Notes under the pieces: generated by a model | Databases searched by the model: none | Told to the model about the DNA's origin: nothing | Seen by the model: only the letters and a program-made list of their open reading frames with translations | Translations under genes and position numbers: made by a program | Source of the DNA: Prostheceraeus crozeri | Taxonomy: Eukaryota; Platyhelminthes; Polycladida; Euryleptidae | NCBI GenBank assembly: GCA_907163375.1 | Contig: CAJQUW010011242.1 | Span: 113,447-177,446, forward strand | Direction: 5' to 3' | Length of the DNA stretch: 64,000 nt | Shown: one piece after another, positions 1-64,000 of the stretch | How the letters are laid out: each line of letters opens with the position of its first letter | Numbering within the stretch: position 1 is the stretch's first letter

Positions 1-37
1 ATCTCCATTGCAAAACGCTGGTGAATCAAGCTCTCTA

Positions 38-55
38 CGGCTTGCTATCAAGCTG
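38..55 (+). repeat. TG-CTAT-CA hairpin 1
   Basis: Seven pairs (one G-T) close a CTAT loop at 45-48: CGGCTTG against CAAGCTG. The same core recurs through the TIR with different stem sequences, and its mirror lies in the right TIR. A further copy is repeated outside the right TIR at 15690, 16061 and 16286, where the strand reads AGCTTGATAGCAAGC. The role is unknown. The pattern fits a structured RNA element or a hairpin recognised by a DNA-binding protein. Confidence 0.6.
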
Positions 56-108
56 ATCAAAGCAATAACTTGGGATGTTTCCTCAAGGTTTTCAAGTATG
101 CTGAGTTC

Positions 109-126
109 AAATCTGCTATCAGATTT
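109..126 (+). repeat. TG-CTAT-CA hairpin 2
   Basis: AAATCTG, loop CTAT, CAGATTT gives seven perfect pairs. The homologous site in element 2 (34521-34544) extends to ten perfect pairs, because one base that is C here (127) is G there. Loop and closing pairs are the same as in hairpin 1 while the outer stem is different. Confidence 0.65.
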
Positions 127-384
127 CAAATTTAACTAAGTCTAAGGCAGCTTTGAGGGGTTAGATCCCAGCTACTGTTCACTACCTTTGACTCGACGTT
201 GCTGTTACCACTTCGGGGCAGTGACAATGATGTCTTCAGCTGTAAATAGCGGGTATCGGGGAAGATCTCTCACTTCCCTAGTGATCAGTACAAGGCCTTC
301 GGGCTGTCGACGGGATCGAGTGCCACTCACTACACTCAAATCTATCATTCCTCACTAAGTGTAAATTACTGACTATACATTTGT

Positions 385-396
385 CCTGCTATCAGG
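385..396 (+). repeat. TG-CTAT-CA hairpin 3
   Basis: CCTG, loop CTAT, CAGG: four perfect pairs. It is followed 13 bases later by a related site (405-418) whose right arm carries one mismatch. The parallel copy of that second site at about 3024-3037 is fully paired. Confidence 0.5.
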
Positions 397-417
397 TTGT
401 TTTGACTTGCTATCTAG

Positions 418-687
418 TTGAATAGTCTCTTGCTATCAAGAGATTCACTTCTGCTCATAAAGCACATCATCGCTGTAATACCTCCTTTGCTCGAGCGTTC
501 CTTCGGGACGGCGGGTACTGCCGTAGAGGGATTGTGTTGCACGGGTTGTTCGTCGTTTGTTAGACCGAAACCTCTGAGCCGTTGCTCATGTTGGGCGTTC
601 GACTTCATACTCAACGTGACGCTTTCTCTCACCAGGTCAGAGTACTTCAGCCATTCGACAAAGGTTAGTCTTTATGATATGGAGTAG
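418..687 (+). repeat. Diverged module A in the TIR
   Basis: About 230-270 nt, best read on the minus strand. It is repeated at 3040-3300 and mirrored at 15057-15330. On the minus strand it shares blocks with module B (15780-15960, 16380-16560) and module C (1410-1629 minus, 14115-14340 plus, 37250-37470 minus): ACGTTGAG, CAACATGA, CTACGG then CCGCCG, GGAAC and TATTACA. Open frames exist on both strands, but the shared frame is interrupted at the same place in A and B, so I do not call a protein. It could be a structured RNA or a decayed gene. Confidence 0.5.
424..445 (+). repeat. TG-CTAT-CA hairpin 4
   Basis: AGTCTCTTG, loop CTAT, CAAGAGATT: nine pairs including one G-T. This is the longest member in element 1. 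A slightly eroded copy lies at about 3046-3066. Confidence 0.65.
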
Positions 688-822
688 AGTGAAATGTAAT
701 TCATTAGATGTCCCTTCAATGATTGCTCCCATGATAAACGTTGATGAGACAAATGAAATGATTCTCATCTTCCCTTTTCAATGATTGAAATCTACTAACA
801 CACTACCGTATAATCGTTCACT

Positions 823-927
823 ATGGGGCAAGACATGATAGAGCCTCCACGCGGTTTGCACTGGGCAGTCTTTAGACTGGCGAATACTATCATTAAGTTG
901 AATCTGCTATCAGTCAACTTGAACGTT
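823..927 (+). repeat. 105-bp promoter-proximal module, copy 1
   Basis: The sequence runs from GGGGCAAGACATGATAG to GAACGTTGC and is repeated at 1298-1403, three times in element 2 (about 36145, 36617 and 37139) and twice in the right TIR. It contains a CAGTC-NNNN-GACTG hairpin (TTTA loop here, TTCG loop in the other left-TIR copy) and a compound TG-CTAT-CA hairpin at 897-918. This copy sits directly upstream of the TATA box of the 88-residue gene, so it may be an upstream regulatory block. Confidence 0.6.
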
Positions 928-943
928 GCGTCGCATTAGAGGG

Positions 944-950
944 TATATAA
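944..950 (+). promoter_or_regulatory. TATA box of the 88-residue TIR gene
   Basis: TATATAA lies 33 bases upstream of the ATG at 983. The same spacing and context occur in the right TIR (14794-14800, minus strand) and in element 2 (36264-36270). The short distance implies a very short leader. Confidence 0.7.
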
Positions 951-982
951 ACCACTGCCTCTCATTTCATTTCATTTCAATC

Positions 983-1249
983 ATGCAGACGCCGAACAGT
1001 CAAGTCAGCTCTCCTCGCGGACCGCAGTTAAGGCCGCGAAATTTATTTGAGGAGTTTGTCAGGCTAGAGGAGCAAGACAGAGTTTTTAATAATCTTGCTC
1101 GGATTGGCAATCCGATGACAGCAACTGCTGTCAATCCAACGGAATGGCGCTACATTCCACTTTTTAGCCATGTACCAGTTAGTGTGGAAGTCGACAGTGC
1201 TACCAAAGAGAGAGTCAAAGACTCTCTCAGTAGAATTGGTAGGGTGTAA
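983..1249 (+). CDS. Small TIR protein, 88 residues
   Basis: I do not recognise the family. The frame opens with MQTPNSQVSSPRGPQ and ends SLSRIGRV. I start it at 983 because this ATG follows the TATA box at a plausible distance and the upstream in-frame extension lies in a TTTCATTTCATT leader. A conserved copy exists in the right TIR and another in element 2 with only one or two amino-acid changes, which suggests maintained coding. No membrane segment or known motif is visible. Three strong palindromes (1100-1114, 1116-1133, 1208-1228) lie inside the frame. A longer open frame on the opposite strand (1150-1629) overlaps its end. Confidence 0.6.
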   Translation: MQTPNSQVSSPRGPQLRPRNLFEEFVRLEEQDRVFNNLARIGNPMTATAVNPTEWRYIPLFSHVPVSVEVDSATKERVKDSLSRIGRV

Positions 1250-1297
1250 GATGACGTTACTCCCGAGAACGAACCACCGGCTCTCTTAAGGGCCACC

Positions 1298-1403
1298 ATG
1301 GGGCAAGACATGATAGAACCTCCACGCGGTTTGCCCTGGGCAGTCTTCGGACTGGCGAATACTATCATTAAGTTGAATCTGCTATCAGTCAACTTGAACG
1401 TTG
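1298..1403 (+). repeat. 105-bp module, copy 2, with UUCG-type hairpin
   Basis: Second copy of the module at 823-927. The hairpin at 1341-1354 is CAGTC, TTCG, GACTG, which on this strand is the exceptionally stable C(UUCG)G tetraloop if transcribed. The segment 1279-1294 just upstream (GGCTCT, CTTA, AGGGCC) can also fold. Confidence 0.55.
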
Positions 1404-1409
1404 CAAATG

Positions 1410-1629
1410 AAGTTCGGTGTAATACTTCCTTTCGACGGGCGTTCCTGTAAAGGGCGGCGGTGAAACCCGTAGCTATGTATACCGCAAGGGACATTCGGCA
1501 ATGGTCAATCTTGTTAAACCTCTCTGCGTCATGTTTGCAAGTGATTGCCTCTGTCTCAACGTAGTATGCATTCGCGCCAGGGCGACATTTAGCCAACTGT
1601 CGAAGGTTGCCTAAAACTTTCCATTGCAT
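1410..1629 (-). repeat. Diverged module C in the TIR
   Basis: Third family of the 230-nt module, mirrored at 14115-14340 and repeated in element 2 at 37250-37470. A 159-codon open frame beginning MQWKVLGNLRQL spans it on the minus strand, but it runs on through the 105-bp repeat and over the 88-residue gene on the opposite strand. No TATA box precedes it, so I leave the coding status open. At its start GTATGCA pairs with TGCATAC across an inner CGACA/TGTCG stem, which favours a folded RNA or DNA element. Confidence 0.45.
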
Positions 1630-1902
1630 ACGTTATGAGAACCATGAGTTCTACCTGTCTCTATCAATGAGACGAATTGATGAATGGAATGAAATGGGAG
1701 GACACTCACGCGCCACACGCAACATAACACACTTCTCTCTTCCGTAGTCTAACAAGCTCTTTACACATGGATCGCAGTCGATTGCTATCCCTGTATCAGA
1801 AGTGTAAGCTATCTAAATTTTATTTAACACTATTTCATCTACCATTATCATCCATATGAAGTGTCATAAGATTTACAAGTTAGACTAAGCGTGCTACTAT
1901 TT

Positions 1903-2940
1903 CCAAATGAATAAAGTATACATGGTTAAATCATCCACTTAAGCCCATCCGTAGTCTAACAAGCTCTTTACACATGGATCGCAGTGGATTGCTATCCCTG
2001 TATCAGAAGTGTAAGCTATCTAAATTTTATCATGTCGTACAAAAGTTTTATTGCAACACAGGTGGATCTATAGTTAGAAAGTTTGATCATCAACGTTTCA
2101 TTCGTAAGTCTAGTCAGAAACTGTATCATGGTTTGCAAAGTTAGTGTAGTCAAATAATAAAATATAAAATAATAATATCAAACTCCATTGCACTAATAGT
2201 GTGAAGCTCGGTATGAGTGAGGGATAAAATCCTCCATCACCTTAGGCGGCTTGATATCAGGCTACAACATGAGCGATGTGGAGATCTTTGATATTATACT
2301 TCCTGTTGGTGGGTTTGTACGGCGAGCGCTGCCGCAGATGGAAGGAGGGATATGTTATAGTTAAGAGCGAAACCACTTTGCTGATGTTAGACAACTTTCC
2401 CAACGACATCTTTTCTCGCTTGATCATGAGTGCTTTAGATGTCTGCAGCAGGTTTTTCAAATTTTCCACTCATCGTTTGATGATTTACAAAGTAGGGCAC
2501 ATGTCAAGTAAAGTTCTCATAATGATGTCTTAATCAATTCCTCCTTACTGCATGCTTGTCGTTTCTACACTCCGACTCTAACCTTTTAGAGCATACACAT
2601 GTAGCACATACTATCCGTATCGAGAAAGTCTCATGAGTTCTTTTAAGAACCACTACCTCTTCGTGTCACCTGTGTATCACGCCAAACGTATGCAGCAAAC
2701 ACACTTCTCTCTTCTTTAGTGAGCAAGCTCTGAACACATAAGATATCATAGTAAAATCATCAACGAATAAATCATATCGCAATAGGAATGTACATTGACA
2801 GATTCAAATAGATGCTCATGCGTTCATAAAAGAGAGTTTGTAACATCAGCATTAATTGGAAGTGTGTGAGCGCACTGGAAACTCCTGATCGTCTTGTGAT
2901 TGGACGAGACGTCTCATCCATTCACCGCTTAGGAAAATCT
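1903..2940. other. Interior spacer between left TIR and polymerase promoter
   Basis: No gene seen. It contains a second copy (about 1950-2028) of a 70-80-bp block also found at 1746-1825, reading from GTAGTCTAACAAGCTC to the TTGCTATCCCTG word. The same block occurs in element 2 near 37585. The remainder is AT-rich with short open frames that show no family resemblance. Confidence 0.5.
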
Positions 2941-2948
2941 TATAAAAG
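2941..2948 (+). promoter_or_regulatory. TATA box of the element 1 polymerase gene
   Basis: TATAAAAG is followed about 40 bases downstream by AAG|GTGAGT near 2987-2992, a good splice donor. The polymerase start codon is at 3444, so a non-coding first exon with an intron in the leader is likely. Modules related to A (3040-3300) would then lie inside that leader intron. Confidence 0.5.
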
Positions 2949-3443
2949 GTAGTGCACCAGCTCTACTCTTCACATTTATCTTTCATAAGGTGAGTGTTGG
3001 TGAGCTCCCGCTATCAGGTTGTTTTGACTTGCTATCAAGTTGAATAGTCTCTTGCTATCAAGAGTTTCACTTCTGCTCATAAAGCATATCATCGCTGTAA
3101 TACTTCCTTTGCTCGAGCGTTCCTTCGGGACGGCGGGTACTGCCGTAGAGGGATTGCGTTGCACGGGTTGTTCGTCGTTTGTTAGACCGAAACCTCTGAG
3201 CTGTTGCTCATGTTGGGCGTTCGACTTCATACTCAACGTGACACTTTCTCTCGTCAGGTCAGAGTACTTTAGCCATTCGACAAGGGTTAGTCTTTATGGT
3301 ACGGAGCATTTCGAAGTGTTGATTGACTCATGTTCATTGAATGACTATTCACATGATCATCATAGGTAAAATGAAATAAATCTTACGTATCCTTTTCAGT
3401 GAATTTGCCTACGACGTCGAATCTAACTACTTTAATCTTCGAT

Positions 3444-6400
3444 ATGGATACGAGTATCACGAGAAAAATTGAATCTTATCGCGTCTCTGCCAAGATGGAG
3501 GAAACTCTCATTGAGCAATGTAAGTTTTTGTGTGATGGGGCAAGGATGCAGGTTGTGCTAATAAAACTCTTGAACTAACATCATTCGGTTACCATGTGTG
3601 TTGAGCATAGGAATTAATTTTCATAAACCTTTGAATAACATCAAGAATGTAAGAATCATATCCTTACTAATTTTCAACAAAAGACCCTTAACGTCTTTTT
3701 ACTCCGCGATTTTCAAAAGCGAAGCTCATTTTCTAAAATTTATAATGCACTCTAATATCTCCCTTCGAGAAATCTCTCACCAATATCTCCCTCCCTTTTT
3801 TCAGTACAGCAGCGCATCATGAACAGAGAACCTATTCCTGAAGGGGCACTTGGTCGAGCCTATGAACGACTGGGAATATGTAAGTATCTTAATGAATGAA
3901 TGCTGTTATGTGTTCTGTATCATCATGGCTGATAGCATGCATTCTATCATTCATCAATCTCATCTCTTTTCCACTCTACAGTTTTGGTAAGGCAGGAGAA
4001 GTGGGAGGAAGTCGCGAGGCGGAAATATGATGATGATTTTCCGACCCTACCCTCTCGCCCATCTACCTCAGCTCCACCATCTGAGCAGCCATCCACCTCG
4101 GGTATGGTCATCGCCCAACCTCCACCACCACCCATACCAGCTCCTCGTCGCCGCATCCCTCCAACACCCAAGCCGCGGACTCTTCCACCCTCGGCTCGCA
4201 TCCCCCTTCTACCTCCTCTTGAACCATCGGTGATGGCGGAAGTAGATTCTCTTGATGGTAAGTTACAGTGATGGTAAAGGGGGACAAGGACTTAAACAAA
4301 ACGCACGCCACACTTGGAATTGAATAGTCATGTTACTGATCGCTTTCCTTCCTTTTCTCAACAGATCTCGCAACGGTATTTCTGTGCGATAACGTTCCTA
4401 ACCGCCCCGCCAACTCTCACATACCACCACCGGCAACAGCAGGCGACTTCCCTCCCATCTCCAACAAGTCGGTAGAAATGGAGATCGAGGTGTACGACCA
4501 CACCATTAAAATGGTAGGTTGAAGATTTCCTCACTCATCTCCCTCGAACGTTTGGCTAATAGCATCTTCCTCAATTTCAGGCATCGACTTCATCACCAAA
4601 GCCCTCCTTTCTCAAGGAAAGTTTAGAGCTGTTGAGTGAAGGTAGGTTGTAACAAAACACTAAGACTTTAATAGAGATGATAGAATGATTTCTCTTTTAG
4701 GTGATGCTAGTTCCAGCTCAACACTATCGCGGGAAGGCGACGAGCGGGAATGTGCTGACTGTGGGCACATCTTCATGAGGAAACGCGATCTGCTCCGACA
4801 CATCAGACAACATGTGTGTCAACCCAAGTCGCCATCAATCTCCCGAGGTGAGGATGACTCTATTGAACACGTCTCCTTTACTTGCGACTTCTGCATTCAA
4901 TCATTTGAAACACGATTTGAATTATCTTCACACAGACTTCAACATACACACAGTGACGATAGTTACACCAACGGCACCTCCTCTATCCGACTCTCTGAAG
5001 TGTCGATAAATAATTTAGTGAGGAACTACCAGATGGAATCCTCAGAAACCATTGCTGACTTTGAAGAATGGTTTCATCAAAATTCATCTTTGATAGATGC
5101 GCTCTTTAGAAATTTAGACAACTTTAGAATGAAGGCGCTCATCTATCTCAAAATAAAATATGTAAAAATCGACCACCATACTGGTCAAATAGTAGAGAGG
5201 TTGGAGTTTCACATACCCTCCTCTCCCGCTACAGAAGTAATCGATGAAGATTCTTGGTTAAATTTTCATATCCAAGGACTAAAACTAAATATAGTTAAAT
5301 TCAACGAACGCGATAGTGGCCTCATTTTTGATGGTATAGAATCTGCCAAGTTTAAAATCAATTTGCTAGAAAGTTATAGTGGGCGAGGCTCCTTTAAACT
5401 TCCGAAAAGTTTAAAAAATAAAAAAGCAGTCGTTTCTGTAGATTGTGAATCGCAATGTTTTAAGTATGCAGTGTTATCCATTCTCCACTACAATGATGTA
5501 AATGATAATCGTTTCCGTAGAAGTAAGTATCAAGAGTGGGAAAATGAATTAAAGTTTGATGACTGCAATAGTGAAGATATGAAATTGAAAGATATAGAGA
5601 AATTTGAGAAATTAAATAAAATTAAGATAGTGGTACACGTCTGGGAGAAAGGGCTAAAAGGCGTTAGGTATAACAACCGCCAAAGTAGCTATGATCGAGT
5701 TGTCAACCTCTTGCTAGTGTATGAGGACAATACTCAACAGTGGCATTACTGTGGTATTCCAAAATTCATCGCCTTTACAACCATATACAAAAATCGATTA
5801 AAGGTGAACATTTCATATGCGATCGCTGCACACGACCATTTTGGTCGAAAAATAAATTTCTAAGTCATTATGAATGGTGCAAGCGGGGTAAACTACAAAT
5901 AGAGCGCATGCCCAAAGATAAGGAGTTTTCATATAGAGAGAATGGTGATGAACTAAGTCCTCTTCGTGTCATCTATGCTGACATCGAATGCTATATCGAT
6001 GATAACATCCATCGACCAGCAGCCATTTCCTGCTATGAAGTATGGCATGATCACTTTAGGAGTAGACAAAATAAAATGCGCGTCTGGCAAGGTGAGGATT
6101 GTATTTACCAATTCCTACAATTCCTCGAACAGGCTGTAAAATTTCAACAAAAACATGATGGTGAACTCTATCGCAGATCATTGCATATGACAGCAGATGA
6201 TCAAGCAAAATTTGATAGTTGCAACATTTGCCCCAAATGTAGGAAAACATTTGATGATGATAAGATTAAGAAAGTGCGCGACCATGATCACATCACTGGT
6301 AAATTTAGAAACGCACTCTGTTCAAAATGCAATTTTTCACTTAGGATGAAACGGCGTACATTACCCGTCATTTTCCATAATTTCAAGGGCTACGACAGCC

Positions 6401-8478
6401 ATATGATAATAAAAGGAGGTTTAGGCCAAATGAAAGAGTGGAAGCTTGATGTAATAGCACAAACGAGAGAAAAGTTTATGGCCATGACAGCAAAAGTACC
6501 CGTCGATAAAACCAAAGAAAATAAGACGGTCTATTTTGATATAAAATTTTTAGATTCCTACCAATTTATGACTGCATCACTGGCCTCTCTCGTACAAAAT
6601 CTAAAGTCTCTTCCACTAACACAAAATCTTAAGAAACAATATCCAAATTTAACTAATGAAGTCATCACACGGAAAGGAGTCTTTCCATATGCATATTTTG
6701 ATACGATTAGTAAACTCGGCGAGACTTCTCTTCCGCCCATAGATAAATTTAAAAATGATTTGACCGGCGCAGAATGTAAGACCGAAGATTATGATCATGC
6801 ACAAGATGCATGGATAAAATTTGACTGCCATACATTTGGCGAATATATGATTGCCTACCTTAAGTTAGATGTATTTTTGCTGGCTGATGTATTTCAGGAG
6901 TTTCGACGAGTGGCATTAGAAGAAGATAAGTTAGATCCCGTCCACTTTGTCAGTCTACCAGCCATGTCATTTAAGTCTGCTTTTAAAATGACTGGTGAGA
7001 CCATTCATCTCTTACAAGATCCAGAGATGTATAATTTATTTGAGCGAGGAATTCGCGGTGGTCTCACATTTGTAAATAAACATAGGTTAAAATCTGAAAC
7101 AGTAGGTAATGATCATACCCATCTTAAGTATTATGACCAAAATAATTTGTATGGTAGTTCACTATCCAAACCGCTACCTCACTCTGAGTTTAGCTGGTTA
7201 GATGATAGTGAAATTCAGCATCTCTCCAACCCTTCTAACATACTAGCAATTCCAGATGAAGGTGATTGGGGATATTATTTTGAAATAGATCTAATCTATC
7301 CAAATAATATTAAACATAAAACCGTGGATTTTCCACTCGCACCCGAATCAGGTGAAGTGACCAAAGATATGTTTTCCGACTTTATGAAACAATTTCATAA
7401 AGATTTAGAATCATGCGGTCAACCCGACTATAAGCCTTGCCGCAAACTTTTACTCACCCAGTATGATAAAGAAAACTATCTAGTCCACTTTAGCATCTTA
7501 AAATTTTATTTAGAAATGGGTATGATTTTAAAAAGAGTTCACCGCATTATTAAATTTAGACAGAAAGCCTTCCTCAAACCATATATTGATAGCAACAGCC
7601 AGAAACGTGCACTAGCCCAAAATAATTTTGAAAAAGATTTTTATAAATATAAGAACAACAGTCTATTTGGTAAGACGATGGAGGATGTTAGAAAGCGCGT
7701 AAACTACAAACTAGTTAATGATGATCAAAAGTATCACAAATTGGTCTCATCACCTCTATTCATCGATAGAGACATTATCGATGAGGACCTTATAGGTGTT
7801 AAAATGATAAAATCTGAAGTTGAGTTGTGCAAACCCATCTATATTGGTCAAGCTGTACTAGATTACTCTAAGCTTGAAATGTACCAACTCTTTTATAAAA
7901 TACTAAAACCATGTCCTCTCGTAAAAGAGGTTCGTTTGTTGGGTGGTGATACAGATAGTTTCTTCTTAGGTATTACCACTCAAAAAGATTTAAATTTCAA
8001 TGAAGTAGGAAAATCTTTAGAAAGATATTTTGATACATCAAATTATCCTACTGATCACCCACTCTACTCCATCAAAAATAAGGCAAAACTTGGCTGCTTT
8101 AAGGATGAGACAGCAGGGAAGGAAATAGATGAAATGATTCTCCTCCGTCCAAAAATGTACAGTATGAAATTAAAGGATAGCGACGATAGTATTAAGCGTG
8201 CTAAAGGCATATCAAGATCATTGGTCTCTAACATGAAACATAAGAATTTCAGGAAAGCCTATAGAAATAAAAATATAACGTTTGTCAATATGACAATCTT
8301 AAAATCTAAGTCGCATGAGATCAAAACTCATACTTTTAGGAAACGGGCGCTTTCAGCATGGGAGGATAAGAGGTGCTGGTTAGAACACAACATATCTCTT
8401 CCACATGGACATCCTGACACAAACATACCACCACCCAAAAGAATAAAACTCACACTACCACATTCAGGAGACGTGTAA
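3444..8478 (+). CDS. Family B DNA polymerase of Polinton type, six exons, one frameshift
   Basis: Replicative polymerase of about 1470 residues. Consistent GT-AG exons are 3444-3519, 3805-3879, 3982-4257, 4365-4513, 4581-4641 and 4701-8478, and all phases agree. The N-terminal part is proline-rich. Exon 6 starts with two C2H2 fingers (CADC...HIRQH and CDFC...HRLQH), then the conserved Polinton N-terminal block (CFKYAVLSILH), a third C2HC finger near 5821, Exo I (IYADIEC, about 5968), an endonuclease-VII-like zinc site (CPKC...DHDHITGK...CSKC), Exo II (FHNFKGYD, 6373), Exo III (YLKLDVFLLAD, 6856), Pol A (DQNNLYG, 7135), Pol B (KNNSLFGK, 7651), Pol C (GDTDSF, 7945) and KMY (8152). A one-base frameshift lies near 5765 in an A-rich run, so the copy is either slightly broken or carries a sequencing error. 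All catalytic motifs are intact. Confidence 0.88.
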
Positions 8479-8789
8479 ATAGATTCATCCTTAACTCAGT
8501 ATTTTGATGTTGATTTCTGTAGATAAACATTGTTGTTTTATGTATCGCATGAGATTGTTTTTTCCTTGTGAATATGTGTCCACATCTGTACATTCCCCAT
8601 GTGATGACTTTTCCACTGAAAGACATTTTTCCTATCCCTGTATATTTCCACCCTTCACGAAGTAAAAAGACTTTTTGTATATAGCAATGTTTATTGAAGT
8701 GCGCTCATGTATATATTTTCAGTGGATGTTGTATAAAGTCTATTGCTTCACATTCATGTACATATTTCAATAAATGTTGTATAAAGACT
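8479..8789. terminator. Convergent 3' region of polymerase and structural gene
   Basis: The plus-strand polymerase and the minus-strand gene fragment converge here. AATAAA at 8769-8774 can serve the polymerase, and TTTATT at 8690-8695 (AATAAA on the minus strand) can serve the opposite gene, so the two 3' ends would overlap. The region is almost identical to 42499-42802 of element 2, although it is non-coding. Confidence 0.55.
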
Positions 8790-9371
8790 TCACTTTGTTT
8801 TCCGAAACACTAAAGTTACGAGGGATTTAGTATCTTTCACGTGGATGCACTCTTGTAAACCATTGGTAATTTTGATAGCAATAGAGGGTATAGTTTGTTT
8901 GATGACGGGATGATAGAAAATAGATTCAAACATCTTCTCGACTATTCCATATGAAGCGTCTTTATCATGAATGAAATCGCGTAAAATGTATTCTTTTTTC
9001 TCACCAACAGAAATAGGTGAAATCAGATCACTTTGAATGTAAAGGTGCTGTTCATGTTTATTAAGGGTCATTGGTGTTTCTATACCAATCGTATGCGCAG
9101 CAGCAAACACAGTTTGTAGCATTGAAAAACCAAAGAGTTTTTTCAAATTTTTACTCAATTGACATTGAATGTCATCACCCAGTTTCAGAACAACGCGTTG
9201 ATTTTCAATCAAAAATGAAATGTGATGTATCTTTGCATCATCAAGTAACACTTCACACAACTCGCTTGTGCTAATTTTTCTAACGGGTGGACAACATCGT
9301 TGTATCGCCGATTTGCTAAACGACATGTCTAATAGAATAACACAAACAGCTCTATTCAGGTTAGGAAGCAT
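8790..9371 (-). pseudogene. Truncated C-terminal part of a large structural protein
   Basis: From 8790 to about 9238 the minus strand encodes the last 150 residues or so of the 516-residue protein at 42803-44353 with very few changes (for example ENQRVVL and CIHVKDTKSL). The first 45 codons of the open frame (9239-9371) have no counterpart there, so 9238 is a deletion or recombination junction. It explains why element 1 lacks the late cluster. The fragment has no N-terminal domain and is unlikely to function as the full-length protein does. Confidence 0.8.
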
Positions 9372-9849
9372 GTTGCTTACATCACTGTCATTCTTCTTGT
9401 AAAGATAGTCACTAAAAATAGCAATAGTAAATTATATTCACAGCTGAATATGTGAGCGTGTGAACGTTTTCATATCAGACAAAGCGATAACCCATGTCTA
9501 AAAATGGATCCACCTCATTGTCGTAGATGTCAGACCATTCGATAAGATTCTATTCATCCTTATTGACAGCCTGATCTTTTCCCCATTCAGTGCGTGTGCG
9601 TTCCTTTGTCAGTCAAAGTGATGACGCATACCGTTTTCACCTTAACTCATTCATATGATGAGTCGTCAGTGAATGAAGGAAAAACTCAACGTTTAACATG
9701 CCTCCATTAGCTATACATCAAACAGATAACACATTAGGAATTTAACAATCCGTGATACTTTATTGAAATCACATAAGCCTGTTATGATACAATGTCCGTT
9801 ATGAAGGATGGTAATATGTATAGGGTACCACTCGAATGAGAGCAGCAGG
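9372..9849. other. Junction spacer with possible gene remnant
   Basis: No intact gene. On the minus strand around 9470-9600 a frame reads RTEWGKDQAVNKDE, stop, NLIEWSDIYDNEVDPF and ends GYRFV. This looks like an eroded C-terminus of another element protein, but I cannot assign it. The rest is AT-rich lead-in to the array. Confidence 0.35.
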
Positions 9850-12800
9850 AAAGGGTTCAGTTTCATAAATTATATAATGGCTGCTGTTTTTAATATTTGC
9901 TAGAACCATTATAGTCTTCAATTGAACAGATACTACCAAATTCTTCAATATTAATACACCAACACTAACAGGCGGAACACCTTCTTTTCAGCAAACGAAA
10001 TATGCTAATCACTTACAATTTTAATTATTTTACAAATAGCTATACCTTTATTTCTAGCATACAAAAGCTAAAACTCTATTTCTAACGCATACACTATTAA
10101 AACTTTATTTTTAACTTGTAAACTGTTAAAAACTTTATTTTTTAATATAGAAACTGATGAAACTTTATTTCTAGCATACAAACAGGTAAAACTTCATTTC
10201 TAACATACAAACTGTTAGAACTTTATTTCCAAGACATAAACGGATATAACTATATTTCAAGCGTATAAACTATTAAAACTTTATTTCCAACTTGTACACT
10301 ATTGAAACATTATTTTCTAATCTGTAAACTGTTGAAACTATATCTTTCATTTACAAATAGTAGAACGCTTAGTCTAACTTGCAAACTATTAAATCCTGCA
10401 ATCATATTTTACAAACAGATAAAACTCTATTTCTAACATACACACTGTTGAAACTTTATTTCTAACTTGTAAACTCTTGAAACTTTATTTTGATATACAA
10501 ACAGCTAAAACTTTATTTCTAACGTATACACCATTGAAACTTTATTTTTTAACTTGTAAACTCTTGAAACTTAGTTTTTCATATACAAACAGCTAAAACT
10601 TTATTTCTAACGTACACATTATTGAAACTTTATTTTCTAATCTGTAAACTGTTGAAACTATATCTTTCATTTACAAATAGTAGAACGCTTAGTCTAACTT
10701 GCAAACTATTAAATCCTGCAATCATATTTTACAAACAGATAAAACTCTATTTCTAACATACACAATGTTGAAACTTTATTTCTAACTTGTAAACTCTTGA
10801 AACTTTATTTTGATATACAAACAGCTAAAACTTTATTTCTAACGTATACACCATTGAAACTTTATTTTTTAACTTATAAACTCTTGAAACTTAGTTTTTC
10901 ATATACAAACAGCTAAAACTTTATTTCTAACGTACACATTATTGAAACTTTATTTTCTAATCTGTAAACTGTTGAAACTATATCTTTCATTTACAAATAG
11001 TAGAACGCTTAGTCTAACTTGCAAACTATTAAATCCTGCAATCATATTTTACAAACAGATAAAACTCTATTTCTAACATACACACAGTTGAAACTTTATT
11101 TCTAACTTGTAAACTCTTGAAACTTTATTTTGATATACAAACAGCTAAAACTTTATTTCTAACGTATACACCATTGAAACTTTATTTTTTAACTTGTAAA
11201 CTCTTGAAACTTAGTTTTTCATATACAAACAGCTAAAACTTTATTTCTAACGTACACATTATTGAAACTTTATTTTCTAATCTGTAAACTGTTGAAACTA
11301 TATCTTTCATTTACAAATAGTAGAACGCTTAGTCTAACTTGCAAACTATTAAATCCTGCAATCATATTTTACAAACAGATAAAACTCTATTTCTAACATA
11401 CACACTGTTGAAACTTTATTTCTAACTTGTAAACTCTTGAAACTTTATTTTGATATACAAACAGCTAAAACTTTATTTCTAACGTATACACCATTGAAAC
11501 TTTATTTTTTAACTTGTAAACTCTTGAAACTTAGTTTTTCATATACAAACAGCTAAAACTTTATTTCTAACGTACACATTATTGAAACTTTAGTTTTTAT
11601 CTTTTAAACTGTTGAAACTTTATTTTGTTTCTAACATGCAAACAGATAAAGCTTTATTTCTAACATATACACTATTGAAACTTTATTTCTAACTTGTACA
11701 CTGGTGAAACTTTATTTCTAACTTGTAAACGGTTGAAAATTTGTTTTATTTCTATCATAGAAACAGATAGAACTTTATTCTTAACTTACCAACTGGTGAA
11801 ACTTCATTCTATTTCTAACATACAAACAGATAAAACTTTATTCTTAACATATGCACTATTGAAACATTAGTTTTAACTTGCAAACTATTGAAACTTTATT
11901 TTTAACTTGTTAACGGTTGAAACTTTGTTTTATTTCTAACATATAAACAGATAGAACTTTATTCTTAACTTGTAAACTTAAACAGATAGAACTTTATTCG
12001 TAACTTGTAAACTGGCGAAACTTCATTCTATTTCTAACATATAAACAAATAGAACTTTATTCTGAACATGCACACTATTGAAACTTTATTCTTAACTTGT
12101 AAACTATTGAAACTTTATTTTTAACTTGTAAACGGTTGAAACTTTGTTTTATTTCTAGCATACAAACAGATAGAACTTTATTCTTAACTTGCCAACTGGT
12201 GAAACTTCATTTTATTTCTAACATATAAACAGATAGAACTTTATTCTTAACATGCGCACTATTGAAACTTTATTCTTAACTTGTAAACTCTTGAAACAGT
12301 TATAATTTTATTTTTAACTTGTAAACGGTTGAAACTGTGTTTTATTTCTAGCATACAAACAGATAGAACTTTATTCTTAACTTGTAAACTGATGAAACTT
12401 CATTTTATTTCTAACATATAAACAGATAGAACTTTATTCTTAACTTGTAAACTTAAACAGATAGAACTTTATTCGTAACTTGTAAACTGGTGAAACTTCA
12501 TTCTATTTCTAACATATAAACAAATAGAACTTTATTCTGAACATGTACACTATTGAAACTTTATTCTTAACTTGTAAACTATTGAAACTTTATTCTTTAC
12601 TTGTAAACTGGCGAAACTTCATTCTATTTCTAACATATAAACAAATAGAACTTTATTCTGAACATGCACACTATTGAAACTTTATTCTTAACTTGTAAAC
12701 TATTGAAACTTTATTTTTAACTTGTAAACTGATGAAACTTCATTCTATTTCTAACATACAAACAGATAGAACTTTATTCTTAACTTGCCAACTGGTGAAA

Positions 12801-13870
12801 CTTCATTCTATTTCTAACATACAAACAGATAAAACTTTATTCTTAACATACACACTATTGAAACTTTATTTTTAACTTGTAGACTGTTGAAACTTTATTT
12901 TTAACTTGTAAACGGTTGAAACTTTGTTTTATTTCTATCATACAAACAGATAGAACTTTATTCTTAACTTGTAAACTGATGAAACTTCATTTTATTTCTA
13001 ACTTGTAAACTCTTGAAACTTTATTTTGATATACAAACAGCTAAAACTTTATTTCTAACGCATACACCATTGAAACTTAATTTCTAACTTGTAAACTCTT
13101 GAAACAGTTATAATTTTATTTTTAACTTGTAGACTGTTGAAACTTTATTTCTAACTGGTAAACTGTTGAAATGATATCTTTCATTTACAAATAGTAGAAC
13201 ACTTTGTCCAACTTGTAAACTAGTAAATCTTGTTCGTCATCGAATCTAACTATTTAAATCTTCATCATGGAAATCAATGTTCCACAGTCGGAGTAAAAGT
13301 TTGAGATGATACACTCCTGGCAAACTAACTCATGAAGTAGCTTTGCTGTGATACATTTCTATCTGTAAACATATGATAATGTTAAAGTGAATCTAAAACT
13401 TTTCAGCTTATTAATTGTTCATCGTTGCATCAACGCTTTAACACGTGAACAGTTATAATTTATTTTTAATTTACACTTAGTCTAACTTGTAAACTAGTAA
13501 ATCTTGCGATCTTATTTTTACAAACAGTTACACCTTTATTTCTAACATATACACTATTGAAACTTTATTTCTAACTTGTAAACTCTTGAAACTTTATTTT
13601 GATATACAAACAGCTAAGACTTTATTTCTAACGCATACACTATTGAAACTTTATTTTTATTCTAAACATATAAACAGATAAACTTTATTCTTAACTTGTA
13701 AAGTGGTGAAACTTTACTTTTTATCTTGTAAACTTTATTTTGTTTCTAACATACAAACAGATAAAGCTTTATTTCTAACGCACACACTATTGAAACTTTA
13801 TTTTCAATCTGTAAACTGTTGAAACTATATCTTTCATTTACAAATAGTAGAACGCTTAGTCTAACTTGTA
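9850..13870. repeat. AT-rich tandem array with 320-bp higher-order repeat
   Basis: The basic unit is about 30-33 bp, of the form GAAACTTTATTTCTAAC-TTGTAAACT-NTT. Between 10301 and 11580 four nearly identical higher-order blocks of about 320 bp start at 10301, 10621, 10941 and 11261. Elsewhere single monomers vary (TTATTCTTAAC, CATTCTATTTC). No open reading frame of note is present. The array lies between the truncated structural gene and the right TIR and shares a word with the TIR inner edge. It could be a passive expansion or a replication- or partition-related iteron block. Confidence 0.85.
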
Positions 13871-14114
13871 AATCTTATGACACTTCATATGGGTGATGAT
13901 GGTAGATGAAATAGTGTTAAATAAAATTTAGATAGCTTACACTTCTGATACAGGGATAGCAATCGACTGCGATCCATGTGTAAAGAGCTTGTTAGACTAC
14001 GGAAGAGAGAAGTGTGTTATGTTGCGTGTGGCGCGTGAGTGTCCTCCCATTTCATTCCATTCATCAATTCGTCTCATTGATAGAGACAGGTAGAACTCAT
14101 GGTTCTCATAACGT

Positions 14115-14340
14115 ATGCAATGGAAAGTTTTAGGCAACCTTCGACAGTTGGCTAAATGTCGCCCTGGCGCGAATGCATACTACGTTGAGACAGAGGCAAT
14201 CACTTGCAAACATGACGCAGAGAGGTTTAACAAGATTGACCATTGCCGAATGTCCCTTGCGGTATACATAGCTACGGGTTTCACCGCCGCCCTTTACAGG
14301 AACGCCCGTCGAAAGGAAGTATTACACCGAACTTCATTTG
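14115..14340 (+). repeat. Module C, right TIR copy
   Basis: Mirror of 1410-1629. The open frame from 14115 continues to 14594 over the 105-bp repeat and the antisense of the 88-residue gene. It is reported as a repeat module because the block is shared with modules A and B at the nucleotide level. Confidence 0.5.
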
Positions 14341-14494
14341 CAACGTTCAAGTTGACTGATAGCAGATTCAACTTAATGATAGTATTCGCCAGTCCGAAGA
14401 CTGCCCAGGGCAAACCGCGAGGAGGTTCTATCATGTCTTGCCCCATGGTGGCCCTTAAGAGAGCCGATGGTTCGTTCTCGGGAGTAACGTCATC

Positions 14495-14761
14495 TTACAC
14501 CCTACCAATTCTGCTGAGAGAGTCTTTGACTCTCTCCTTGGTAGCAGTGTCGACTTCCACACTAACTGGTACATGGCTAAAAAGTGGAATGTAGCGCCAT
14601 TCCGTTGGATTGACAGCAGTTGCTGTCATCGGATTGCCAATCCGAGCAAGATTATTAAAAACTCTGTCTTGCTCCTCTAGCCTGACAAACTCCTCAAATA
14701 AATTTCGCGGCCTTAACTGCGGTCCGCGAGGAGAGCTGACTTGACTGTTCGGCGTCTGCAT
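14495..14761 (-). CDS. Small TIR protein, right-arm copy (88 residues)
   Basis: Second copy of the gene at 983-1249, inverted. The only visible amino-acid change is an S to T near residue 70. The TATA box is at 14794-14800 on the minus strand with the same spacing. Having one copy in each TIR doubles the dosage. Confidence 0.6.
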   Translation of the reverse strand: MQTPNSQVSSPRGPQLRPRNLFEEFVRLEEQDRVFNNLARIGNPMTATAVNPTEWRYIPLFSHVPVSVEVDTATKERVKDSLSRIGRV

Positions 14762-15056
14762 GATTGAAATGAAATGAAATGAGAGGCAGTGGTTTATATA
14801 CCCTCTAATGCGACGCAACGTTCAAGTTGACTGATAGCAGATTCAACTTAATGATAGTATTCGCCAGTCTAAAGACTGCCCAGGGCAAACCGCGTGGAGG
14901 CTCTATCATGTCTTGCCCCATAGTGGACGATTATACGGTAGTGTGTTAGTAGATTTCAATCATTGAAAAGGGAAGATGAGAATCATTTCATTTGTCTCAT
15001 CAACGTTTATCATGGGAGCAATCATTGAAGGGACATCTAATGAATTACATTTCACT

Positions 15057-15330
15057 CTACTCCATATCATAAAGACTAACCTTTGTCGAATGGCTGAAGT
15101 ACTCTGACCTGGTGAGAGAAAGCGTCACGTTGAGTATGAAGTCGAACGCCCAACATGAGCAACGGCTCAGAGGTTTCGGTCTAACAAACGACGAACAACC
15201 CGTGCAACACAATCCCTCTACGGCAGTACCCGCCGTCCCGAAGGAACGCTCGAGCAAAGGAGGTATTACAGCGATGATGTGCTTTATGAGCAGAAGTGAA
15301 TCTCTTGATAGCAAGAGACTATTCAACTAG
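15057..15330 (+). repeat. Module A, right TIR copy
   Basis: Mirror of 418-687. It is followed by the three TG-ATAG-CA hairpins (15300-15360 on this strand), so the order is module then hairpins, as for modules B and C. Confidence 0.5.
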
Positions 15331-15689
15331 ATAGCAAGTCAAAACAACCTGATAGCAGGACAAATGTATAGTCAGTAATTTACACTTAGTGAGGAATGAT
15401 AGATTTGAGTGTAGTGAGTGGCACTCGATCCCGTCGACAGCCCGAAGGCCTTGTACTGATCACTAGGGAAGTGAGAGATCTTCCCCGATACCCGCTATTT
15501 ACAGCTGAAGACATCATTGTCACTGCCCCGAAGTGGTAACAGCAACGTCGAGTCAAAGGTAGTGAACAGTAGCTGGGATCTAACCCCTCAAAGCTGCCTT
15601 AGACTTAGTTAAATTTGAAATCTGATAGCAGATTTGAACTCAGCATACTTGAAAACCTTGAGGAAACATCCCAAGTTATTGCTTTGATC

Positions 15690-16620
15690 AGCTTGATAGC
15701 AAGCCGTAGAGAGCTTGATTCACCAGCGTTTTGCAATGGAGATGTTTAGAGGCCACCCATGACAAGATAGCTAAGACTCAACCGATTGGCGTTCAAAGTG
15801 CTACGTTGAGAGCTGTGTCAAATGCCCAACATGAGACATGAGTTGTCCCAGCGGTTACGGTCTCAAATATGACACATTCCCTTGCCACACTTATCACTAC
15901 GGCATCGTCCGCCGTCCCGAAGGAACACCCTGTCAGTGGAATATTACAGCAAAACTCTCCGTGTCTTGCTCGCTTTCAGTGAAAAGCCGCTTATACCATG
16001 AGAAGGCTGGCTCAGACATGAAAACCTGTAGAGTTGGTAAGAGGTGGACAGACTTTTAGCAGCTTGATAGCAAGCCGTAGAGAGCTTGATTCACCAGCGT
16101 TTTGCAATGGAGATGTTTAGAGGCCACCCATGACAAGATACCCGAATGAACACCCTGTCAGTGGAATATTACAGCAAAACTCTCCGTGTCTTGCTCGCTT
16201 TCAGTGAAAAGCCGCTTATAGCATGAGAAGGCTGGCTCAGACATGAAAACCTGTAGAGTTGGTAAGAGGTGGACAGACTTTTAGCAGCTTGATAGCAAGC
16301 CGTAGAGAGCTTGATTCACCAGCGTTTTGCAATGGAGATGTTTAGAGGCCACCCATGACAAGATAGCTAAGACTCAACCGATTGGCGTTCAAAGTGCTAC
16401 GTTGAGAGCTGTGTCAAATGCCCAACATGAGACATGAGTTGTCCCAGCGGTTACGGTCTCAAATATGACACATTCCCTTGCCACACTTATCACTACGGCA
16501 TCGTCCGCCGTCCCGAAGGAACACCCTGTCAGTGGAATATTACAGCAAAACTCTCCGTGTCTTGCTCGCTTTCAGTGAAAAGCCGCTTATACCATGAGAA
16601 GACTGGCTCAGACATCATTA
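15690..16620 (+). repeat. 370-bp tandem repeats carrying module B
   Basis: The block AGCTTGATAGCAAGCCGTAG...GACAAGATA starts at 15690, 16061 and 16286. Units 1 and 3 contain a full module B. Unit 2 has lost about 145 bp. Module B is related to A and C. It contains an open frame (15838-16059, 16434-16703) reading MSCPSGYG, FPCHTYHYG, RRPEGTPCQW, but an in-frame stop precedes it and no promoter is seen, so I do not call it a gene. Each unit ends with the GATAGC hairpin. Confidence 0.7.
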
Positions 16621-16703
16621 AAAATGCTTTCATTGACTTCAGCAGGGTCGAAAACCCCAGAAAACCTCCAAAACTAGTGAATTTAAATTTTTCAACTTTT
16701 TAG

Positions 16704-17099
16704 CACTACTTATGAAATTTTATAAGTAGTCTGTCACTTAGGGCAGGTCAATAGCGACCGAACCTTTTTTGAATCAAGTCAAACGGACTTGTAGAAGCAA
16801 AGTTACAAGCCTTTAAAGTTTTGGAGTCTTTTATGGCCTGGAGACGAAGGCCATCTCCTGGCGAACCTCTAAGTCTGACGCCTTAGCTGATATCAGCAAT
16901 GAAATTTTCTAAGTCGGTTTCTTACAGAAACTCGGAATTTGGAATGTCCGAAGCTATCATCGGAGCTCAGAGAGACGACCTACCTCTGACGATCGTTCTC
17001 CTCTAAATGACAAGTCTCTGTCGGTTCCCAGCTTATATAGTGTGTGGCGATCAGCTGATGACGTAATACCCATCATCCAAACACTAAAAATCCGTCTAT
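16704..17099. other. Spacer between 370-bp repeats and G-tract satellite
   Basis: No gene seen. A TATATAG word lies near 17034 next to the palindrome GATCAGCTGATG, which may be a promoter relic, but nothing coding follows it. Confidence 0.4.
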
Positions 17100-19140
17100 C
17101 TCCGGTTCTAGTGCTCCGATTGAGCTGGAAATACACCATTTCCATGTAGAATTTGACGCTGAATCCGAATCTGGCCTCCGTTTTCCCATCCGATGCTTCG
17201 TTTTGGCTCTACAGTAGGCAGCCATCGCAAAAATTCTAACTGTCGTTTTTCCGAAAAATGTTGAAAATTTTCTCTCCGATTGACTTGAAACTCTCCGATT
17301 GACATGAAACTCACCATACAGATAAAGAATTTCACGCTGATTCCAAATCTGAAATCCGTTTTCCCATCCGATGCTTCGTTTTGAAGCTACAGCCCAAAAC
17401 GTCCCAAATTCTAACTCTGTCGTTTTTCGACAATGTCCCAAAATCTTAAATGGCGTCTCACATCTAAACGAAGACAGATAGGAACAAGCCGATTCTTTCA
17501 GTGAATTTGTCTCACTCTTAGCTTTCAAACGAGCTATGGCACGACTAAATCCGTCCACTGGAAGCCAAAATCGAAGCAAGCTGTCCCGAGGGGGGGGGAG
17601 GTCAGCGAAATTTTTCTCTCCGATTGCGTTCAAATTCACCATACCGATAGAGAATTTCACGCTGATTCCAAAACTGAAATCCGTTTTCCAATCCGATGCT
17701 TCGTTTTGAAGCTACAGCCCAAAACGTCCCAAATTCTAACTCTGTCGTTTTTCGCCAATGTCCCAAAATCTTAAATGGCGTCTCACATCTAAACGAAGAC
17801 AGATAGGAACAAGCCGATTCTTTCAGTGAATTTGTCTCACTCTTAGCTTTCAAACGAGCTATGGCACGACAAAATCCGTTCACTGGAAGCCAAAATCGAA
17901 GCAAGCTCTCCCGAGGGGGGGGAGGTCAGTGAAATTTTTCTCTCCGATTGCGTTCAAATTCACCATACAGATAGAGAATTTCACGCTGATTCCAAATCTG
18001 AAATCCGTTTTCCAATCCGATGCTTCGTTTTGAAGCTACAGCCCAAAACGTCCCAAATTCTAACTCTGTCGTTTTTCGACAATCTCCCAAAATCTTAAAT
18101 GGCGTCTCACATCTAAACGAAGACAGATAGGAACTAGCCGATTCTTTCAGTGAATTTGTCTCACTCTTAGCTTTCAAACGAGCTATGGCACGACAAAATC
18201 CGTCCACTGGAAGCCAAAATCGAAGCAAGCTGTCCAGAGGGGGGGGGAGGTCAGTGAAATTTTTCTCTCCGATTGCGTTCAAATTCACCATACCGATAGA
18301 GAATTTCACGCTGATTCCAAATCTGAAATCCGTTTTCCAATCCGATGCTTCGTTTTGAAGCTACAGCCCAAAACGTCCCAAATTCTAACTCTGTCGTTTT
18401 TCGCCAATGTCCCAAAATCTTAAATGGCGTCTCACATCTAAACGAAGACAGATAGGAACAAGCCGATTCTTTCAGTGAATTTGTCTCACTCTTAGCTTTC
18501 AAACGAGCTATGGCACGACTAAATCCGTCCACTAGAAGCCAAAATCGAAGCGAGCTGTCCAGAGGGGGGGGACGTCAGCGAAAATTTTTTCTCTACGATT
18601 GCGTTCAAATTCACCATACCGATGGAGAATTTCACGCTGATTCCAAATCTGAAATCCGTTTTCCAATCCGATGCTTCGTTTTGAAGCTACAGCCCAAAAC
18701 GTCCCAAATTCTAACTCTGTCGTTTTTCGACAATCTCCCAAAATCTTAAATGGCGTCTCACATCTAAACGAAGACAGATAGGAACAAGCCGATTCTTTCA
18801 GTGAATTTTTCTCACTCTTAGCTTTCAAACGAGCTATGGCACGACTAAATCCGTCCACTAGAAGCCAAAATCGAAGCGAGCTGTCCAGAGGGGGGGAGTC
18901 AGCGAAACTTTCTCTCCGATTGACTTGAAACTCACCATACAGATAGAGAATTTCACGCTGATTCCAAATCTGAAATCCGTTTTCCAATCCGATGCTTCGT
19001 TTTGAAGCTAGAGCCCAAAACGTCCCAAATTCTAACTCTGCCAAAATTTTGAAGAAACATTTTTTCTCGCCGATTGCCTTGAAACTCACCCTGCCGATGC
19101 AGAATTTACGCTGAATCCGAATCTGGCAGCCATTTCACCA
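17100..19140 (+). repeat. 325-bp terminal satellite with G-tracts (element 1)
   Basis: About six units. The G-runs of eight to ten bases start near 17588, 17914, 18238, 18563 and 18886, giving a 325-bp period. Each unit contains GTCCCAAAATCTTAAATGG, CCAATCCGATGCTTCG and TCCAGAGGGGGG then GTCAGCGAAA. Minus-strand open frames of up to 195 codons run through several units, but they are repeated, lack starts in context and change with unit number, so they are a by-product of the repeat. Related units lie at both ends of element 2. Confidence 0.85.
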
Positions 19141-19460
19141 TCCACGACAACCTAGACGGTCGCCCGCGTCAACCTAGACGGTCGCCCACGTCAACCTGGA
19201 CGGTCGCCCACGTCAACCAGGCGGTCGGACCAACTCACCCGAGTCTCACACTCTGTCGTTGCAGAGGGGGGGGAGTCAGCGAACAGTTTGTGAACGTGGA
19301 CCAACCTGGCCGGCACACCACGACAGACTACAACCTCAGTCGTTCCAGAGGGGGGGGGACTCAGACCCGAAGCACCACGGCGGCCGACCACGACACTCTG
19401 CCGTTCCAGAGGGGGGGAGGGGGGGCGCGCTGTGTTTATTATGGACCTTTTATTACTACT
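19141..19460 (+). repeat. Right terminus of element 1
   Basis: Three to four copies of a 24-bp unit (CCTAGACGGTCGCCCACGT) at about 19150-19225 are followed by closely spaced G-tract boxes near 19265, 19345 and 19410, ending in TTACTACT at 19460. Element 2 has the same 24-bp unit near 55745-55800 and the same terminal octamer. The G-rich strand runs 5' to 3' towards the terminus. Confidence 0.6.
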
Positions 19461-20861
19461 AACGGTTGTCGTTTAGTCATGATTTTTGAAATAAATCGTA
19501 AATCATGTTCCCATCTAATTTTTACAACCCATTCGAATGTAGAACCGAAACGAATTTGCAAGCCGAGTGAATGCGCATCCATTGTGCAAGGTCCACAGTA
19601 TAAGCAGTGTGATTATTCTCATATTTTAGTGGAATCGTGCTTTGTTCCAAATCACGCTATAACTTGCAGCTGATTGACTTTGATTAGTCATTGTCACACA
19701 ATTCAGATATTTCTCGAAATTTCTTAGTATTGATGAATGCTAGCTTGAAATTCTACAGTCAAATGCGAATTACCTGCCACTCAAACCAATGGGTATTAAA
19801 GAGATGCAAGAAGAACTCAACAGAAAGTATCAAATCGCTGACTCTGAGCAGAAGCATCTTATCCGATATTGAACCAAGTTGGAGACTAAAGAATATTATG
19901 TCCATATCCCTATAGTCAACAGCAAAGTACGGCTGGTTTAGAAAGTGCATTCTCATGTTGGGTATGGGTTAGTGTAGGCCCATTTCGAAGTTTGTTTTAC
20001 AACTTATCCTAAGGATCAACGCTTTGGATTCACTTGTCTCCGATTAGAAGCAATGTCTGATACGATGTTTTTTATGATTATTTATCAAGGAACAAAGCCT
20101 CCATGTCTCATGCCTCCATGCTTGAAACCCACTCGTTGTTGATCTGATTGTAGTATTGTTATACAGATGCCTGATATATTTTAAGGATTTACATAAAAAT
20201 CGATTACGTGTGGCGATAAGGACATGCATAACACATGCAAGAATTTGTACTTGTTTACTGCCTGTTGTAATAGCTATCAGTGCATATGAATTAGCACACA
20301 CGCGGCTGTGATATTGTGCGACAAGTAACGTGAACACCACTGTGTGGCAACTGTTTTATTTTAAAATTCTATTTTCCGCTATTTTGCGTATCATGCGGAA
20401 TGCAAGTCAATGGAGGATCCCTTTGACTGGTTTTCTAAATGCCAGATTCCGCTCTTATGTCGATATTATAAAGATTTTTATCGACACTGTATTTCAAGAA
20501 TTCCACAGAAGTAATTGAGCATTAAATCCTCCGAATTATTTTGTCTCGCTTAAATGAATTATTTATTGCTTTAAAGAAAGGAAGACATGAGTATCTTACC
20601 ATATTTAAACTGTTGAGTGATTGTTGGTTTCGGTTACCAAGCAATTCATTTACGTCATGATGTTAGCAAGATTTTGAATCAGAAGTTAGAGCAATGAAAT
20701 ATTGAATTCGCAGCAAATACACTCAATTGAACCTGTCTGGGAATGATTAATCAGATCACTTAATTAATTTGTGAGTCAGTGAAGCAAACTTCACACAAAA
20801 GGTATTCTTTTTATAGTTTTCAGGACTTCTTTGACTTTTGATGCGGTTGCGCAAGTAAACA
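19461..20861. other. Sequence right of element 1, no gene recognised
   Basis: Short open frames on both strands (up to 127 codons, the longest beginning inside the satellite) show no family resemblance. It is probably host intergenic sequence. Confidence 0.5.
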
Positions 20862-21618
20862 TGTCAAGTTTAGCAAACTCCTAGGTGTAAAAGTCGATCA
20901 TGATTTGACTTGGAGTCAGCAAATTAACAATGTCTGCAGAAGATTGAGAGGTTACATAGCGTTATTGGGAAGGATTAAGACATTTCTACCGACAAATGTC
21001 AGGAAAATTTTCTATTCCTCTTGTATTCAATCTTGCACTGACTACTGTCTGGCAGTATGGGGCTCAGGTAGCACACTGCAGCGAATTGAAAGGCTACAAA
21101 ATCTTGCTGTACGCGTTATGTCCGATTGTTCCAAAAGAGCAAGTAGAAAACCACTCTGTAGGGAATTGAAAGTGATGCCTATTCGAGAGAGGGAGGATTT
21201 CAAGCAAGTCACACTGGTATACAGCCATAAATGGTTTGGCCCCAGTATATTTACAAAAAATGTTCACAAAGAGGACTTCTCAAAGTCAAGTTACACGAAC
21301 GATATCAGCCGGAGAACTATACGTACCGCATGCCAAAACAAAGCTGAGAAAGAACACTTTCTCTTCGATGTAAAGGCCCAAAGCTTTTCAACCTCTGCAA
21401 TCGAAGTATCATAGATTGTGACACGATCCGAAGTTTCAAAAGACGATACTTCGACCATTTCTTTGCGAATTTTTGAACGTTGATCTGACTTTTCTTTCCA
21501 TTCTTTTGTTAATTTCATTTAGTTTTATGTTTTGTTTAGAGGACCATTCCAAATTAGCTATACTGCAAATGTTATCCTCTTAAAATAAAGAATCTATCAT
21601 TATTATTATATTATTATG
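20862..21618 (+). mobile_element. 3' fragment of a CR1/jockey-like LINE
   Basis: The frame reads LLGVKVDHDLTW then INNVCRRLRGYIALLGRI, SSCIQSCTDYCLAVWG and IERLQNLAVRVM, the usual C-terminal part of non-LTR reverse transcriptases after the catalytic core. The sequence ends with AATAAAG and an (ATT)n tail at 21597-21618, typical for 5'-truncated copies of such elements. The reverse transcriptase core and endonuclease are absent. Confidence 0.8.
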
Positions 21619-24401
21619 CATTGCATTATAAAACTCGAGGAAGTCTATCTCATACTCAGAGGAGAAAAATAACATCTATTGAAAACAGAGAAATGGAAGA
21701 AGAAATTTGATCTATGCTCCTTGAAATCATGGCACTATGAATAATTGTGATAAACTGAATTGAATATCGGGTTAGAATCCGTTTTATAATTGCATGCTTA
21801 CATTTTTCATGGTCTCGTCACTTCTCTTTGCAAATGATCCATCAAACACTAGAACAACATGTGAACATGAATAAGACGCAGTAGGACACATAGACGTTGC
21901 CACAGACAGCTGACACCAACAAATGAAGCATGTATGAAACAAAATAATAATAGATGCAATATTTAGGATCGCAACATTAATTTTAAAGTCCACTCACACC
22001 AGGCACAACGCCGCTTGTGCTGGCGCAGGCAGAATTTTTGTTTAGAAACATACTGACACTGCTTTCATCAAAACGCGGGTCCTTTCCGTTTTGTCGCGCC
22101 ATTCCTCGCCCTCGGTGAATGGACCTAAGAGGCTATATGCATGAAAGAAGTGTGCACATGATCTCGAAATAAGCGATGTGTGATGCTTATAAATAAAACC
22201 TCGCAAAATAGTCTATTTAATCTCTATATTTCAGATATTTCAAGTATAAACCGGCCGACTTCAATTTCAGGGACGGACCGTGACTGACGACCGGTTCCAA
22301 CTTCCAACCCTGATAAATGACGACTTCTCTATCAGTGATCTGGAAAATTTAAGTGAATTTTAATAGAACCAATCAATTAATTGCAAATATTTGCCCATCA
22401 TCAAATAATTTTTGAATAAAGAATTAATGGAAGTGAACTGAAAATTCTTTATTGGGAAAATGATTTCTAGGCCTATGTAGACACGTTTACTGGTTGATTT
22501 TGTAACAAACTCTAAAAGCCAAGAATCAATTGTGGCTGTGAGCACTTGAGGAGCTAACTTTGAGTATCTCAGGACAAAAATGCATTAAAAGCCTTACCTG
22601 TGACACCTTCTAATACCCACTTATCCGGTAGGCAGTCTTCATTTCTCATCATTATTATTACAAATGCAAGAAAAGCATTATGCAACACCGGTGTTGCTGT
22701 ACGCGCTCTCCCACTGCTTCAGTTACCTACCGAAAAACATCCTCTGATCGGAGATTTTAACCATGCTTCTTGTTCGGTGCCCTATTATAGTTTCCTGCTG
22801 GAGATGTTAACTTAAAACTTTTTGTACCCCAATATTTTAGGGCCAACAACTGATGCTTTCTCCCCTTCCCTACCATAGTTTGGTAAAGTTGTATTTATGA
22901 AGGCTTCCGATACATTTTCCCCCTCTGTCTTACTTTTTCAATAGAAGAATTTCATTCAAATGAATAATCATGTTTCTCATGCTTCTTTACAGTCTTACGA
23001 GGATGCGGTTTTAATTGAGACCAAGAACTAGCATGAATACAACAGCATGACTATCTTCTATTTCCGTTCGGAAAATAGAGCCTAAGGAAACTGAATGTCG
23101 CAACATCAGTGGGAAGGTTGTTGCTGGTGTTGCGATCATACACTCAATACTAAATTTGTGGCTCTACCGAGCAGGGCCGACAGAAGGAAGAAATTGGGCT
23201 GAGTATAATTAATTATCGTGGAGTATACTGCATGACAAAAAAATCTTGACACAGAATTACAGAAACCATTAGTTTCATTTATCAAGTAACATCAAGACTG
23301 TAGCTTTAAATGATGAAAATATATTTCGCACATATCTAGCAACCTGTATGACCGCTCTTAGCATTAAGCAAGCTCAAAATCTACCAATTCTCTAAAGACT
23401 TGAATTAACAATTTCACAATTCAATGAACTGCAAATTATGGTCGTTATATTCATGGTCAGTACTCTGCATTTTTCAATTGAGTTGTCATTATTTGTAATA
23501 AATTAACAATCAAATGCTGAAATAGACATTTAAATGAGTTAGTTGATTATTGTTTTTTTTGAAATTTTTTAAATCAAATTTATATTGAACATTTATCTCA
23601 TAAAACTGCGTCCATTCGAGGACGATCAATAATGAAGCAGTTCAGCTCCCATTGGTTGGGTTATGTGAATTTTGTCATTTGTCGGTAGACGGTTTACTTC
23701 AGATAGAGCTGGGTGAGGCAGATTAGAATGTAGAACATGAGGTCATCGCTACTTCAACAGATGGCTGCATATAATTTCCTTTGAATCAATAGAGCGTGAT
23801 CAGCAGCCTTTTCACCTCAGGAAGTAATCCTAGTGAACTTTCAGGTAATCATAGACTTGTCAGCTCAGCATCTTTTCATTGATAGCATTGATGTATAATG
23901 CTGTGTGCGCCGATTCAGTCAACTGATAAAATATGCTGCAATTAAAGACAGATTAGCAGTTAACTGTTGTTGCATATTTTGTCCATTTTTACTGATTTAA
24001 TTATCATCTCACTTGTGTTATCATTGGTAATATTATCTGTTGTTTAAAGGAATAATTATTATCTATCATTTACAATTTAAAACAATTTATCTTTTTATTG
24101 TTTGCAACTTTTTATTTTATTATTATATTTGTAAAGTACTATATTGTTTATATTTCAACTTTGTCACTTTGGAAATCATTTGGAAGACCAAGCATTCTAT
24201 ACAGAAATTAATGAAAAATTTATTGGAGACATTAGATGATTTTCACAGTGTTTCATTAGTTATTGATAGCATGACGATTACCTTGCGAACGCCAGTCATA
24301 ATTGCGGTTTGAAAAGCAAGCATGCGTTTCCAAGAACACATCCAAGAGAATCTGCCATTAATCTAGAGATATGACAATTAATTATTCAAGCACAATTAAC
24401 G
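21619..24401. other. No gene recognised
   Basis: AT-rich sequence with short, unsupported frames (none over 90 codons). No exon chain with family resemblance was found. Confidence 0.45.
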
Positions 24402-24519
24402 AAAGAATAATGCAAAAAAGACTTATCTGCCGTTAATCTGTCGCAGGTAACTACCTGCGAAACCTTGCAAAAGCGAATACAAGATTAACGGCAGATAGGT
24501 CGATTTTTCATTATTCTTT
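24402..24519. mobile_element. Small foldback element
   Basis: AAAGAATAATG (24402-24412) pairs with CATTATTCTTT (24509-24519). Inside, TATCTGCCGTTAATCT (24424-24439) pairs perfectly with 24482-24497, and TCGCAGGTA-AC-TACCTGCGA (24441-24460) forms a central hairpin. This is a nested palindrome typical of a small MITE. Confidence 0.65.
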
Positions 24520-27039
24520 GAAACATTCGTCTGCCTCAGCACGCTATAATTGCATTATCATAATTTACGATTCAAATGGTACTGACTATAAACTGAACAA
24601 ACCGAGAGCCAAAAATGGAAAACTACACTGGGTCGAGCAATGCCACTCAGATGATGGTAAACATGAAACAAGCTAAAATCGCTCCTTATGAGTTATTTCC
24701 CCTCCCCAAGGTTTTCAAATTTCTCTGAAATCTGCAAAAATGAATCAAACGTCACCCAACTTCAGGTAGACGTGCTTTGTCATATTTTCTACGCATATGC
24801 AAAAATGCATGCATATCAGACAAGTGCTTTTTGAATGAGTGATGATAACGTGAAGTGTAGCGATGTCAACAGCTTGATCTGACTTCGTCTGTTCAACGCA
24901 TTATTGTCACTCGTGTGTGCATTGTTCTCTCTCCCTCTTCGTTTCATCCACTTCTATTTGAAATCTTCCCACGACCACTTGCCACACCTTTATTAAGTTG
25001 AAAATGTTAGTGTAAGGGATGTGGCCTGGTCATCACCACTTCACGAGTTGTCGGGAAATTACTTTGTTAATCTCAAGTGCTTTCTGCTCGGACGATGAGG
25101 TCATAATAAATCAGATCAAGCTGCAGCAACGCTTCACTTCAAGTTATCGCCCCCATTTCTAAAATTACTTGTCCGATTTGTACAAATTTTGGTATGTGGG
25201 TAAAAAATATCCTCATTTACGTGCAGATAAAGTTTTGTGACGATTGATTCATTTCTACGAATTTTTGACAAATTTGAAAACGTAGGGGGCGGAGATAACC
25301 CATAAGTTCCCTAAAATCTGTTAGAGGAAAATTAAAAATATTTTTATCAGCTGCACACAGTCCCACATTTGCGAGCATTTTTTGAATTACAAAAAGCACT
25401 ATTCCACTAGTCGCTGTAATTCCCGACTGTGGGGCAATTAATATTCTTTACTGAAGTTCATGTTGTGTTAGAAAGATTAAAAGATGAAATTAAAAGAAAT
25501 TGTGATAGAAAAATTGCCTAGTCTATCGGTCATTTCTGCTCGATCTCGTTACCAAGTTACGAACTTTGGGGTCACGTGTATGTGTCCTCCTGTCCTTTCT
25601 GAGCGGTTCACCTCGTCCAGTCACCAGGAGACAGAACATCCGACCATTGAATTGACTGAATATTTCTATATTTAGCTGCAATCCTAATTTGCATGAATCA
25701 GAACAATGAGATCGTTGATCACACAGCTGTATCAAAGGATAGTCAGTCGACATGGTGATGACCTTGAACATGTCCCGTGATGTTTATTATTCAATGTCGC
25801 CATGGTTACATCAGCGACCGCGACGTTTGCCACCATTCTTACAAACTGCATTGTGTGAGATATCATTTTGTAGTCATATTGAATAGCTGTCTCAGGATCT
25901 GAAATGTCCGCTTGCCGGATCAGTTACATGAATGCTGGCTCTACACACTTTACACATTGATACATTACTTCGTAGTTTGCTGGATTAAGTCTTCGTCATT
26001 GGAGACGCAATAAGAGCAGATGAAATTAATTTCATTCATTTTGCTGTATCGCAAAATCTATCTGTATTATTCAACGATGGTCCTTCACCATGAAATTTAT
26101 GATGGATAATTTCATAATCTTTAAAAACTTACTAATCAACATGCCTTCTATTTTCAGGCTTTATTTTACTGCGTTTTATAGTAATTTTATACAATACTTT
26201 ATAGAAAGTTTTAAAACAACTCCTAAAACACAGTTTAAAGCACATTTTTAAAACATGGTTTCAATGCACGATTATTACACCGCATTTTTAAGCATTAACA
26301 AAAACAAAAAAAGCAAAGTTGATACCTAGACCAACTGAAGTGGCTATCATCAGAATTGTGCTTCCTAAATCGTATAAAATGGATAAATGAAAATTCAGTT
26401 CCATCCCCAATCAAAAGGTGAGAACAAACCTGAAAAATTACCATTTCGTCCAATGTCAGGAATCTTCAGCAGGCCTCATCTTCATCGAAACTTCAATCTG
26501 TTTCCCAATGACTTCACTCGTACATGCGGTTTTCTTTGATTCTGTCTGACATGAGGAGTTACCGGGTAGAACTAGTCAGACGCGCAGACTCGCAATAGCC
26601 ATGAGGTGCAACCTTTTTTCTCTTTCCATTGTGAATGCCAAAAGCAGCATCCGTTACTTATCACAGGCTCACTAGCATGGACGCCTTGTCAGAAGTGTGT
26701 TAAAAGTAGAATTTAGTGACTACCCTCCGAAAGTTCATCCTAATTGCGGACCTAAATTATAGAGTCCGGCTATCAGCCCGTTCCCGAGCTTCTTCCGATT
26801 TTCTGTGACTAAGTGAAAAGCACTAAGTCTAGGGCCACAATTTTTGACAAGGAGGACTTACCAGAGAGATGGATGCAACTGTTCAGAATATTTCCAAGAA
26901 ATTAAGTAACTGCGGACAAATGGAAGGAGCGTGATATAAACATGCATGACGTAGTCAACTCGCGAATAGCATGTTACCTATCCTACAGATGATTTCATTC
27001 ACACGTCAAAGCAGCTCTTGAGGTTGTCGATCCAAAGAG
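24520..27039. other. No gene recognised
   Basis: Contains an imperfect inverted pair of GTTATC-GCCCCC words (about 25146 and 25294) but no convincing element or gene. The open frames are short. Confidence 0.45.
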
Positions 27040-29801
27040 CAGTGGTGGGCAACCAAGCTGGGATGGAGGGCCACAAGTAGTGGCCCGCGAGAGGCCACCA
27101 ATTTTTAAAAGGCAGAAAAAACAAAAAATGAAATAGGCAGAAAAGGCAAAATCCATTCATTGAATACTTTTGAACGCAACTTGAAGGGCTGCTGTACTAT
27201 ACATGTGCATAGTGGTAGCACATGGCATAACTGTGTTTGGAAATGCATGCAGCAGGAGTGTTTTCAACTAAACTGTTGTCTTTTTAGGAACTGTATTTCA
27301 CTTTCTAAAATCTATATGAATACTTTTTCATTTCATTTGTAACATTTATCTTTGTGTTGTCCGCTCAACGATTTTCATCATGAGGGTGTTCCATTCAAAA
27401 TATGTCTTAATTATCATTATAATTCACAATGAACTGATAATAGGGAAAACTAATCCCGAAAGCTTTTTTGTGTTATTAAATTATAGTAATATGACCATAG
27501 AGTAGGGATATATAGGTAGAGTGTCGACTCAAAAAGGTATCTGTATACAGTGAAAATTTTTACATGAAAGGATTCAGTTTTTTTGCGGTGATTACGTTCC
27601 CGTGGTCCAAAAAATTATCTGAGCATTTTTAAAAAAGTCAAAATTTTGCCAATTTATATACTACCGAGATGACGTCCCTATATAAGTAGTATGAAACAAC
27701 TTGGATATCAAAAGGAATGAATATTTGCTAATAAGCATCCTAACTAGGCGGAAATTGAGCTGATTATCAAGGGAATTTCATGATCAGTGGAAGTCTTGAT
27801 GAAAAAGTCGACATCTCAGTGCTTTCTTGCCTGAAATTTCATTTTTCTAATTCATGAAAGCAATAGCGCAGGTCATCGAGTTGCCAATTTAACAAATATT
27901 ACCTCACCAAGGCTGTCATGACACGGACAATCTGTAAAATAATATCATTTCCTCCTGCTTTGCTATCATGATCAGTCAATTCCGTTGTAATTTCTTCAAA
28001 ACTGCATAAATGTGTGTATCTCACATTTGGAAACAATTCCGACTGCATCTCCTTTGAGTTCATTTAATAAAATCAAAGGTGTATACACCAAAGATATTTA
28101 ATTGTTTAAAAGGGCTAGATGAGAAATAGATGCCTAAATTTGAACCCATTTTAGTACGGTCCTTATCGTGGCAAAAAAAGCATTACGGCAATGGGGCGAA
28201 ATTGCTGTAACGGTACGGCTGTACGATGTGAAATGCGACAAAAAGCCTTGGAAATGGCACATGATGTAAAGCACAATTCACTGATACTATATGATAAGTT
28301 TCAAGAATATTCGCTCAACAGTTTCTCTGAAAAAAAATTGTTAAAGATGAGAGCGGTGATACAGCAATTTAGTGCAGTACTATCAATTTAGAAGAAAAAA
28401 TATTCACATGAAGACTGATGAGTATTGATAAACACACAACTCCCTCTGTAGAATTCATGACTATTAACAAATTCAGTGAGAATCCGAGTATTACACTGAG
28501 CAATTGGCTATTAATAAGGCTAAACCATGTCAACAACGCTCTTCGAGTTATTCACCAGGCTGAAACTACAACATGGATCCATGTATTGCAAATAATTAAG
28601 AGAGGGCATTTTAGGTCCAAGTAGAATCGATCATCGGATGTCTGTCAATGTCAAAGATGTTGTCAATGTGCATTGTATAACATGCGTAATATATGTTGTT
28701 TGCTTTTATTTGCTTAAGCCAATTTTTTATCAAATTTTCTGATAATTCATATATTTTTTTTTCTGTCGTATCAGGTAATTTCTTACCGCAAAATTACATT
28801 TACACGTTAGATTATTGCCAAGCTTGGCAATCACGTTTGGCGTGGCCGGGCAACGGTGGGCACAGCAGCGATGTACATGTACAACCATATGGCCAGGCGT
28901 TCGTGCTTATTACAAAGAAACAATCTGCATGATCAAAAGTAAAGACACGGCTCATTTTTCTGTACAGAAAAGTCATTTAGTCATGTATTAGGTGAATTGT
29001 AAGTGAACTTCACAATGCTTTTATCTAAGAATGAAACAATTGGTTTTCATTTGTGCTATTCCTATGTAACATGCGCTCTTCAGATTTAATAATCAACTCA
29101 CATAAAATAATGCAATGAAGTCTAATTGAAAGAATTGTATCAGCAGGATGCTCTTATTTACAAATGGGCTTTCCAAGATATCTTAAAAAGTAGAATAGAT
29201 TATTATTTGTTGCAATTTGGACGCTGTTTTCAGACATACATAAAAATTCCTTGATTTATTATTAAAATGCGTTTTGGTTCTGTCATTACTAAAAAGAGGT
29301 AATGAAAAGGAATATTTGTTGCTCGCTTACAAATATTTTCAAATTCATGCAATATCAGCTGATTTTCACTGGTTTCGTTGCACACAAGGTAAAAACACGT
29401 CTATTTCCAATCTAGCCCTTTATAATATTAAATATCTTTGGTATACACATTGGCGATTTATAAATGCGGAGTTGCCACTCTACCTAACATACTTTCTCTA
29501 TGGTCTGAAAATATATGACAGTAAGCACTCACGCAGTTGATGACTATGTAACCTACATTCATGCTGAGAAGATATTCATTGCGAAGGAACATGGTTTGAG
29601 CATTCGAATGAGAACTCTTTGTGACATCATATTGCTCAATAAATCATTAGTTAAAGCTTTTGCAAATTCTAATGAAGATCAACCTCTAGCCTTTAAAGGT
29701 CAAAGTCGGATACTGCCATTCTCACATTACCGATTCAAACAATGTCCGCGAGCCACTTTGGATATCAGAATCGGTGGCGGGCCACGCGTTGCCTACCACT
29801 G
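27040..29801. mobile_element. Non-autonomous hAT-like element
   Basis: The left end CAGTGGTGGGCAAC (27040) and the right end, which reads CAGTGGTAGGCAAC on the minus strand (ending 29801), are inverted repeats of the CAGNGGTNGGCAA type common in hAT elements. Further inside, GGCCCGC and GCTCGCGG/CCCGCGAG words are also inverted. The flanking octamers CCAAAGAG and ACTTAGAG match only in part, so the target duplication is eroded. No transposase frame is visible in the 2.7 kb interior. Confidence 0.65.
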
Positions 29802-29918
29802 ACTTAGAGGGTTGTTCAGATGAAAAGAGGCGATGCAAAATTGTTGGAATAGATTAGGAATGGTGATAGCTAACAATGGGAAATGTAGTTGATAGCCTTA
29901 TACGGGAGGGTGTTCAAT

Positions 29919-30521
29919 GGTGAGGATGAGAAAAAAATACGGCACTCCCTATAGTAACGGCTTTAATAAAATCGAATGGCTAAAAGTATTTACACGGCAA
30001 ACGTTTCGCGTCGCAGTCGCTGCCTCACTGCACTAAAAAGAAGGTAAAAGCAGCCAGAGTTTATATATGGTTTATATATCAAGGTGATAATACCGTAGAC
30101 AGAGTATCTCTCAGCCAACCAGTTCGTCTTTGCGGTTCAACTGTGGTCGGTCTCCTATCTTTGATGTAGCGAGTTTCAGCCAGACGATTTTTAAAGCGGC
30201 GAATTATGTTTGGCAATGATGTTAATTCTGAAATCGAAAATGTTACTGTCGTGGCTTCAATCGTCTGGCTGAAGCTCGCTACATCAGAAATAGGAGACCA
30301 CAGTTGAACCGCAAAGACGAGCTGGTTGACTGAGAGATACTCTCTCTACGGTATTATCACCCTGATAAATAAACCACTCGCTCTGGCTGCTTTTACCTTC
30401 TTTTTAGTGCAGTGAGGCAGCGACTGCGTCGCGAAACGTTTGCCGTGTAAATACTTTTAGCTATTCAATTTTATTAAAGCCGTTACTAAAGAGCGTGCCG
30501 TATTTTTTTCTCAACCTCACA
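29919..30521. mobile_element. Foldback element with about 270-bp arms
   Basis: GTGAGG-TGAGAAAAAAATACGGCAC at the left is matched in inverted form by the right end near 30495-30520. The arms match nearly throughout (for example CACTGCACTAAAAAGAAGG, and GATGTAGCGAG against CTCGCTACATC), leaving a unique centre of roughly 60 bp near 30190-30250. No coding capacity. Typical large-arm MITE or foldback. Confidence 0.8.
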
Positions 30522-32519
30522 ATGGGAAATGGTCCAATTGGAAAACAGTGGGATGTGTTTTATGCGACATTTTTAGCCATCACCATTCCTCCGGATTAAG
30601 CATGCAATTGAAAACTTACTTTGACTGGCAAAACTAATGAATTCTTATTTCATTTCATTTCATTAGGACATCGTATGGCTGACTCTAAATCAAGAACTCG
30701 GTTGTAGCTGTAACCTGAAAACATTTCCGTGAACGCCATGAATCAATCTTTTATTGCTCACGTGAAAACTGCGTTGGAGATGGGAGGTGGAGTGCGCGGA
30801 ATGTATTTTCGAAATCAACATTAAAATGTTTGCTGCTAATGCATGCTTTGCGATGTTTCAAACTGTACATTTACATGGCCATGCAGCAAAACAAAAGAAT
30901 TTAGAGCTCAGGTTTTATCAAAATGTTTTAGATGAAATTAAACGACATGTAAGACGCGATGACATTTTCCGGATTTCTTTTGAAAGCTTAAGTGACAGGC
31001 CGTCACAAAATTGGCGAACTCTGGCCGACTTAAAATCTCTAAGAACTTGACAAAAGTTCACGTAAAATGTTCAAATTTATGTTGATAGTCCACTTTCGAG
31101 TTGCCATAGTCACATCGATTTGGCAACTCCTAAAGATCCATAAAGCACGTTTTAAAGCTTTAAGCTCAAAAAGACGCTTTAAAGCACTTCAAAGAAATTG
31201 TCAAAATTCTGTGTTAGCATGTTTCAATGTCCATGCACTATTGAGGTTCCATAGATAGGTTAGTTTAATTTTCTTAATGACATTCAGTACAATTTCCTTT
31301 TTCTGTATCCCTTGATAAAGGCTAAGCCGAAATATTGGGATTATGAAACCATGCGGTCGTAGAAATTGCCTTTTTTACATCTTTAAATGAATGAATCTCG
31401 ACCGATGGCAACGAAAAATCAACTTCAAAGAAGATTTTGAATTTTTTGACATTTAACTATTGGCTTATCCTATTTAAGGCCCCAACTTTGATTCAGAAAT
31501 TCTGGGTCATGCTTGTTCTTGTGGGATTTTATTTCAGGACAACGGGAATTATATCTAATGTCCTCTTCATCCAGCTAAAGAAAGAAATAACCACTTATTT
31601 TTACTCTAGCAAGTTCATGCTTGACTCGCTTAAGCTACATTTATTTCCAAGCATTTGACATTCAACTTCTACAGTCGGATGTTAGGCTTCCGATTTAATT
31701 GAAAACTGATACAATTTTATTGTCGAAGCCACCGTCAACTCTTATCGTTATTTTCAGTTATTGATGAGATTATTTATGCTGTGATGATGTTTTTAAGTTT
31801 ACTTCTCATGGATAGGAAATATTTCTTTTCGATTCAATAAAGTTAACTGGGTTCATTTCCCTTATCCCGTCAGCTTTTCAACAACACCGAGAATGAAATA
31901 TCCAGACAGACACTCATTAAGTAGGCCGGTGGGTGATTTGGTGCATTCGCGTCATTTGATCCTATAAATTCATTAAGCTAGCAAACAAATCGACTTACAA
32001 CTGTTAAGTGACACTATAAGCATCGGCGGCGACACGAACTTTTTGTTGGAAGGGTGCCACAATAAATCCTTTGATTTTGTCATTAGTGGACAGATCCAAA
32101 CACATTGATCCGTTCAGTATAGTCTCCTCTCACGAAATGAGACACTGAAAATTTAGAAACTGAAAAATTGAGAGCAGTCTAATTTTTTCTGGTATTAAAA
32201 TTTGACCGTTGATGCATGCAAATTTCAGCACGCGCCATTCTTAAATTGCATTGTAGGCAATTGCAGATATCCTGGATCGATCTGTAAATTTTTTGATGAA
32301 CAAAATAATTGAAGTGGTTAGTAATAAAATGTAATTCTCTTTAAGCAGCATTGTTACGAAGTTTTCTATCAAGATGGAAATTATAGGCTAAGCTGCTGAT
32401 GACCGATTTATATTATAACATTTTTACTTTTTCATAAAAATGAGATGCTTCTTTTACGATGGTGAAGGTAAAGTGTCACTGCAAGTAAATCAGTCAAACT
32501 TCCTTCACATAACAATACA
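30522..32519. other. Sequence left of element 2, no gene recognised
   Basis: AT-rich with several short frames and no recognisable domain. It ends at ATACA directly before the AGTAGTAAGG terminus of element 2. Confidence 0.45.
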
Positions 32520-34050
32520 AGTAGTAAGGAAGTGACAAACACCAGATAGCGCAAGATGGCCGCCATCGCTGACGTCCCCCCCCCTCTGGAACGGCAGAGT
32601 GTCGTGGTCGGCCGCCGTGGTGCTTCGGGTCTGAGTCCCCCCCCCCTCTGGAACGATAGAGTGTCGGTCGTGGTGGACTTGGGCGACCACCAGGATTAGT
32701 CTTGAGGCTATAGTGTGTGATGTTTTTCGTGCAATCTGCTGAATGTTGGGTTGTAAAATGGGTTGTTTCGAGTGGAAGGAGTGGTCGGATGAGAAAACGG
32801 AGGTCGGATTCGGATTCAGCGTGAAATTCTGTATCGCTATGGTGAGTTTCAAGGCAATCGGTGAGAAAAAATTTTCAACATTTTTCGAAAAACGACAGAG
32901 TTAGAATTTGGGACGTTTTGGTGTGTAGCGTCAAAACGAAGCATCGGATGAGAAAACGGAGGTCAGATTCGGATTCAGCGTGAAATTCTGCATCGCTATG
33001 GTGAGTTTCAAGTCAATCGGAGAGAAAAAATTTTCGGCTGACGTCCCCCCCCCTCTGGACAGCTCGCTTCGATTTTGGCTTCCAGTGGACGGATTTTGTC
33101 GTGCGATAGCTCGTTTGAAAGCTAAGAGTGAGACAAATTCAGTGAAAGAATCGGCTTGTTCCTATCTGTCTTCATTCAAAAGTTAGAGCGGTTACAAGAT
33201 TTTAGGTCGGAGCTCGCTCACCTGAAAAAATCCTAAGTGTCAGAGTGACTTTGTATGGGTAAAATTTTGAAAATTTTCCAAAGTGTGGAATTTCGACCTG
33301 GGACCGTCACCAAAACATTTTTCATCAAATTTCACTGACCTCCCCCCCCCCGACAGCAATCTTCTAACTTTGGTTCTAGTGAACGGATTTTGTTCGTTCG
33401 AGTTGCATTCGAAAGAGGAGAAAAAGCTGCTCGACAACATTTTTTGTTGCGAGTCAATCGGACCAGCCGTTCAAAAGTTAGAGCGGTTACAAGATTTTAG
33501 GTCGGAGCTCGCTCACCTGAAAAAATCCTAAGTGTCAGAGTGGCTTTGTATGGGTAAAATTTTGAAAATTTTCCAAAGTGTGGAATTTCGACCTGGGACC
33601 GTCACCAAAACATTTTTCATCAAATTTCACTGACCTCCCCCCCCTCTGGACAGCTAGCTTCGATCTTGGCTTCTAGTGGACGGATTTTGTCGTGCAATAG
33701 CTCGTTTGAAAGCTAAGAGTGAGACAAATTCAGTGAAAGAATCGGCTTGTTCCTATCTGTCTTCATTCAAAAGTTAGAGCGGTTACAAGATTTTAGGTCG
33801 GAGCTCGCTCACCTGAAAAAATCCTAAGTGTCAGAGTGGCTTTGTATGGGTAAAATTTTGAAAATTTTCCAAAGTGTGGAATTTCGACCTGGACCTTCAC
33901 CAAAACATTTTTCATCAAATTTCTCTGAACGAGGGGGGGGGAGTCAGTGAAATTTGATGAAAAATGTTTTGGTAAAGGTCCCAGGTCGAAATTCGGAAGT
34001 TTTAAATTTTTCAAAATTTTCACCACACTGGAGCTCTCACACTTAGGAAT
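32520..34050 (-). repeat. Left terminal satellite of element 2
   Basis: Inverted relative to the right-end satellites. C-runs start near 32574, 32637, 33046, 33343 and 33638, so the minus strand is G-rich and runs 5' to 3' towards the terminus. One unit at about 33930 has the opposite orientation. Words shared with the element 1 satellite include CCAGTGGACGG and GAATCGGCTTGTTCC. Confidence 0.8.
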
Positions 34051-34229
34051 TTTTTCACTTGTGGCATGTTACATGGACATGTGCTGACGGACCAACTTCC
34101 CGTGATCATATGAGAATGGTTCAGGTGTCATATGATAGAGAATGATGAGACGAATCGTTTGCAACAAACCGCATGTCGCTACGATGAATACTTTCGGAGA
34201 TAGAGCCATTTTAAGTTTTCTTCCGAGCA

Positions 34230-34237
34230 TATATAAA
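34230..34237 (+). promoter_or_regulatory. TATA box of the coiled-coil gene
   Basis: TATATAAA is followed about 40 bases later by GAG|GTAAGC (34276-34282), a good donor. A matching acceptor TATCTTACAG ends at 34810, 17 bases before the ATG at 34828. The gene therefore probably has a non-coding first exon and a 530-bp leader intron. Confidence 0.55.
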
Positions 34238-34489
34238 CCCCCGACAACGTAAGTCTGATCACTTCATCGAAAGACGAGGTAAGCGACGGTCGTCGCTCTG
34301 AGCTCCCGATATCGGGTGTTTCAAAGGACTCTATCTTTTGAAGTAGGCAAGCTATCTTCTTACTTCAAAGTTTGTATGATAGAGTTTGATAGTGTCTTTA
34401 CTACTGATAAAATTTTTTAAAAGTAGTATGAGTAGTAAAATGCGGAATTTTTTATAAATTCTTAATTTTCACTTTTTTCAAAGTTTTAA

Positions 34490-34755
34490 CATATAGACTA
34501 AGGTTTTCAAGTATCCTGAGTTCAAATCTGCTATCAGATTTGAAATTTAACTAAGTCTAAGGCAGCTTTGAGGGGTTAGATCCAGCTACTGATCACTACC
34601 TTTGACTCGGCGTTCCTGTTACCACTTCGGGGCAGTGACAATGATGTCTTCAGCTGTAAAGAGCGGGTATCGGGGAAGATCTCTCACTTCCCTAGTGATC
34701 AGTACAAGGCCTTCGGGCTGTCGACGGGATCGAGTGCCACTCACTACACTCTTTA
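34490..34755 (+). repeat. Block shared with the element 1 TIR
   Basis: Near-identical to 80-340 of element 1, including the GGGAAGATCTCTCACTTCCC palindromic segment and the TG-CTAT-CA hairpin at 34521-34544. It diverges from the TIR at about 34750, where the coiled-coil gene begins. It lies inside the inferred leader intron. Confidence 0.7.
34521..34544 (+). repeat. TG-CTAT-CA hairpin, ten perfect pairs
   Basis: TTCAAATCTG, loop CTAT, CAGATTTGAA. This is the best-preserved member of the hairpin family. The element 1 copies have lost one outer pair. Confidence 0.7.
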
Positions 34756-34827
34756 GGAATATGACTGTACTACATGATTCCAAACTTATCCAAATTTCAT
34801 TATCTTACAGTTAACAATAAATCAGGC

Positions 34828-36006
34828 ATGGCAAACGATAAGAATCGTAAATATCACATCAAAATGTGCTCATGTGGGCGAATTAATCGCAGTGCGGACG
34901 CCAAGGCGCATGTGAAGAAGGCGGGCACCGGCCACATGATTATCTTGAATAGGGTTGCGTGTGTGAAGTGCAGAGTGCTGAAGGGTGATGAGGATGAGGC
35001 GCGTTTTTACAGAGTGCATGCTGACTGTAGTGGTGGTTTAGTAACTGATTTGAGATTTACGCAGTTGATTGTGGAAGAGAGGGAGCGAATGTTGGCGATC
35101 GAGCGAGAGGGTAAGGCTGAGAATGTTGTTGAGAATGTTGTTGAGAATGATGAGTTGGCGAGAGCGGTTGCATCGTTGGAGGGTGAGATTGAGCGAAAGA
35201 GAGTGCTTGAGAGTGATGATGAGGATGATGTGGATTTAGATAGGGAGCGTGCGAGGAAGCGTGTGAGGAAGTTGAGCTCTTCGTCGTCGGAGGTGTCAAA
35301 CATTGTCATCACCGACCCCCCGAAGAGCTCATCTTCCCCAAAAGTGAAGAGTGGTGGGATTCGTGTGCAGTCGGCGAGGTGGTTGAAGGATGAAGAGAAG
35401 AGGCATGTTTCGCAGCAGATGGCGCATGATTTGTTGGTTAATAAGTATGAGAGTTTGAAGAAAGTGAAGGATGAAGTTGTGAAGGAGTTGGATGAGTTGA
35501 AAAAGAAGGAACTGAAGTCGAAGGAGGTAGCGGATGAAAATATTAGAATGAGGCGTAGTGTGACTGATTTGAAGAATAAGACGCGAGAGTTGGAAGAGAA
35601 GAATGATGAGTGTGAGAAGAGGGCGAGTGCTGCGGAGAGAAGAATGAGAGATGCAGAAGCGAAGTTTGAGGAGATGATGAAGGAGATGAGTGTGTTGAGA
35701 GCGAGGAATGTTGAGTTGGAGAGGACTGTGGCTCGGCGGGGTGATGAGAGGCAGGCGTATGAGAAGTTGGAGCGCATGAGGGATGAGTGGGAACGTGTGA
35801 ATGAGGATCGTTTGTTTGAGTTTCACATCCCTATTCGGGATAATCATTTGGCCGGCGAAGTACTCGTAAACCAGAATTTAGACGAGTCAATAATTTGTTA
35901 CAACGGCCATCCGACCAAGAAATGTTTGCATGCCAGCCTACGAATGCGCGGTCACTTGCACAAATTTTCTATTCGGAAGCGCGCGAGACTGCCAAAGGAT
36001 GGCTAA
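34828..36006 (+). CDS. Zinc-binding coiled-coil protein, 392 residues
   Basis: I do not recognise the family. Near the N-terminus CSCGRIN and, 30 residues later, ACVKC with histidines between them suggest a zinc site. An acidic-basic stretch (ESDDEDDVDLD, then RKRVRKLSSSSS) may be a nuclear signal. From about residue 200 to 345 the sequence is a long heptad-rich coiled coil (EELKKKE, ELEEKNDECEKRA). The last 45 residues after EDRLFEF have a different composition. The ATG at 34828 is chosen because a leader-intron acceptor lies just upstream. The plus strand is strikingly purine-rich compared with neighbouring genes. The stop at 36004-36006 is followed by a donor-like GTAAGT and an acceptor near 36070, so the 3' part may also be spliced. 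Confidence 0.7.
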   Translation: MANDKNRKYHIKMCSCGRINRSADAKAHVKKAGTGHMIILNRVACVKCRVLKGDEDEARFYRVHADCSGGLVTDLRFTQLIVEERERMLAIEREGKAENVVENVVENDELARAVASLEGEIERKRVLESDDEDDVDLDRERARKRVRKLSSSSSEVSNIVITDPPKSSSSPKVKSGGIRVQSARWLKDEEKRHVSQQMAHDLLVNKYESLKKVKDEVVKELDELKKKELKSKEVADENIRMRRSVTDLKNKTRELEEKNDECEKRASAAERRMRDAEAKFEEMMKEMSVLRARNVELERTVARRGDERQAYEKLERMRDEWERVNEDRLFEFHIPIRDNHLAGEVLVNQNLDESIICYNGHPTKKCLHASLRMRGHLHKFSIRKRARLPKDG

Positions 36007-36263
36007 CTTGGTAAGTGAAAAGTAAATAAGATAGTATATCCTATTCTAATACATATCATTTTCATTGCAGATCTTTGCCCGCCTTCACCACCCCATCAAT
36101 TCACTCCCGAGAACGAACCATCGGCTCTCTTAAGGGCCACCTAGGGGCAAGACATGATAGAACCTCCACGCGCTTTGCCCTGGGCAGTCTTCGGACTGGC
36201 GAATACTATCATTAAGTTGAATCTGCTATCAGTCAACTTGAACGTTGCATCGTGTTAGAGGGG

Positions 36264-36270
36264 TATATAA
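36264..36270 (+). promoter_or_regulatory. TATA box of the 88-residue gene, element 2
   Basis: TATATAA, 33 bases before the ATG at 36303. It is preceded by a 105-bp module copy (36145-36247), as in element 1. Confidence 0.7.
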
Positions 36271-36302
36271 ACCACTGCCTCTCATTTCATTTCATTTCAA
36301 TC

Positions 36303-36569
36303 ATGCAGACGCCGAGCAGTCAAGTCAGCTCTCCTCGCGGACCGCAGTTAAGGCCGCGAAATTTATTTGAGGAGTTTGTCAGGCTAGAAGAGCAAGACAG
36401 AGTTTTTAATAATCTTGCTCGGATTGGCAATCCGATGACAGCAACTGCTGTCAATCCAACGGAATGGCGCTACATTCCACTTTTTAGCCATGTACCAGTT
36501 AGTGTGGAAGTCGACAGTGCTACCAAAGAGAGAGTCAAAGACTCTCTCAGCAGAATTGGTAGGGTGTAA
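36303..36569 (+). CDS. Small TIR-type protein, element 2 copy (88 residues)
   Basis: Orthologue of 983-1249 with one early change (PNSQ to PSSQ) and otherwise the same ends. Promoter context and internal palindromes are retained. Function unknown. Its conservation across both elements, while the adjacent polymerase copy decayed, supports real coding or a constraint on the nucleotide fold. Confidence 0.62.
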   Translation: MQTPSSQVSSPRGPQLRPRNLFEEFVRLEEQDRVFNNLARIGNPMTATAVNPTEWRYIPLFSHVPVSVEVDSATKERVKDSLSRIGRV

Positions 36570-36787
36570 GATGACGTTACTCCCGAGAACGAACCATCGG
36601 CTCTCTTAAGGGCCACCATGGGGCAAGACATGATAGAACCTGCACGCGGTTTGCCCTGGGCAGTCTTCGGACTGGCGAATACTATCATTAAGTTGAATCT
36701 GCTATCAGTCAACTTGAACATTATGCAGTCGATTGCTATCCCTGAAGCATTCTGATTCGCTGTTGAGCAATTCATTGTTGAAAACCC

Positions 36788-36794
36788 TATATAA
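36788..36794 (+). promoter_or_regulatory. TATA box of the 84-residue gene
   Basis: TATATAA lies 41 bases before the ATG at 36836. It follows the second 105-bp module copy (36617-36722). Confidence 0.65.
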
Positions 36795-36835
36795 GCCAGA
36801 AGATTGTAGCGCTTCTCATTCAATTTGAAGTCACG

Positions 36836-37090
36836 ATGGAAGCGACATCTGCCGACAACATTCCCGTCTTCATCGATGAAGACAACGCCATTCCCGAGTT
36901 CATCATCCTCGACGAGTGGGATGAAGAGGATGAGAAGAAGGGGAAGATCAAGAGGATCGTTTGGACGGATGAGGTGTGGACTCCTAAAACCACCCGCATC
37001 CGAAAGGTGCCAGATGCACCAGTACGACCTCGGCGGTATAGGGTCTATGACAACCTAACCGTCATACCACTTGACTATTCCAGCCAATAG
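36836..37090 (+). CDS. Acidic small protein, 84 residues
   Basis: Begins MEATSADNIPVFIDED and is acidic in its first half (DEWDEEDEKK), then basic (RIRKVPDAPVRPRRYR). No known domain recognised. It has a TATA box at an appropriate distance and sits between two 105-bp modules like the 88-residue gene, so the two look like a pair of small early-type genes under similar promoters. It has no counterpart in element 1. Confidence 0.6.
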   Translation: MEATSADNIPVFIDEDNAIPEFIILDEWDEEDEKKGKIKRIVWTDEVWTPKTTRIRKVPDAPVRPRRYRVYDNLTVIPLDYSSQ

Positions 37091-37249
37091 TCAAATTCAC
37101 ACCCCGAGAACGAACCATCGGCTCTCTTAAGGGCCACCATGGGGCAAGACATGATAGAACCTCCTCGCGGTTTGCCCTGGGCAGTCTTCGGACTGGCGAA
37201 TACTATCATTAAGTTGAATCTGCTATCAGTCAACTTGAACGTTGCAAAT

Positions 37250-37470
37250 GAAGTTCGGTGTAATACTTCCTTTCGACGGGCGTTCCTGTAAAGGGCGGCG
37301 GTGAAACCCGTAGCTATGTATACCGCAAGGGACATTCGGCAATAGTCAATCTTGTTAAACCTCTCTGCGTCATGTTTGCAAGTGATTGCCTCTGTCTCAA
37401 CGTAGTATGCATTCGCGCCAGGGCGACATTTAGCCAACTGTCGAAGGTTGCCTAAAACTTTCCATTGCAT
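37250..37470 (-). repeat. Module C, element 2 copy
   Basis: Near-identical to 1410-1629, again preceded on the plus strand by a 105-bp module (37139-37245) and followed by the GTAGTCTAACAAGCTC block. The minus-strand frame runs 131 codons. Confidence 0.5.
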
Positions 37471-37831
37471 ACGTTATGAGAGCCATGAGTTCTACCTGTC
37501 TCTATCAATGAGATGAATTGATGAATGGAATGAAAGGGAGGACACTCACGCGCCACACGCAACATAACACACTTCTCTCTTCCGTAGTCTAACAAGCTCT
37601 TTACACATGGATCGCAGTCGATTGCTATCCCAGAATCATGTAAGCTATCTTAATTTTATTTAACACTATTTCATCTACCATTATCACCCATATGAAATGT
37701 TATAAGATTTGCAAGTTAAACTAAGCGTGCTACTAATTCCAAATGAAAAAGTATACATGGTTAAATTATTCACTAAAGCCCCATTCAAGTAAGTCAGTAT
37801 GAAAGCAAAGATAATACGAAATAAACATTTA

Positions 37832-38269
37832 TTATGGCATGTATTTCAAAAGGTCTTCAACGTCAATATCGTCCCAGAGTCTGACTTCACATAGATCACA
37901 AAAACAGTTGAGCTGCTTTAAACGTTCTTCTGCAGCGTCCCTCACTTTGTCAATGTACGCCCACTCCGCCACGGTTCGCGGTTGGGAGTTAGGGGTGTAC
38001 CACTCCCATATTTGATGCAAGTGCGACTTGCTGGTCATCTCCATCACCCCTTCGGCATCATATTGTAAATATTTCCACCGTATGCCTGTTAGGTCGGGCA
38101 ACTCCTCTTCATCGTCCTCCGATAATGATAACTTTCGTATATTGTCGAGATTGTATGTCTTCTCCACCTTCGCCTTTCTTGGTGCATTTGGTGTAACGAG
38201 CACCTTTGCTGATGTGCATGGAGAGGAGAACTCCAATGCGGTATTTGGTGTTGTTGGAGGACTTGTCAT
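37832..38269 (-). CDS. Hypothetical protein, 145 residues
   Basis: Begins MTSPPTTPNTALEF. It has a basic stretch (PNAPRKAKVEK), an acidic stretch (SEDDEEELPD) and a C-terminal CFCDLCEVRLWDDIDVED with two cysteine pairs that may bind metal. No family recognised. It is transcribed away from the polymerase copy, and no clear TATA box is seen upstream. It has no counterpart in element 1. Confidence 0.55.
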   Translation of the reverse strand: MTSPPTTPNTALEFSSPCTSAKVLVTPNAPRKAKVEKTYNLDNIRKLSLSEDDEEELPDLTGIRWKYLQYDAEGVMEMTSKSHLHQIWEWYTPNSQPRTVAEWAYIDKVRDAAEERLKQLNCFCDLCEVRLWDDIDVEDLLKYMP

Positions 38270-38382
38270 GTTGTCTTTGAAATGCTGACTTTGAATAATG
38301 ATAACTTTAACATTTTTCTAATTCTTAAGTATACACAAGCAGCAAATCAGAATGAACATCCAATGAATGAAGAGGATGAAAG

Positions 38383-38389
38383 TATATAA
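38383..38389 (+). promoter_or_regulatory. TATA box of the element 2 polymerase copy
   Basis: TATATAA about 120 bases before the ATG-only exon at 38508-38510. The context differs from the element 1 polymerase promoter at 2941. Confidence 0.55.
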
Positions 38390-38507
38390 GCAAAGTGACA
38401 TTCATGTCATTTCATTTAATCTGTGAATCATACAAGTGACGAACGCACGATCGCTCTCTCTTCTTTGACTATTGACAAATATTCTGTCTGATTCATATTT
38501 CATTAAA

Positions 38508-41500
38508 ATGGTAAGTTTTAAAGGATTTCCTCTCTCCACTCTCCCTCAAACCGTGTGTGACTAATAGCATCTTCTCAATTTCAGGCATCAACTTCATCCA
38601 ACCACAACGCCCTCCCTTCTCGAGGGAAAGTTTAGAGTTATTGAGTCAAGGTAGGTTGTAACACTACACTGAGGCTAGAACAGAGATGATAGAATGATTT
38701 CTCTTTCAGGTGATGCGAATTCCAGCTCAGAACTGTCGCGAAATGGCAACGAGTGGGAATGTGCTGACTGTGGGCACATCTTCACGAGGAAATGGGATCT
38801 CACACCGACAACATAAGCGAGGTGTTTGTCCGTCGACCTAAAGCCGGCATCAATCTCCGAAGGTGGGGATGATTCTGTTAACGTCGTCTCCTTTTCTTGC
38901 GACTTGTGCGCTCAGTCTTTCGAGACACGTTTTGAACTATCTTCGCACAGACTTCAACATACACACACGAACGATACCTACACCAACGGTACCTCCTCTA
39001 TCCGACTCACTGAAGTGTCCATAAATAATTTAGTGAGGAACTACCAGATGGACTCCTCAGAAACCATTGCTAACTTTGAGGAATGGTTTCATCAAAATTC
39101 ATCATTGATAGAAGCGCTCTTCAACAATTTAGACAATTTTAGGATGAAGGCGCTCATCTATCTTAAAATAAAATATGTAAAAATCGACCACCAAACTGGA
39201 CAAATAATAGAGAGGTTAGAGTTTCACATACCCTCCTCTCCTGCAACCGAGGTTGTAGACTATGAGTCTTGGATAAATTTTCACATCCAAGGATTAAAAT
39301 TAAATATTGATAAATTTAACGAGCGCGATAGCGGTCTCATTTTTGACGGCATTGAGTCCGCCTTATTTAAAATCAGTTTATTAGGAAATCATAGTGGTCG
39401 AGGCTCCTTTAGACTTCCAAAAAATTTAAAAAACAAAACTGCAGTCATCAATGTCGATTGAGAATCGCAATGTTTTAAATATGCTGTCCTCTCCATTCTC
39501 CACTATAATGACCTCAATGCGAATCGAAATCGCACATATAGCTATAGGCAGTGGGAGAATGAATTAAACTTCGATGACTGTAATAGTGACGATATGAAAA
39601 TTAAAGATATAGAAAAATTTGAAAAATTGAACAACATTAAAATAGTTCTCCATGTTTGGGAAAAGGATTGAAGGGTGTGCGCTACAACTCGCGTTCGAGT
39701 TGTTATGAACGTACAGTAAACCTGTTATTAGTAAAACAGGATGATAGTGAGGAATGGCACTACTGCGGTATTCCCAAAATCTCTCGCTTATACCACCACT
39801 TAGAAAAGTCGAGTAGAGAGTTATATTACTGCGACAGATGTATTCGCCACTTTAGGAGGAAAAACCTAAATTTGAAACTCATTTATGAGTGGTGTAAGCG
39901 AGGTAAACTGCAAATGGAACGCATGCCCAAAGATAAGGAGTTTTCATATAGAGAGAATGGCGATGAACTAAGTCCTCTTCGTGTCATCTATGCTGACATC
40001 GAATGTTATATCGATGATAACATCCATCGACCAGCAGCCATTTCCTGCTATGAAGTATGGCATGATCACTTTAGGGTAGGCAAAATAAAATGCGCGTCTG
40101 GCAAGGTGAGGATTGTATTTACCATTTCCTACAATTCCTCGAACAGGCTGTAAAATTTCAACAAAAGTATGATGGTGAACTCTATCGCAGATCATTGCAT
40201 ATGACAGCAGATGATCAAGCAAAATTTGATAGTTGCAACGTTTGCCCCAAATGTAGTAAAACATTTGACGATGATAAGATTAAGAAAGTGCGCGACCATG
40301 ATCACATCACTGGTAAATTTAGAAACGCACTCTGTTCAAAATGTAATTTTTCGCTGAGGATGAAGCGGCGTACATTACCCGTCATTTTCCATAATTTCAA
40401 GGGCTACGACAGCCATATGATAATAAAAGGAGGTTTAGGTCAAATGAAAGAGTGGAAGCTTGATGTAATAGCTCAAACGAGAGAGAAGTTTATGGCCATG
40501 ACAGCAAAAGTACCTGTCGATAAAACTAAAGAAAATAAGACGGTCTATTTTGATATAAAATTTTTAGATTCCTACCAATTTATGACTGCATCACTGGCCT
40601 CTCTCGTGCAAAATCTAAAGTCTCTTCCACTAACACAAAATCTTAAGAAACAATATCCAAATCTAACCGATGAAGTCATCACACGGAAAGGAGTCTTTCC
40701 ATATGCATATTTTGATGCAATTAGTAAACTCGGCGAGACTTCTCTTCCGCCCATAGATAAATTTAAAAATGATTTGACCGGCGCAGAATGTAAGACCGAA
40801 GATTATGATCATGCACAAGATGCATGGATAAAATTTGACTGCCATACATTTGGTGAATATATGATTGCCTACCTTAAGTTAGATGTATTTTTGCTGGCTG
40901 ATGTATTTCAGGAGTTTCGACGAGTGGCATTAGAAGAAGATAAGTTAGATACGTCCACTTTGTCAGTCTGCCAGCCATGTCATTTAAGTCTGCTTTTAAA
41001 ATGACTGGTGAGACCATTCATCTCTTACAAGATCCAGAGATGTATAATTTATTTGAGCGAGGAATTCGCGGTGGTCTCACATTTGTAAATAAACATAGGT
41101 TAAAATCAAAAATAGTAGGTAATGACCAGACTCATCTGAAGTATTATGACCAAAATAATTTGTATGGTAGTTCATTATCCAAACCGCTACCTCACTCTGA
41201 GTTTAGCTGGTTAGATGATAGTGAAATTCAACATTTCTCCAACCCTTCCAACATACTAGCAATTCCAGATGAAGGTGATTGGGGATATTATTTTGAGATA
41301 GATCTAATCTATCCAAATAATATTAAACATAAAACCGTAGATTTTCCACTCGCACCCGAATCAGGTGAAGTGAGTAAAGATATGTTTTCCGACTTTATGA
41401 AACAATTTCATAAAGATTTAGAATCATGTGGACAACCCAAGTATAAGCCTTGTCGCAAACTTTTACTCACTCAATATGATAAGGAAAACTATCTAGTCCA

Positions 41501-42497
41501 CTTTAGCATCTTAAAATTTTATTTAGAAATGGGCATGATTTTAAAAAGAGTTCACCGCATTATTAAATTTAGACAGAAAGCCTTCCTCAAACCCTACATA
41601 GATAGTAACAGTCAGAAACGTGCACTAGCCCAAAATAATTTTGAAAAAGATTTTTATAAATATAAGAACAACAGTCTATTTGGTAAGACGATGGAGGATG
41701 TTAGAAAGCGCGTAAACTACAAACTAGTTAATGATGATCAAAAGTATCACAAATTGATCTCATCACCTCTATTCATCGATAGAGACATAATCGATGAGGA
41801 TCTTGTAGGTATTAAAATGATAAAATCTGAAGTTGAGTTGTGCAAACCCATCTATATTGGTCAAGCTGTTCTAGATTACTCCAAGCTTGAAATGTATCAA
41901 CTCTTCTATAAAATACTAAAACCGTGTCCTCTCGTAAAAGAGGTTCGTTTGTTGGGTGGTGACACAGATAGTTTCTTTTTAGGTATTACCACTCAAAAAG
42001 ATTTAAATTTTAATGAAGTAGGAAAATCTTTAGAAAGATATTTTGATACATCAAATTATCCTGCTAATCATCCACTATACTCCATCAAAAATAAGGCAAA
42101 ACTTGGCTGCTTTAAGGATGAGACAGCAGGGAAGGAGATAGCTGAAATGATTCTCCTCCGCCCTAAAATGTATTCTATGAAATTAAAGGATAGTGATGAT
42201 AGCATTAAGCGCGCTAAAGGCATATCAAGATCATTGGTCTCTAACATGAAACATAAGAATTTCAGGAAAGCCTATAGAAATAAAAATATAACGTTTGTCA
42301 ATATGACAATCTTAAAATCTAAGTCGCATGAGATCAAAACTCATACTTTTAGGAAACGGGCGCTTTCAGCATGGGAGGATAAGAGGTGCTGGCTAGAACA
42401 CAACATATCTCTTCCACATGGACATCCTGACACAAACATACCACCACCCAAAAGAATTAAACTCACACTACCACATTCAGGAGACGTCTTAGCATAA
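38508..42497 (+). pseudogene. Family B DNA polymerase, broken copy
   Basis: Homologue of 3444-8478 lacking the first exons. It starts with an exon that is just ATG (38508-38510), then GTAAGT and an acceptor ending at 38584. Breaks compared with element 1 are: loss of frame in the first coding exon (stop near 38635), a disrupted first C2H2 finger (about 38790-38820), a nonsense codon at 39459-39461 where element 1 has a conserved Cys codon, and frameshifts near 39660, 40078 and 40950. The catalytic motifs (ADIEC, FHNFKGYD, LLADVF, DQNNLYG, NSLFGK, GDTDSF) remain readable in pieces. Downstream of about 39920 it is almost identical to element 1, but upstream it is much more diverged, which points to recombination or gene conversion at that point. 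Confidence 0.88.
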
Positions 42498-42802
42498 TCA
42501 TCCTTAACTTAGTATTTTGATGTTGATTTCTGTAGATAAACATTGTTGTTTTATGTATCGCATGAGATTGTTTTTTCCTTGTGAATATGTGTCCACATCT
42601 GTACATTCCCCATGTGATGACTTTTCCACTGAAAGACATTTTTCCTATCCCTGTATATTTCCACCCTTCACGAAGTAAAAAGACTTTTTGTATATAACAA
42701 TGTTTATTGAAGTGCGCTCATGTATATATTTTCAGTGGATGTTGTATAAAGTCTATTCCTTCACATTCATGTACATATTTCAATAAATGTTGTATAAAGA
42801 CT
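42498..42802. terminator. Convergent 3' region, element 2
   Basis: Same arrangement as 8479-8789: AATAAA at 42782-42787 for the plus strand and TTTATT at 42713-42718 for the minus strand, giving overlapping 3' ends. Confidence 0.5.
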
Positions 42803-44353
42803 TCACTTTGTTTTCCGAAACACTAACGTTATGAGGGATTTAGTATCTTTCACATGGATGCACTCTTGTAAACCATTGGTAATTTTGATAGCAATAGAGG
42901 GTATAGTTTGTTTGACGACGGGATGATAGAAAATAGATTCAAACATCTTCTCGACTATTCCATATGAAGCGTCTTTATCATGAATGAAATCACGTAAAAT
43001 GTATTCTTTTTTCTCGCCAACAGAAATAGGTAGAATCAAATCACTTTGAATGTAAAGGTGCTGTTCATGTTTATCAAGTGTCATTGGTGTTTCTATACCA
43101 ATCGTATGCGCAGCAGCAAACACAGTTTGTAGCATTGAAAAACCAAAGAGTTTTTTCAAATTTTTACTCAATTGACATTGAATGTCATCACCCAGTCTCA
43201 GAACAACGCGTTGATTTTCAATTGAAAACGAAATGTGGTGTGTCTTTACATCATATTTACTTTTCATCACATGCTTCAACTTCTGTTGTATATAAGGATT
43301 TACTACATGAATGAAGCTTTCAACTGTATGATATAGACGCGGCATTATATTGATAGCAACTTTAGATTCTTCATAAGACTGGTAAATTTTCTTGATGCGA
43401 TCGCCATAGATGTCCACCCACCATTCATCATTAACTGAATCAGCTTTAGTGTGATATTCATGAGAAGCATATACCACACCGCTTCCAATAATAGGTGTAT
43501 AATGTCTTACAAAATGACGCAAGGTTGGAGAGAAATAAACTGTAAGTTTGTCATTATATTTCTGAATAACCAACTTATTTTTGTCCGCCATAATTTTCTC
43601 TCCATACTTCTTACCCACAGTCTCATTCCATCGTTTTACTAACTCAATAAGTGATAAAGGTTGAACACCACGCTTTTTCAAAATGATGCGTTCTTCGCAT
43701 TCTACAACATCTTCATCAAATATTTTAAATCTATAATGAAATTTGTTGATTCGATTTGAATAAACTTTTCTAACATTTGCAGTAGCAATTGACGTTAGAT
43801 GTAGTCCATGACCAAAACCGAGATGCGGATAGAATTCACTATCCAACCTCAGCGTAAGACCTTTAGTAAAAGAATGAAAGCGGAGGAACTGTCTCCCACT
43901 CCAATGATAGATAGTAAACTCATAAGCTTTCTGATTTTTATTCTTCATGATGGAAGTATTACCACTGTTGAATGCCTTAATAATTTTCTCATTCCCAAAT
44001 GGCTCATAAGAATCTGATTTTATCTGAATCCATTCATAGTTCCACTTTCCATCTGATGTTAAATTGTATGGGAACTGAAATGCATTATTCATCGTTATTC
44101 CATCATGGGTGCGAGGAGTCAATATCATTTCTTCCAAATCATTCACATTCTGAATATTGCTATCATAGCAAATACTAGAAACGCCAACCTCCCATTCACC
44201 TTCTAAATGCAGTGGGCGATTTAATTCTACTCGATAGTCTGATGGTTTATTTTTGGGAAATTTATTCATAGAAGCATTACTGGGCAAGTAGATTAGAAAC
44301 GAGTCCTTATTTTCACTTTCCATATTATTCACATTGGAAAAATATATTAGCAT
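42803..44353 (-). CDS. Large Polinton structural-type protein 1, 516 residues
   Basis: The N-terminal block FLIYLPSNASMNKFP then YRVELNRPLHLEGEWEVGV is a signature seen in many invertebrate Polinton-associated proteins. It probably belongs to a virion or assembly component, but I do not know its exact role. The next ORF upstream (44363-45781) is a paralogue with the same opening. An alternative start at 44323 (MESENKDSF) fits the paralogue better than the first ATG. The protein is mostly beta-rich, without a membrane segment or signal peptide. Its C-terminal third survives as the stump in element 1. It lies convergent to the polymerase and 9 bases from its paralogue. Confidence 0.7.
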   Translation of the reverse strand: MLIYFSNVNNMESENKDSFLIYLPSNASMNKFPKNKPSDYRVELNRPLHLEGEWEVGVSSICYDSNIQNVNDLEEMILTPRTHDGITMNNAFQFPYNLTSDGKWNYEWIQIKSDSYEPFGNEKIIKAFNSGNTSIMKNKNQKAYEFTIYHWSGRQFLRFHSFTKGLTLRLDSEFYPHLGFGHGLHLTSIATANVRKVYSNRINKFHYRFKIFDEDVVECEERIILKKRGVQPLSLIELVKRWNETVGKKYGEKIMADKNKLVIQKYNDKLTVYFSPTLRHFVRHYTPIIGSGVVYASHEYHTKADSVNDEWWVDIYGDRIKKIYQSYEESKVAINIMPRLYHTVESFIHVVNPYIQQKLKHVMKSKYDVKTHHISFSIENQRVVLRLGDDIQCQLSKNLKKLFGFSMLQTVFAAAHTIGIETPMTLDKHEQHLYIQSDLILPISVGEKKEYILRDFIHDKDASYGIVEKMFESIFYHPVVKQTIPSIAIKITNGLQECIHVKDTKSLITLVFRKTK

Positions 44354-44362
44354 ACGTTTGCA

Positions 44363-45781
44363 TTAACTCTTCATTCGGAAATGGAGTGTGATACTTGTCA
44401 CAGCATCTTTATGAAAAGGAATCAACGCACCAGCATCGTCATAAATGGCAATATCAATTTGTGGGATGTAGTTTGATTTCAGCTTTGTATAATGCACTTT
44501 CTTGAAAGTATGCTCAGATAAAATACTGCAGCTCTTTGGCTGGTATGGTATCATTGCTAACAATGGAGCTTCAACATCTCCCACACGTACATCTTCACCA
44601 ATATTGGAATATATCTGAAAATAGTTAATACGACGCGATAGCGACATGTCTGCGCTAGCTTTGGTTACAGTACCACTTTTAAAGATATTTTGGTCAAAAC
44701 CCAAAATGTCCATTAGAGTTTTATCCATAATTAGTTCAATACCTTTTCCACTTATAGTGAGAGACAAAGTACCTTCTTTTTCAGAAAATGAAATATGTTG
44801 GTCATTAATCACTTCATTTAAATAATCTACAACCAATTTAACTGAAGTAATGATGCGAGGCATCAGCACTCTTGTTTCATGTAAGATACCACCGAAAGGC
44901 TCTACACACTTTCTGTATAAAGATACGCTCCATTCTGTATCAAATTGATTTGACCTTTCACATGGTAAATGTTGCATATTAAATTTTCCATGAACAGCTG
45001 CAGAATGATGTCGCAAGAACTGATGAAAATCTTTTGAACAAATTAATACTAGATCATCATCATTTAATTTACTTATTGCAATATGATTAGATGATTTAAT
45101 ATAAGTCAATGTTGCCACTTGTTTACCATCAACTCGAAGGAGATAATTAAATTTCTTCAATAATGTTTCAGGAGTCATGTTTGTCTTTCTTGGCTTAATC
45201 ACAATCTTCTTCACCAACGTCTTCTCATTTTTTGGAATAAGATCTACATAATAAGCTTCCTCTCGATATATTAACTGTTTATGAGCACTTATGTGGTAAT
45301 TAACGTTAAAATTATCATAGCTTGTCAAGGCGCTAGCGAGGTAACCTAAATCATTTCTTAAACTTGGACTTAAACCAACAATCCAATCTTTCTCAACTAC
45401 ATGATGTATATAAGTATAATCATCATTGTGTGGAGTAAATTGGGCAATATGTTTACACGCTTTATTCAAGAAATCATATATAAACTTTTTACATGATAAG
45501 AGATCTTTCTTTGACCACTGTGGAATGTATACTCGGCAGCCCTTTTCACATTGGTAAGCAGCTGTACGTCTCATATTAATAGTCATCACCTCATGATCAA
45601 AAGTATAGACACAGTTGCTATAAACAAGTTGAGTGACACCCACTTCCCAATTCCCATTTAGCTGTTGTGCATGATCAATGGGAGTAGAAAAGACTGCGGC
45701 TCGATTACTAGTAAATCTCTTTGTAGCCGCATTGCTAAGCAAAATATGATAAAACGACATTTTTATATTGCTAATCTGCAA
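44363..45781 (-). CDS. Large Polinton structural-type protein 2, about 465 residues
   Basis: Shares with protein 1 the pattern hydrophobic strand, LSNAATKRF, HAQQLNGNWEVGVTQL, and a similar middle (PHNDDYTYIH, SLRNDLGYL) and end (ITLHFRMKS against VTLVFRKTK). The two are therefore tandem duplicates. The start at 45760 (MSFYHILLSNAA) matches the start of protein 1 better than 45781. Its start lies only 35 bases from the ATG of a divergent gene at 45796, so the two promoters must overlap or lie inside coding sequence. Confidence 0.65.
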   Translation of the reverse strand: MQISNIKMSFYHILLSNAATKRFTSNRAAVFSTPIDHAQQLNGNWEVGVTQLVYSNCVYTFDHEVMTINMRRTAAYQCEKGCRVYIPQWSKKDLLSCKKFIYDFLNKACKHIAQFTPHNDDYTYIHHVVEKDWIVGLSPSLRNDLGYLASALTSYDNFNVNYHISAHKQLIYREEAYYVDLIPKNEKTLVKKIVIKPRKTNMTPETLLKKFNYLLRVDGKQVATLTYIKSSNHIAISKLNDDDLVLICSKDFHQFLRHHSAAVHGKFNMQHLPCERSNQFDTEWSVSLYRKCVEPFGGILHETRVLMPRIITSVKLVVDYLNEVINDQHISFSEKEGTLSLTISGKGIELIMDKTLMDILGFDQNIFKSGTVTKASADMSLSRRINYFQIYSNIGEDVRVGDVEAPLLAMIPYQPKSCSILSEHTFKKVHYTKLKSNYIPQIDIAIYDDAGALIPFHKDAVTSITLHFRMKS

Positions 45782-45795
45782 CTTTGCATAACATC

Positions 45796-46152
45796 ATGAA
45801 GACTTGGATTTTGGACTCTCTACAATATATCAGAGTTGATCGTGATGGAAACGTACATTTCAAAAATTCTCATGGTCATACATCAAGAGGAATTACATTA
45901 ACATGGCGACAATTTGTCAACCTCAATGATATCATGAGGGATTTGGAATATTTTGAAACATTAAGATTCATCTCCCTGGGTGATCAAGTTTGGCTTCAAC
46001 ATTACAGAAATGAAATTCAAATCTACCATTCTCATTCCGCAAACTGTTTCTCATTTCGCAAATACAATTGGGAGAAGTATAGAAGATACATACATCGCTC
46101 CATCATGACATTTATTCGTCGTGAGTTCATCGCCCTACTATGCAAATCTTAA
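45796..46152 (+). CDS. Small protein with PC4-like pattern, copy 1 (118 residues)
   Basis: The sequence falls into two halves, each with beta-hairpin then helix: VDRDGNVHFKNS...SRGITLTWRQFVNLNDIM, and LGDQVWLQHYRNEIQIYH...NWEKYRRYIHRSI. The GITLTWRQFVNL segment resembles the GI-L-x3-Q-x2-L motif of the PC4/p15 transcription coactivator fold, which binds single-stranded DNA. This is pattern recognition only. A tandem paralogue follows at 46174. The position next to a TBP-like gene would fit a transcription role. Confidence 0.5.
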   Translation: MKTWILDSLQYIRVDRDGNVHFKNSHGHTSRGITLTWRQFVNLNDIMRDLEYFETLRFISLGDQVWLQHYRNEIQIYHSHSANCFSFRKYNWEKYRRYIHRSIMTFIRREFIALLCKS

Positions 46153-46173
46153 TCAGACATGACTATCACGCAC

Positions 46174-46826
46174 CATGAGTTGGAAATTAGATTCCCTACA
46201 ACGTATTGAAAACGGATCATGATCGAAACGTCTATTTCAAAGATTCAACTGGAAATGTGAGAAGAGAGTTTGCTTTATCTTATCGCCATTTTCAATCTCT
46301 ACATCATATCATGAAGGATTTAAAATACTTCTATATGAAAAGACATTCACGTATTGGAAATCGCATCTGGTTGCGCGTCAACAATCGGCGAATTCAACTC
46401 TATCATTCCCAACTTCATACTAACTTCACATTTCATCAAGGTAGTTGGGAAAAGTATAAAAGGAAGGTACATCGCTCAATTTACTCATTCTTTCATCATG
46501 AAGCGCCATCGCTACACCATCGTCAACATTCTCCGTCGCTTCAGACTCTACACCAAAATCGATCTCACAACATTACACCAACAGCTTCCAAACAGCAAGT
46601 ATTACCCGGGTCGTCCTCAAATGTTAGTGGTGAAGATGAACAATTCACGGAATCTTCAACTCTTCCCAAATGGGACTGTACAGATTCTCGGCGCCCTTTC
46701 TCATTCATCGGCGCAGTCAATGCGCTTAGAGCTACAAAGACTACTACGTCGGATATGGAAGAGGGAGAGGTGTGTGATGTCGAATCTGACTGTGGACAAT
46801 ATGGTGATCTCTACTCAATTGAGTGA
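46174..46826 (+). CDS. Tandem paralogue of the PC4-like protein, with possible frameshift
   Basis: The ATG at 46174 opens MSWKLDSLQRIENGS and hits a stop at about 46219. The frame that continues the family resemblance (DHDRNVYFKDSTGNVRREFALSYRHFQSLHHIM) is open from about 46206 to 46826. Either a one-base frameshift sits near 46205 or a non-ATG start is used. The paralogous part ends at about 46500 (KYKRKVHRSIYSFF). The remaining frame is serine-, threonine- and acid-rich and overlaps the TBP-like gene in another frame, so its coding status is uncertain. Confidence 0.5.
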
Positions 46827-47043
46827 CAGTCTATCATTTTTGAAGATTCGTACCAGCAGTTACAGTTTGTGTTATGAACCCGAACTTTTTCCTGCAGCTC
46901 TCATTAGTTGTTGGTTACCTGTGCATGTGGCAATCTTTCATAATAGTAAAGTGATCATTACTGGACTAAAATCTCATGTACAAGCAAATATGATCCTAGA
47001 CTATCTCATTGAGTATGTACGTACCCAGCGGATTGTAAAATAA
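46498..47043 (+). CDS. TATA-binding-protein-like protein, 181 residues
   Basis: Two imperfect half-repeats match the saddle domain of TBP. Half 1 has YTIVNIL (6-12), SKYYPGRPQMLVVKM (33-47), LQLFPNGTVQILGAL (53-67) and a following helix. Half 2 has NMVISTQL (101-108), SLCYEPELFPAALI (123-136), VAIFHNSKVIITGLKS (144-159) and a last helix. The YEPELFP and K-V-x-TG elements are classic TBP signatures. Of the four phenylalanines that kink DNA in TBP, three appear present (F56, F131, F147) and one seems replaced (P40). The length equals a bare TBP core. It overlaps the previous frame and its stop overlaps an AATAAA. The inferred role is recognition of the element's TATATAA promoters. A host-derived TBP relative is the main alternative origin. 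Confidence 0.75.
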   Translation: MKRHRYTIVNILRRFRLYTKIDLTTLHQQLPNSKYYPGRPQMLVVKMNNSRNLQLFPNGTVQILGALSHSSAQSMRLELQRLLRRIWKRERCVMSNLTVDNMVISTQLSDSLSFLKIRTSSYSLCYEPELFPAALISCWLPVHVAIFHNSKVIITGLKSHVQANMILDYLIEYVRTQRIVK

Positions 47044-47074
47044 AAAACAATTTTTCCAACATGATGTTTTTATT
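47039..47074. terminator. Polyadenylation signals overlapping two convergent stop codons
   Basis: AATAAA at 47039-47044 overlaps the TAA stop of the TBP-like gene (47041-47043). On the minus strand AATAAA (complement of 47069-47074) overlaps the stop of the protease gene (47070-47072). The convergent genes are separated by only 26 bases. Confidence 0.6.
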
Positions 47075-47531
47075 TCAAATCATGATAGAACTTACAAATC
47101 ATTTTTTCATTAGAGGATGGATTACATGAAAAGTTTTGAATAACAGATACAAATCGAGATACATGTAAACGTCTTAAGATGAAGTACAGTACAAAAGCAC
47201 CACACGTTGATGAAAGTGGATGTTGTAGTATGCGTTCATTTCGCTGATATTGACGCGTATGTTTTCTCAACCACTGCTGTGTTGGTATATTTGGAGGTTG
47301 AGCAAGAGAGTCAAATAGTTCACCACGTCGGTCTTCTCCAATAAAGATCGCTTTCCAATGCTCACCGCCTAAATTCTGTGAATGAGTGTTTAGCACAATA
47401 AAGATGGGATAGTGATTTACTGCAGGTGGTAAGGTATCGAGTGAATAGACATTATCGAAAGCTTTCAACGTCGCTTCGTCTGCATTACGCTGCACTTTAG
47501 TCTTAATATCGTCAGCAGTCAACCAACTCAT
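47070..47531 (-). CDS. Adenain-like cysteine protease, 153 residues
   Basis: Maturation protease of the adenovirus-type family found in Polintons. The catalytic layout is visible: His58 in GGEHWKAIFI, Asp74 in GELFDSLA, Gln103 in LQHPL and Cys110 in SSTCGAFVLYF. The length is somewhat shorter than adenain (about 200 residues) but includes the complete catalytic core. Its ATG overlaps the stop of the capsid gene by one base (TAATG), which suggests translation or transcription coupling. Probable substrates are the GG-containing basic proteins at 48811 and 51914. Confidence 0.85.
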   Translation of the reverse strand: MSWLTADDIKTKVQRNADEATLKAFDNVYSLDTLPPAVNHYPIFIVLNTHSQNLGGEHWKAIFIGEDRRGELFDSLAQPPNIPTQQWLRKHTRQYQRNERILQHPLSSTCGAFVLYFILRRLHVSRFVSVIQNFSCNPSSNEKMICKFYHDLK

Positions 47532-48808
47532 TAACGATTATACTGAAGAATCACGTCACGATACTTTGTAATTTCAATATTTGAATCGAAGACTGCATAA
47601 ATTAATACATTGATCGTCTCAGGTAGTGTTCTTTTGAACGTTAAATCCAAACGAATATTATGAGGCACGTTCGCTTGACGATAGGGTGCACTAATATCGC
47701 TGTCAGCAGTCAAATCAAATGCATAAATAGTATATCCACTCTTAAACTCTTTCATAGTCAGTCCGTTGGTGTCATCCGTATTGTAAAAGCCAAAAACATC
47801 CATAAAATCAACATAACTGCGCATAAATTGATCTGAAGCAAAATCTGGTTTGTAGGGTGGACCAGGATGACTCACACCATTTACACGTAAAGCAATTTCA
47901 CTTAACTGATTGTGTTTAAAATTGAAAGGATTCTTCTTTATATTACCATTAAATGCATCATTTTCAACCATTGCCACCATGAGGAGCTTCGGTGCTTCCG
48001 ATGGAAAGAGGCCATCTTTCATGAAACTCTTTTGATCTTTCGGAATTGTAAAGGTGAGAAGCTTTGTATGCTGAATGGGGTAAATGGCATTTTGGCGGTT
48101 AAGGCCTTCAGCATGCCCTCTAATGACACTTGGATTCGGTACTACTCGACGAATGTAAAGTGCAATATCTTCCACATGAATTCTAAAATTGTCAACTTTA
48201 GCAAATGCATTCAGCGCAAATTCAGGCTTATTCAATGTCAGCTTGAGTCGCATGCTGGTATTACACAGTAAAAACTTTGACTGTCTAAAGAAGTCTAAAT
48301 TCAGCGGACCATATAGCTGACATACTCTACTATCTTTAATCATAGCAGATCGCTTTACAAAGCCACTGTTTGTTTCAACATCAAATTTTCCTGCTTCATC
48401 TCTGTACCATCCCATGGCTTCCATATGACTTTTTTGTGCTGCTGGATGAAACTGTGATACATGATTGAAATATGATTTATAGGGATAATCGCTTTGACCA
48501 CCTTCCACTTGCTGCTCTCCAATCGTTAGAGAAACATCACGAAGTAATGTAGTCAATGGTAAATTGTTCAGTCCAACTTTATGTGCATCGTCAATAGCAG
48601 TTCCATCTGCTTGCTGAATTCTAAACCTCAAATCAAGCATCGCATAACTCAAATCTATGTAGTCATCACTACCACCAGGAATAACAAATTCAATGGGGCC
48701 AGCATTCTCAGCTGTTCGAGGATGATAATCTACAATACTTGAACTAAGAATATCTGTCTGTATGGCTTGTTGATCGAACAAACAAAAACCGGAAGTTTTA
48801 CACTCCAT
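47531..48808 (-). CDS. Major capsid protein-like (F54H12.2-type), 425 residues
   Basis: The N-terminal block GPIEFVIPGGSDDYIDLSYAML is the hallmark of the F54H12.2-like family encoded by Polintons, whose capsid proteins are double jelly-rolls. Later blocks such as NPFNFKHNQLSEIALRVNG, and the C-terminal ETINVLIYAVFDSNIEITKY, also fit this family. The protein is mostly beta-rich with no membrane segment. The length is typical. It starts two bases after the stop of the basic GG protein and is followed by the protease, a normal morphogenesis-cluster order. Confidence 0.78.
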   Translation of the reverse strand: MECKTSGFCLFDQQAIQTDILSSSIVDYHPRTAENAGPIEFVIPGGSDDYIDLSYAMLDLRFRIQQADGTAIDDAHKVGLNNLPLTTLLRDVSLTIGEQQVEGGQSDYPYKSYFNHVSQFHPAAQKSHMEAMGWYRDEAGKFDVETNSGFVKRSAMIKDSRVCQLYGPLNLDFFRQSKFLLCNTSMRLKLTLNKPEFALNAFAKVDNFRIHVEDIALYIRRVVPNPSVIRGHAEGLNRQNAIYPIQHTKLLTFTIPKDQKSFMKDGLFPSEAPKLLMVAMVENDAFNGNIKKNPFNFKHNQLSEIALRVNGVSHPGPPYKPDFASDQFMRSYVDFMDVFGFYNTDDTNGLTMKEFKSGYTIYAFDLTADSDISAPYRQANVPHNIRLDLTFKRTLPETINVLIYAVFDSNIEITKYRDVILQYNR

Positions 48809-48810
48809 GA

Positions 48811-49266
48811 TTAGAAGTTATAGCAGCGTCGTCGTTTAGCGCCTGATGAATGATTAGAGCCTCTGCGACGTTTGCGTGAATGCCTTTTGACTGAAGATCG
48901 CACCTTACCAGCTCCGCGATGTTTCCTCCTTCCTTTATTCATTCGTTTAGGTGATTTCTTTCCTTGAGTAACACCAGCAATGGTCTGCTTCAATGTTTTT
49001 AAACCGCGTTCCTTCCCACGATTCAACAAACTGCTCTTAAAACTTCTACCTCTGGAAAGATCACTAGCAACATCACCAGCAAAGCCAACGGCATTACTTA
49101 AAACATTTCGTTTTAAAGATCTACCGACATTGGATATGAGAGGTGCTACAACAGATTTCAGTGCACCAAGTATGCTACCTCCACGTTGGCGGCGAGCACC
49201 GATGTAAATTTGTCCTCCGCCACTTACATAGGAGGGTCGTGAATAAAATGAGGCAGTTGGATTCAT
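48811..49266 (-). CDS. Basic GG-motif core or internal virion protein, 151 residues
   Basis: Very basic, with a C-terminal half rich in Arg and Lys (KSPKRMNKGRRKHRG, then KRHSRKRRRGSNHS). Near the N-terminus GG-containing sites (SGGGQIY, QRGGSILGAL) resemble those cut by adenain-type proteases, followed by a short amphipathic helix (GALKSVVAPLISNVGRSL). This pattern resembles adenovirus protein VI/pX-type and Polinton analogues that coat DNA or disrupt membranes. Assignment is by composition and context. Confidence 0.6.
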   Translation of the reverse strand: MNPTASFYSRPSYVSGGGQIYIGARRQRGGSILGALKSVVAPLISNVGRSLKRNVLSNAVGFAGDVASDLSRGRSFKSSLLNRGKERGLKTLKQTIAGVTQGKKSPKRMNKGRRKHRGAGKVRSSVKRHSRKRRRGSNHSSGAKRRRCYNF

Positions 49267-49307
49267 AGCTCAAACCCTAAACATTGTTAGTTACAACTTT
49301 GCATGAA

Positions 49308-50396
49308 TCACTGTCGATCACTTAGATGAAAGATGTCGGCACGACGCATCCAAGAGTTCATACTTGAAGGATAACCAGTCCATTTAACAAGACACCATTC
49401 TTCACCTTGCCGTTTTTTACATCGAATGATTTTCTCTACCAAATATGTTTCACTTTCAGTGACTACCTCAATCTCATCGCGGTAAAAGCTACCCTCAATT
49501 TCTTCATTATCGTAATCTTTCAACTTGTAGGTGGTCGGAGAGTCTTTTTGATTAATCCTTGATACTGTAAATACCTCCTCTGTCCAATTCGGAAGGTACC
49601 CTTTAGCAAAAACACTTTTCACTTTTGAGATACGAACTTTATCGCCAATTTTCACATCACTTTTCACATGAGTGCGTTTACGTTGGAATGATTCGCGCAC
49701 TTTATCTACATTGTCAGCATTTACATCTACTGGTCTGAGTCCAATAGAACGATGGATAGAGTGATTGTAGGCATGGAGTGTATCTTGTAGAACCTTTGTC
49801 CAATTTTGTGTCAAGTTGGCAGTAAAATGTCGCCACAAGCGATTTTTTAATGTGCGATTAAAACGTTCAACGAGTGCAGCTTTATAAGCGCTCTTTACAC
49901 TAAACAACTCAATGTCATGCCTCTCAAATAATCTTGTCACATGCTGATTTTCAAACTCTTTTCCTTGATCACTCTGAATTCTTTTTGGAATGCGACCTTC
50001 TCGAAAAATTGTTTGGAATGCTTTTGCTACTCCTTTCCCTTCTTTAGTTTTTAAAGGTTGAGCCCACGCATAACGCGAGAAAATATCAATGACGGTTAAA
50101 ATAAAATTATTACCCGAGTTATGTTTTGAAATGGAGGCAACATCGCACAAATCTGCTTGCCACTGTTCATCGATGTCATGAACAATATAATGGCGGGTGC
50201 GGTACTTCTTTTTCGCTTGTTTGTGGAGTGTATAGGTAGCCTGACCCTTTAACCATCGTTTCACTTGTGATTGTGGAAGACCACTCGCTTTTGATAATTT
50301 CTTGATAGATGCAAATCCTGCCGGATGTTTTACATCATAATAGATTGACTTCAAACGTTCAGTCGATGACGGCTGACTCTTTTTCCTCCTTCTCAT
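49308..50396 (-). CDS. Retrovirus-like integrase with chromodomain
   Basis: Integrates the element into host DNA. Visible parts are an N-terminal helix-turn-helix-like segment (YYDVKHPAGFASIKKL), the rve core with DDE residues in WQADLCD, RIQSDQGKEF and ALVERFNR, an SH3-like part (KIGDKVRISKV) and a C-terminal chromodomain (YLVEKIIRCKKRQ...WCLVKWTGYPSSMNSW). The second Asp and the Glu are 33 residues apart by my count, slightly shorter than the usual 35. I start at 50396 (MRRRKKSQ). The open frame continues to 50528, but that extension overlaps the cysteine-rich gene and has no conserved sequence. The gene looks intact. Confidence 0.88.
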   Translation of the reverse strand: MRRRKKSQPSSTERLKSIYYDVKHPAGFASIKKLSKASGLPQSQVKRWLKGQATYTLHKQAKKKYRTRHYIVHDIDEQWQADLCDVASISKHNSGNNFILTVIDIFSRYAWAQPLKTKEGKGVAKAFQTIFREGRIPKRIQSDQGKEFENQHVTRLFERHDIELFSVKSAYKAALVERFNRTLKNRLWRHFTANLTQNWTKVLQDTLHAYNHSIHRSIGLRPVDVNADNVDKVRESFQRKRTHVKSDVKIGDKVRISKVKSVFAKGYLPNWTEEVFTVSRINQKDSPTTYKLKDYDNEEIEGSFYRDEIEVVTESETYLVEKIIRCKKRQGEEWCLVKWTGYPSSMNSWMRRADIFHLSDRQ

Positions 50397-50574
50397 CTTT
50401 TTTCTTTCTTGCCTTTCTACATTTACAACAACTGCAGCATTTAGCTTTAGCGGTTTTGCGATCGTGTTCACATTGCTTAGGGGTTTCATTATGAGAGCTG
50501 GCGCAGCAAGTGCAAGTGACAACGACATTCACCTCTGGCGGCTCATTACATGGCAAGCAACACATCTGCTTCAT
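50359..50574 (-). CDS. Cysteine-rich small protein, 71 residues
   Basis: Many cysteine pairs (CCLPC, CTCCASSH, CCSCCKC) suggest metal binding, followed by a charged tail (KARKKKDEKEEKE). No family recognised. It begins one base after the stop of the 230-residue gene and overlaps the integrase start by 38 bases, which fits the compact cluster. It may be a real small gene or a shadow of the integrase extension. The cysteine pattern favours the former. Confidence 0.5.
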   Translation of the reverse strand: MKQMCCLPCNEPPEVNVVVTCTCCASSHNETPKQCEHDRKTAKAKCCSCCKCRKARKKKDEKEEKESAVID

Positions 50575-50575
50575 A

Positions 50576-51268
50576 TTAATAGTCTGAGAACATGTATTTC
50601 CTAGGAGGAGCTGTTTTACGTTTTCCTTTTACCAGTTTTAGTGGCGATGTAGATCTACGTCGAGTTCTTCCTCTTGTTTGCTTAGTGAGTGTGGGAGGGG
50701 ATGTAGCAGGTGACGTCTTAAACCAATTTGTTGGCATTTTCATCACCTGAAGCATTGGAGTAGTAGCCACTGTTGAATCAAGTTCTTTCAATGTCTCATT
50801 ATTTAAAGCAAATTTTGGCACATTATGCTTTTTCAATAGTTTAAGAAAGTATGACCAACCAGGTGGAACATAGCCCTGACGGCGCTTTCTACGTGTCGCA
50901 TACTGAATCAAGTCTTCATAACGTGAAGCATCAATCACTTTATTTTCATCTGTAATGATTTCTCCTCTATCATTTACATTGAGATGGGGTTCAATACTGT
51001 TGAAAAGAGATATGGCATGTGCGCGAGATGCTAAAGGTGTAGCAGTCGATACAGAGTCACGCATCTTATTCTTCAAGTTTTTCAATTGCTCAACAGTTTC
51101 CGATTGTAATAATACAGCACGATGTGGATCTTTGATGTGAACATTTTGCTGATAATCTATTTCTTTCCTATACATTTGATTTGCAAGAGGTTGCTTTACT
51201 TGCTGCATGGCAGTCAATTGTACATATTCATCCTGAGGAATAACAATCATGCGAGAATAAGAACTCAT
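50576..51268 (-). CDS. Hypothetical cluster protein, 230 residues
   Basis: Begins MSSYSRMIVIPQDEYVQL and ends basic (RGRTRRRSTSPLKLVKGKRK). Residues 115-150 (SRYEDLIQYATRRKRRQ, then PGWSYFLKLLKKHNVPKFALN) look like a helical interaction region. This gene type is common in Polintons beside the ATPase, but I do not know its function. It may be a minor virion or DNA-binding protein. Its ATG overlaps the ATPase stop (ATGA), a classic coupled arrangement. Confidence 0.6.
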   Translation of the reverse strand: MSSYSRMIVIPQDEYVQLTAMQQVKQPLANQMYRKEIDYQQNVHIKDPHRAVLLQSETVEQLKNLKNKMRDSVSTATPLASRAHAISLFNSIEPHLNVNDRGEIITDENKVIDASRYEDLIQYATRRKRRQGYVPPGWSYFLKLLKKHNVPKFALNNETLKELDSTVATTPMLQVMKMPTNWFKTSPATSPPTLTKQTRGRTRRRSTSPLKLVKGKRKTAPPRKYMFSDY

Positions 51269-51930
51269 AGTTTGTAGATAATCATGGGAGTTTTCAAAAT
51301 ATCACTTCGAAATCTAAATTCTTCCGGACACTCTTGCGTAAAGTCAATGAATAAGTAACCGTATGGTTTTTCAGTAGCTGCTTGAAAAATTTCAATTAAG
51401 GCTTTTGATCCTCTGGGTGCAACTTGTCGCGCTAAAATTTCAAATTGACTTTTATCTCGCGGATTCTTGAAAATAGCATAATAGTGTGTATTCAGGTTTC
51501 GTGTACGAGCTTCTTTTCCATCAGGAAACAAATTTTGTGTGATATAGATGATAAAGCACCTTTTATGATGTGCTGCGCGAGTGAACATATCTGTAACATC
51601 TTTTGAATTCTTACTTTCTTTTAATAAATCATCCAATACAACAACATCATTAGACTGAAGTTTATCCACTGCAATAATTCCTTCATGTCGAATAAAGTTG
51701 CGACTTTGCAATTCCTGAAACAGCGACGGTTGATAAATACCATAACACCAAATCACTCGATTGATAGGTTCCCTAAACAACTCCCTTCTTTTATCCAATA
51801 AATTCAGCGTGAAAACAGTTTTACCTGCATGAGATGGACCTGATACAGTCAGAACTTTATCGCATTGAAGTCTGAAATCCATTTTATTACTTTGAAACTC
51901 AACATTTGCATAATTAACGCTTAGAGCCAA
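51265..51930 (-). CDS. A32-like genome packaging ATPase, 221 residues
   Basis: P-loop ATPase of the FtsK/HerA-A32 type that drives DNA into capsids. Walker A GPSHAGKT at residues 31-38, Walker B VVVLDD at 96-101 and a sensor-like YITQN near 130. The length is typical for Polinton ATPases. Its start overlaps the preceding basic protein gene by 17 bases and its stop overlaps the following ATG. Confidence 0.88.
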   Translation of the reverse strand: MALSVNYANVEFQSNKMDFRLQCDKVLTVSGPSHAGKTVFTLNLLDKRRELFREPINRVIWCYGIYQPSLFQELQSRNFIRHEGIIAVDKLQSNDVVVLDDLLKESKNSKDVTDMFTRAAHHKRCFIIYITQNLFPDGKEARTRNLNTHYYAIFKNPRDKSQFEILARQVAPRGSKALIEIFQAATEKPYGYLFIDFTQECPEEFRFRSDILKTPMIIYKL

Positions 51931-52270
51931 AGATATTTCCCAATAGGTTGCCCACGGCAGGAGCTATCATTGGAAGTATTGCTGAAAGGAAACCGCCCTT
52001 TTGTGTTAGAGTTTTCCTCTTTCTTTGAAGGGCGACTTTAGGATTGGAGATGAAACGCAATTTTGTAGCATATCGCTTAAGTAACTTTCGTTGTTTTGGT
52101 GCTAATTTCTTCGTCCTCAACTTTCTCACATGAGAAATAATTTCACAAATGAATTTATCGTTAGCATGTCGTATAGCATTGTATCGCTGATTTGCTTTCA
52201 TTCGTCGGAGAGCTTGAATGGCTGAAGAAAACTTTTGACTTTTACGTTTCGTCATTTTACGTTTCGCCAT
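51914..52270 (-). CDS. Basic protein with GG site and hydrophobic tail, 118 residues
   Basis: The lysine- and arginine-rich body (RKMTKRKSQKF, KLRTKKLAPKQRKLLKR) is followed by LTQKGGFLSAILPMIAPAVG, that is, a GG site and a hydrophobic, possibly membrane-active segment, then a short basic end. The arrangement resembles adenovirus pX/VI-type precursors reported in Polintons and adintoviruses. Likely a virion component matured by the protease at 47070. Confidence 0.6.
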   Translation of the reverse strand: MAKRKMTKRKSQKFSSAIQALRRMKANQRYNAIRHANDKFICEIISHVRKLRTKKLAPKQRKLLKRYATKLRFISNPKVALQRKRKTLTQKGGFLSAILPMIAPAVGNLLGNIFGSKR

Positions 52271-52321
52271 TTTCCGTGTTAGTCTTTGCTAAAACCTATC
52301 TTTACCACATTTGCATAGGTA

Positions 52322-52645
52322 CTAACTATTGCGGCATAAGTGACACTCGAAATGAGCAATATCACAGTGGTTACATTGGCAAAGTTGAATGCAATTACGT
52401 ATGAAACAGCGTTGACAAAAAGCATGCTTACATCTCTTGAAGATGCGCTTTTCATTTCCATCCTTTCGTTTACATACATCGCAACACATAGTTTCACCGT
52501 TACTGATGTCTATAGCAAGTCTTTTTGAAGATATGAATTTGCTAGCCTTTTCTAAATAAATGACGCATGTACAGAAGGAATATACTTCGAGAGTGAGCAG
52601 ACATAGCTCGAAAACCAGTTGTGCTACAATCAAGTACCACTGCAT
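52322..52645 (-). CDS. Membrane-anchored RING-type protein, 107 residues
   Basis: An N-terminal hydrophobic stretch (YLIVAQLVFELCLLTLEVYSF) can act as a signal anchor. The C-terminal half has a RING-like spacing: CCDVC, then CKHAFCQRC, then CQCNHC and CHLC. A ubiquitin ligase or other zinc-binding regulator is possible. It starts two bases after the stop of the 136-residue gene. A second small RING-like frame lies at 53729. Confidence 0.6.
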   Translation of the reverse strand: MQWYLIVAQLVFELCLLTLEVYSFCTCVIYLEKASKFISSKRLAIDISNGETMCCDVCKRKDGNEKRIFKRCKHAFCQRCFIRNCIQLCQCNHCDIAHFECHLCRNS

Positions 52646-52647
52646 TT

Positions 52648-53058
52648 TTAATTTTTGTTTATGGAAAGTTGAATGTGAATATCTGAAATCGCTTCAATCA
52701 CTAGACTGCTACCATGATGGTTAAATGCGTTAAGACGTTCAGCAATTTTTATCATATGTCTTTTAAAAAATTCTTCGGGGTGATCTACCACTTCCATTGA
52801 ATAAGAAGTAAAATGGAAAGAGCGAGTTTCCACCTCTTCCTTTCCAAAATGACTAAACTTAATTTTCGCAACTAATCGCGCCATGACAATGCTATCAGAG
52901 AATGTATTCATTAACTCTAGAAATAGAGTGCTAGCATCATCGAGCACTGCTTCGATGTCAGTCTCATCTTTATGAAAATTTATCACATAATCTTGAACAG
53001 CTCCTTTTAAACTTTGCCTATGAAAACGTAATGTTCCGCAGTCGTTTGAGAAAGACAT
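52648..53058 (-). CDS. Stand-alone paralogue of the polymerase N-terminal domain, 136 residues
   Basis: The pattern FHRQSLKGAVQDYVIN, STLFLELMNTF, MARLVAKIKFSHFG, RSFHFTS then NHHGSSLVIEAISDIHIQL aligns by eye with the domain after the C2H2 fingers of the polymerase (4998-5380: SIRLSEVSINNLVRNYQM, SSLIDALF, MKALIYLKIKYVKI, EFHIPSS, DGIESAKFKINL). The order and spacing of strands and helices agree although identity is low. It is therefore likely a duplicated domain used as a separate protein, perhaps in complex formation with the polymerase or with DNA. Function unknown. Confidence 0.6.
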   Translation of the reverse strand: MSFSNDCGTLRFHRQSLKGAVQDYVINFHKDETDIEAVLDDASTLFLELMNTFSDSIVMARLVAKIKFSHFGKEEVETRSFHFTSYSMEVVDHPEEFFKRHMIKIAERLNAFNHHGSSLVIEAISDIHIQLSINKN

Positions 53059-53145
53059 GATCGCCCTTTATCTAACCCATCCATTGCATGAAAACAACAA
53101 CTCTTCTCATAGTAACATTTATTGAATAACGGTAACAAGCATGCA

Positions 53146-53676
53146 TTATAAATCAATGGTTTGAAAGAGATAAAATAGATACAGCTGATAACTATCATAC
53201 AGCGAGCAATGATAACCATACAGGACTTTGGCAGTGTTGAGGTAAGGAGGAAAGAAGCATTGGTTATGAACGTAGCTACTACAACGAACAGACAAAATAG
53301 GAACACACAAATCCTTAAAACGTTTCGTGACTTCATGATAATGTTGATTCACTCTACTATCCCAAGGCGGGAGCAAAATATCATCAATGATTAGATTGGG
53401 AAATACTTTCCTCTCCTTACCAGGATTATTACAAAAGATGCGTATAACATTGAAAGCAGCTAACCATCGTTTAAAGTCAATAAGAAGAGCACTCTCACAA
53501 GAAAAGCCATAGTCTTGCAAATATTTCAGATTAAGTCCATGAATGTGTTTTCTCGCCCATTGATCAACATTGGGATCGCAGTTGGCATGTTGATGATAGA
53601 CACTGACAATCTGATATGTCCAATTGTTCATAGCAATAGCACTGAGCTCCTGTACAGGTTCACCCTCACAATCCAT
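53146..53676 (-). CDS. DEDDh-exonuclease-like protein, 176 residues
   Basis: Begins MDCEGEPVQELSAI, matching the D-x-E motif I of DEDD exonucleases. An IFCNNPGKE segment near residue 80 is in the place of motif II, and YHCSLYDSYQLYLFYLF at the C-terminus has the H-x4-D arrangement of motif III. The conserved HGLNLKYLQDYGF lies between. Proteins of this type are found repeatedly in invertebrate genomes, but I cannot give a characterised family name. A 3'-5' nuclease acting on element or host nucleic acid is an inference. Confidence 0.6.
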   Translation of the reverse strand: MDCEGEPVQELSAIAMNNWTYQIVSVYHQHANCDPNVDQWARKHIHGLNLKYLQDYGFSCESALLIDFKRWLAAFNVIRIFCNNPGKERKVFPNLIIDDILLPPWDSRVNQHYHEVTKRFKDLCVPILSVRCSSYVHNQCFFPPYLNTAKVLYGYHCSLYDSYQLYLFYLFQTIDL

Positions 53677-53728
53677 AAAAATGATGATAGAAGCCTAAAA
53701 CGGAAATTTACACATCTAAGGAAGCGTT

Positions 53729-53977
53729 CTATAACATATTACAAAATGAAGAATTACATCGATGCTTTTCACGACAAAATACACAAATGATATGATGGCA
53801 ACGAAGAAGTAAAATGTATCTAATAAGACCACGTCTACGACACTCAAAGCACATAAGCGAATTGTCATAGGGTAGAGTTAGGAAAGGACTAGTAATTCTC
53901 CTTCTTTGATTTGCGTTTTGATGTAGCATTCTTCTCCGACTTGCGCTTCGTACCACTGCTGTTGAGGATTTGATCAA
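53729..53977 (-). CDS. Small RING-like protein, up to 82 residues
   Basis: CFECRRR, then RCHHIICVFCREKHRC and C near the end give a short RING-type cysteine/histidine series. The open frame starts inside the end of the 235-residue gene. An internal start at 53854 (MCFEC) would reduce the overlap. It may be a truncated relative of the protein at 52322. Confidence 0.45.
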   Translation of the reverse strand: MIKSSTAVVRSASRRRMLHQNANQRRRITSPFLTLPYDNSLMCFECRRRGLIRYILLLRCHHIICVFCREKHRCNSSFCNML

Positions 53978-54664
53978 TTATGTCATCTACGCTGGCTGCT
54001 TTTGGAATATATAGGATGGATTCCATATGCATGGAGAGAGAGGCTATTTTATTATCTTTGTGCTGACCATAATATAGTCCATTCACTTTGAAAAGGATAT
54101 CCCAAGTACCTTCTCCGAGCTCGTCGCATGTGATGATTGTTGAATGATCTCCCTCCTTCTTATAGTAAGTACACCAATGTGATACCGGTAGGCAAATTTG
54201 ATTACCATCCCAAATCTTTCTATAGGGAGTATCCTTGTCATCTCTCGCTTTCCACTCTTGAGCAAGAGGAGTAGGAATGTCCATATTTAATGTCACGTAC
54301 TCCTCAATAATATCAAGTTGGCGGCGAATGTACGGACTCACGGGGATCAGTATGTAGTCCCCATACTGATTGTGCATTATCTTGACATCCGTGGAAGGGA
54401 GCATTCCCGTTTGGAGTACTACGCTATGATCATCATAACGCAAGACTTGTTTAAATTTACGCTGTAGCGGTGTAGGATTATGTACCTTGGTTGTTTCTTC
54501 CACTGGCCTCAGTTGTAGATGATCTGATCGGAGCGAACCTTGTAACGTTTGACCGTCATGTTGTCCTACTAGTGCAGCAGATGGAGTAGATGCCTGAAAA
54601 TGAAAAAAGATTGTATTAAGTTTACGTTCAAGGGAGGAGAGGGAGGGAAGTAGCGACTTACCAT
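53889..54664 (-). CDS. Spliced hypothetical protein, 235 residues
   Basis: Exon 1 is only the ATG (54662-54664), followed by GTAAGT. The intron occupies 54594-54661 and ends TTTTCAG. Exon 2 is 53889-54593 and begins GCATCTACTCC, which keeps the frame open to the stop. The first residues (M, ASTPSAALVG) resemble those of the polymerase exon that begins GCATCGACTTC. The rest is not recognised. The end is basic (GTKRKSEKNATSKRKSKKE), a likely nuclear signal. It is the first gene of the minus-strand cluster. Confidence 0.65.
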
Positions 54665-54764
54665 TTTAGTTGGATAATAGAACAGGGAACTAGAGAGAGA
54701 GAAAATGTGCGTCCGTCACTCGTGTGATTCAACGATGGATTGATTCTCACTGTGGAAGGCTCGC

Positions 54765-54772
54765 TATTTATA
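54765..54772 (-). promoter_or_regulatory. TATA box of the minus-strand cluster
   Basis: TATAAATA on the minus strand, about 100 bases before the ATG exon of the 235-residue gene. It is the only clear TATA box I see upstream of the 54664-47070 cluster. Confidence 0.5.
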
Positions 54773-54829
54773 AAGAAATGCTTGATTCTCATTGGATGAT
54801 GATCCTCATTGGACAATAACATTAAGCTG

Positions 54830-55965
54830 ATTCGAAATCTAACTCCGTCGTTTTTCGCCAATGTCCCAAAATCGTAAATGGCGTCTCACATCTAAACGAA
54901 GGCAGATAGGAACAAGCCGATTGTTTCACTGAATTTGTCTCACTCTTAGCTTTCAAACGAGCTATCGCACGACAAAATCCGTCCACTGGAAGCCAAAATC
55001 GAAGCAAGCTGTCCAGAGGGGGGGGGACGTCAGTGAAATTTCAAAGTTTGATGAAACAAACTTTGGTAAAGGTCCCAGGTCGAAATTCCACACTTTGGAA
55101 AATTTTTAATTTTTCCCATACAAAGTCACTCTGACACTTAGGATTTTTTCAGGTGAGCTCCGACCTAAAATCTTGTAACCGCTCTAACTTTTGAACGGCT
55201 GCTCCGATTGACTCGCAACGAAAAATGCGGTTCGAGCAGTGTTTCATCCTCTTTCCAATGCAAGTCGAACGAACAAAATCCGTCCACTAGAACCAAAGTT
55301 AGATCAAAGGGGGGGGGAGTCAGCGAAATTTGATGAAACAAACTTTGGTAAAGGTCCCAGGTCGAAATTCCACACTTTGGAAAATTTTTAATTTTTCCCA
55401 TACAAAGTCACTCTGACACTTAGGATTTTTTCAGGTGAGCTCCGACCTAAAATCTTGTAACCGCTCTAACTTTTGAACGGCTGCTCCGATTGACTCGCAA
55501 CGAAAAATGCGGTCGAGCAGTGTTTCATCCTCTTTCCAATGCAAGTCGAACGAACAAAATCCGTCCACTAGAACCAAAGTTAGATCAAAGGGGGGGGGGA
55601 CGTCAGCGGAAAATTTTTATCTCCGATTGCTTTCAAATTCACCATACAGATGCAGAATTTCACGCTGAATCCGAATCTGACCTCCGTTTTCACATCCGAG
55701 GCCGCGTTTCGACACTACACACCAAAACATACCACAGTTTAACCAAGACAACCTAGACGGTCGCCCACGTCAACCTAGACGGTCGCCCAAGTCCACCAGG
55801 CGGTCGGACACAGACACCCGAGACTCACACACTGGCGGACCAGAGGGGGGGGACGGCAGCAGAACCTCGACGGCACATCACGACACTGGTGGACCAGAGG
55901 GGGGGGGGGGACTCAGCGATGGCGGCCATCTTGCGCTATCTGGTGTTCGCCGTTTTCTTACTACT
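54830..55965 (+). repeat. Right terminal satellite of element 2
   Basis: G-runs start near 55016, 55310, 55590, 55846 and 55893. Units near 55090-55310 and 55380-55600 are nearly identical 290-bp copies. The 24-bp CCTAGACGGTCGCCC unit lies at 55745-55800. The terminus is at 55965. The G-rich strand runs towards the terminus, mirroring the left end. Confidence 0.8.
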
Positions 55966-57121
55966 ATCAGTACTTGTATTTTTTTTGTATTTGCATTAAT
56001 TGCAGATCACAACGTCTTGTAGCCAATAACAGTCAATCTGGCATACATAGCAAGTGATACACCATAATAACATGCAAAAAAAGCAGTCAGAAAAAACACA
56101 TAAAAATAATAAAAAAATGTAACAAAATTCACATTTCGTGCCAGTGAAAGCGTATAGTGCACTTTAAAGTATAAAGGGACATACTGAATAAATCAATGTT
56201 ATCGAGTGAGTTCAATAGCGTGCTAACTCTTGGAATGAATTTATTTTTCCTAGCATTGATGCGACACTTTTTGATTGAAAATGTACACGATTGTCTGGTA
56301 CGGCGAACAGGCAGCTGGAAAGGAATTGAAGATGCAAGACATGGACAATTCACAATACCATTATAGCTTTATAAAAAATACAATGTCATGTATTTTGTGC
56401 GTCCTTTATAAAGTAGTTAGGTTGAAAAAGTCACACAAGTTTACATAATTATCAGATTTGTAAATCACATTAGTTTTAAAGCATAGATGCTTTACGAAAG
56501 ACTTCTCTAATCGTTTAATCTTATTGATTAAATGCCTAGCGTTGGGACATCAAACTTGCGAGCAATAGTCCAGCCGTGATCGAACGAATGAGTTATACAA
56601 AATTTTTAACACACAAACATTCTTGAATGATTTCGTAGTTCTTTTCACAAACCCCATCATGCGATAAGCTTTATTGATCATGATACTTACATGTTATGAG
56701 AACGAAAGATCAAAAGAGAATTAAACACAAGGTTTTTTATATGCTGAACACAACATAAAGCATGTCCATTGATCACATAATTAAATGATATAGTGAGCTT
56801 GCGCTTCAGCGACAAATTCATGTGAAAAATTCCACTTTGTGCACCAATTACTCAACGCTGACAAGTCACTTTGTAATTCGTCACAATCTTTGACACAAGG
56901 TATGCGCGTGAAGGTTTTTACATCATCTACGAAAAGTAGAAACTCACTCTTGGAAAAGTGCGATGCAATGTTGTTAATATACAGGCCGGCCATAAAGTCA
57001 CGCAGGATGTTCAAAACACCCTGTTCCCAGGCATTCTCACCTATACAAATCCAAATACTGTGAATCATAGCATACTGTGACTCCTTATCATGGCAAATTG
57101 TCTGGTATCTCGCGATACCCC

Positions 57122-57313
57122 TGTAACGCCATCAATAAAATAACGTGATTCAAGCGGAGAGTGTATTGTGAAAGTGAAAGACCTGTGCATGGGAAGTCAG
57201 GCTCACAACCGATACTTATGCAACATTAACACGATGACAAGCCAATCGACAACAATGAGTAATTACAGTCACAATTTACTGGTTGGGCTCAGCGCCAAGC
57301 AATGGCGCAACAA
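57122..57313. mobile_element. 190-bp MITE-like insertion in the left mariner arm
   Basis: Present in the left arm but absent from the right arm of the mariner copy. Its ends TGTAACGCCAT and ATGGCGCAACA are imperfect inverted repeats. This makes a third level of nesting. Confidence 0.6.
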
Positions 57314-57524
57314 CCCCCTTGTACAAAGAACTTTGATAAAGATCTGCCTCAAAACAAGTACTGTATTTACGTCACTCAATCTATCTTCTAAGATATAATT
57401 CAACTCTTTATTCAAGAAATAGTGTTCCAGAGCAAGTTTTTATAAGAAAAACAACTTGTATTCTATTCGAAATATTGATTGGTAGCGTTAACAAACAAAT
57501 GTAGTCAAACAAAATGTGTACCGT

Positions 57525-58588
57525 CTATGAATTCTCAATATGACGACCTTGGTTAAGTTTCAATTCTTCAAGACGAACCAGAATATTCTCACAGCTTCTG
57601 CGCAATTCTGACGGGGAAATGGAGCTCATTTCTTCACAAATTGCCTCTCTAAGCTCATCCAATGTCGTCGGACACCTTTGATACACTCTGTGCTTTAGAG
57701 CACCCCAAAACCAGAAATCCGCCGGTGACAGATCAGGCGATCGTGGAGGCCATGGACGATCAAAGCATCGGCTGATAATTCTTGTCCCAAACTGCTGCCG
57801 AAGATAATCAGCCACGCACCTCTTTATGTGAGGAGGCGCTCCATCCTGTTGGAAAGTCGTCTTAGAGAGCATTCGCCTTTGTTTCAGCAATGGAACAACA
57901 TGACTCTGGAGCATAGCAAGATAGGAATCACCGTCAATACTGCCATCAAAGAAGAACGGTGGTAAAATCATTGTTGACGTAAAGCCTCCCCAAACGGTAA
58001 TCTTTTCTGGTGTAGAGATGATGAGACAGTCACATGCGGATTAGAAGCGGCCCAAATAACACAATTTCTGGTAAACACACAACCATTCAAATAGAAATGA
58101 GCTTCATCAGTCCACAAGATCGAATCAAAGAACCTTGGATCACGCTCACACATCTCTGTGAAGAGGTTTGCGAATTGTAAACGCTTTTCATAGTCAGTTT
58201 CCTTAAGTTCTTGGACCCTTTGGATGTGATATGGTCGAAGATGTAATCTCTCATGGAAAATTTTCTTGACAGTCGATTGCGGTACTTGAGTGCTGGCTGC
58301 GACTCTTGTAGAGCTACACACCCCTAGCGAGTGTCGCTTCTTCAAATCCGTCAAAGTTTCTTCAACTTTCTGAACTGTGGCATCGGAAACTCTTGGGCGT
58401 CCACATCGGGGCTCATCTTCAACACTGCCGGTAGTTTCGAAACGTTGGATGAGACGTGAAACTGTCGTTTCACAACAAGGAGGATTCCTGATACCAGTTT
58501 CATTTCGAAAAAGTCGTAATGCTTGTTTTGGAGAGCAATTGGATTGATAATAAAATTTCACTAACTTTATACGGGTCGGTAAATCCAT
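57525..58588 (-). pseudogene. Mariner-like transposase, frameshifted
   Basis: The N-terminal half (57968-58588) has helix-turn-helix regions (PKQALRLFRNETG, GRPRVSDATVQKV) and the first catalytic Asp in LWTDEAHFYLNG. After a frameshift near 57970-58020 the second half (57525-57971) has FQQDGAPPH and WPPRSPDLSPADFWFWG. By my count 41 residues separate the second Asp from the Asp of PADFW, a DD41D spacing as in rosa-like elements. Confidence 0.8.
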
Positions 58589-59760
58589 TCTTTTGTTTAC
58601 ACGTGTGTTCGATCGGTTCTTCGCCGCAAGTGATGACTATTCAATCTGACTTTCACTGACTTGATTTCGCAGTGAATAATTAAATCAGTTCAACACAATT
58701 CACAAAAATGACATTTGGATCAGATGCTAGAACTTTAATTGAATAAGAATGAAGAGTTGAATTATATCTTAGAAGATAGATTGAGTGACGTAAATACAGT
58801 ACTTGTTTTGAGGCAGATCTTTATCAAAGTTCTTTGTACAAGGGGGTATCGCGAGATACCAGACAATTTGCCATGATAAGGAGAATATATTCACAGTATT
58901 TGGATTTGTATAGGTGAGAATGCCTGGGAACAGGGTGTTTTGAACATCCTGCGTGACTTTATGGCCGGCCTGTACATCATAAATAATGTAGGACCAAGAA
59001 CAGATCCCTGAGGCACTCCCGACTTGACCGAAACCCAATCTGATTCAAAACCGCTTAGAACCACACGTTGGAATTTGTCAAACAGGTATGTTCTAAACCA
59101 GTCAAGATCTGTACCAATCACAACAAATTGCATTTTTAGCTTCATCAACAAATATGAATGAGGCACACTGTCAAAAGCTTTATGAAAGTCAGCATATACA
59201 GAATGCATTTGAAATCCATCATCTAGAGCATTTGAGAGGAAGTCTTTGTAGCACAAAAGATTGGTAACAGTTGATTTGTTCGGCATATTAGCAAAATATA
59301 TTGTTCGAAATATTTTCGAAATGCAGTAGCTTTCAAGTTTGAGTACTGAGCATTGCCATAAGTCATGACATTTGGCAGAGTCAGGCGACTTTAAAGATTT
59401 TACGCATGACCAAAAACGTTTAGGATTCGATTGAATGCCTTTATAAACTTGCTCCAGACAATCTTGATGAGCCTTTCTTTGCACGGTCTTGACTTCACTG
59501 CGAAGTTTATGGAATGCTTCACAAGCTACGCTGCTTTTATCACGACCTGTTCTGATAAAATTTTTATGCGCCCTCTGCTTTTCATTGATAAGAGCAATAA
59601 GCTCTGTTGTATACCGGTACGGGTACTTTCGATGTCTGATTTTCATAATAGGTACAGCTTCAGCGACTACTGCAAAAATAATATCATAGAAATATGATAA
59701 AGCATCATTTACAGAGGCACAACTCGCAAGACTTGTCCAACAGAAACATGCAAGGAGCCG

Positions 59761-60554
59761 CTATATGAGTCCATAATCAGCTTTCTTAAAATTATGAATT
59801 GTCGGCATCGGCGCAATTTTAGAGTGCATGCATGGTAATGAGACCGTGATTTCCAACGCCTGATGCGTAGAAGTCGTAGGGTTCACCGTGTAATCAATCA
59901 AGACATCTAGACCACTGCTGAAAACAAGGTCAAGAACTTTACCATAACAAGTTGGGAAGGTGTTGTGTTGCTTCAATTCACTACCACTGATAACTTCAAG
60001 GAACGATGAGCTGAGTCTGGAAAGGCCATAAAAATTGGTGCATATGGCGTGATTTTCATTATCAGTCGTTCCCCAAATGATGTCAGACATATTGAAATCA
60101 CCAAGAAGCATTATACAGTCATTGCGATTGGCTCATGCTCTGACTTTTTCAAGAGAATCTTCCAACAAATCAACCATGTCAATTGTAAAATATGGAGGCA
60201 AGTATACAACTCCAAAGAAGCACTTTCGGAAATGATCTAACTTTACTTCGACCCAAATTATTTCCGTCGAGTTAAATCTAGCCGTCGAGTTGATGAAATA
60301 GCTCAGTTAACAGCTAAAGGCACACCACTTCCATCTTTCTCGTTAGTGGCTGCATAGTTCCGATCTTTCCTAAATATATTATAGTTGAAATGCTGCAAAA
60401 TTTCTCCAACAAAAACACTATCATTCAGCCAAGCTTCCGTGAGAGCATCAAATTTAAAACCAGAACAGTCGAAGTGACTATTAAAGTCAGGTAATTCCCC
60501 ACGAATACTTGTGGCATTGAAACTTAGAATTTTGAGCTGGTTTAATCTCTTCAC
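59761..60554 (-). pseudogene. LINE AP-like endonuclease, broken
   Basis: Two pieces of the endonuclease domain in different frames, carrying the N-terminal FNATSIRG and TEAWL motifs and the later GDFN and LDLVFSS motifs. The usual SDH is represented by STHQALEI. The part between them (60112-60302) lacks an open frame. Confidence 0.65.
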
Positions 60555-60620
60555 CTTGTTGACAAAAGAGACACAAATGAGGAAAAAATTTATTTCGTAT
60601 AGGGAAGCGTAACTGAGCGA

Positions 60621-61286
60621 GGACCGTAATCATAACGATCCAGCAACCATTGGACTCGACCACTCCAACTTTGGTTAAATATTGACGGATTGCTTTACAT
60701 AATCAGAGAATCCAGAAATCACTGTGCAGATCTGACACAAATACAGAGCAAATCGATCGCGAAGTTACAAAGTTCTGTCGCACTGATCAGTCATCAGCAA
60801 GAAAGGTTACGATCTCGAACAGATAAGCTTCCTGAAAATGAATGGTAAAAGATGAAACACAGAGAAAAATAGATAGGCGTTGAGCATTGATGAAAGAACT
60901 AGGAGCACCATGATACCAAAATCTCCAAAACACAATGGCCTAGAGCCAACACTTGTCAACAAAAGTATAAACACATGAGTACAGTCATCTGATCGGACAC
61001 ACGCTGACACACACATCTTGCGCGCACGGCCTACTTGCATTGGAAAACAGCCCTAGGAAGCCAGGGTGGGAGAGTGCTGGTAAGCCTTGCAGGTGCCAGA
61101 GCAGGCAGACAGAGTAGCGATTTAGTGAAACGCTGCTGAATCCCTGCCACGCGGCCGTTCTTGTTGAGATTGCAGCTGATTGTAATTTGGCTTGACGATT
61201 AATGCTCTGATGTCTAGGGGGACAAAGCCCGCGCAGATTCTTGGATTACGCAGATTCTTCAGTTGAGGACTTATATCATGCTGTCG
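60621..61286. other. No gene recognised
   Basis: Mixed sequence upstream of the LINE 5' end. No supported open frame, although GC content rises around 61050-61230. Confidence 0.4.
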
Positions 61287-61357
61287 CCCGTCGATAGCTC
61301 AGTTGGTGGACCGTTAAAATGCCAGACGTCGGTGGTTTAAATCCACCAACACGCGCT
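61287..61357 (+). other. tRNA-like segment (SINE head or tRNA pseudogene)
   Basis: A perfect A-box TAGCTCAGTTGG at 61295-61306 is followed 27 bases later by a B-box-like GGTTTAAATCC (61334-61344) inside an intact GGTGG/CCACC T-stem. The acceptor and anticodon stems do not pair well and the T-loop lacks TTCGA, so it is not a functional tRNA gene. It is more likely a tRNA-derived SINE promoter or pseudogene. Confidence 0.5.
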
Positions 61358-62739
61358 CAGAAATTTTTAAAAAATACTGTTATTTTCCGTTTGTTAATTT
61401 ATAGTCATTGAGAAAATTCTGATTAAAGTGAAGTTTATCCACCTTGTATTAGGCCTATGATGTAAATTTAGTTTATAGGTCACTCATTTTGGACTCAACT
61501 CATCTTTTTCTATGCTTATTGTATTCGCATCTTAGTTACATGCTACTGAATTGGTTAGTGGGCCAAAGCCCCGCAGATCCCTTTCCTTGAATATGCCTAC
61601 GCAAGTGTTGCGAAAATTTGTTAATTTCTTGTAAAGTTTTTATTATCACAAATGATAAAGAGGAAAATGACTTTCCTCATTTCTCTTATTTCATATTCAT
61701 TCCTTCTCAGAAATATTCGAAAAGTTTAGCATTTCCAAAATCACATTTTAAAAATGATCCGAATAATCAGGATATCATTGAATTATCCTTATGTTAAAAA
61801 TTGAAACTTAAAACTTGTGACACACTTTTTATCAGCAAAATTTGAAATATATTTCACCGATCTGACCATTTCAGTCAATTAGTAATAGATAAATAATGAT
61901 CAACACAAAATGATCGTCTATGTTTCCGTTATGAATAGTCAATGGTCTGACGTCAAGAATAAGCCACAGTGAAGTTCAAGTGTTGTAGTCAGATGGAGAT
62001 TAATAAGGATCCGGATAGCACGGCATGCAATTACTTGCCTATTTTGCTTTCTTTAATGTCTAAAACAGATAGTTGAACAAAGCATTTCTAAAAAACATTT
62101 CTTCTTGTATGATGAAGGCGTTCTTCGCTGGTGATATTCCACAGCACAAAATCGAGAGTCCAGGTTCGGATTCGTTTACGAATGGGCTATGTTGGCATAA
62201 CGCATAGTTTAGTGCAGATATCTCCGGTCTTCCAATGATCTTAGTGTATTATATGAAAAAATATCACACGGAAATTTTTATGAATTCCTAGATGAATAAA
62301 TATCACATATATATAGTTTGAAGAGCTGGGGTTCAACGGAAAAGGTCTGTTAGTGTGTCGCTATAAGCACATAAAAGAATTGCTTCATAATTTTGTGAAA
62401 TAGAAGCTTGGATTGGAGGCCTGTTTGCTTCTTACGTGTACACGTGTAATATGGTCCATCGACGAATTCCATCTTAATTGAGCGCATACTGTAATCTGCC
62501 ACTGTCCATTGATGTTGGTACCCCGCTGGGTGGTATGTTATGCTCCATAACATGCAACAGCAAGATTTACGACTTCGGTCTTGTGTATTGATTAAATGGC
62601 GCAGAATTTTCTTCAATCATTGAGCAACCCCGAAGGACATGTTTGATTCTTGATGCTGCTATAAGTTCACTCATTCTTAGAGGAAGTCATCTCCATGCCC
62701 ATATTCAATGTTCATTTTTGACAATGATTCTGCATGTTT
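61358..62739. other. No gene recognised
   Basis: AT-rich with a few short frames. The GCCCCGCAGATCC word near 61567 resembles GCCCGCGCAGATTC at 61228, possibly flanking a SINE-like unit with the tRNA-like head, but this is weak. Confidence 0.4.
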
Positions 62740-63486
62740 GACAATGAATTCTGATAAAACTAAAGTTAACTAAAAGTTAACTAAAGTTAAACTAAAGTTT
62801 TATTGCCTTCAGGAAACAGTCTGTCTATATTAGCTGTTCGTATCCCTTAGAACCATCTGTAAAAATTCTTGGTGTTATTTATGAACCCTCGATGTCATGG
62901 GATGCGCATGTAACATATATTTGTAAGGAAGCATCTATGAATATTTTTGTACTCAGACGATGTTTTTAACAAAACGCGATTTGATTACTTTATATCAGGC
63001 ATCCATTGTTAGTATCCTTGAATATTGTAATCCAATTTTCATAGGACTTAGTAAGCAGAACTGCGAAAAAAATCGAAAAGATTCAACGGCAGTGTCATCG
63101 CATTATTTGTGGAGAATAATGCAAGGACGAATGTTTACTTTTGCTGTCTATGCGCCGGCAGAATCAGGCACTTAAGTTTTTTCATCGTATGGGAATATCC
63201 TTCCCATTTTCTCTTGAACTATTCCCCAAATGGCTCCCTTTCTCTAGAAAACTTTGTGTTCCACTTATGAAGACTAAACGTAGACATGCTTCTTTCACCT
63301 ACAGCTGTATAAGTCTTGCAAACTCTGCATAAGCGCTGCCTACTCGATCGTGTTCGGTGTAAACTCATGTGTATTTTTAGTGACTGATCTACTTACCTGT
63401 AACTTGAAATTATTCGCAACCTGTGACTTGTAACGATGTGATTTTCATTATGAAATAAAAACGTTTATCATTATTATTATTATTGT
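62740..63486 (+). mobile_element. 3' fragment of a second LINE
   Basis: A broken frame reads NSDKTKV, VKILGVIYEPSMSWDAHVTYI, IVSILEYCNPIFIGL and LLSMRRQNQALKFFHRM, matching the tail of non-LTR reverse transcriptases. It ends with AATAAA and an (ATT)n tail at about 63462-63486. Confidence 0.7.
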
Positions 63487-63489
63487 GAT

Positions 63490-64000
63490 ATTTCATTTCA
63501 CCTACATGAGGATCAAATGTTTAGACCACGCTCTGATCTCCCATGATCTAAACGAGATTTGCAAACATGAAGATGCAAACTTCAATGCCCCAATTGCAAA
63601 TTCAGATCATGTTGTCATTTATCTGAATCCAACAATATAGGAAATTATAATTGTCACATTCAAAAAAATACATGACTTTAGGCGATCTGGTCTCGATGCT
63701 CTTCGAAGCTATTTTTGTCCGCATCGACTAGGAGAGATTTATTGATGCTAGAATGAACGCAAATGATTTGTACGAAACTTTCTGCATTATTATGCTCACT
63801 TGGATAGATTTTCGCAATTCCTAGAGGGTCCGTTCAAATGTCACCAAGCGATACAGAATGGCTATCACCCCTTAATAAGTCATTAATTGATTAACGTTGG
63901 GGTCATAGATTTTTGAGAGACTTGTTTTACAAACAATGTGGGGCAAAATTGAAAAAACCTTGATGATAGTCAGCATGGCTTCCGACAGTCTCACTCTACT
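63490..64000 (+). mobile_element. Start of another LINE fragment, running off the window
   Basis: A plus-strand frame reads MRIKCLDHALISHDL and ends IANSDHVVIYLNP, the end of an AP-like endonuclease with its SDH motif. Near 63968 a frame reads DSQHGFRQSHS, a typical reverse transcriptase segment. Stops between them show decay. It follows directly after the (ATT)n tail of the previous fragment. Confidence 0.6.

Follow-up and report, generated by a model that had tools for sequence, protein, structure and literature searches.

Few promoter factors of eukaryotes and archaea are as conserved as TBP, the TATA-binding protein, and Polintons are mobile elements which are regarded as relatives of adenoviruses and giant viruses. 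The locus described here raises the question whether a Polinton can encode a TBP-like factor of its own and, if so, what this factor does for the element and from where it descends. It lies in a window of 64,000 nucleotides (the whole stretch of DNA that was analysed) from the genome of Prostheceraeus crozeri:

46498..47043, forward strand: TBP-like gene, 181 amino acids (Pfam TBP match, AlphaFold model, structure comparison)

This segment is an uninterrupted frame of 181 residues plus a stop codon, and frame 1 of its reverse complement contains many stops. The Pfam family TBP (PF00352) matches the product with an E value of 4.9e-20 and 71.6 bits (cut-off 22.9) in two stretches, which are both half-repeats. 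An earlier reading of the letters only (the sequence-only reading) had named the two half-repeats, the strings YEPELFP and IFHNSKVIITG and three of the four DNA-kinking phenylalanines, and all of these proved to be present, the phenylalanines being F56, F131 and F147. It had also proposed a check for the TBP fold, and this check came out positive: the AlphaFold model has a pLDDT of 95.6 and contains the saddle fold by which members of the TBP superfamily are recognized, and a sequence search of the PDB yielded 35 distinct sequences (best E 2.1e-12), named TBP, TFIID or TBP fusions together with one named ECU04_1440 protein. Identity to cellular TBPs is about 20–26%. As modelled, the product is a TBP-related factor by fold and not a canonical TBP by residues.

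By sequence, the gene resides in a Polinton, as judged from the two firm hallmarks of Polintons/Mavericks, a PolB and an rve integrase. The element contains the following features:

36105..55970, no strand: stretch common to the window copy and two further copies (C347 at both ends, C3678 at the left end)
39656..42497, forward: PolB region, three overlapping open frames, broken in the window copy (DNA_pol_B_2 E 1.1e-8 and Endonuclease_7 E 9.2e-8, both in the middle piece)
42803..44353, reverse: pent2 (label only), resembling pent1 near the N-terminus
44363..45781, reverse: pent1 (label by position), no family match
45796..46152, forward: orfA, 118 amino acids, best model a two-repeat PUR/Whirly/PC4-like fold
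46206..46826, forward: orfB, a domain paralogous to orfA and a tail overlapping the TBP gene in the -1 frame (46498–46826)
47070..47531, reverse: putative cysteine protease, adenovirus/Ulp1-like, a weak match (Peptidase_C48 E 9.5e-4, 19.5 bits, cut-off 20.7; Peptidase_C5 E 0.048)
47531..48808, reverse: major capsid protein candidate, named by gene order alone
49308..50528, reverse: rve integrase (E 1.2e-10) with a C-terminal chromodomain (Chromo E 6.5e-7, residues 362–400)
51265..51930, reverse: candidate A32-like packaging ATPase, weak (Pox_A32 E 0.017, below the cut-off)

The DNA_pol_B_2 match, in one of the three pieces into which the PolB frame of the window copy is split, is to family B polymerases of the protein-primed kind, so that protein priming would be assigned by family. 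No OTU domain was matched among the frames scanned in the PolB region, and no Pfam family or PDB sequence matched the capsid candidate. An Endonuclease VII-like domain (PF02945) is found inside the PolB-region frames of both elements of the window, at 40090–41004 and at 5740–8478. Two small proteins at 52322–52645 and 53729–53977 show RING-like cysteine/histidine patterns by eye, the first with no Pfam match. The genes pent1 and orfA are divergent, and the short intergenic stretch between them (45760–45796) holds one ATGCAAA.

The second element of the window (1–15743) is bounded by inverted repeats of 1911 nt which are 99% complementary (1–1911 and 13833–15743). Its region 4685–8478 has zinc-finger and Endonuclease_7 matches, and its likeness to the TBP element, 86% over 960 nt by way of locus L059, marks it as PolB-like; AT-rich tandem arrays occupy 10.0–13.7 kb, a capsid gene was not seen in the second element, and its stretch 1258–1946 is similar to a portion of the TBP element's left end. 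It is perhaps a PolB-only derivative of a Polinton. In addition, a mariner-like transposase in two frames (57525–58588, with DUF4817 and HTH_32 in the second) lies at 57313–58847, flanked by inverted arms (101 nt, 99% complementary), and a tandem array with units of about 325 nt lies at 17288–19040, a 208-nt part of which is 93–94% identical to the right end of the TBP-element copy L060.

The TBP element is abundant. In the 2.05 Gb assembly searched, an exact 30-mer of the TBP gene occurs 4,770 times and one of the capsid candidate 4,823 times, the reversed controls giving 0 each. At the protein level the best 150 scored TBP matches of 11,899 first-look candidates and the best 99 scored capsid matches of 19,359 were all 100% identical. 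When 99 TBP and 98 capsid sites from the listed matches were paired (contigs up to C216), a capsid site was found 0.9–1.4 kb (about 1.12 kb) from the TBP site in 84 of 99 cases, the distance being exactly 1,123 bp in 60 of these; conversely, 84 of the 98 capsid sites were paired with a TBP site. At eight loci taken by their capsid gene from the 99 capsid matches the TBP gene adjoins in all eight, with frame breaks in two; these loci are young, since they were picked for perfect capsid genes. Compared with the window, 17 of 30 copies, picked for an identical TBP, reach 99% identity or more along the stretch that aligns. About 4,800 exact matches in a 2-Gb genome point to a recent burst of one Polinton, which would make up 4–5% of the assembly if most copies are full length, the counts including any duplicated contigs. 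Thousands of copies in one genome are a real burden for the host to answer. The L048 lineage, with a 95% identical TBP, differs from other copies at 16–19 positions per pair, with dN 0.022–0.027 and dS 0.060–0.078.

The same genome contains three further types of TBP, 37–57% identical. A search for the gene in other Polintons had been advised, and two of these types stand beside capsid and protease genes. In L004, L005 and L007 the capsid candidate, the protease, TBP (41.5–42.1% identical) and pent1 occur together, and in L047 the capsid candidate, the protease, TBP (40%) and pent2. The third type (L006, L008, L050, L053–L056, L058) is 37–57% identical over parts, and the capsid gene is absent from the stretch analysed; L006 has a PolB-like C-terminus nearby, recognized by eye, and weak orfA matches (E 5e-5 to 1e-4) precede TBP in L053, L055 and L056. 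Outside this genome a search with the window TBP found 61 proteins among 95 candidates and a search with an alignment 367 of 2,313, of which 120 were listed, four of the latter bearing automatic TBP or TFIID names from JGI. IMG/VR was also searched for relatives of the Polinton TBP and none were found.

Contact residues were counted in 136 proteins, 62 from the first alignment and 74 more among the 120 listed from the wider search; candidates in the protein searches have 5-residue words in common with the query, a selection that tilts the counts towards conserved motifs. The positions of human TBP given here are those which we take to be the kinking and DNA-contact residues, the TFIIB contacts (E284, E286, L287) and the TFIIA contacts (N189, E191, R205). 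The canonical set of four intercalating phenylalanines is incomplete: the position of human F197 is P40 in the window TBP and proline in 130 of the 136 relatives, and the other three are nearly invariant. At the position of human T222 leucine is found in 119 of 136, and every one of the 115 relatives with a letter at that site has the asparagine of repeat 1. The five DNA-contact residues counted in repeat 2 are kept in 135–136 of 136, and the TFIIB contacts, E127, E129 and L130 in the window TBP, in 134, 136 and 126. The TFIIA positions are N32, K34 and N48, a departure from the canonical triad which is common to the relatives (asparagine kept in 17, E191 replaced by lysine in 112, arginine kept in 8, each of 136). 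As two of the three TFIIA positions are changed in the archaeal TBP of Pyrococcus as well, loss of these contacts may be something held in common with an old state. The changes in the window TBP fall in repeat 1; structures of TBP with DNA assign the 5' half of the TATA box to repeat 2 and the 3' half to repeat 1.

The best explanation, to which we give a probability of roughly 0.6, is that the gene encodes a TBP-related factor of the Polinton itself, from an old branch within the TBP family that is specific to the element, a factor which acts at promoters by recruiting TFIIB and RNA polymerase II of the host. Such a factor would bind the promoters of the element in the minor groove, where its intact second half would bend the DNA and its altered first half would change or loosen the sequence read at the 3' half-site. 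It would then pass the DNA on to the TFIIB and RNA polymerase II of the host with no need for TFIIA, and the genes of the element would be transcribed from promoters which host TBP reads poorly. The sequence-only reading, too, had suggested that the element may bring its own promoter-recognition factor. This part of it is favoured by the conserved TFIIB-contact and DNA-contact residues and stands as a probable action; the TATATAA boxes which it had offered as the cognate promoters are not supported.

Canonical TATA sequences are not enriched at the gene starts. With 120 nt upstream of 16 gene starts scanned, 2 of 17 TATAAA sites lie within this distance (0.96 expected) and 3 of 31 TATA[AT]A sites (1.75 expected). 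Instead the starts are marked by ATGCAAA, of which 6 of 7 sites in 38000–55000 are located 10–46 nt upstream of a gene start, with 0.40 expected for the same 120 nt and 16 starts:

45783..45789, reverse: ATGCAAA, 29 nt upstream of the pent1 start
46140 (first base), forward: ATGCAAA of orfB
44363 (first base), reverse: ATGCAAA of pent2
49304, 51911 and 52316 (first bases), reverse: further ATGCAAA sites

The motif was noticed by eye, post hoc; with non-overlapping windows of 60 nt and free choice of the 7-mer it was matched by 0 of 5000 random sets. In the whole element it is not over-represented (7 versus 5.9 expected). It was absent upstream of the gene starts readable in other lineages, so it holds for the window lineage alone. 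ATGCAAA is presumably most of the octamer bound by host POU factors and ATGCAAAT the octamer, and ATGCAAAT is present at 4 of the 7 sites, 3 of those beside a start. It is therefore possible, if doubtful, that ATGCAAA is the site of a host POU-domain factor and that the TBP-like protein reads something else; against this, TATGCAAA, with four sites which are all beside starts, also resembles a diverged TATA element with its 5' half kept. In the preferred reading, that of a promoter factor of the element, the promoter motif and the partner proteins are leads.

Candidate partners are encoded directly upstream. Four of the five structure models of orfA are much less confident than the best (mean pLDDT 54.8–69.7), and no Pfam or PDB sequence match to the PUR, Whirly or PC4 families was found, for which reason the likeness of orfA to PUR is one of fold only, and orfA is not classed as a member. 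The orfB domain is 39–44% identical to orfA. In the window copy the part of orfB near its start is not in frame with the rest, and in the eight capsid-selected copies orfB matches orfA from orfA residue 3 onward in a single frame. Aligned with the window, 29 of 30 copies show one or more gaps, most of these copies exactly one, and the sole gapless copy (L021) aligns only from beyond the place of the gap; we infer that the gap common to the copies lies in orfB, where the eight capsid-selected copies read through.

The -1 frame of orfB continues into the TBP gene for 326 nt in the window, 305 nt in L004 and L005, and 338 nt in L050 and L006, and synonymous-codon shuffles of TBP equal these lengths in only 1–2 of 5000 for each copy. 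It is shorter in three of eight copies examined (L007 140 nt, equalled by 0.9% of shuffles; L008 137 nt, by 12%; L047 11 nt). In three lineages the first 110 or so TBP codons double as the tail of the upstream gene. The protein similarity in the overlap frame was equalled in 3, 0 and 0 of 2000 shuffled genes for the pairs window/L005, window/L050 and L005/L050, compared with 272, 130 and 18 of 2000 for the other frame and 34, 357 and 283 of 1000 for the rest of the TBP gene. The orfB frame ends with the letters SIE in the window and L005, and in L050 the same letters come 8 residues ahead of the end. A codon-identity test of the overlap showed no consistent difference. From the sequence comparisons we conclude that the overlap DNA codes in both frames. 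TBP is then probably translated by leaky scanning or re-initiation inside the message of orfB, or else from a message starting after a TATA-like box:

46455..46461, forward: TATAAAA, inside orfB, 43 nt upstream of the TBP start, at the same place in three lineages

This box is a hint only, because it also encodes a Tyr-Lys of orfB and reads TATAAAT in L050. Several of the foreign TBP relatives read carry a common string before the TBP start (for example HFFAM), and judging from this an orfB-like gene would precede them too. The conserved two-frame overlap is a second oddity of the locus, testable apart from the role of TBP. A virus-like element with its own TBP, apparently dual-coded with part of a second protein, suggests that it has its own way to turn on its genes. 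The products of orfA and orfB may act with the Polinton TBP by holding melted promoter DNA or the single strands of replication, and PUR-like proteins may serve replication rather than transcription. A more far-reaching version, speculative and on the whole unlikely, is a self-contained module in which a TBP shifted from TATA to a motif such as TATGCAAA uses TFIIB without TFIIA and is co-encoded in two frames with a PUR-like single-strand-binding partner, and in which this private system of initiation aided the rise to thousands of copies.

Two other functions have to be weighed. The protein might be a competitor which occupies TATA boxes or ties up TFIIB and so silences host genes, for which the combination of changed TFIIA-contact and kept TFIIB-contact positions would be suitable; the near-complete retention of the five repeat-2 DNA contacts and the position of the gene, which in three lineages keeps its place next to the capsid and protease genes as a loose accessory gene would not, make such a host shut-off improbable. 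An architectural role in bending DNA for replication or packaging would agree with the location in the capsid module and with the adjoining orfA, whose PUR/Whirly-like best model would be useful in protein-primed replication, yet a pure bending protein would not need the conserved E-E-L triad for TFIIB, and we hold this role, too, to be quite unlikely beside that of a promoter factor.

For the descent of this promoter factor a tree of 36 rows was calculated, 29 of them Polinton-type (including 25 chosen foreign proteins), six cellular and one from a giant virus; the giant-virus row, L047 and TLF form long branches. The 29 Polinton-type TBPs form one clade with support 100/100 and a stem of 3.19 changes per site, which dismisses the recent processed host copy that the sequence-only reading had named as a counter-case. 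The archaeal TBPs branch off with support 86/91, and the Polinton clade goes with the eukaryotic TBPs, apart from the giant-virus TBP, with support 78/67. That the gene was captured from the TBP or TLF gene of the host, or is a recent copy of either, is highly improbable in view of its single open frame, its low identity to cellular TBPs, the one clade on its stem, and the presence elsewhere of host TBP as a split gene (contig C9306) and of a separate TLF-like gene outside the Polinton clade (L002, named by eye, on contig C3829), even if the AU test, which does not reject host TBP plus the 29 (p 0.121), leaves room for an ancient eukaryotic capture.

With the cellular TBPs (PF00352; human, yeast, archaeal) the Polinton TBP shares the half-repeats, the saddle fold, the repeat-2 DNA contacts and the TFIIB triad. 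It differs from them in the changes from phenylalanine to proline and threonine to leucine in repeat 1, in the TFIIA contacts, in lacking an N-terminal domain, and in being encoded in a mobile element by a dual-coding gene. TLF/TRF2 and other TBP-related factors of animals also have the TBP fold with altered DNA-contact residues. If a large and old branch of TBP lives in transposons, Polintons can bring their own core transcription factor, and the branch would offer a natural experiment in TBP specificity, with one kinking phenylalanine lost, the TFIIA site changed and the TFIIB site kept.

A TBP fold encoded by a virus is known from giant viruses and mirusviruses, in line with the sequence-only reading's statement on large nucleocytoplasmic DNA viruses. 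The 39 BFVD matches of the Polinton TBP at E<=1e-3, many of them unnamed, include Heterosigma akashiwo virus, Terrestrivirus and Mimiviridae. In the literature, TBPs are described for Megavirus chilensis, for a Chrysochromulina virus, for mirusviruses and for elements of Cymbomonas that are mirusvirus-like (PMC11071296, PMC11464507, PMC10675990, PMC12220804, PMC12085832, PMC10132985), and one of these papers gives a TBP gene cluster in 59% of mirusvirus genomes (PMC10132985). These genomes are far larger than a Polinton, and the lone giant-virus TBP in the tree, a long branch, falls outside the Polinton clade. As described in PMC12529657, KSHV ORF24 and the late-gene TBP mimics of other herpesviruses use a TBP-like domain to steer host RNA polymerase II to late promoters with TATTWAA in place of TATA, and ORF24 contains additional domains, among them one that binds RNA polymerase II. 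The model of ORF24 is reported to be incompatible with direct binding of TFIIB. The Polinton TBP, in contrast, is a bare TBP core with the TFIIB triad kept.

The sequence-only reading knew of no TBP described in Polintons, and none was found for Polintons, Mavericks or adintoviruses in the literature searched, which was open-licence only and is weak evidence of absence; the words TATA and TBP do not occur in the main text of PMC11071308, PMC10120064 and PMC4642659. With Polintons/Mavericks and adintoviruses the window element shares PolB and the rve integrase with chromodomain, beside its candidates for protease, packaging ATPase and capsid protein, and its integrase has the C-terminal chromodomain by which adintoviruses are recognized according to PMC11071296. 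It is set apart from them by a copy number in the thousands and by the TBP which it carries.
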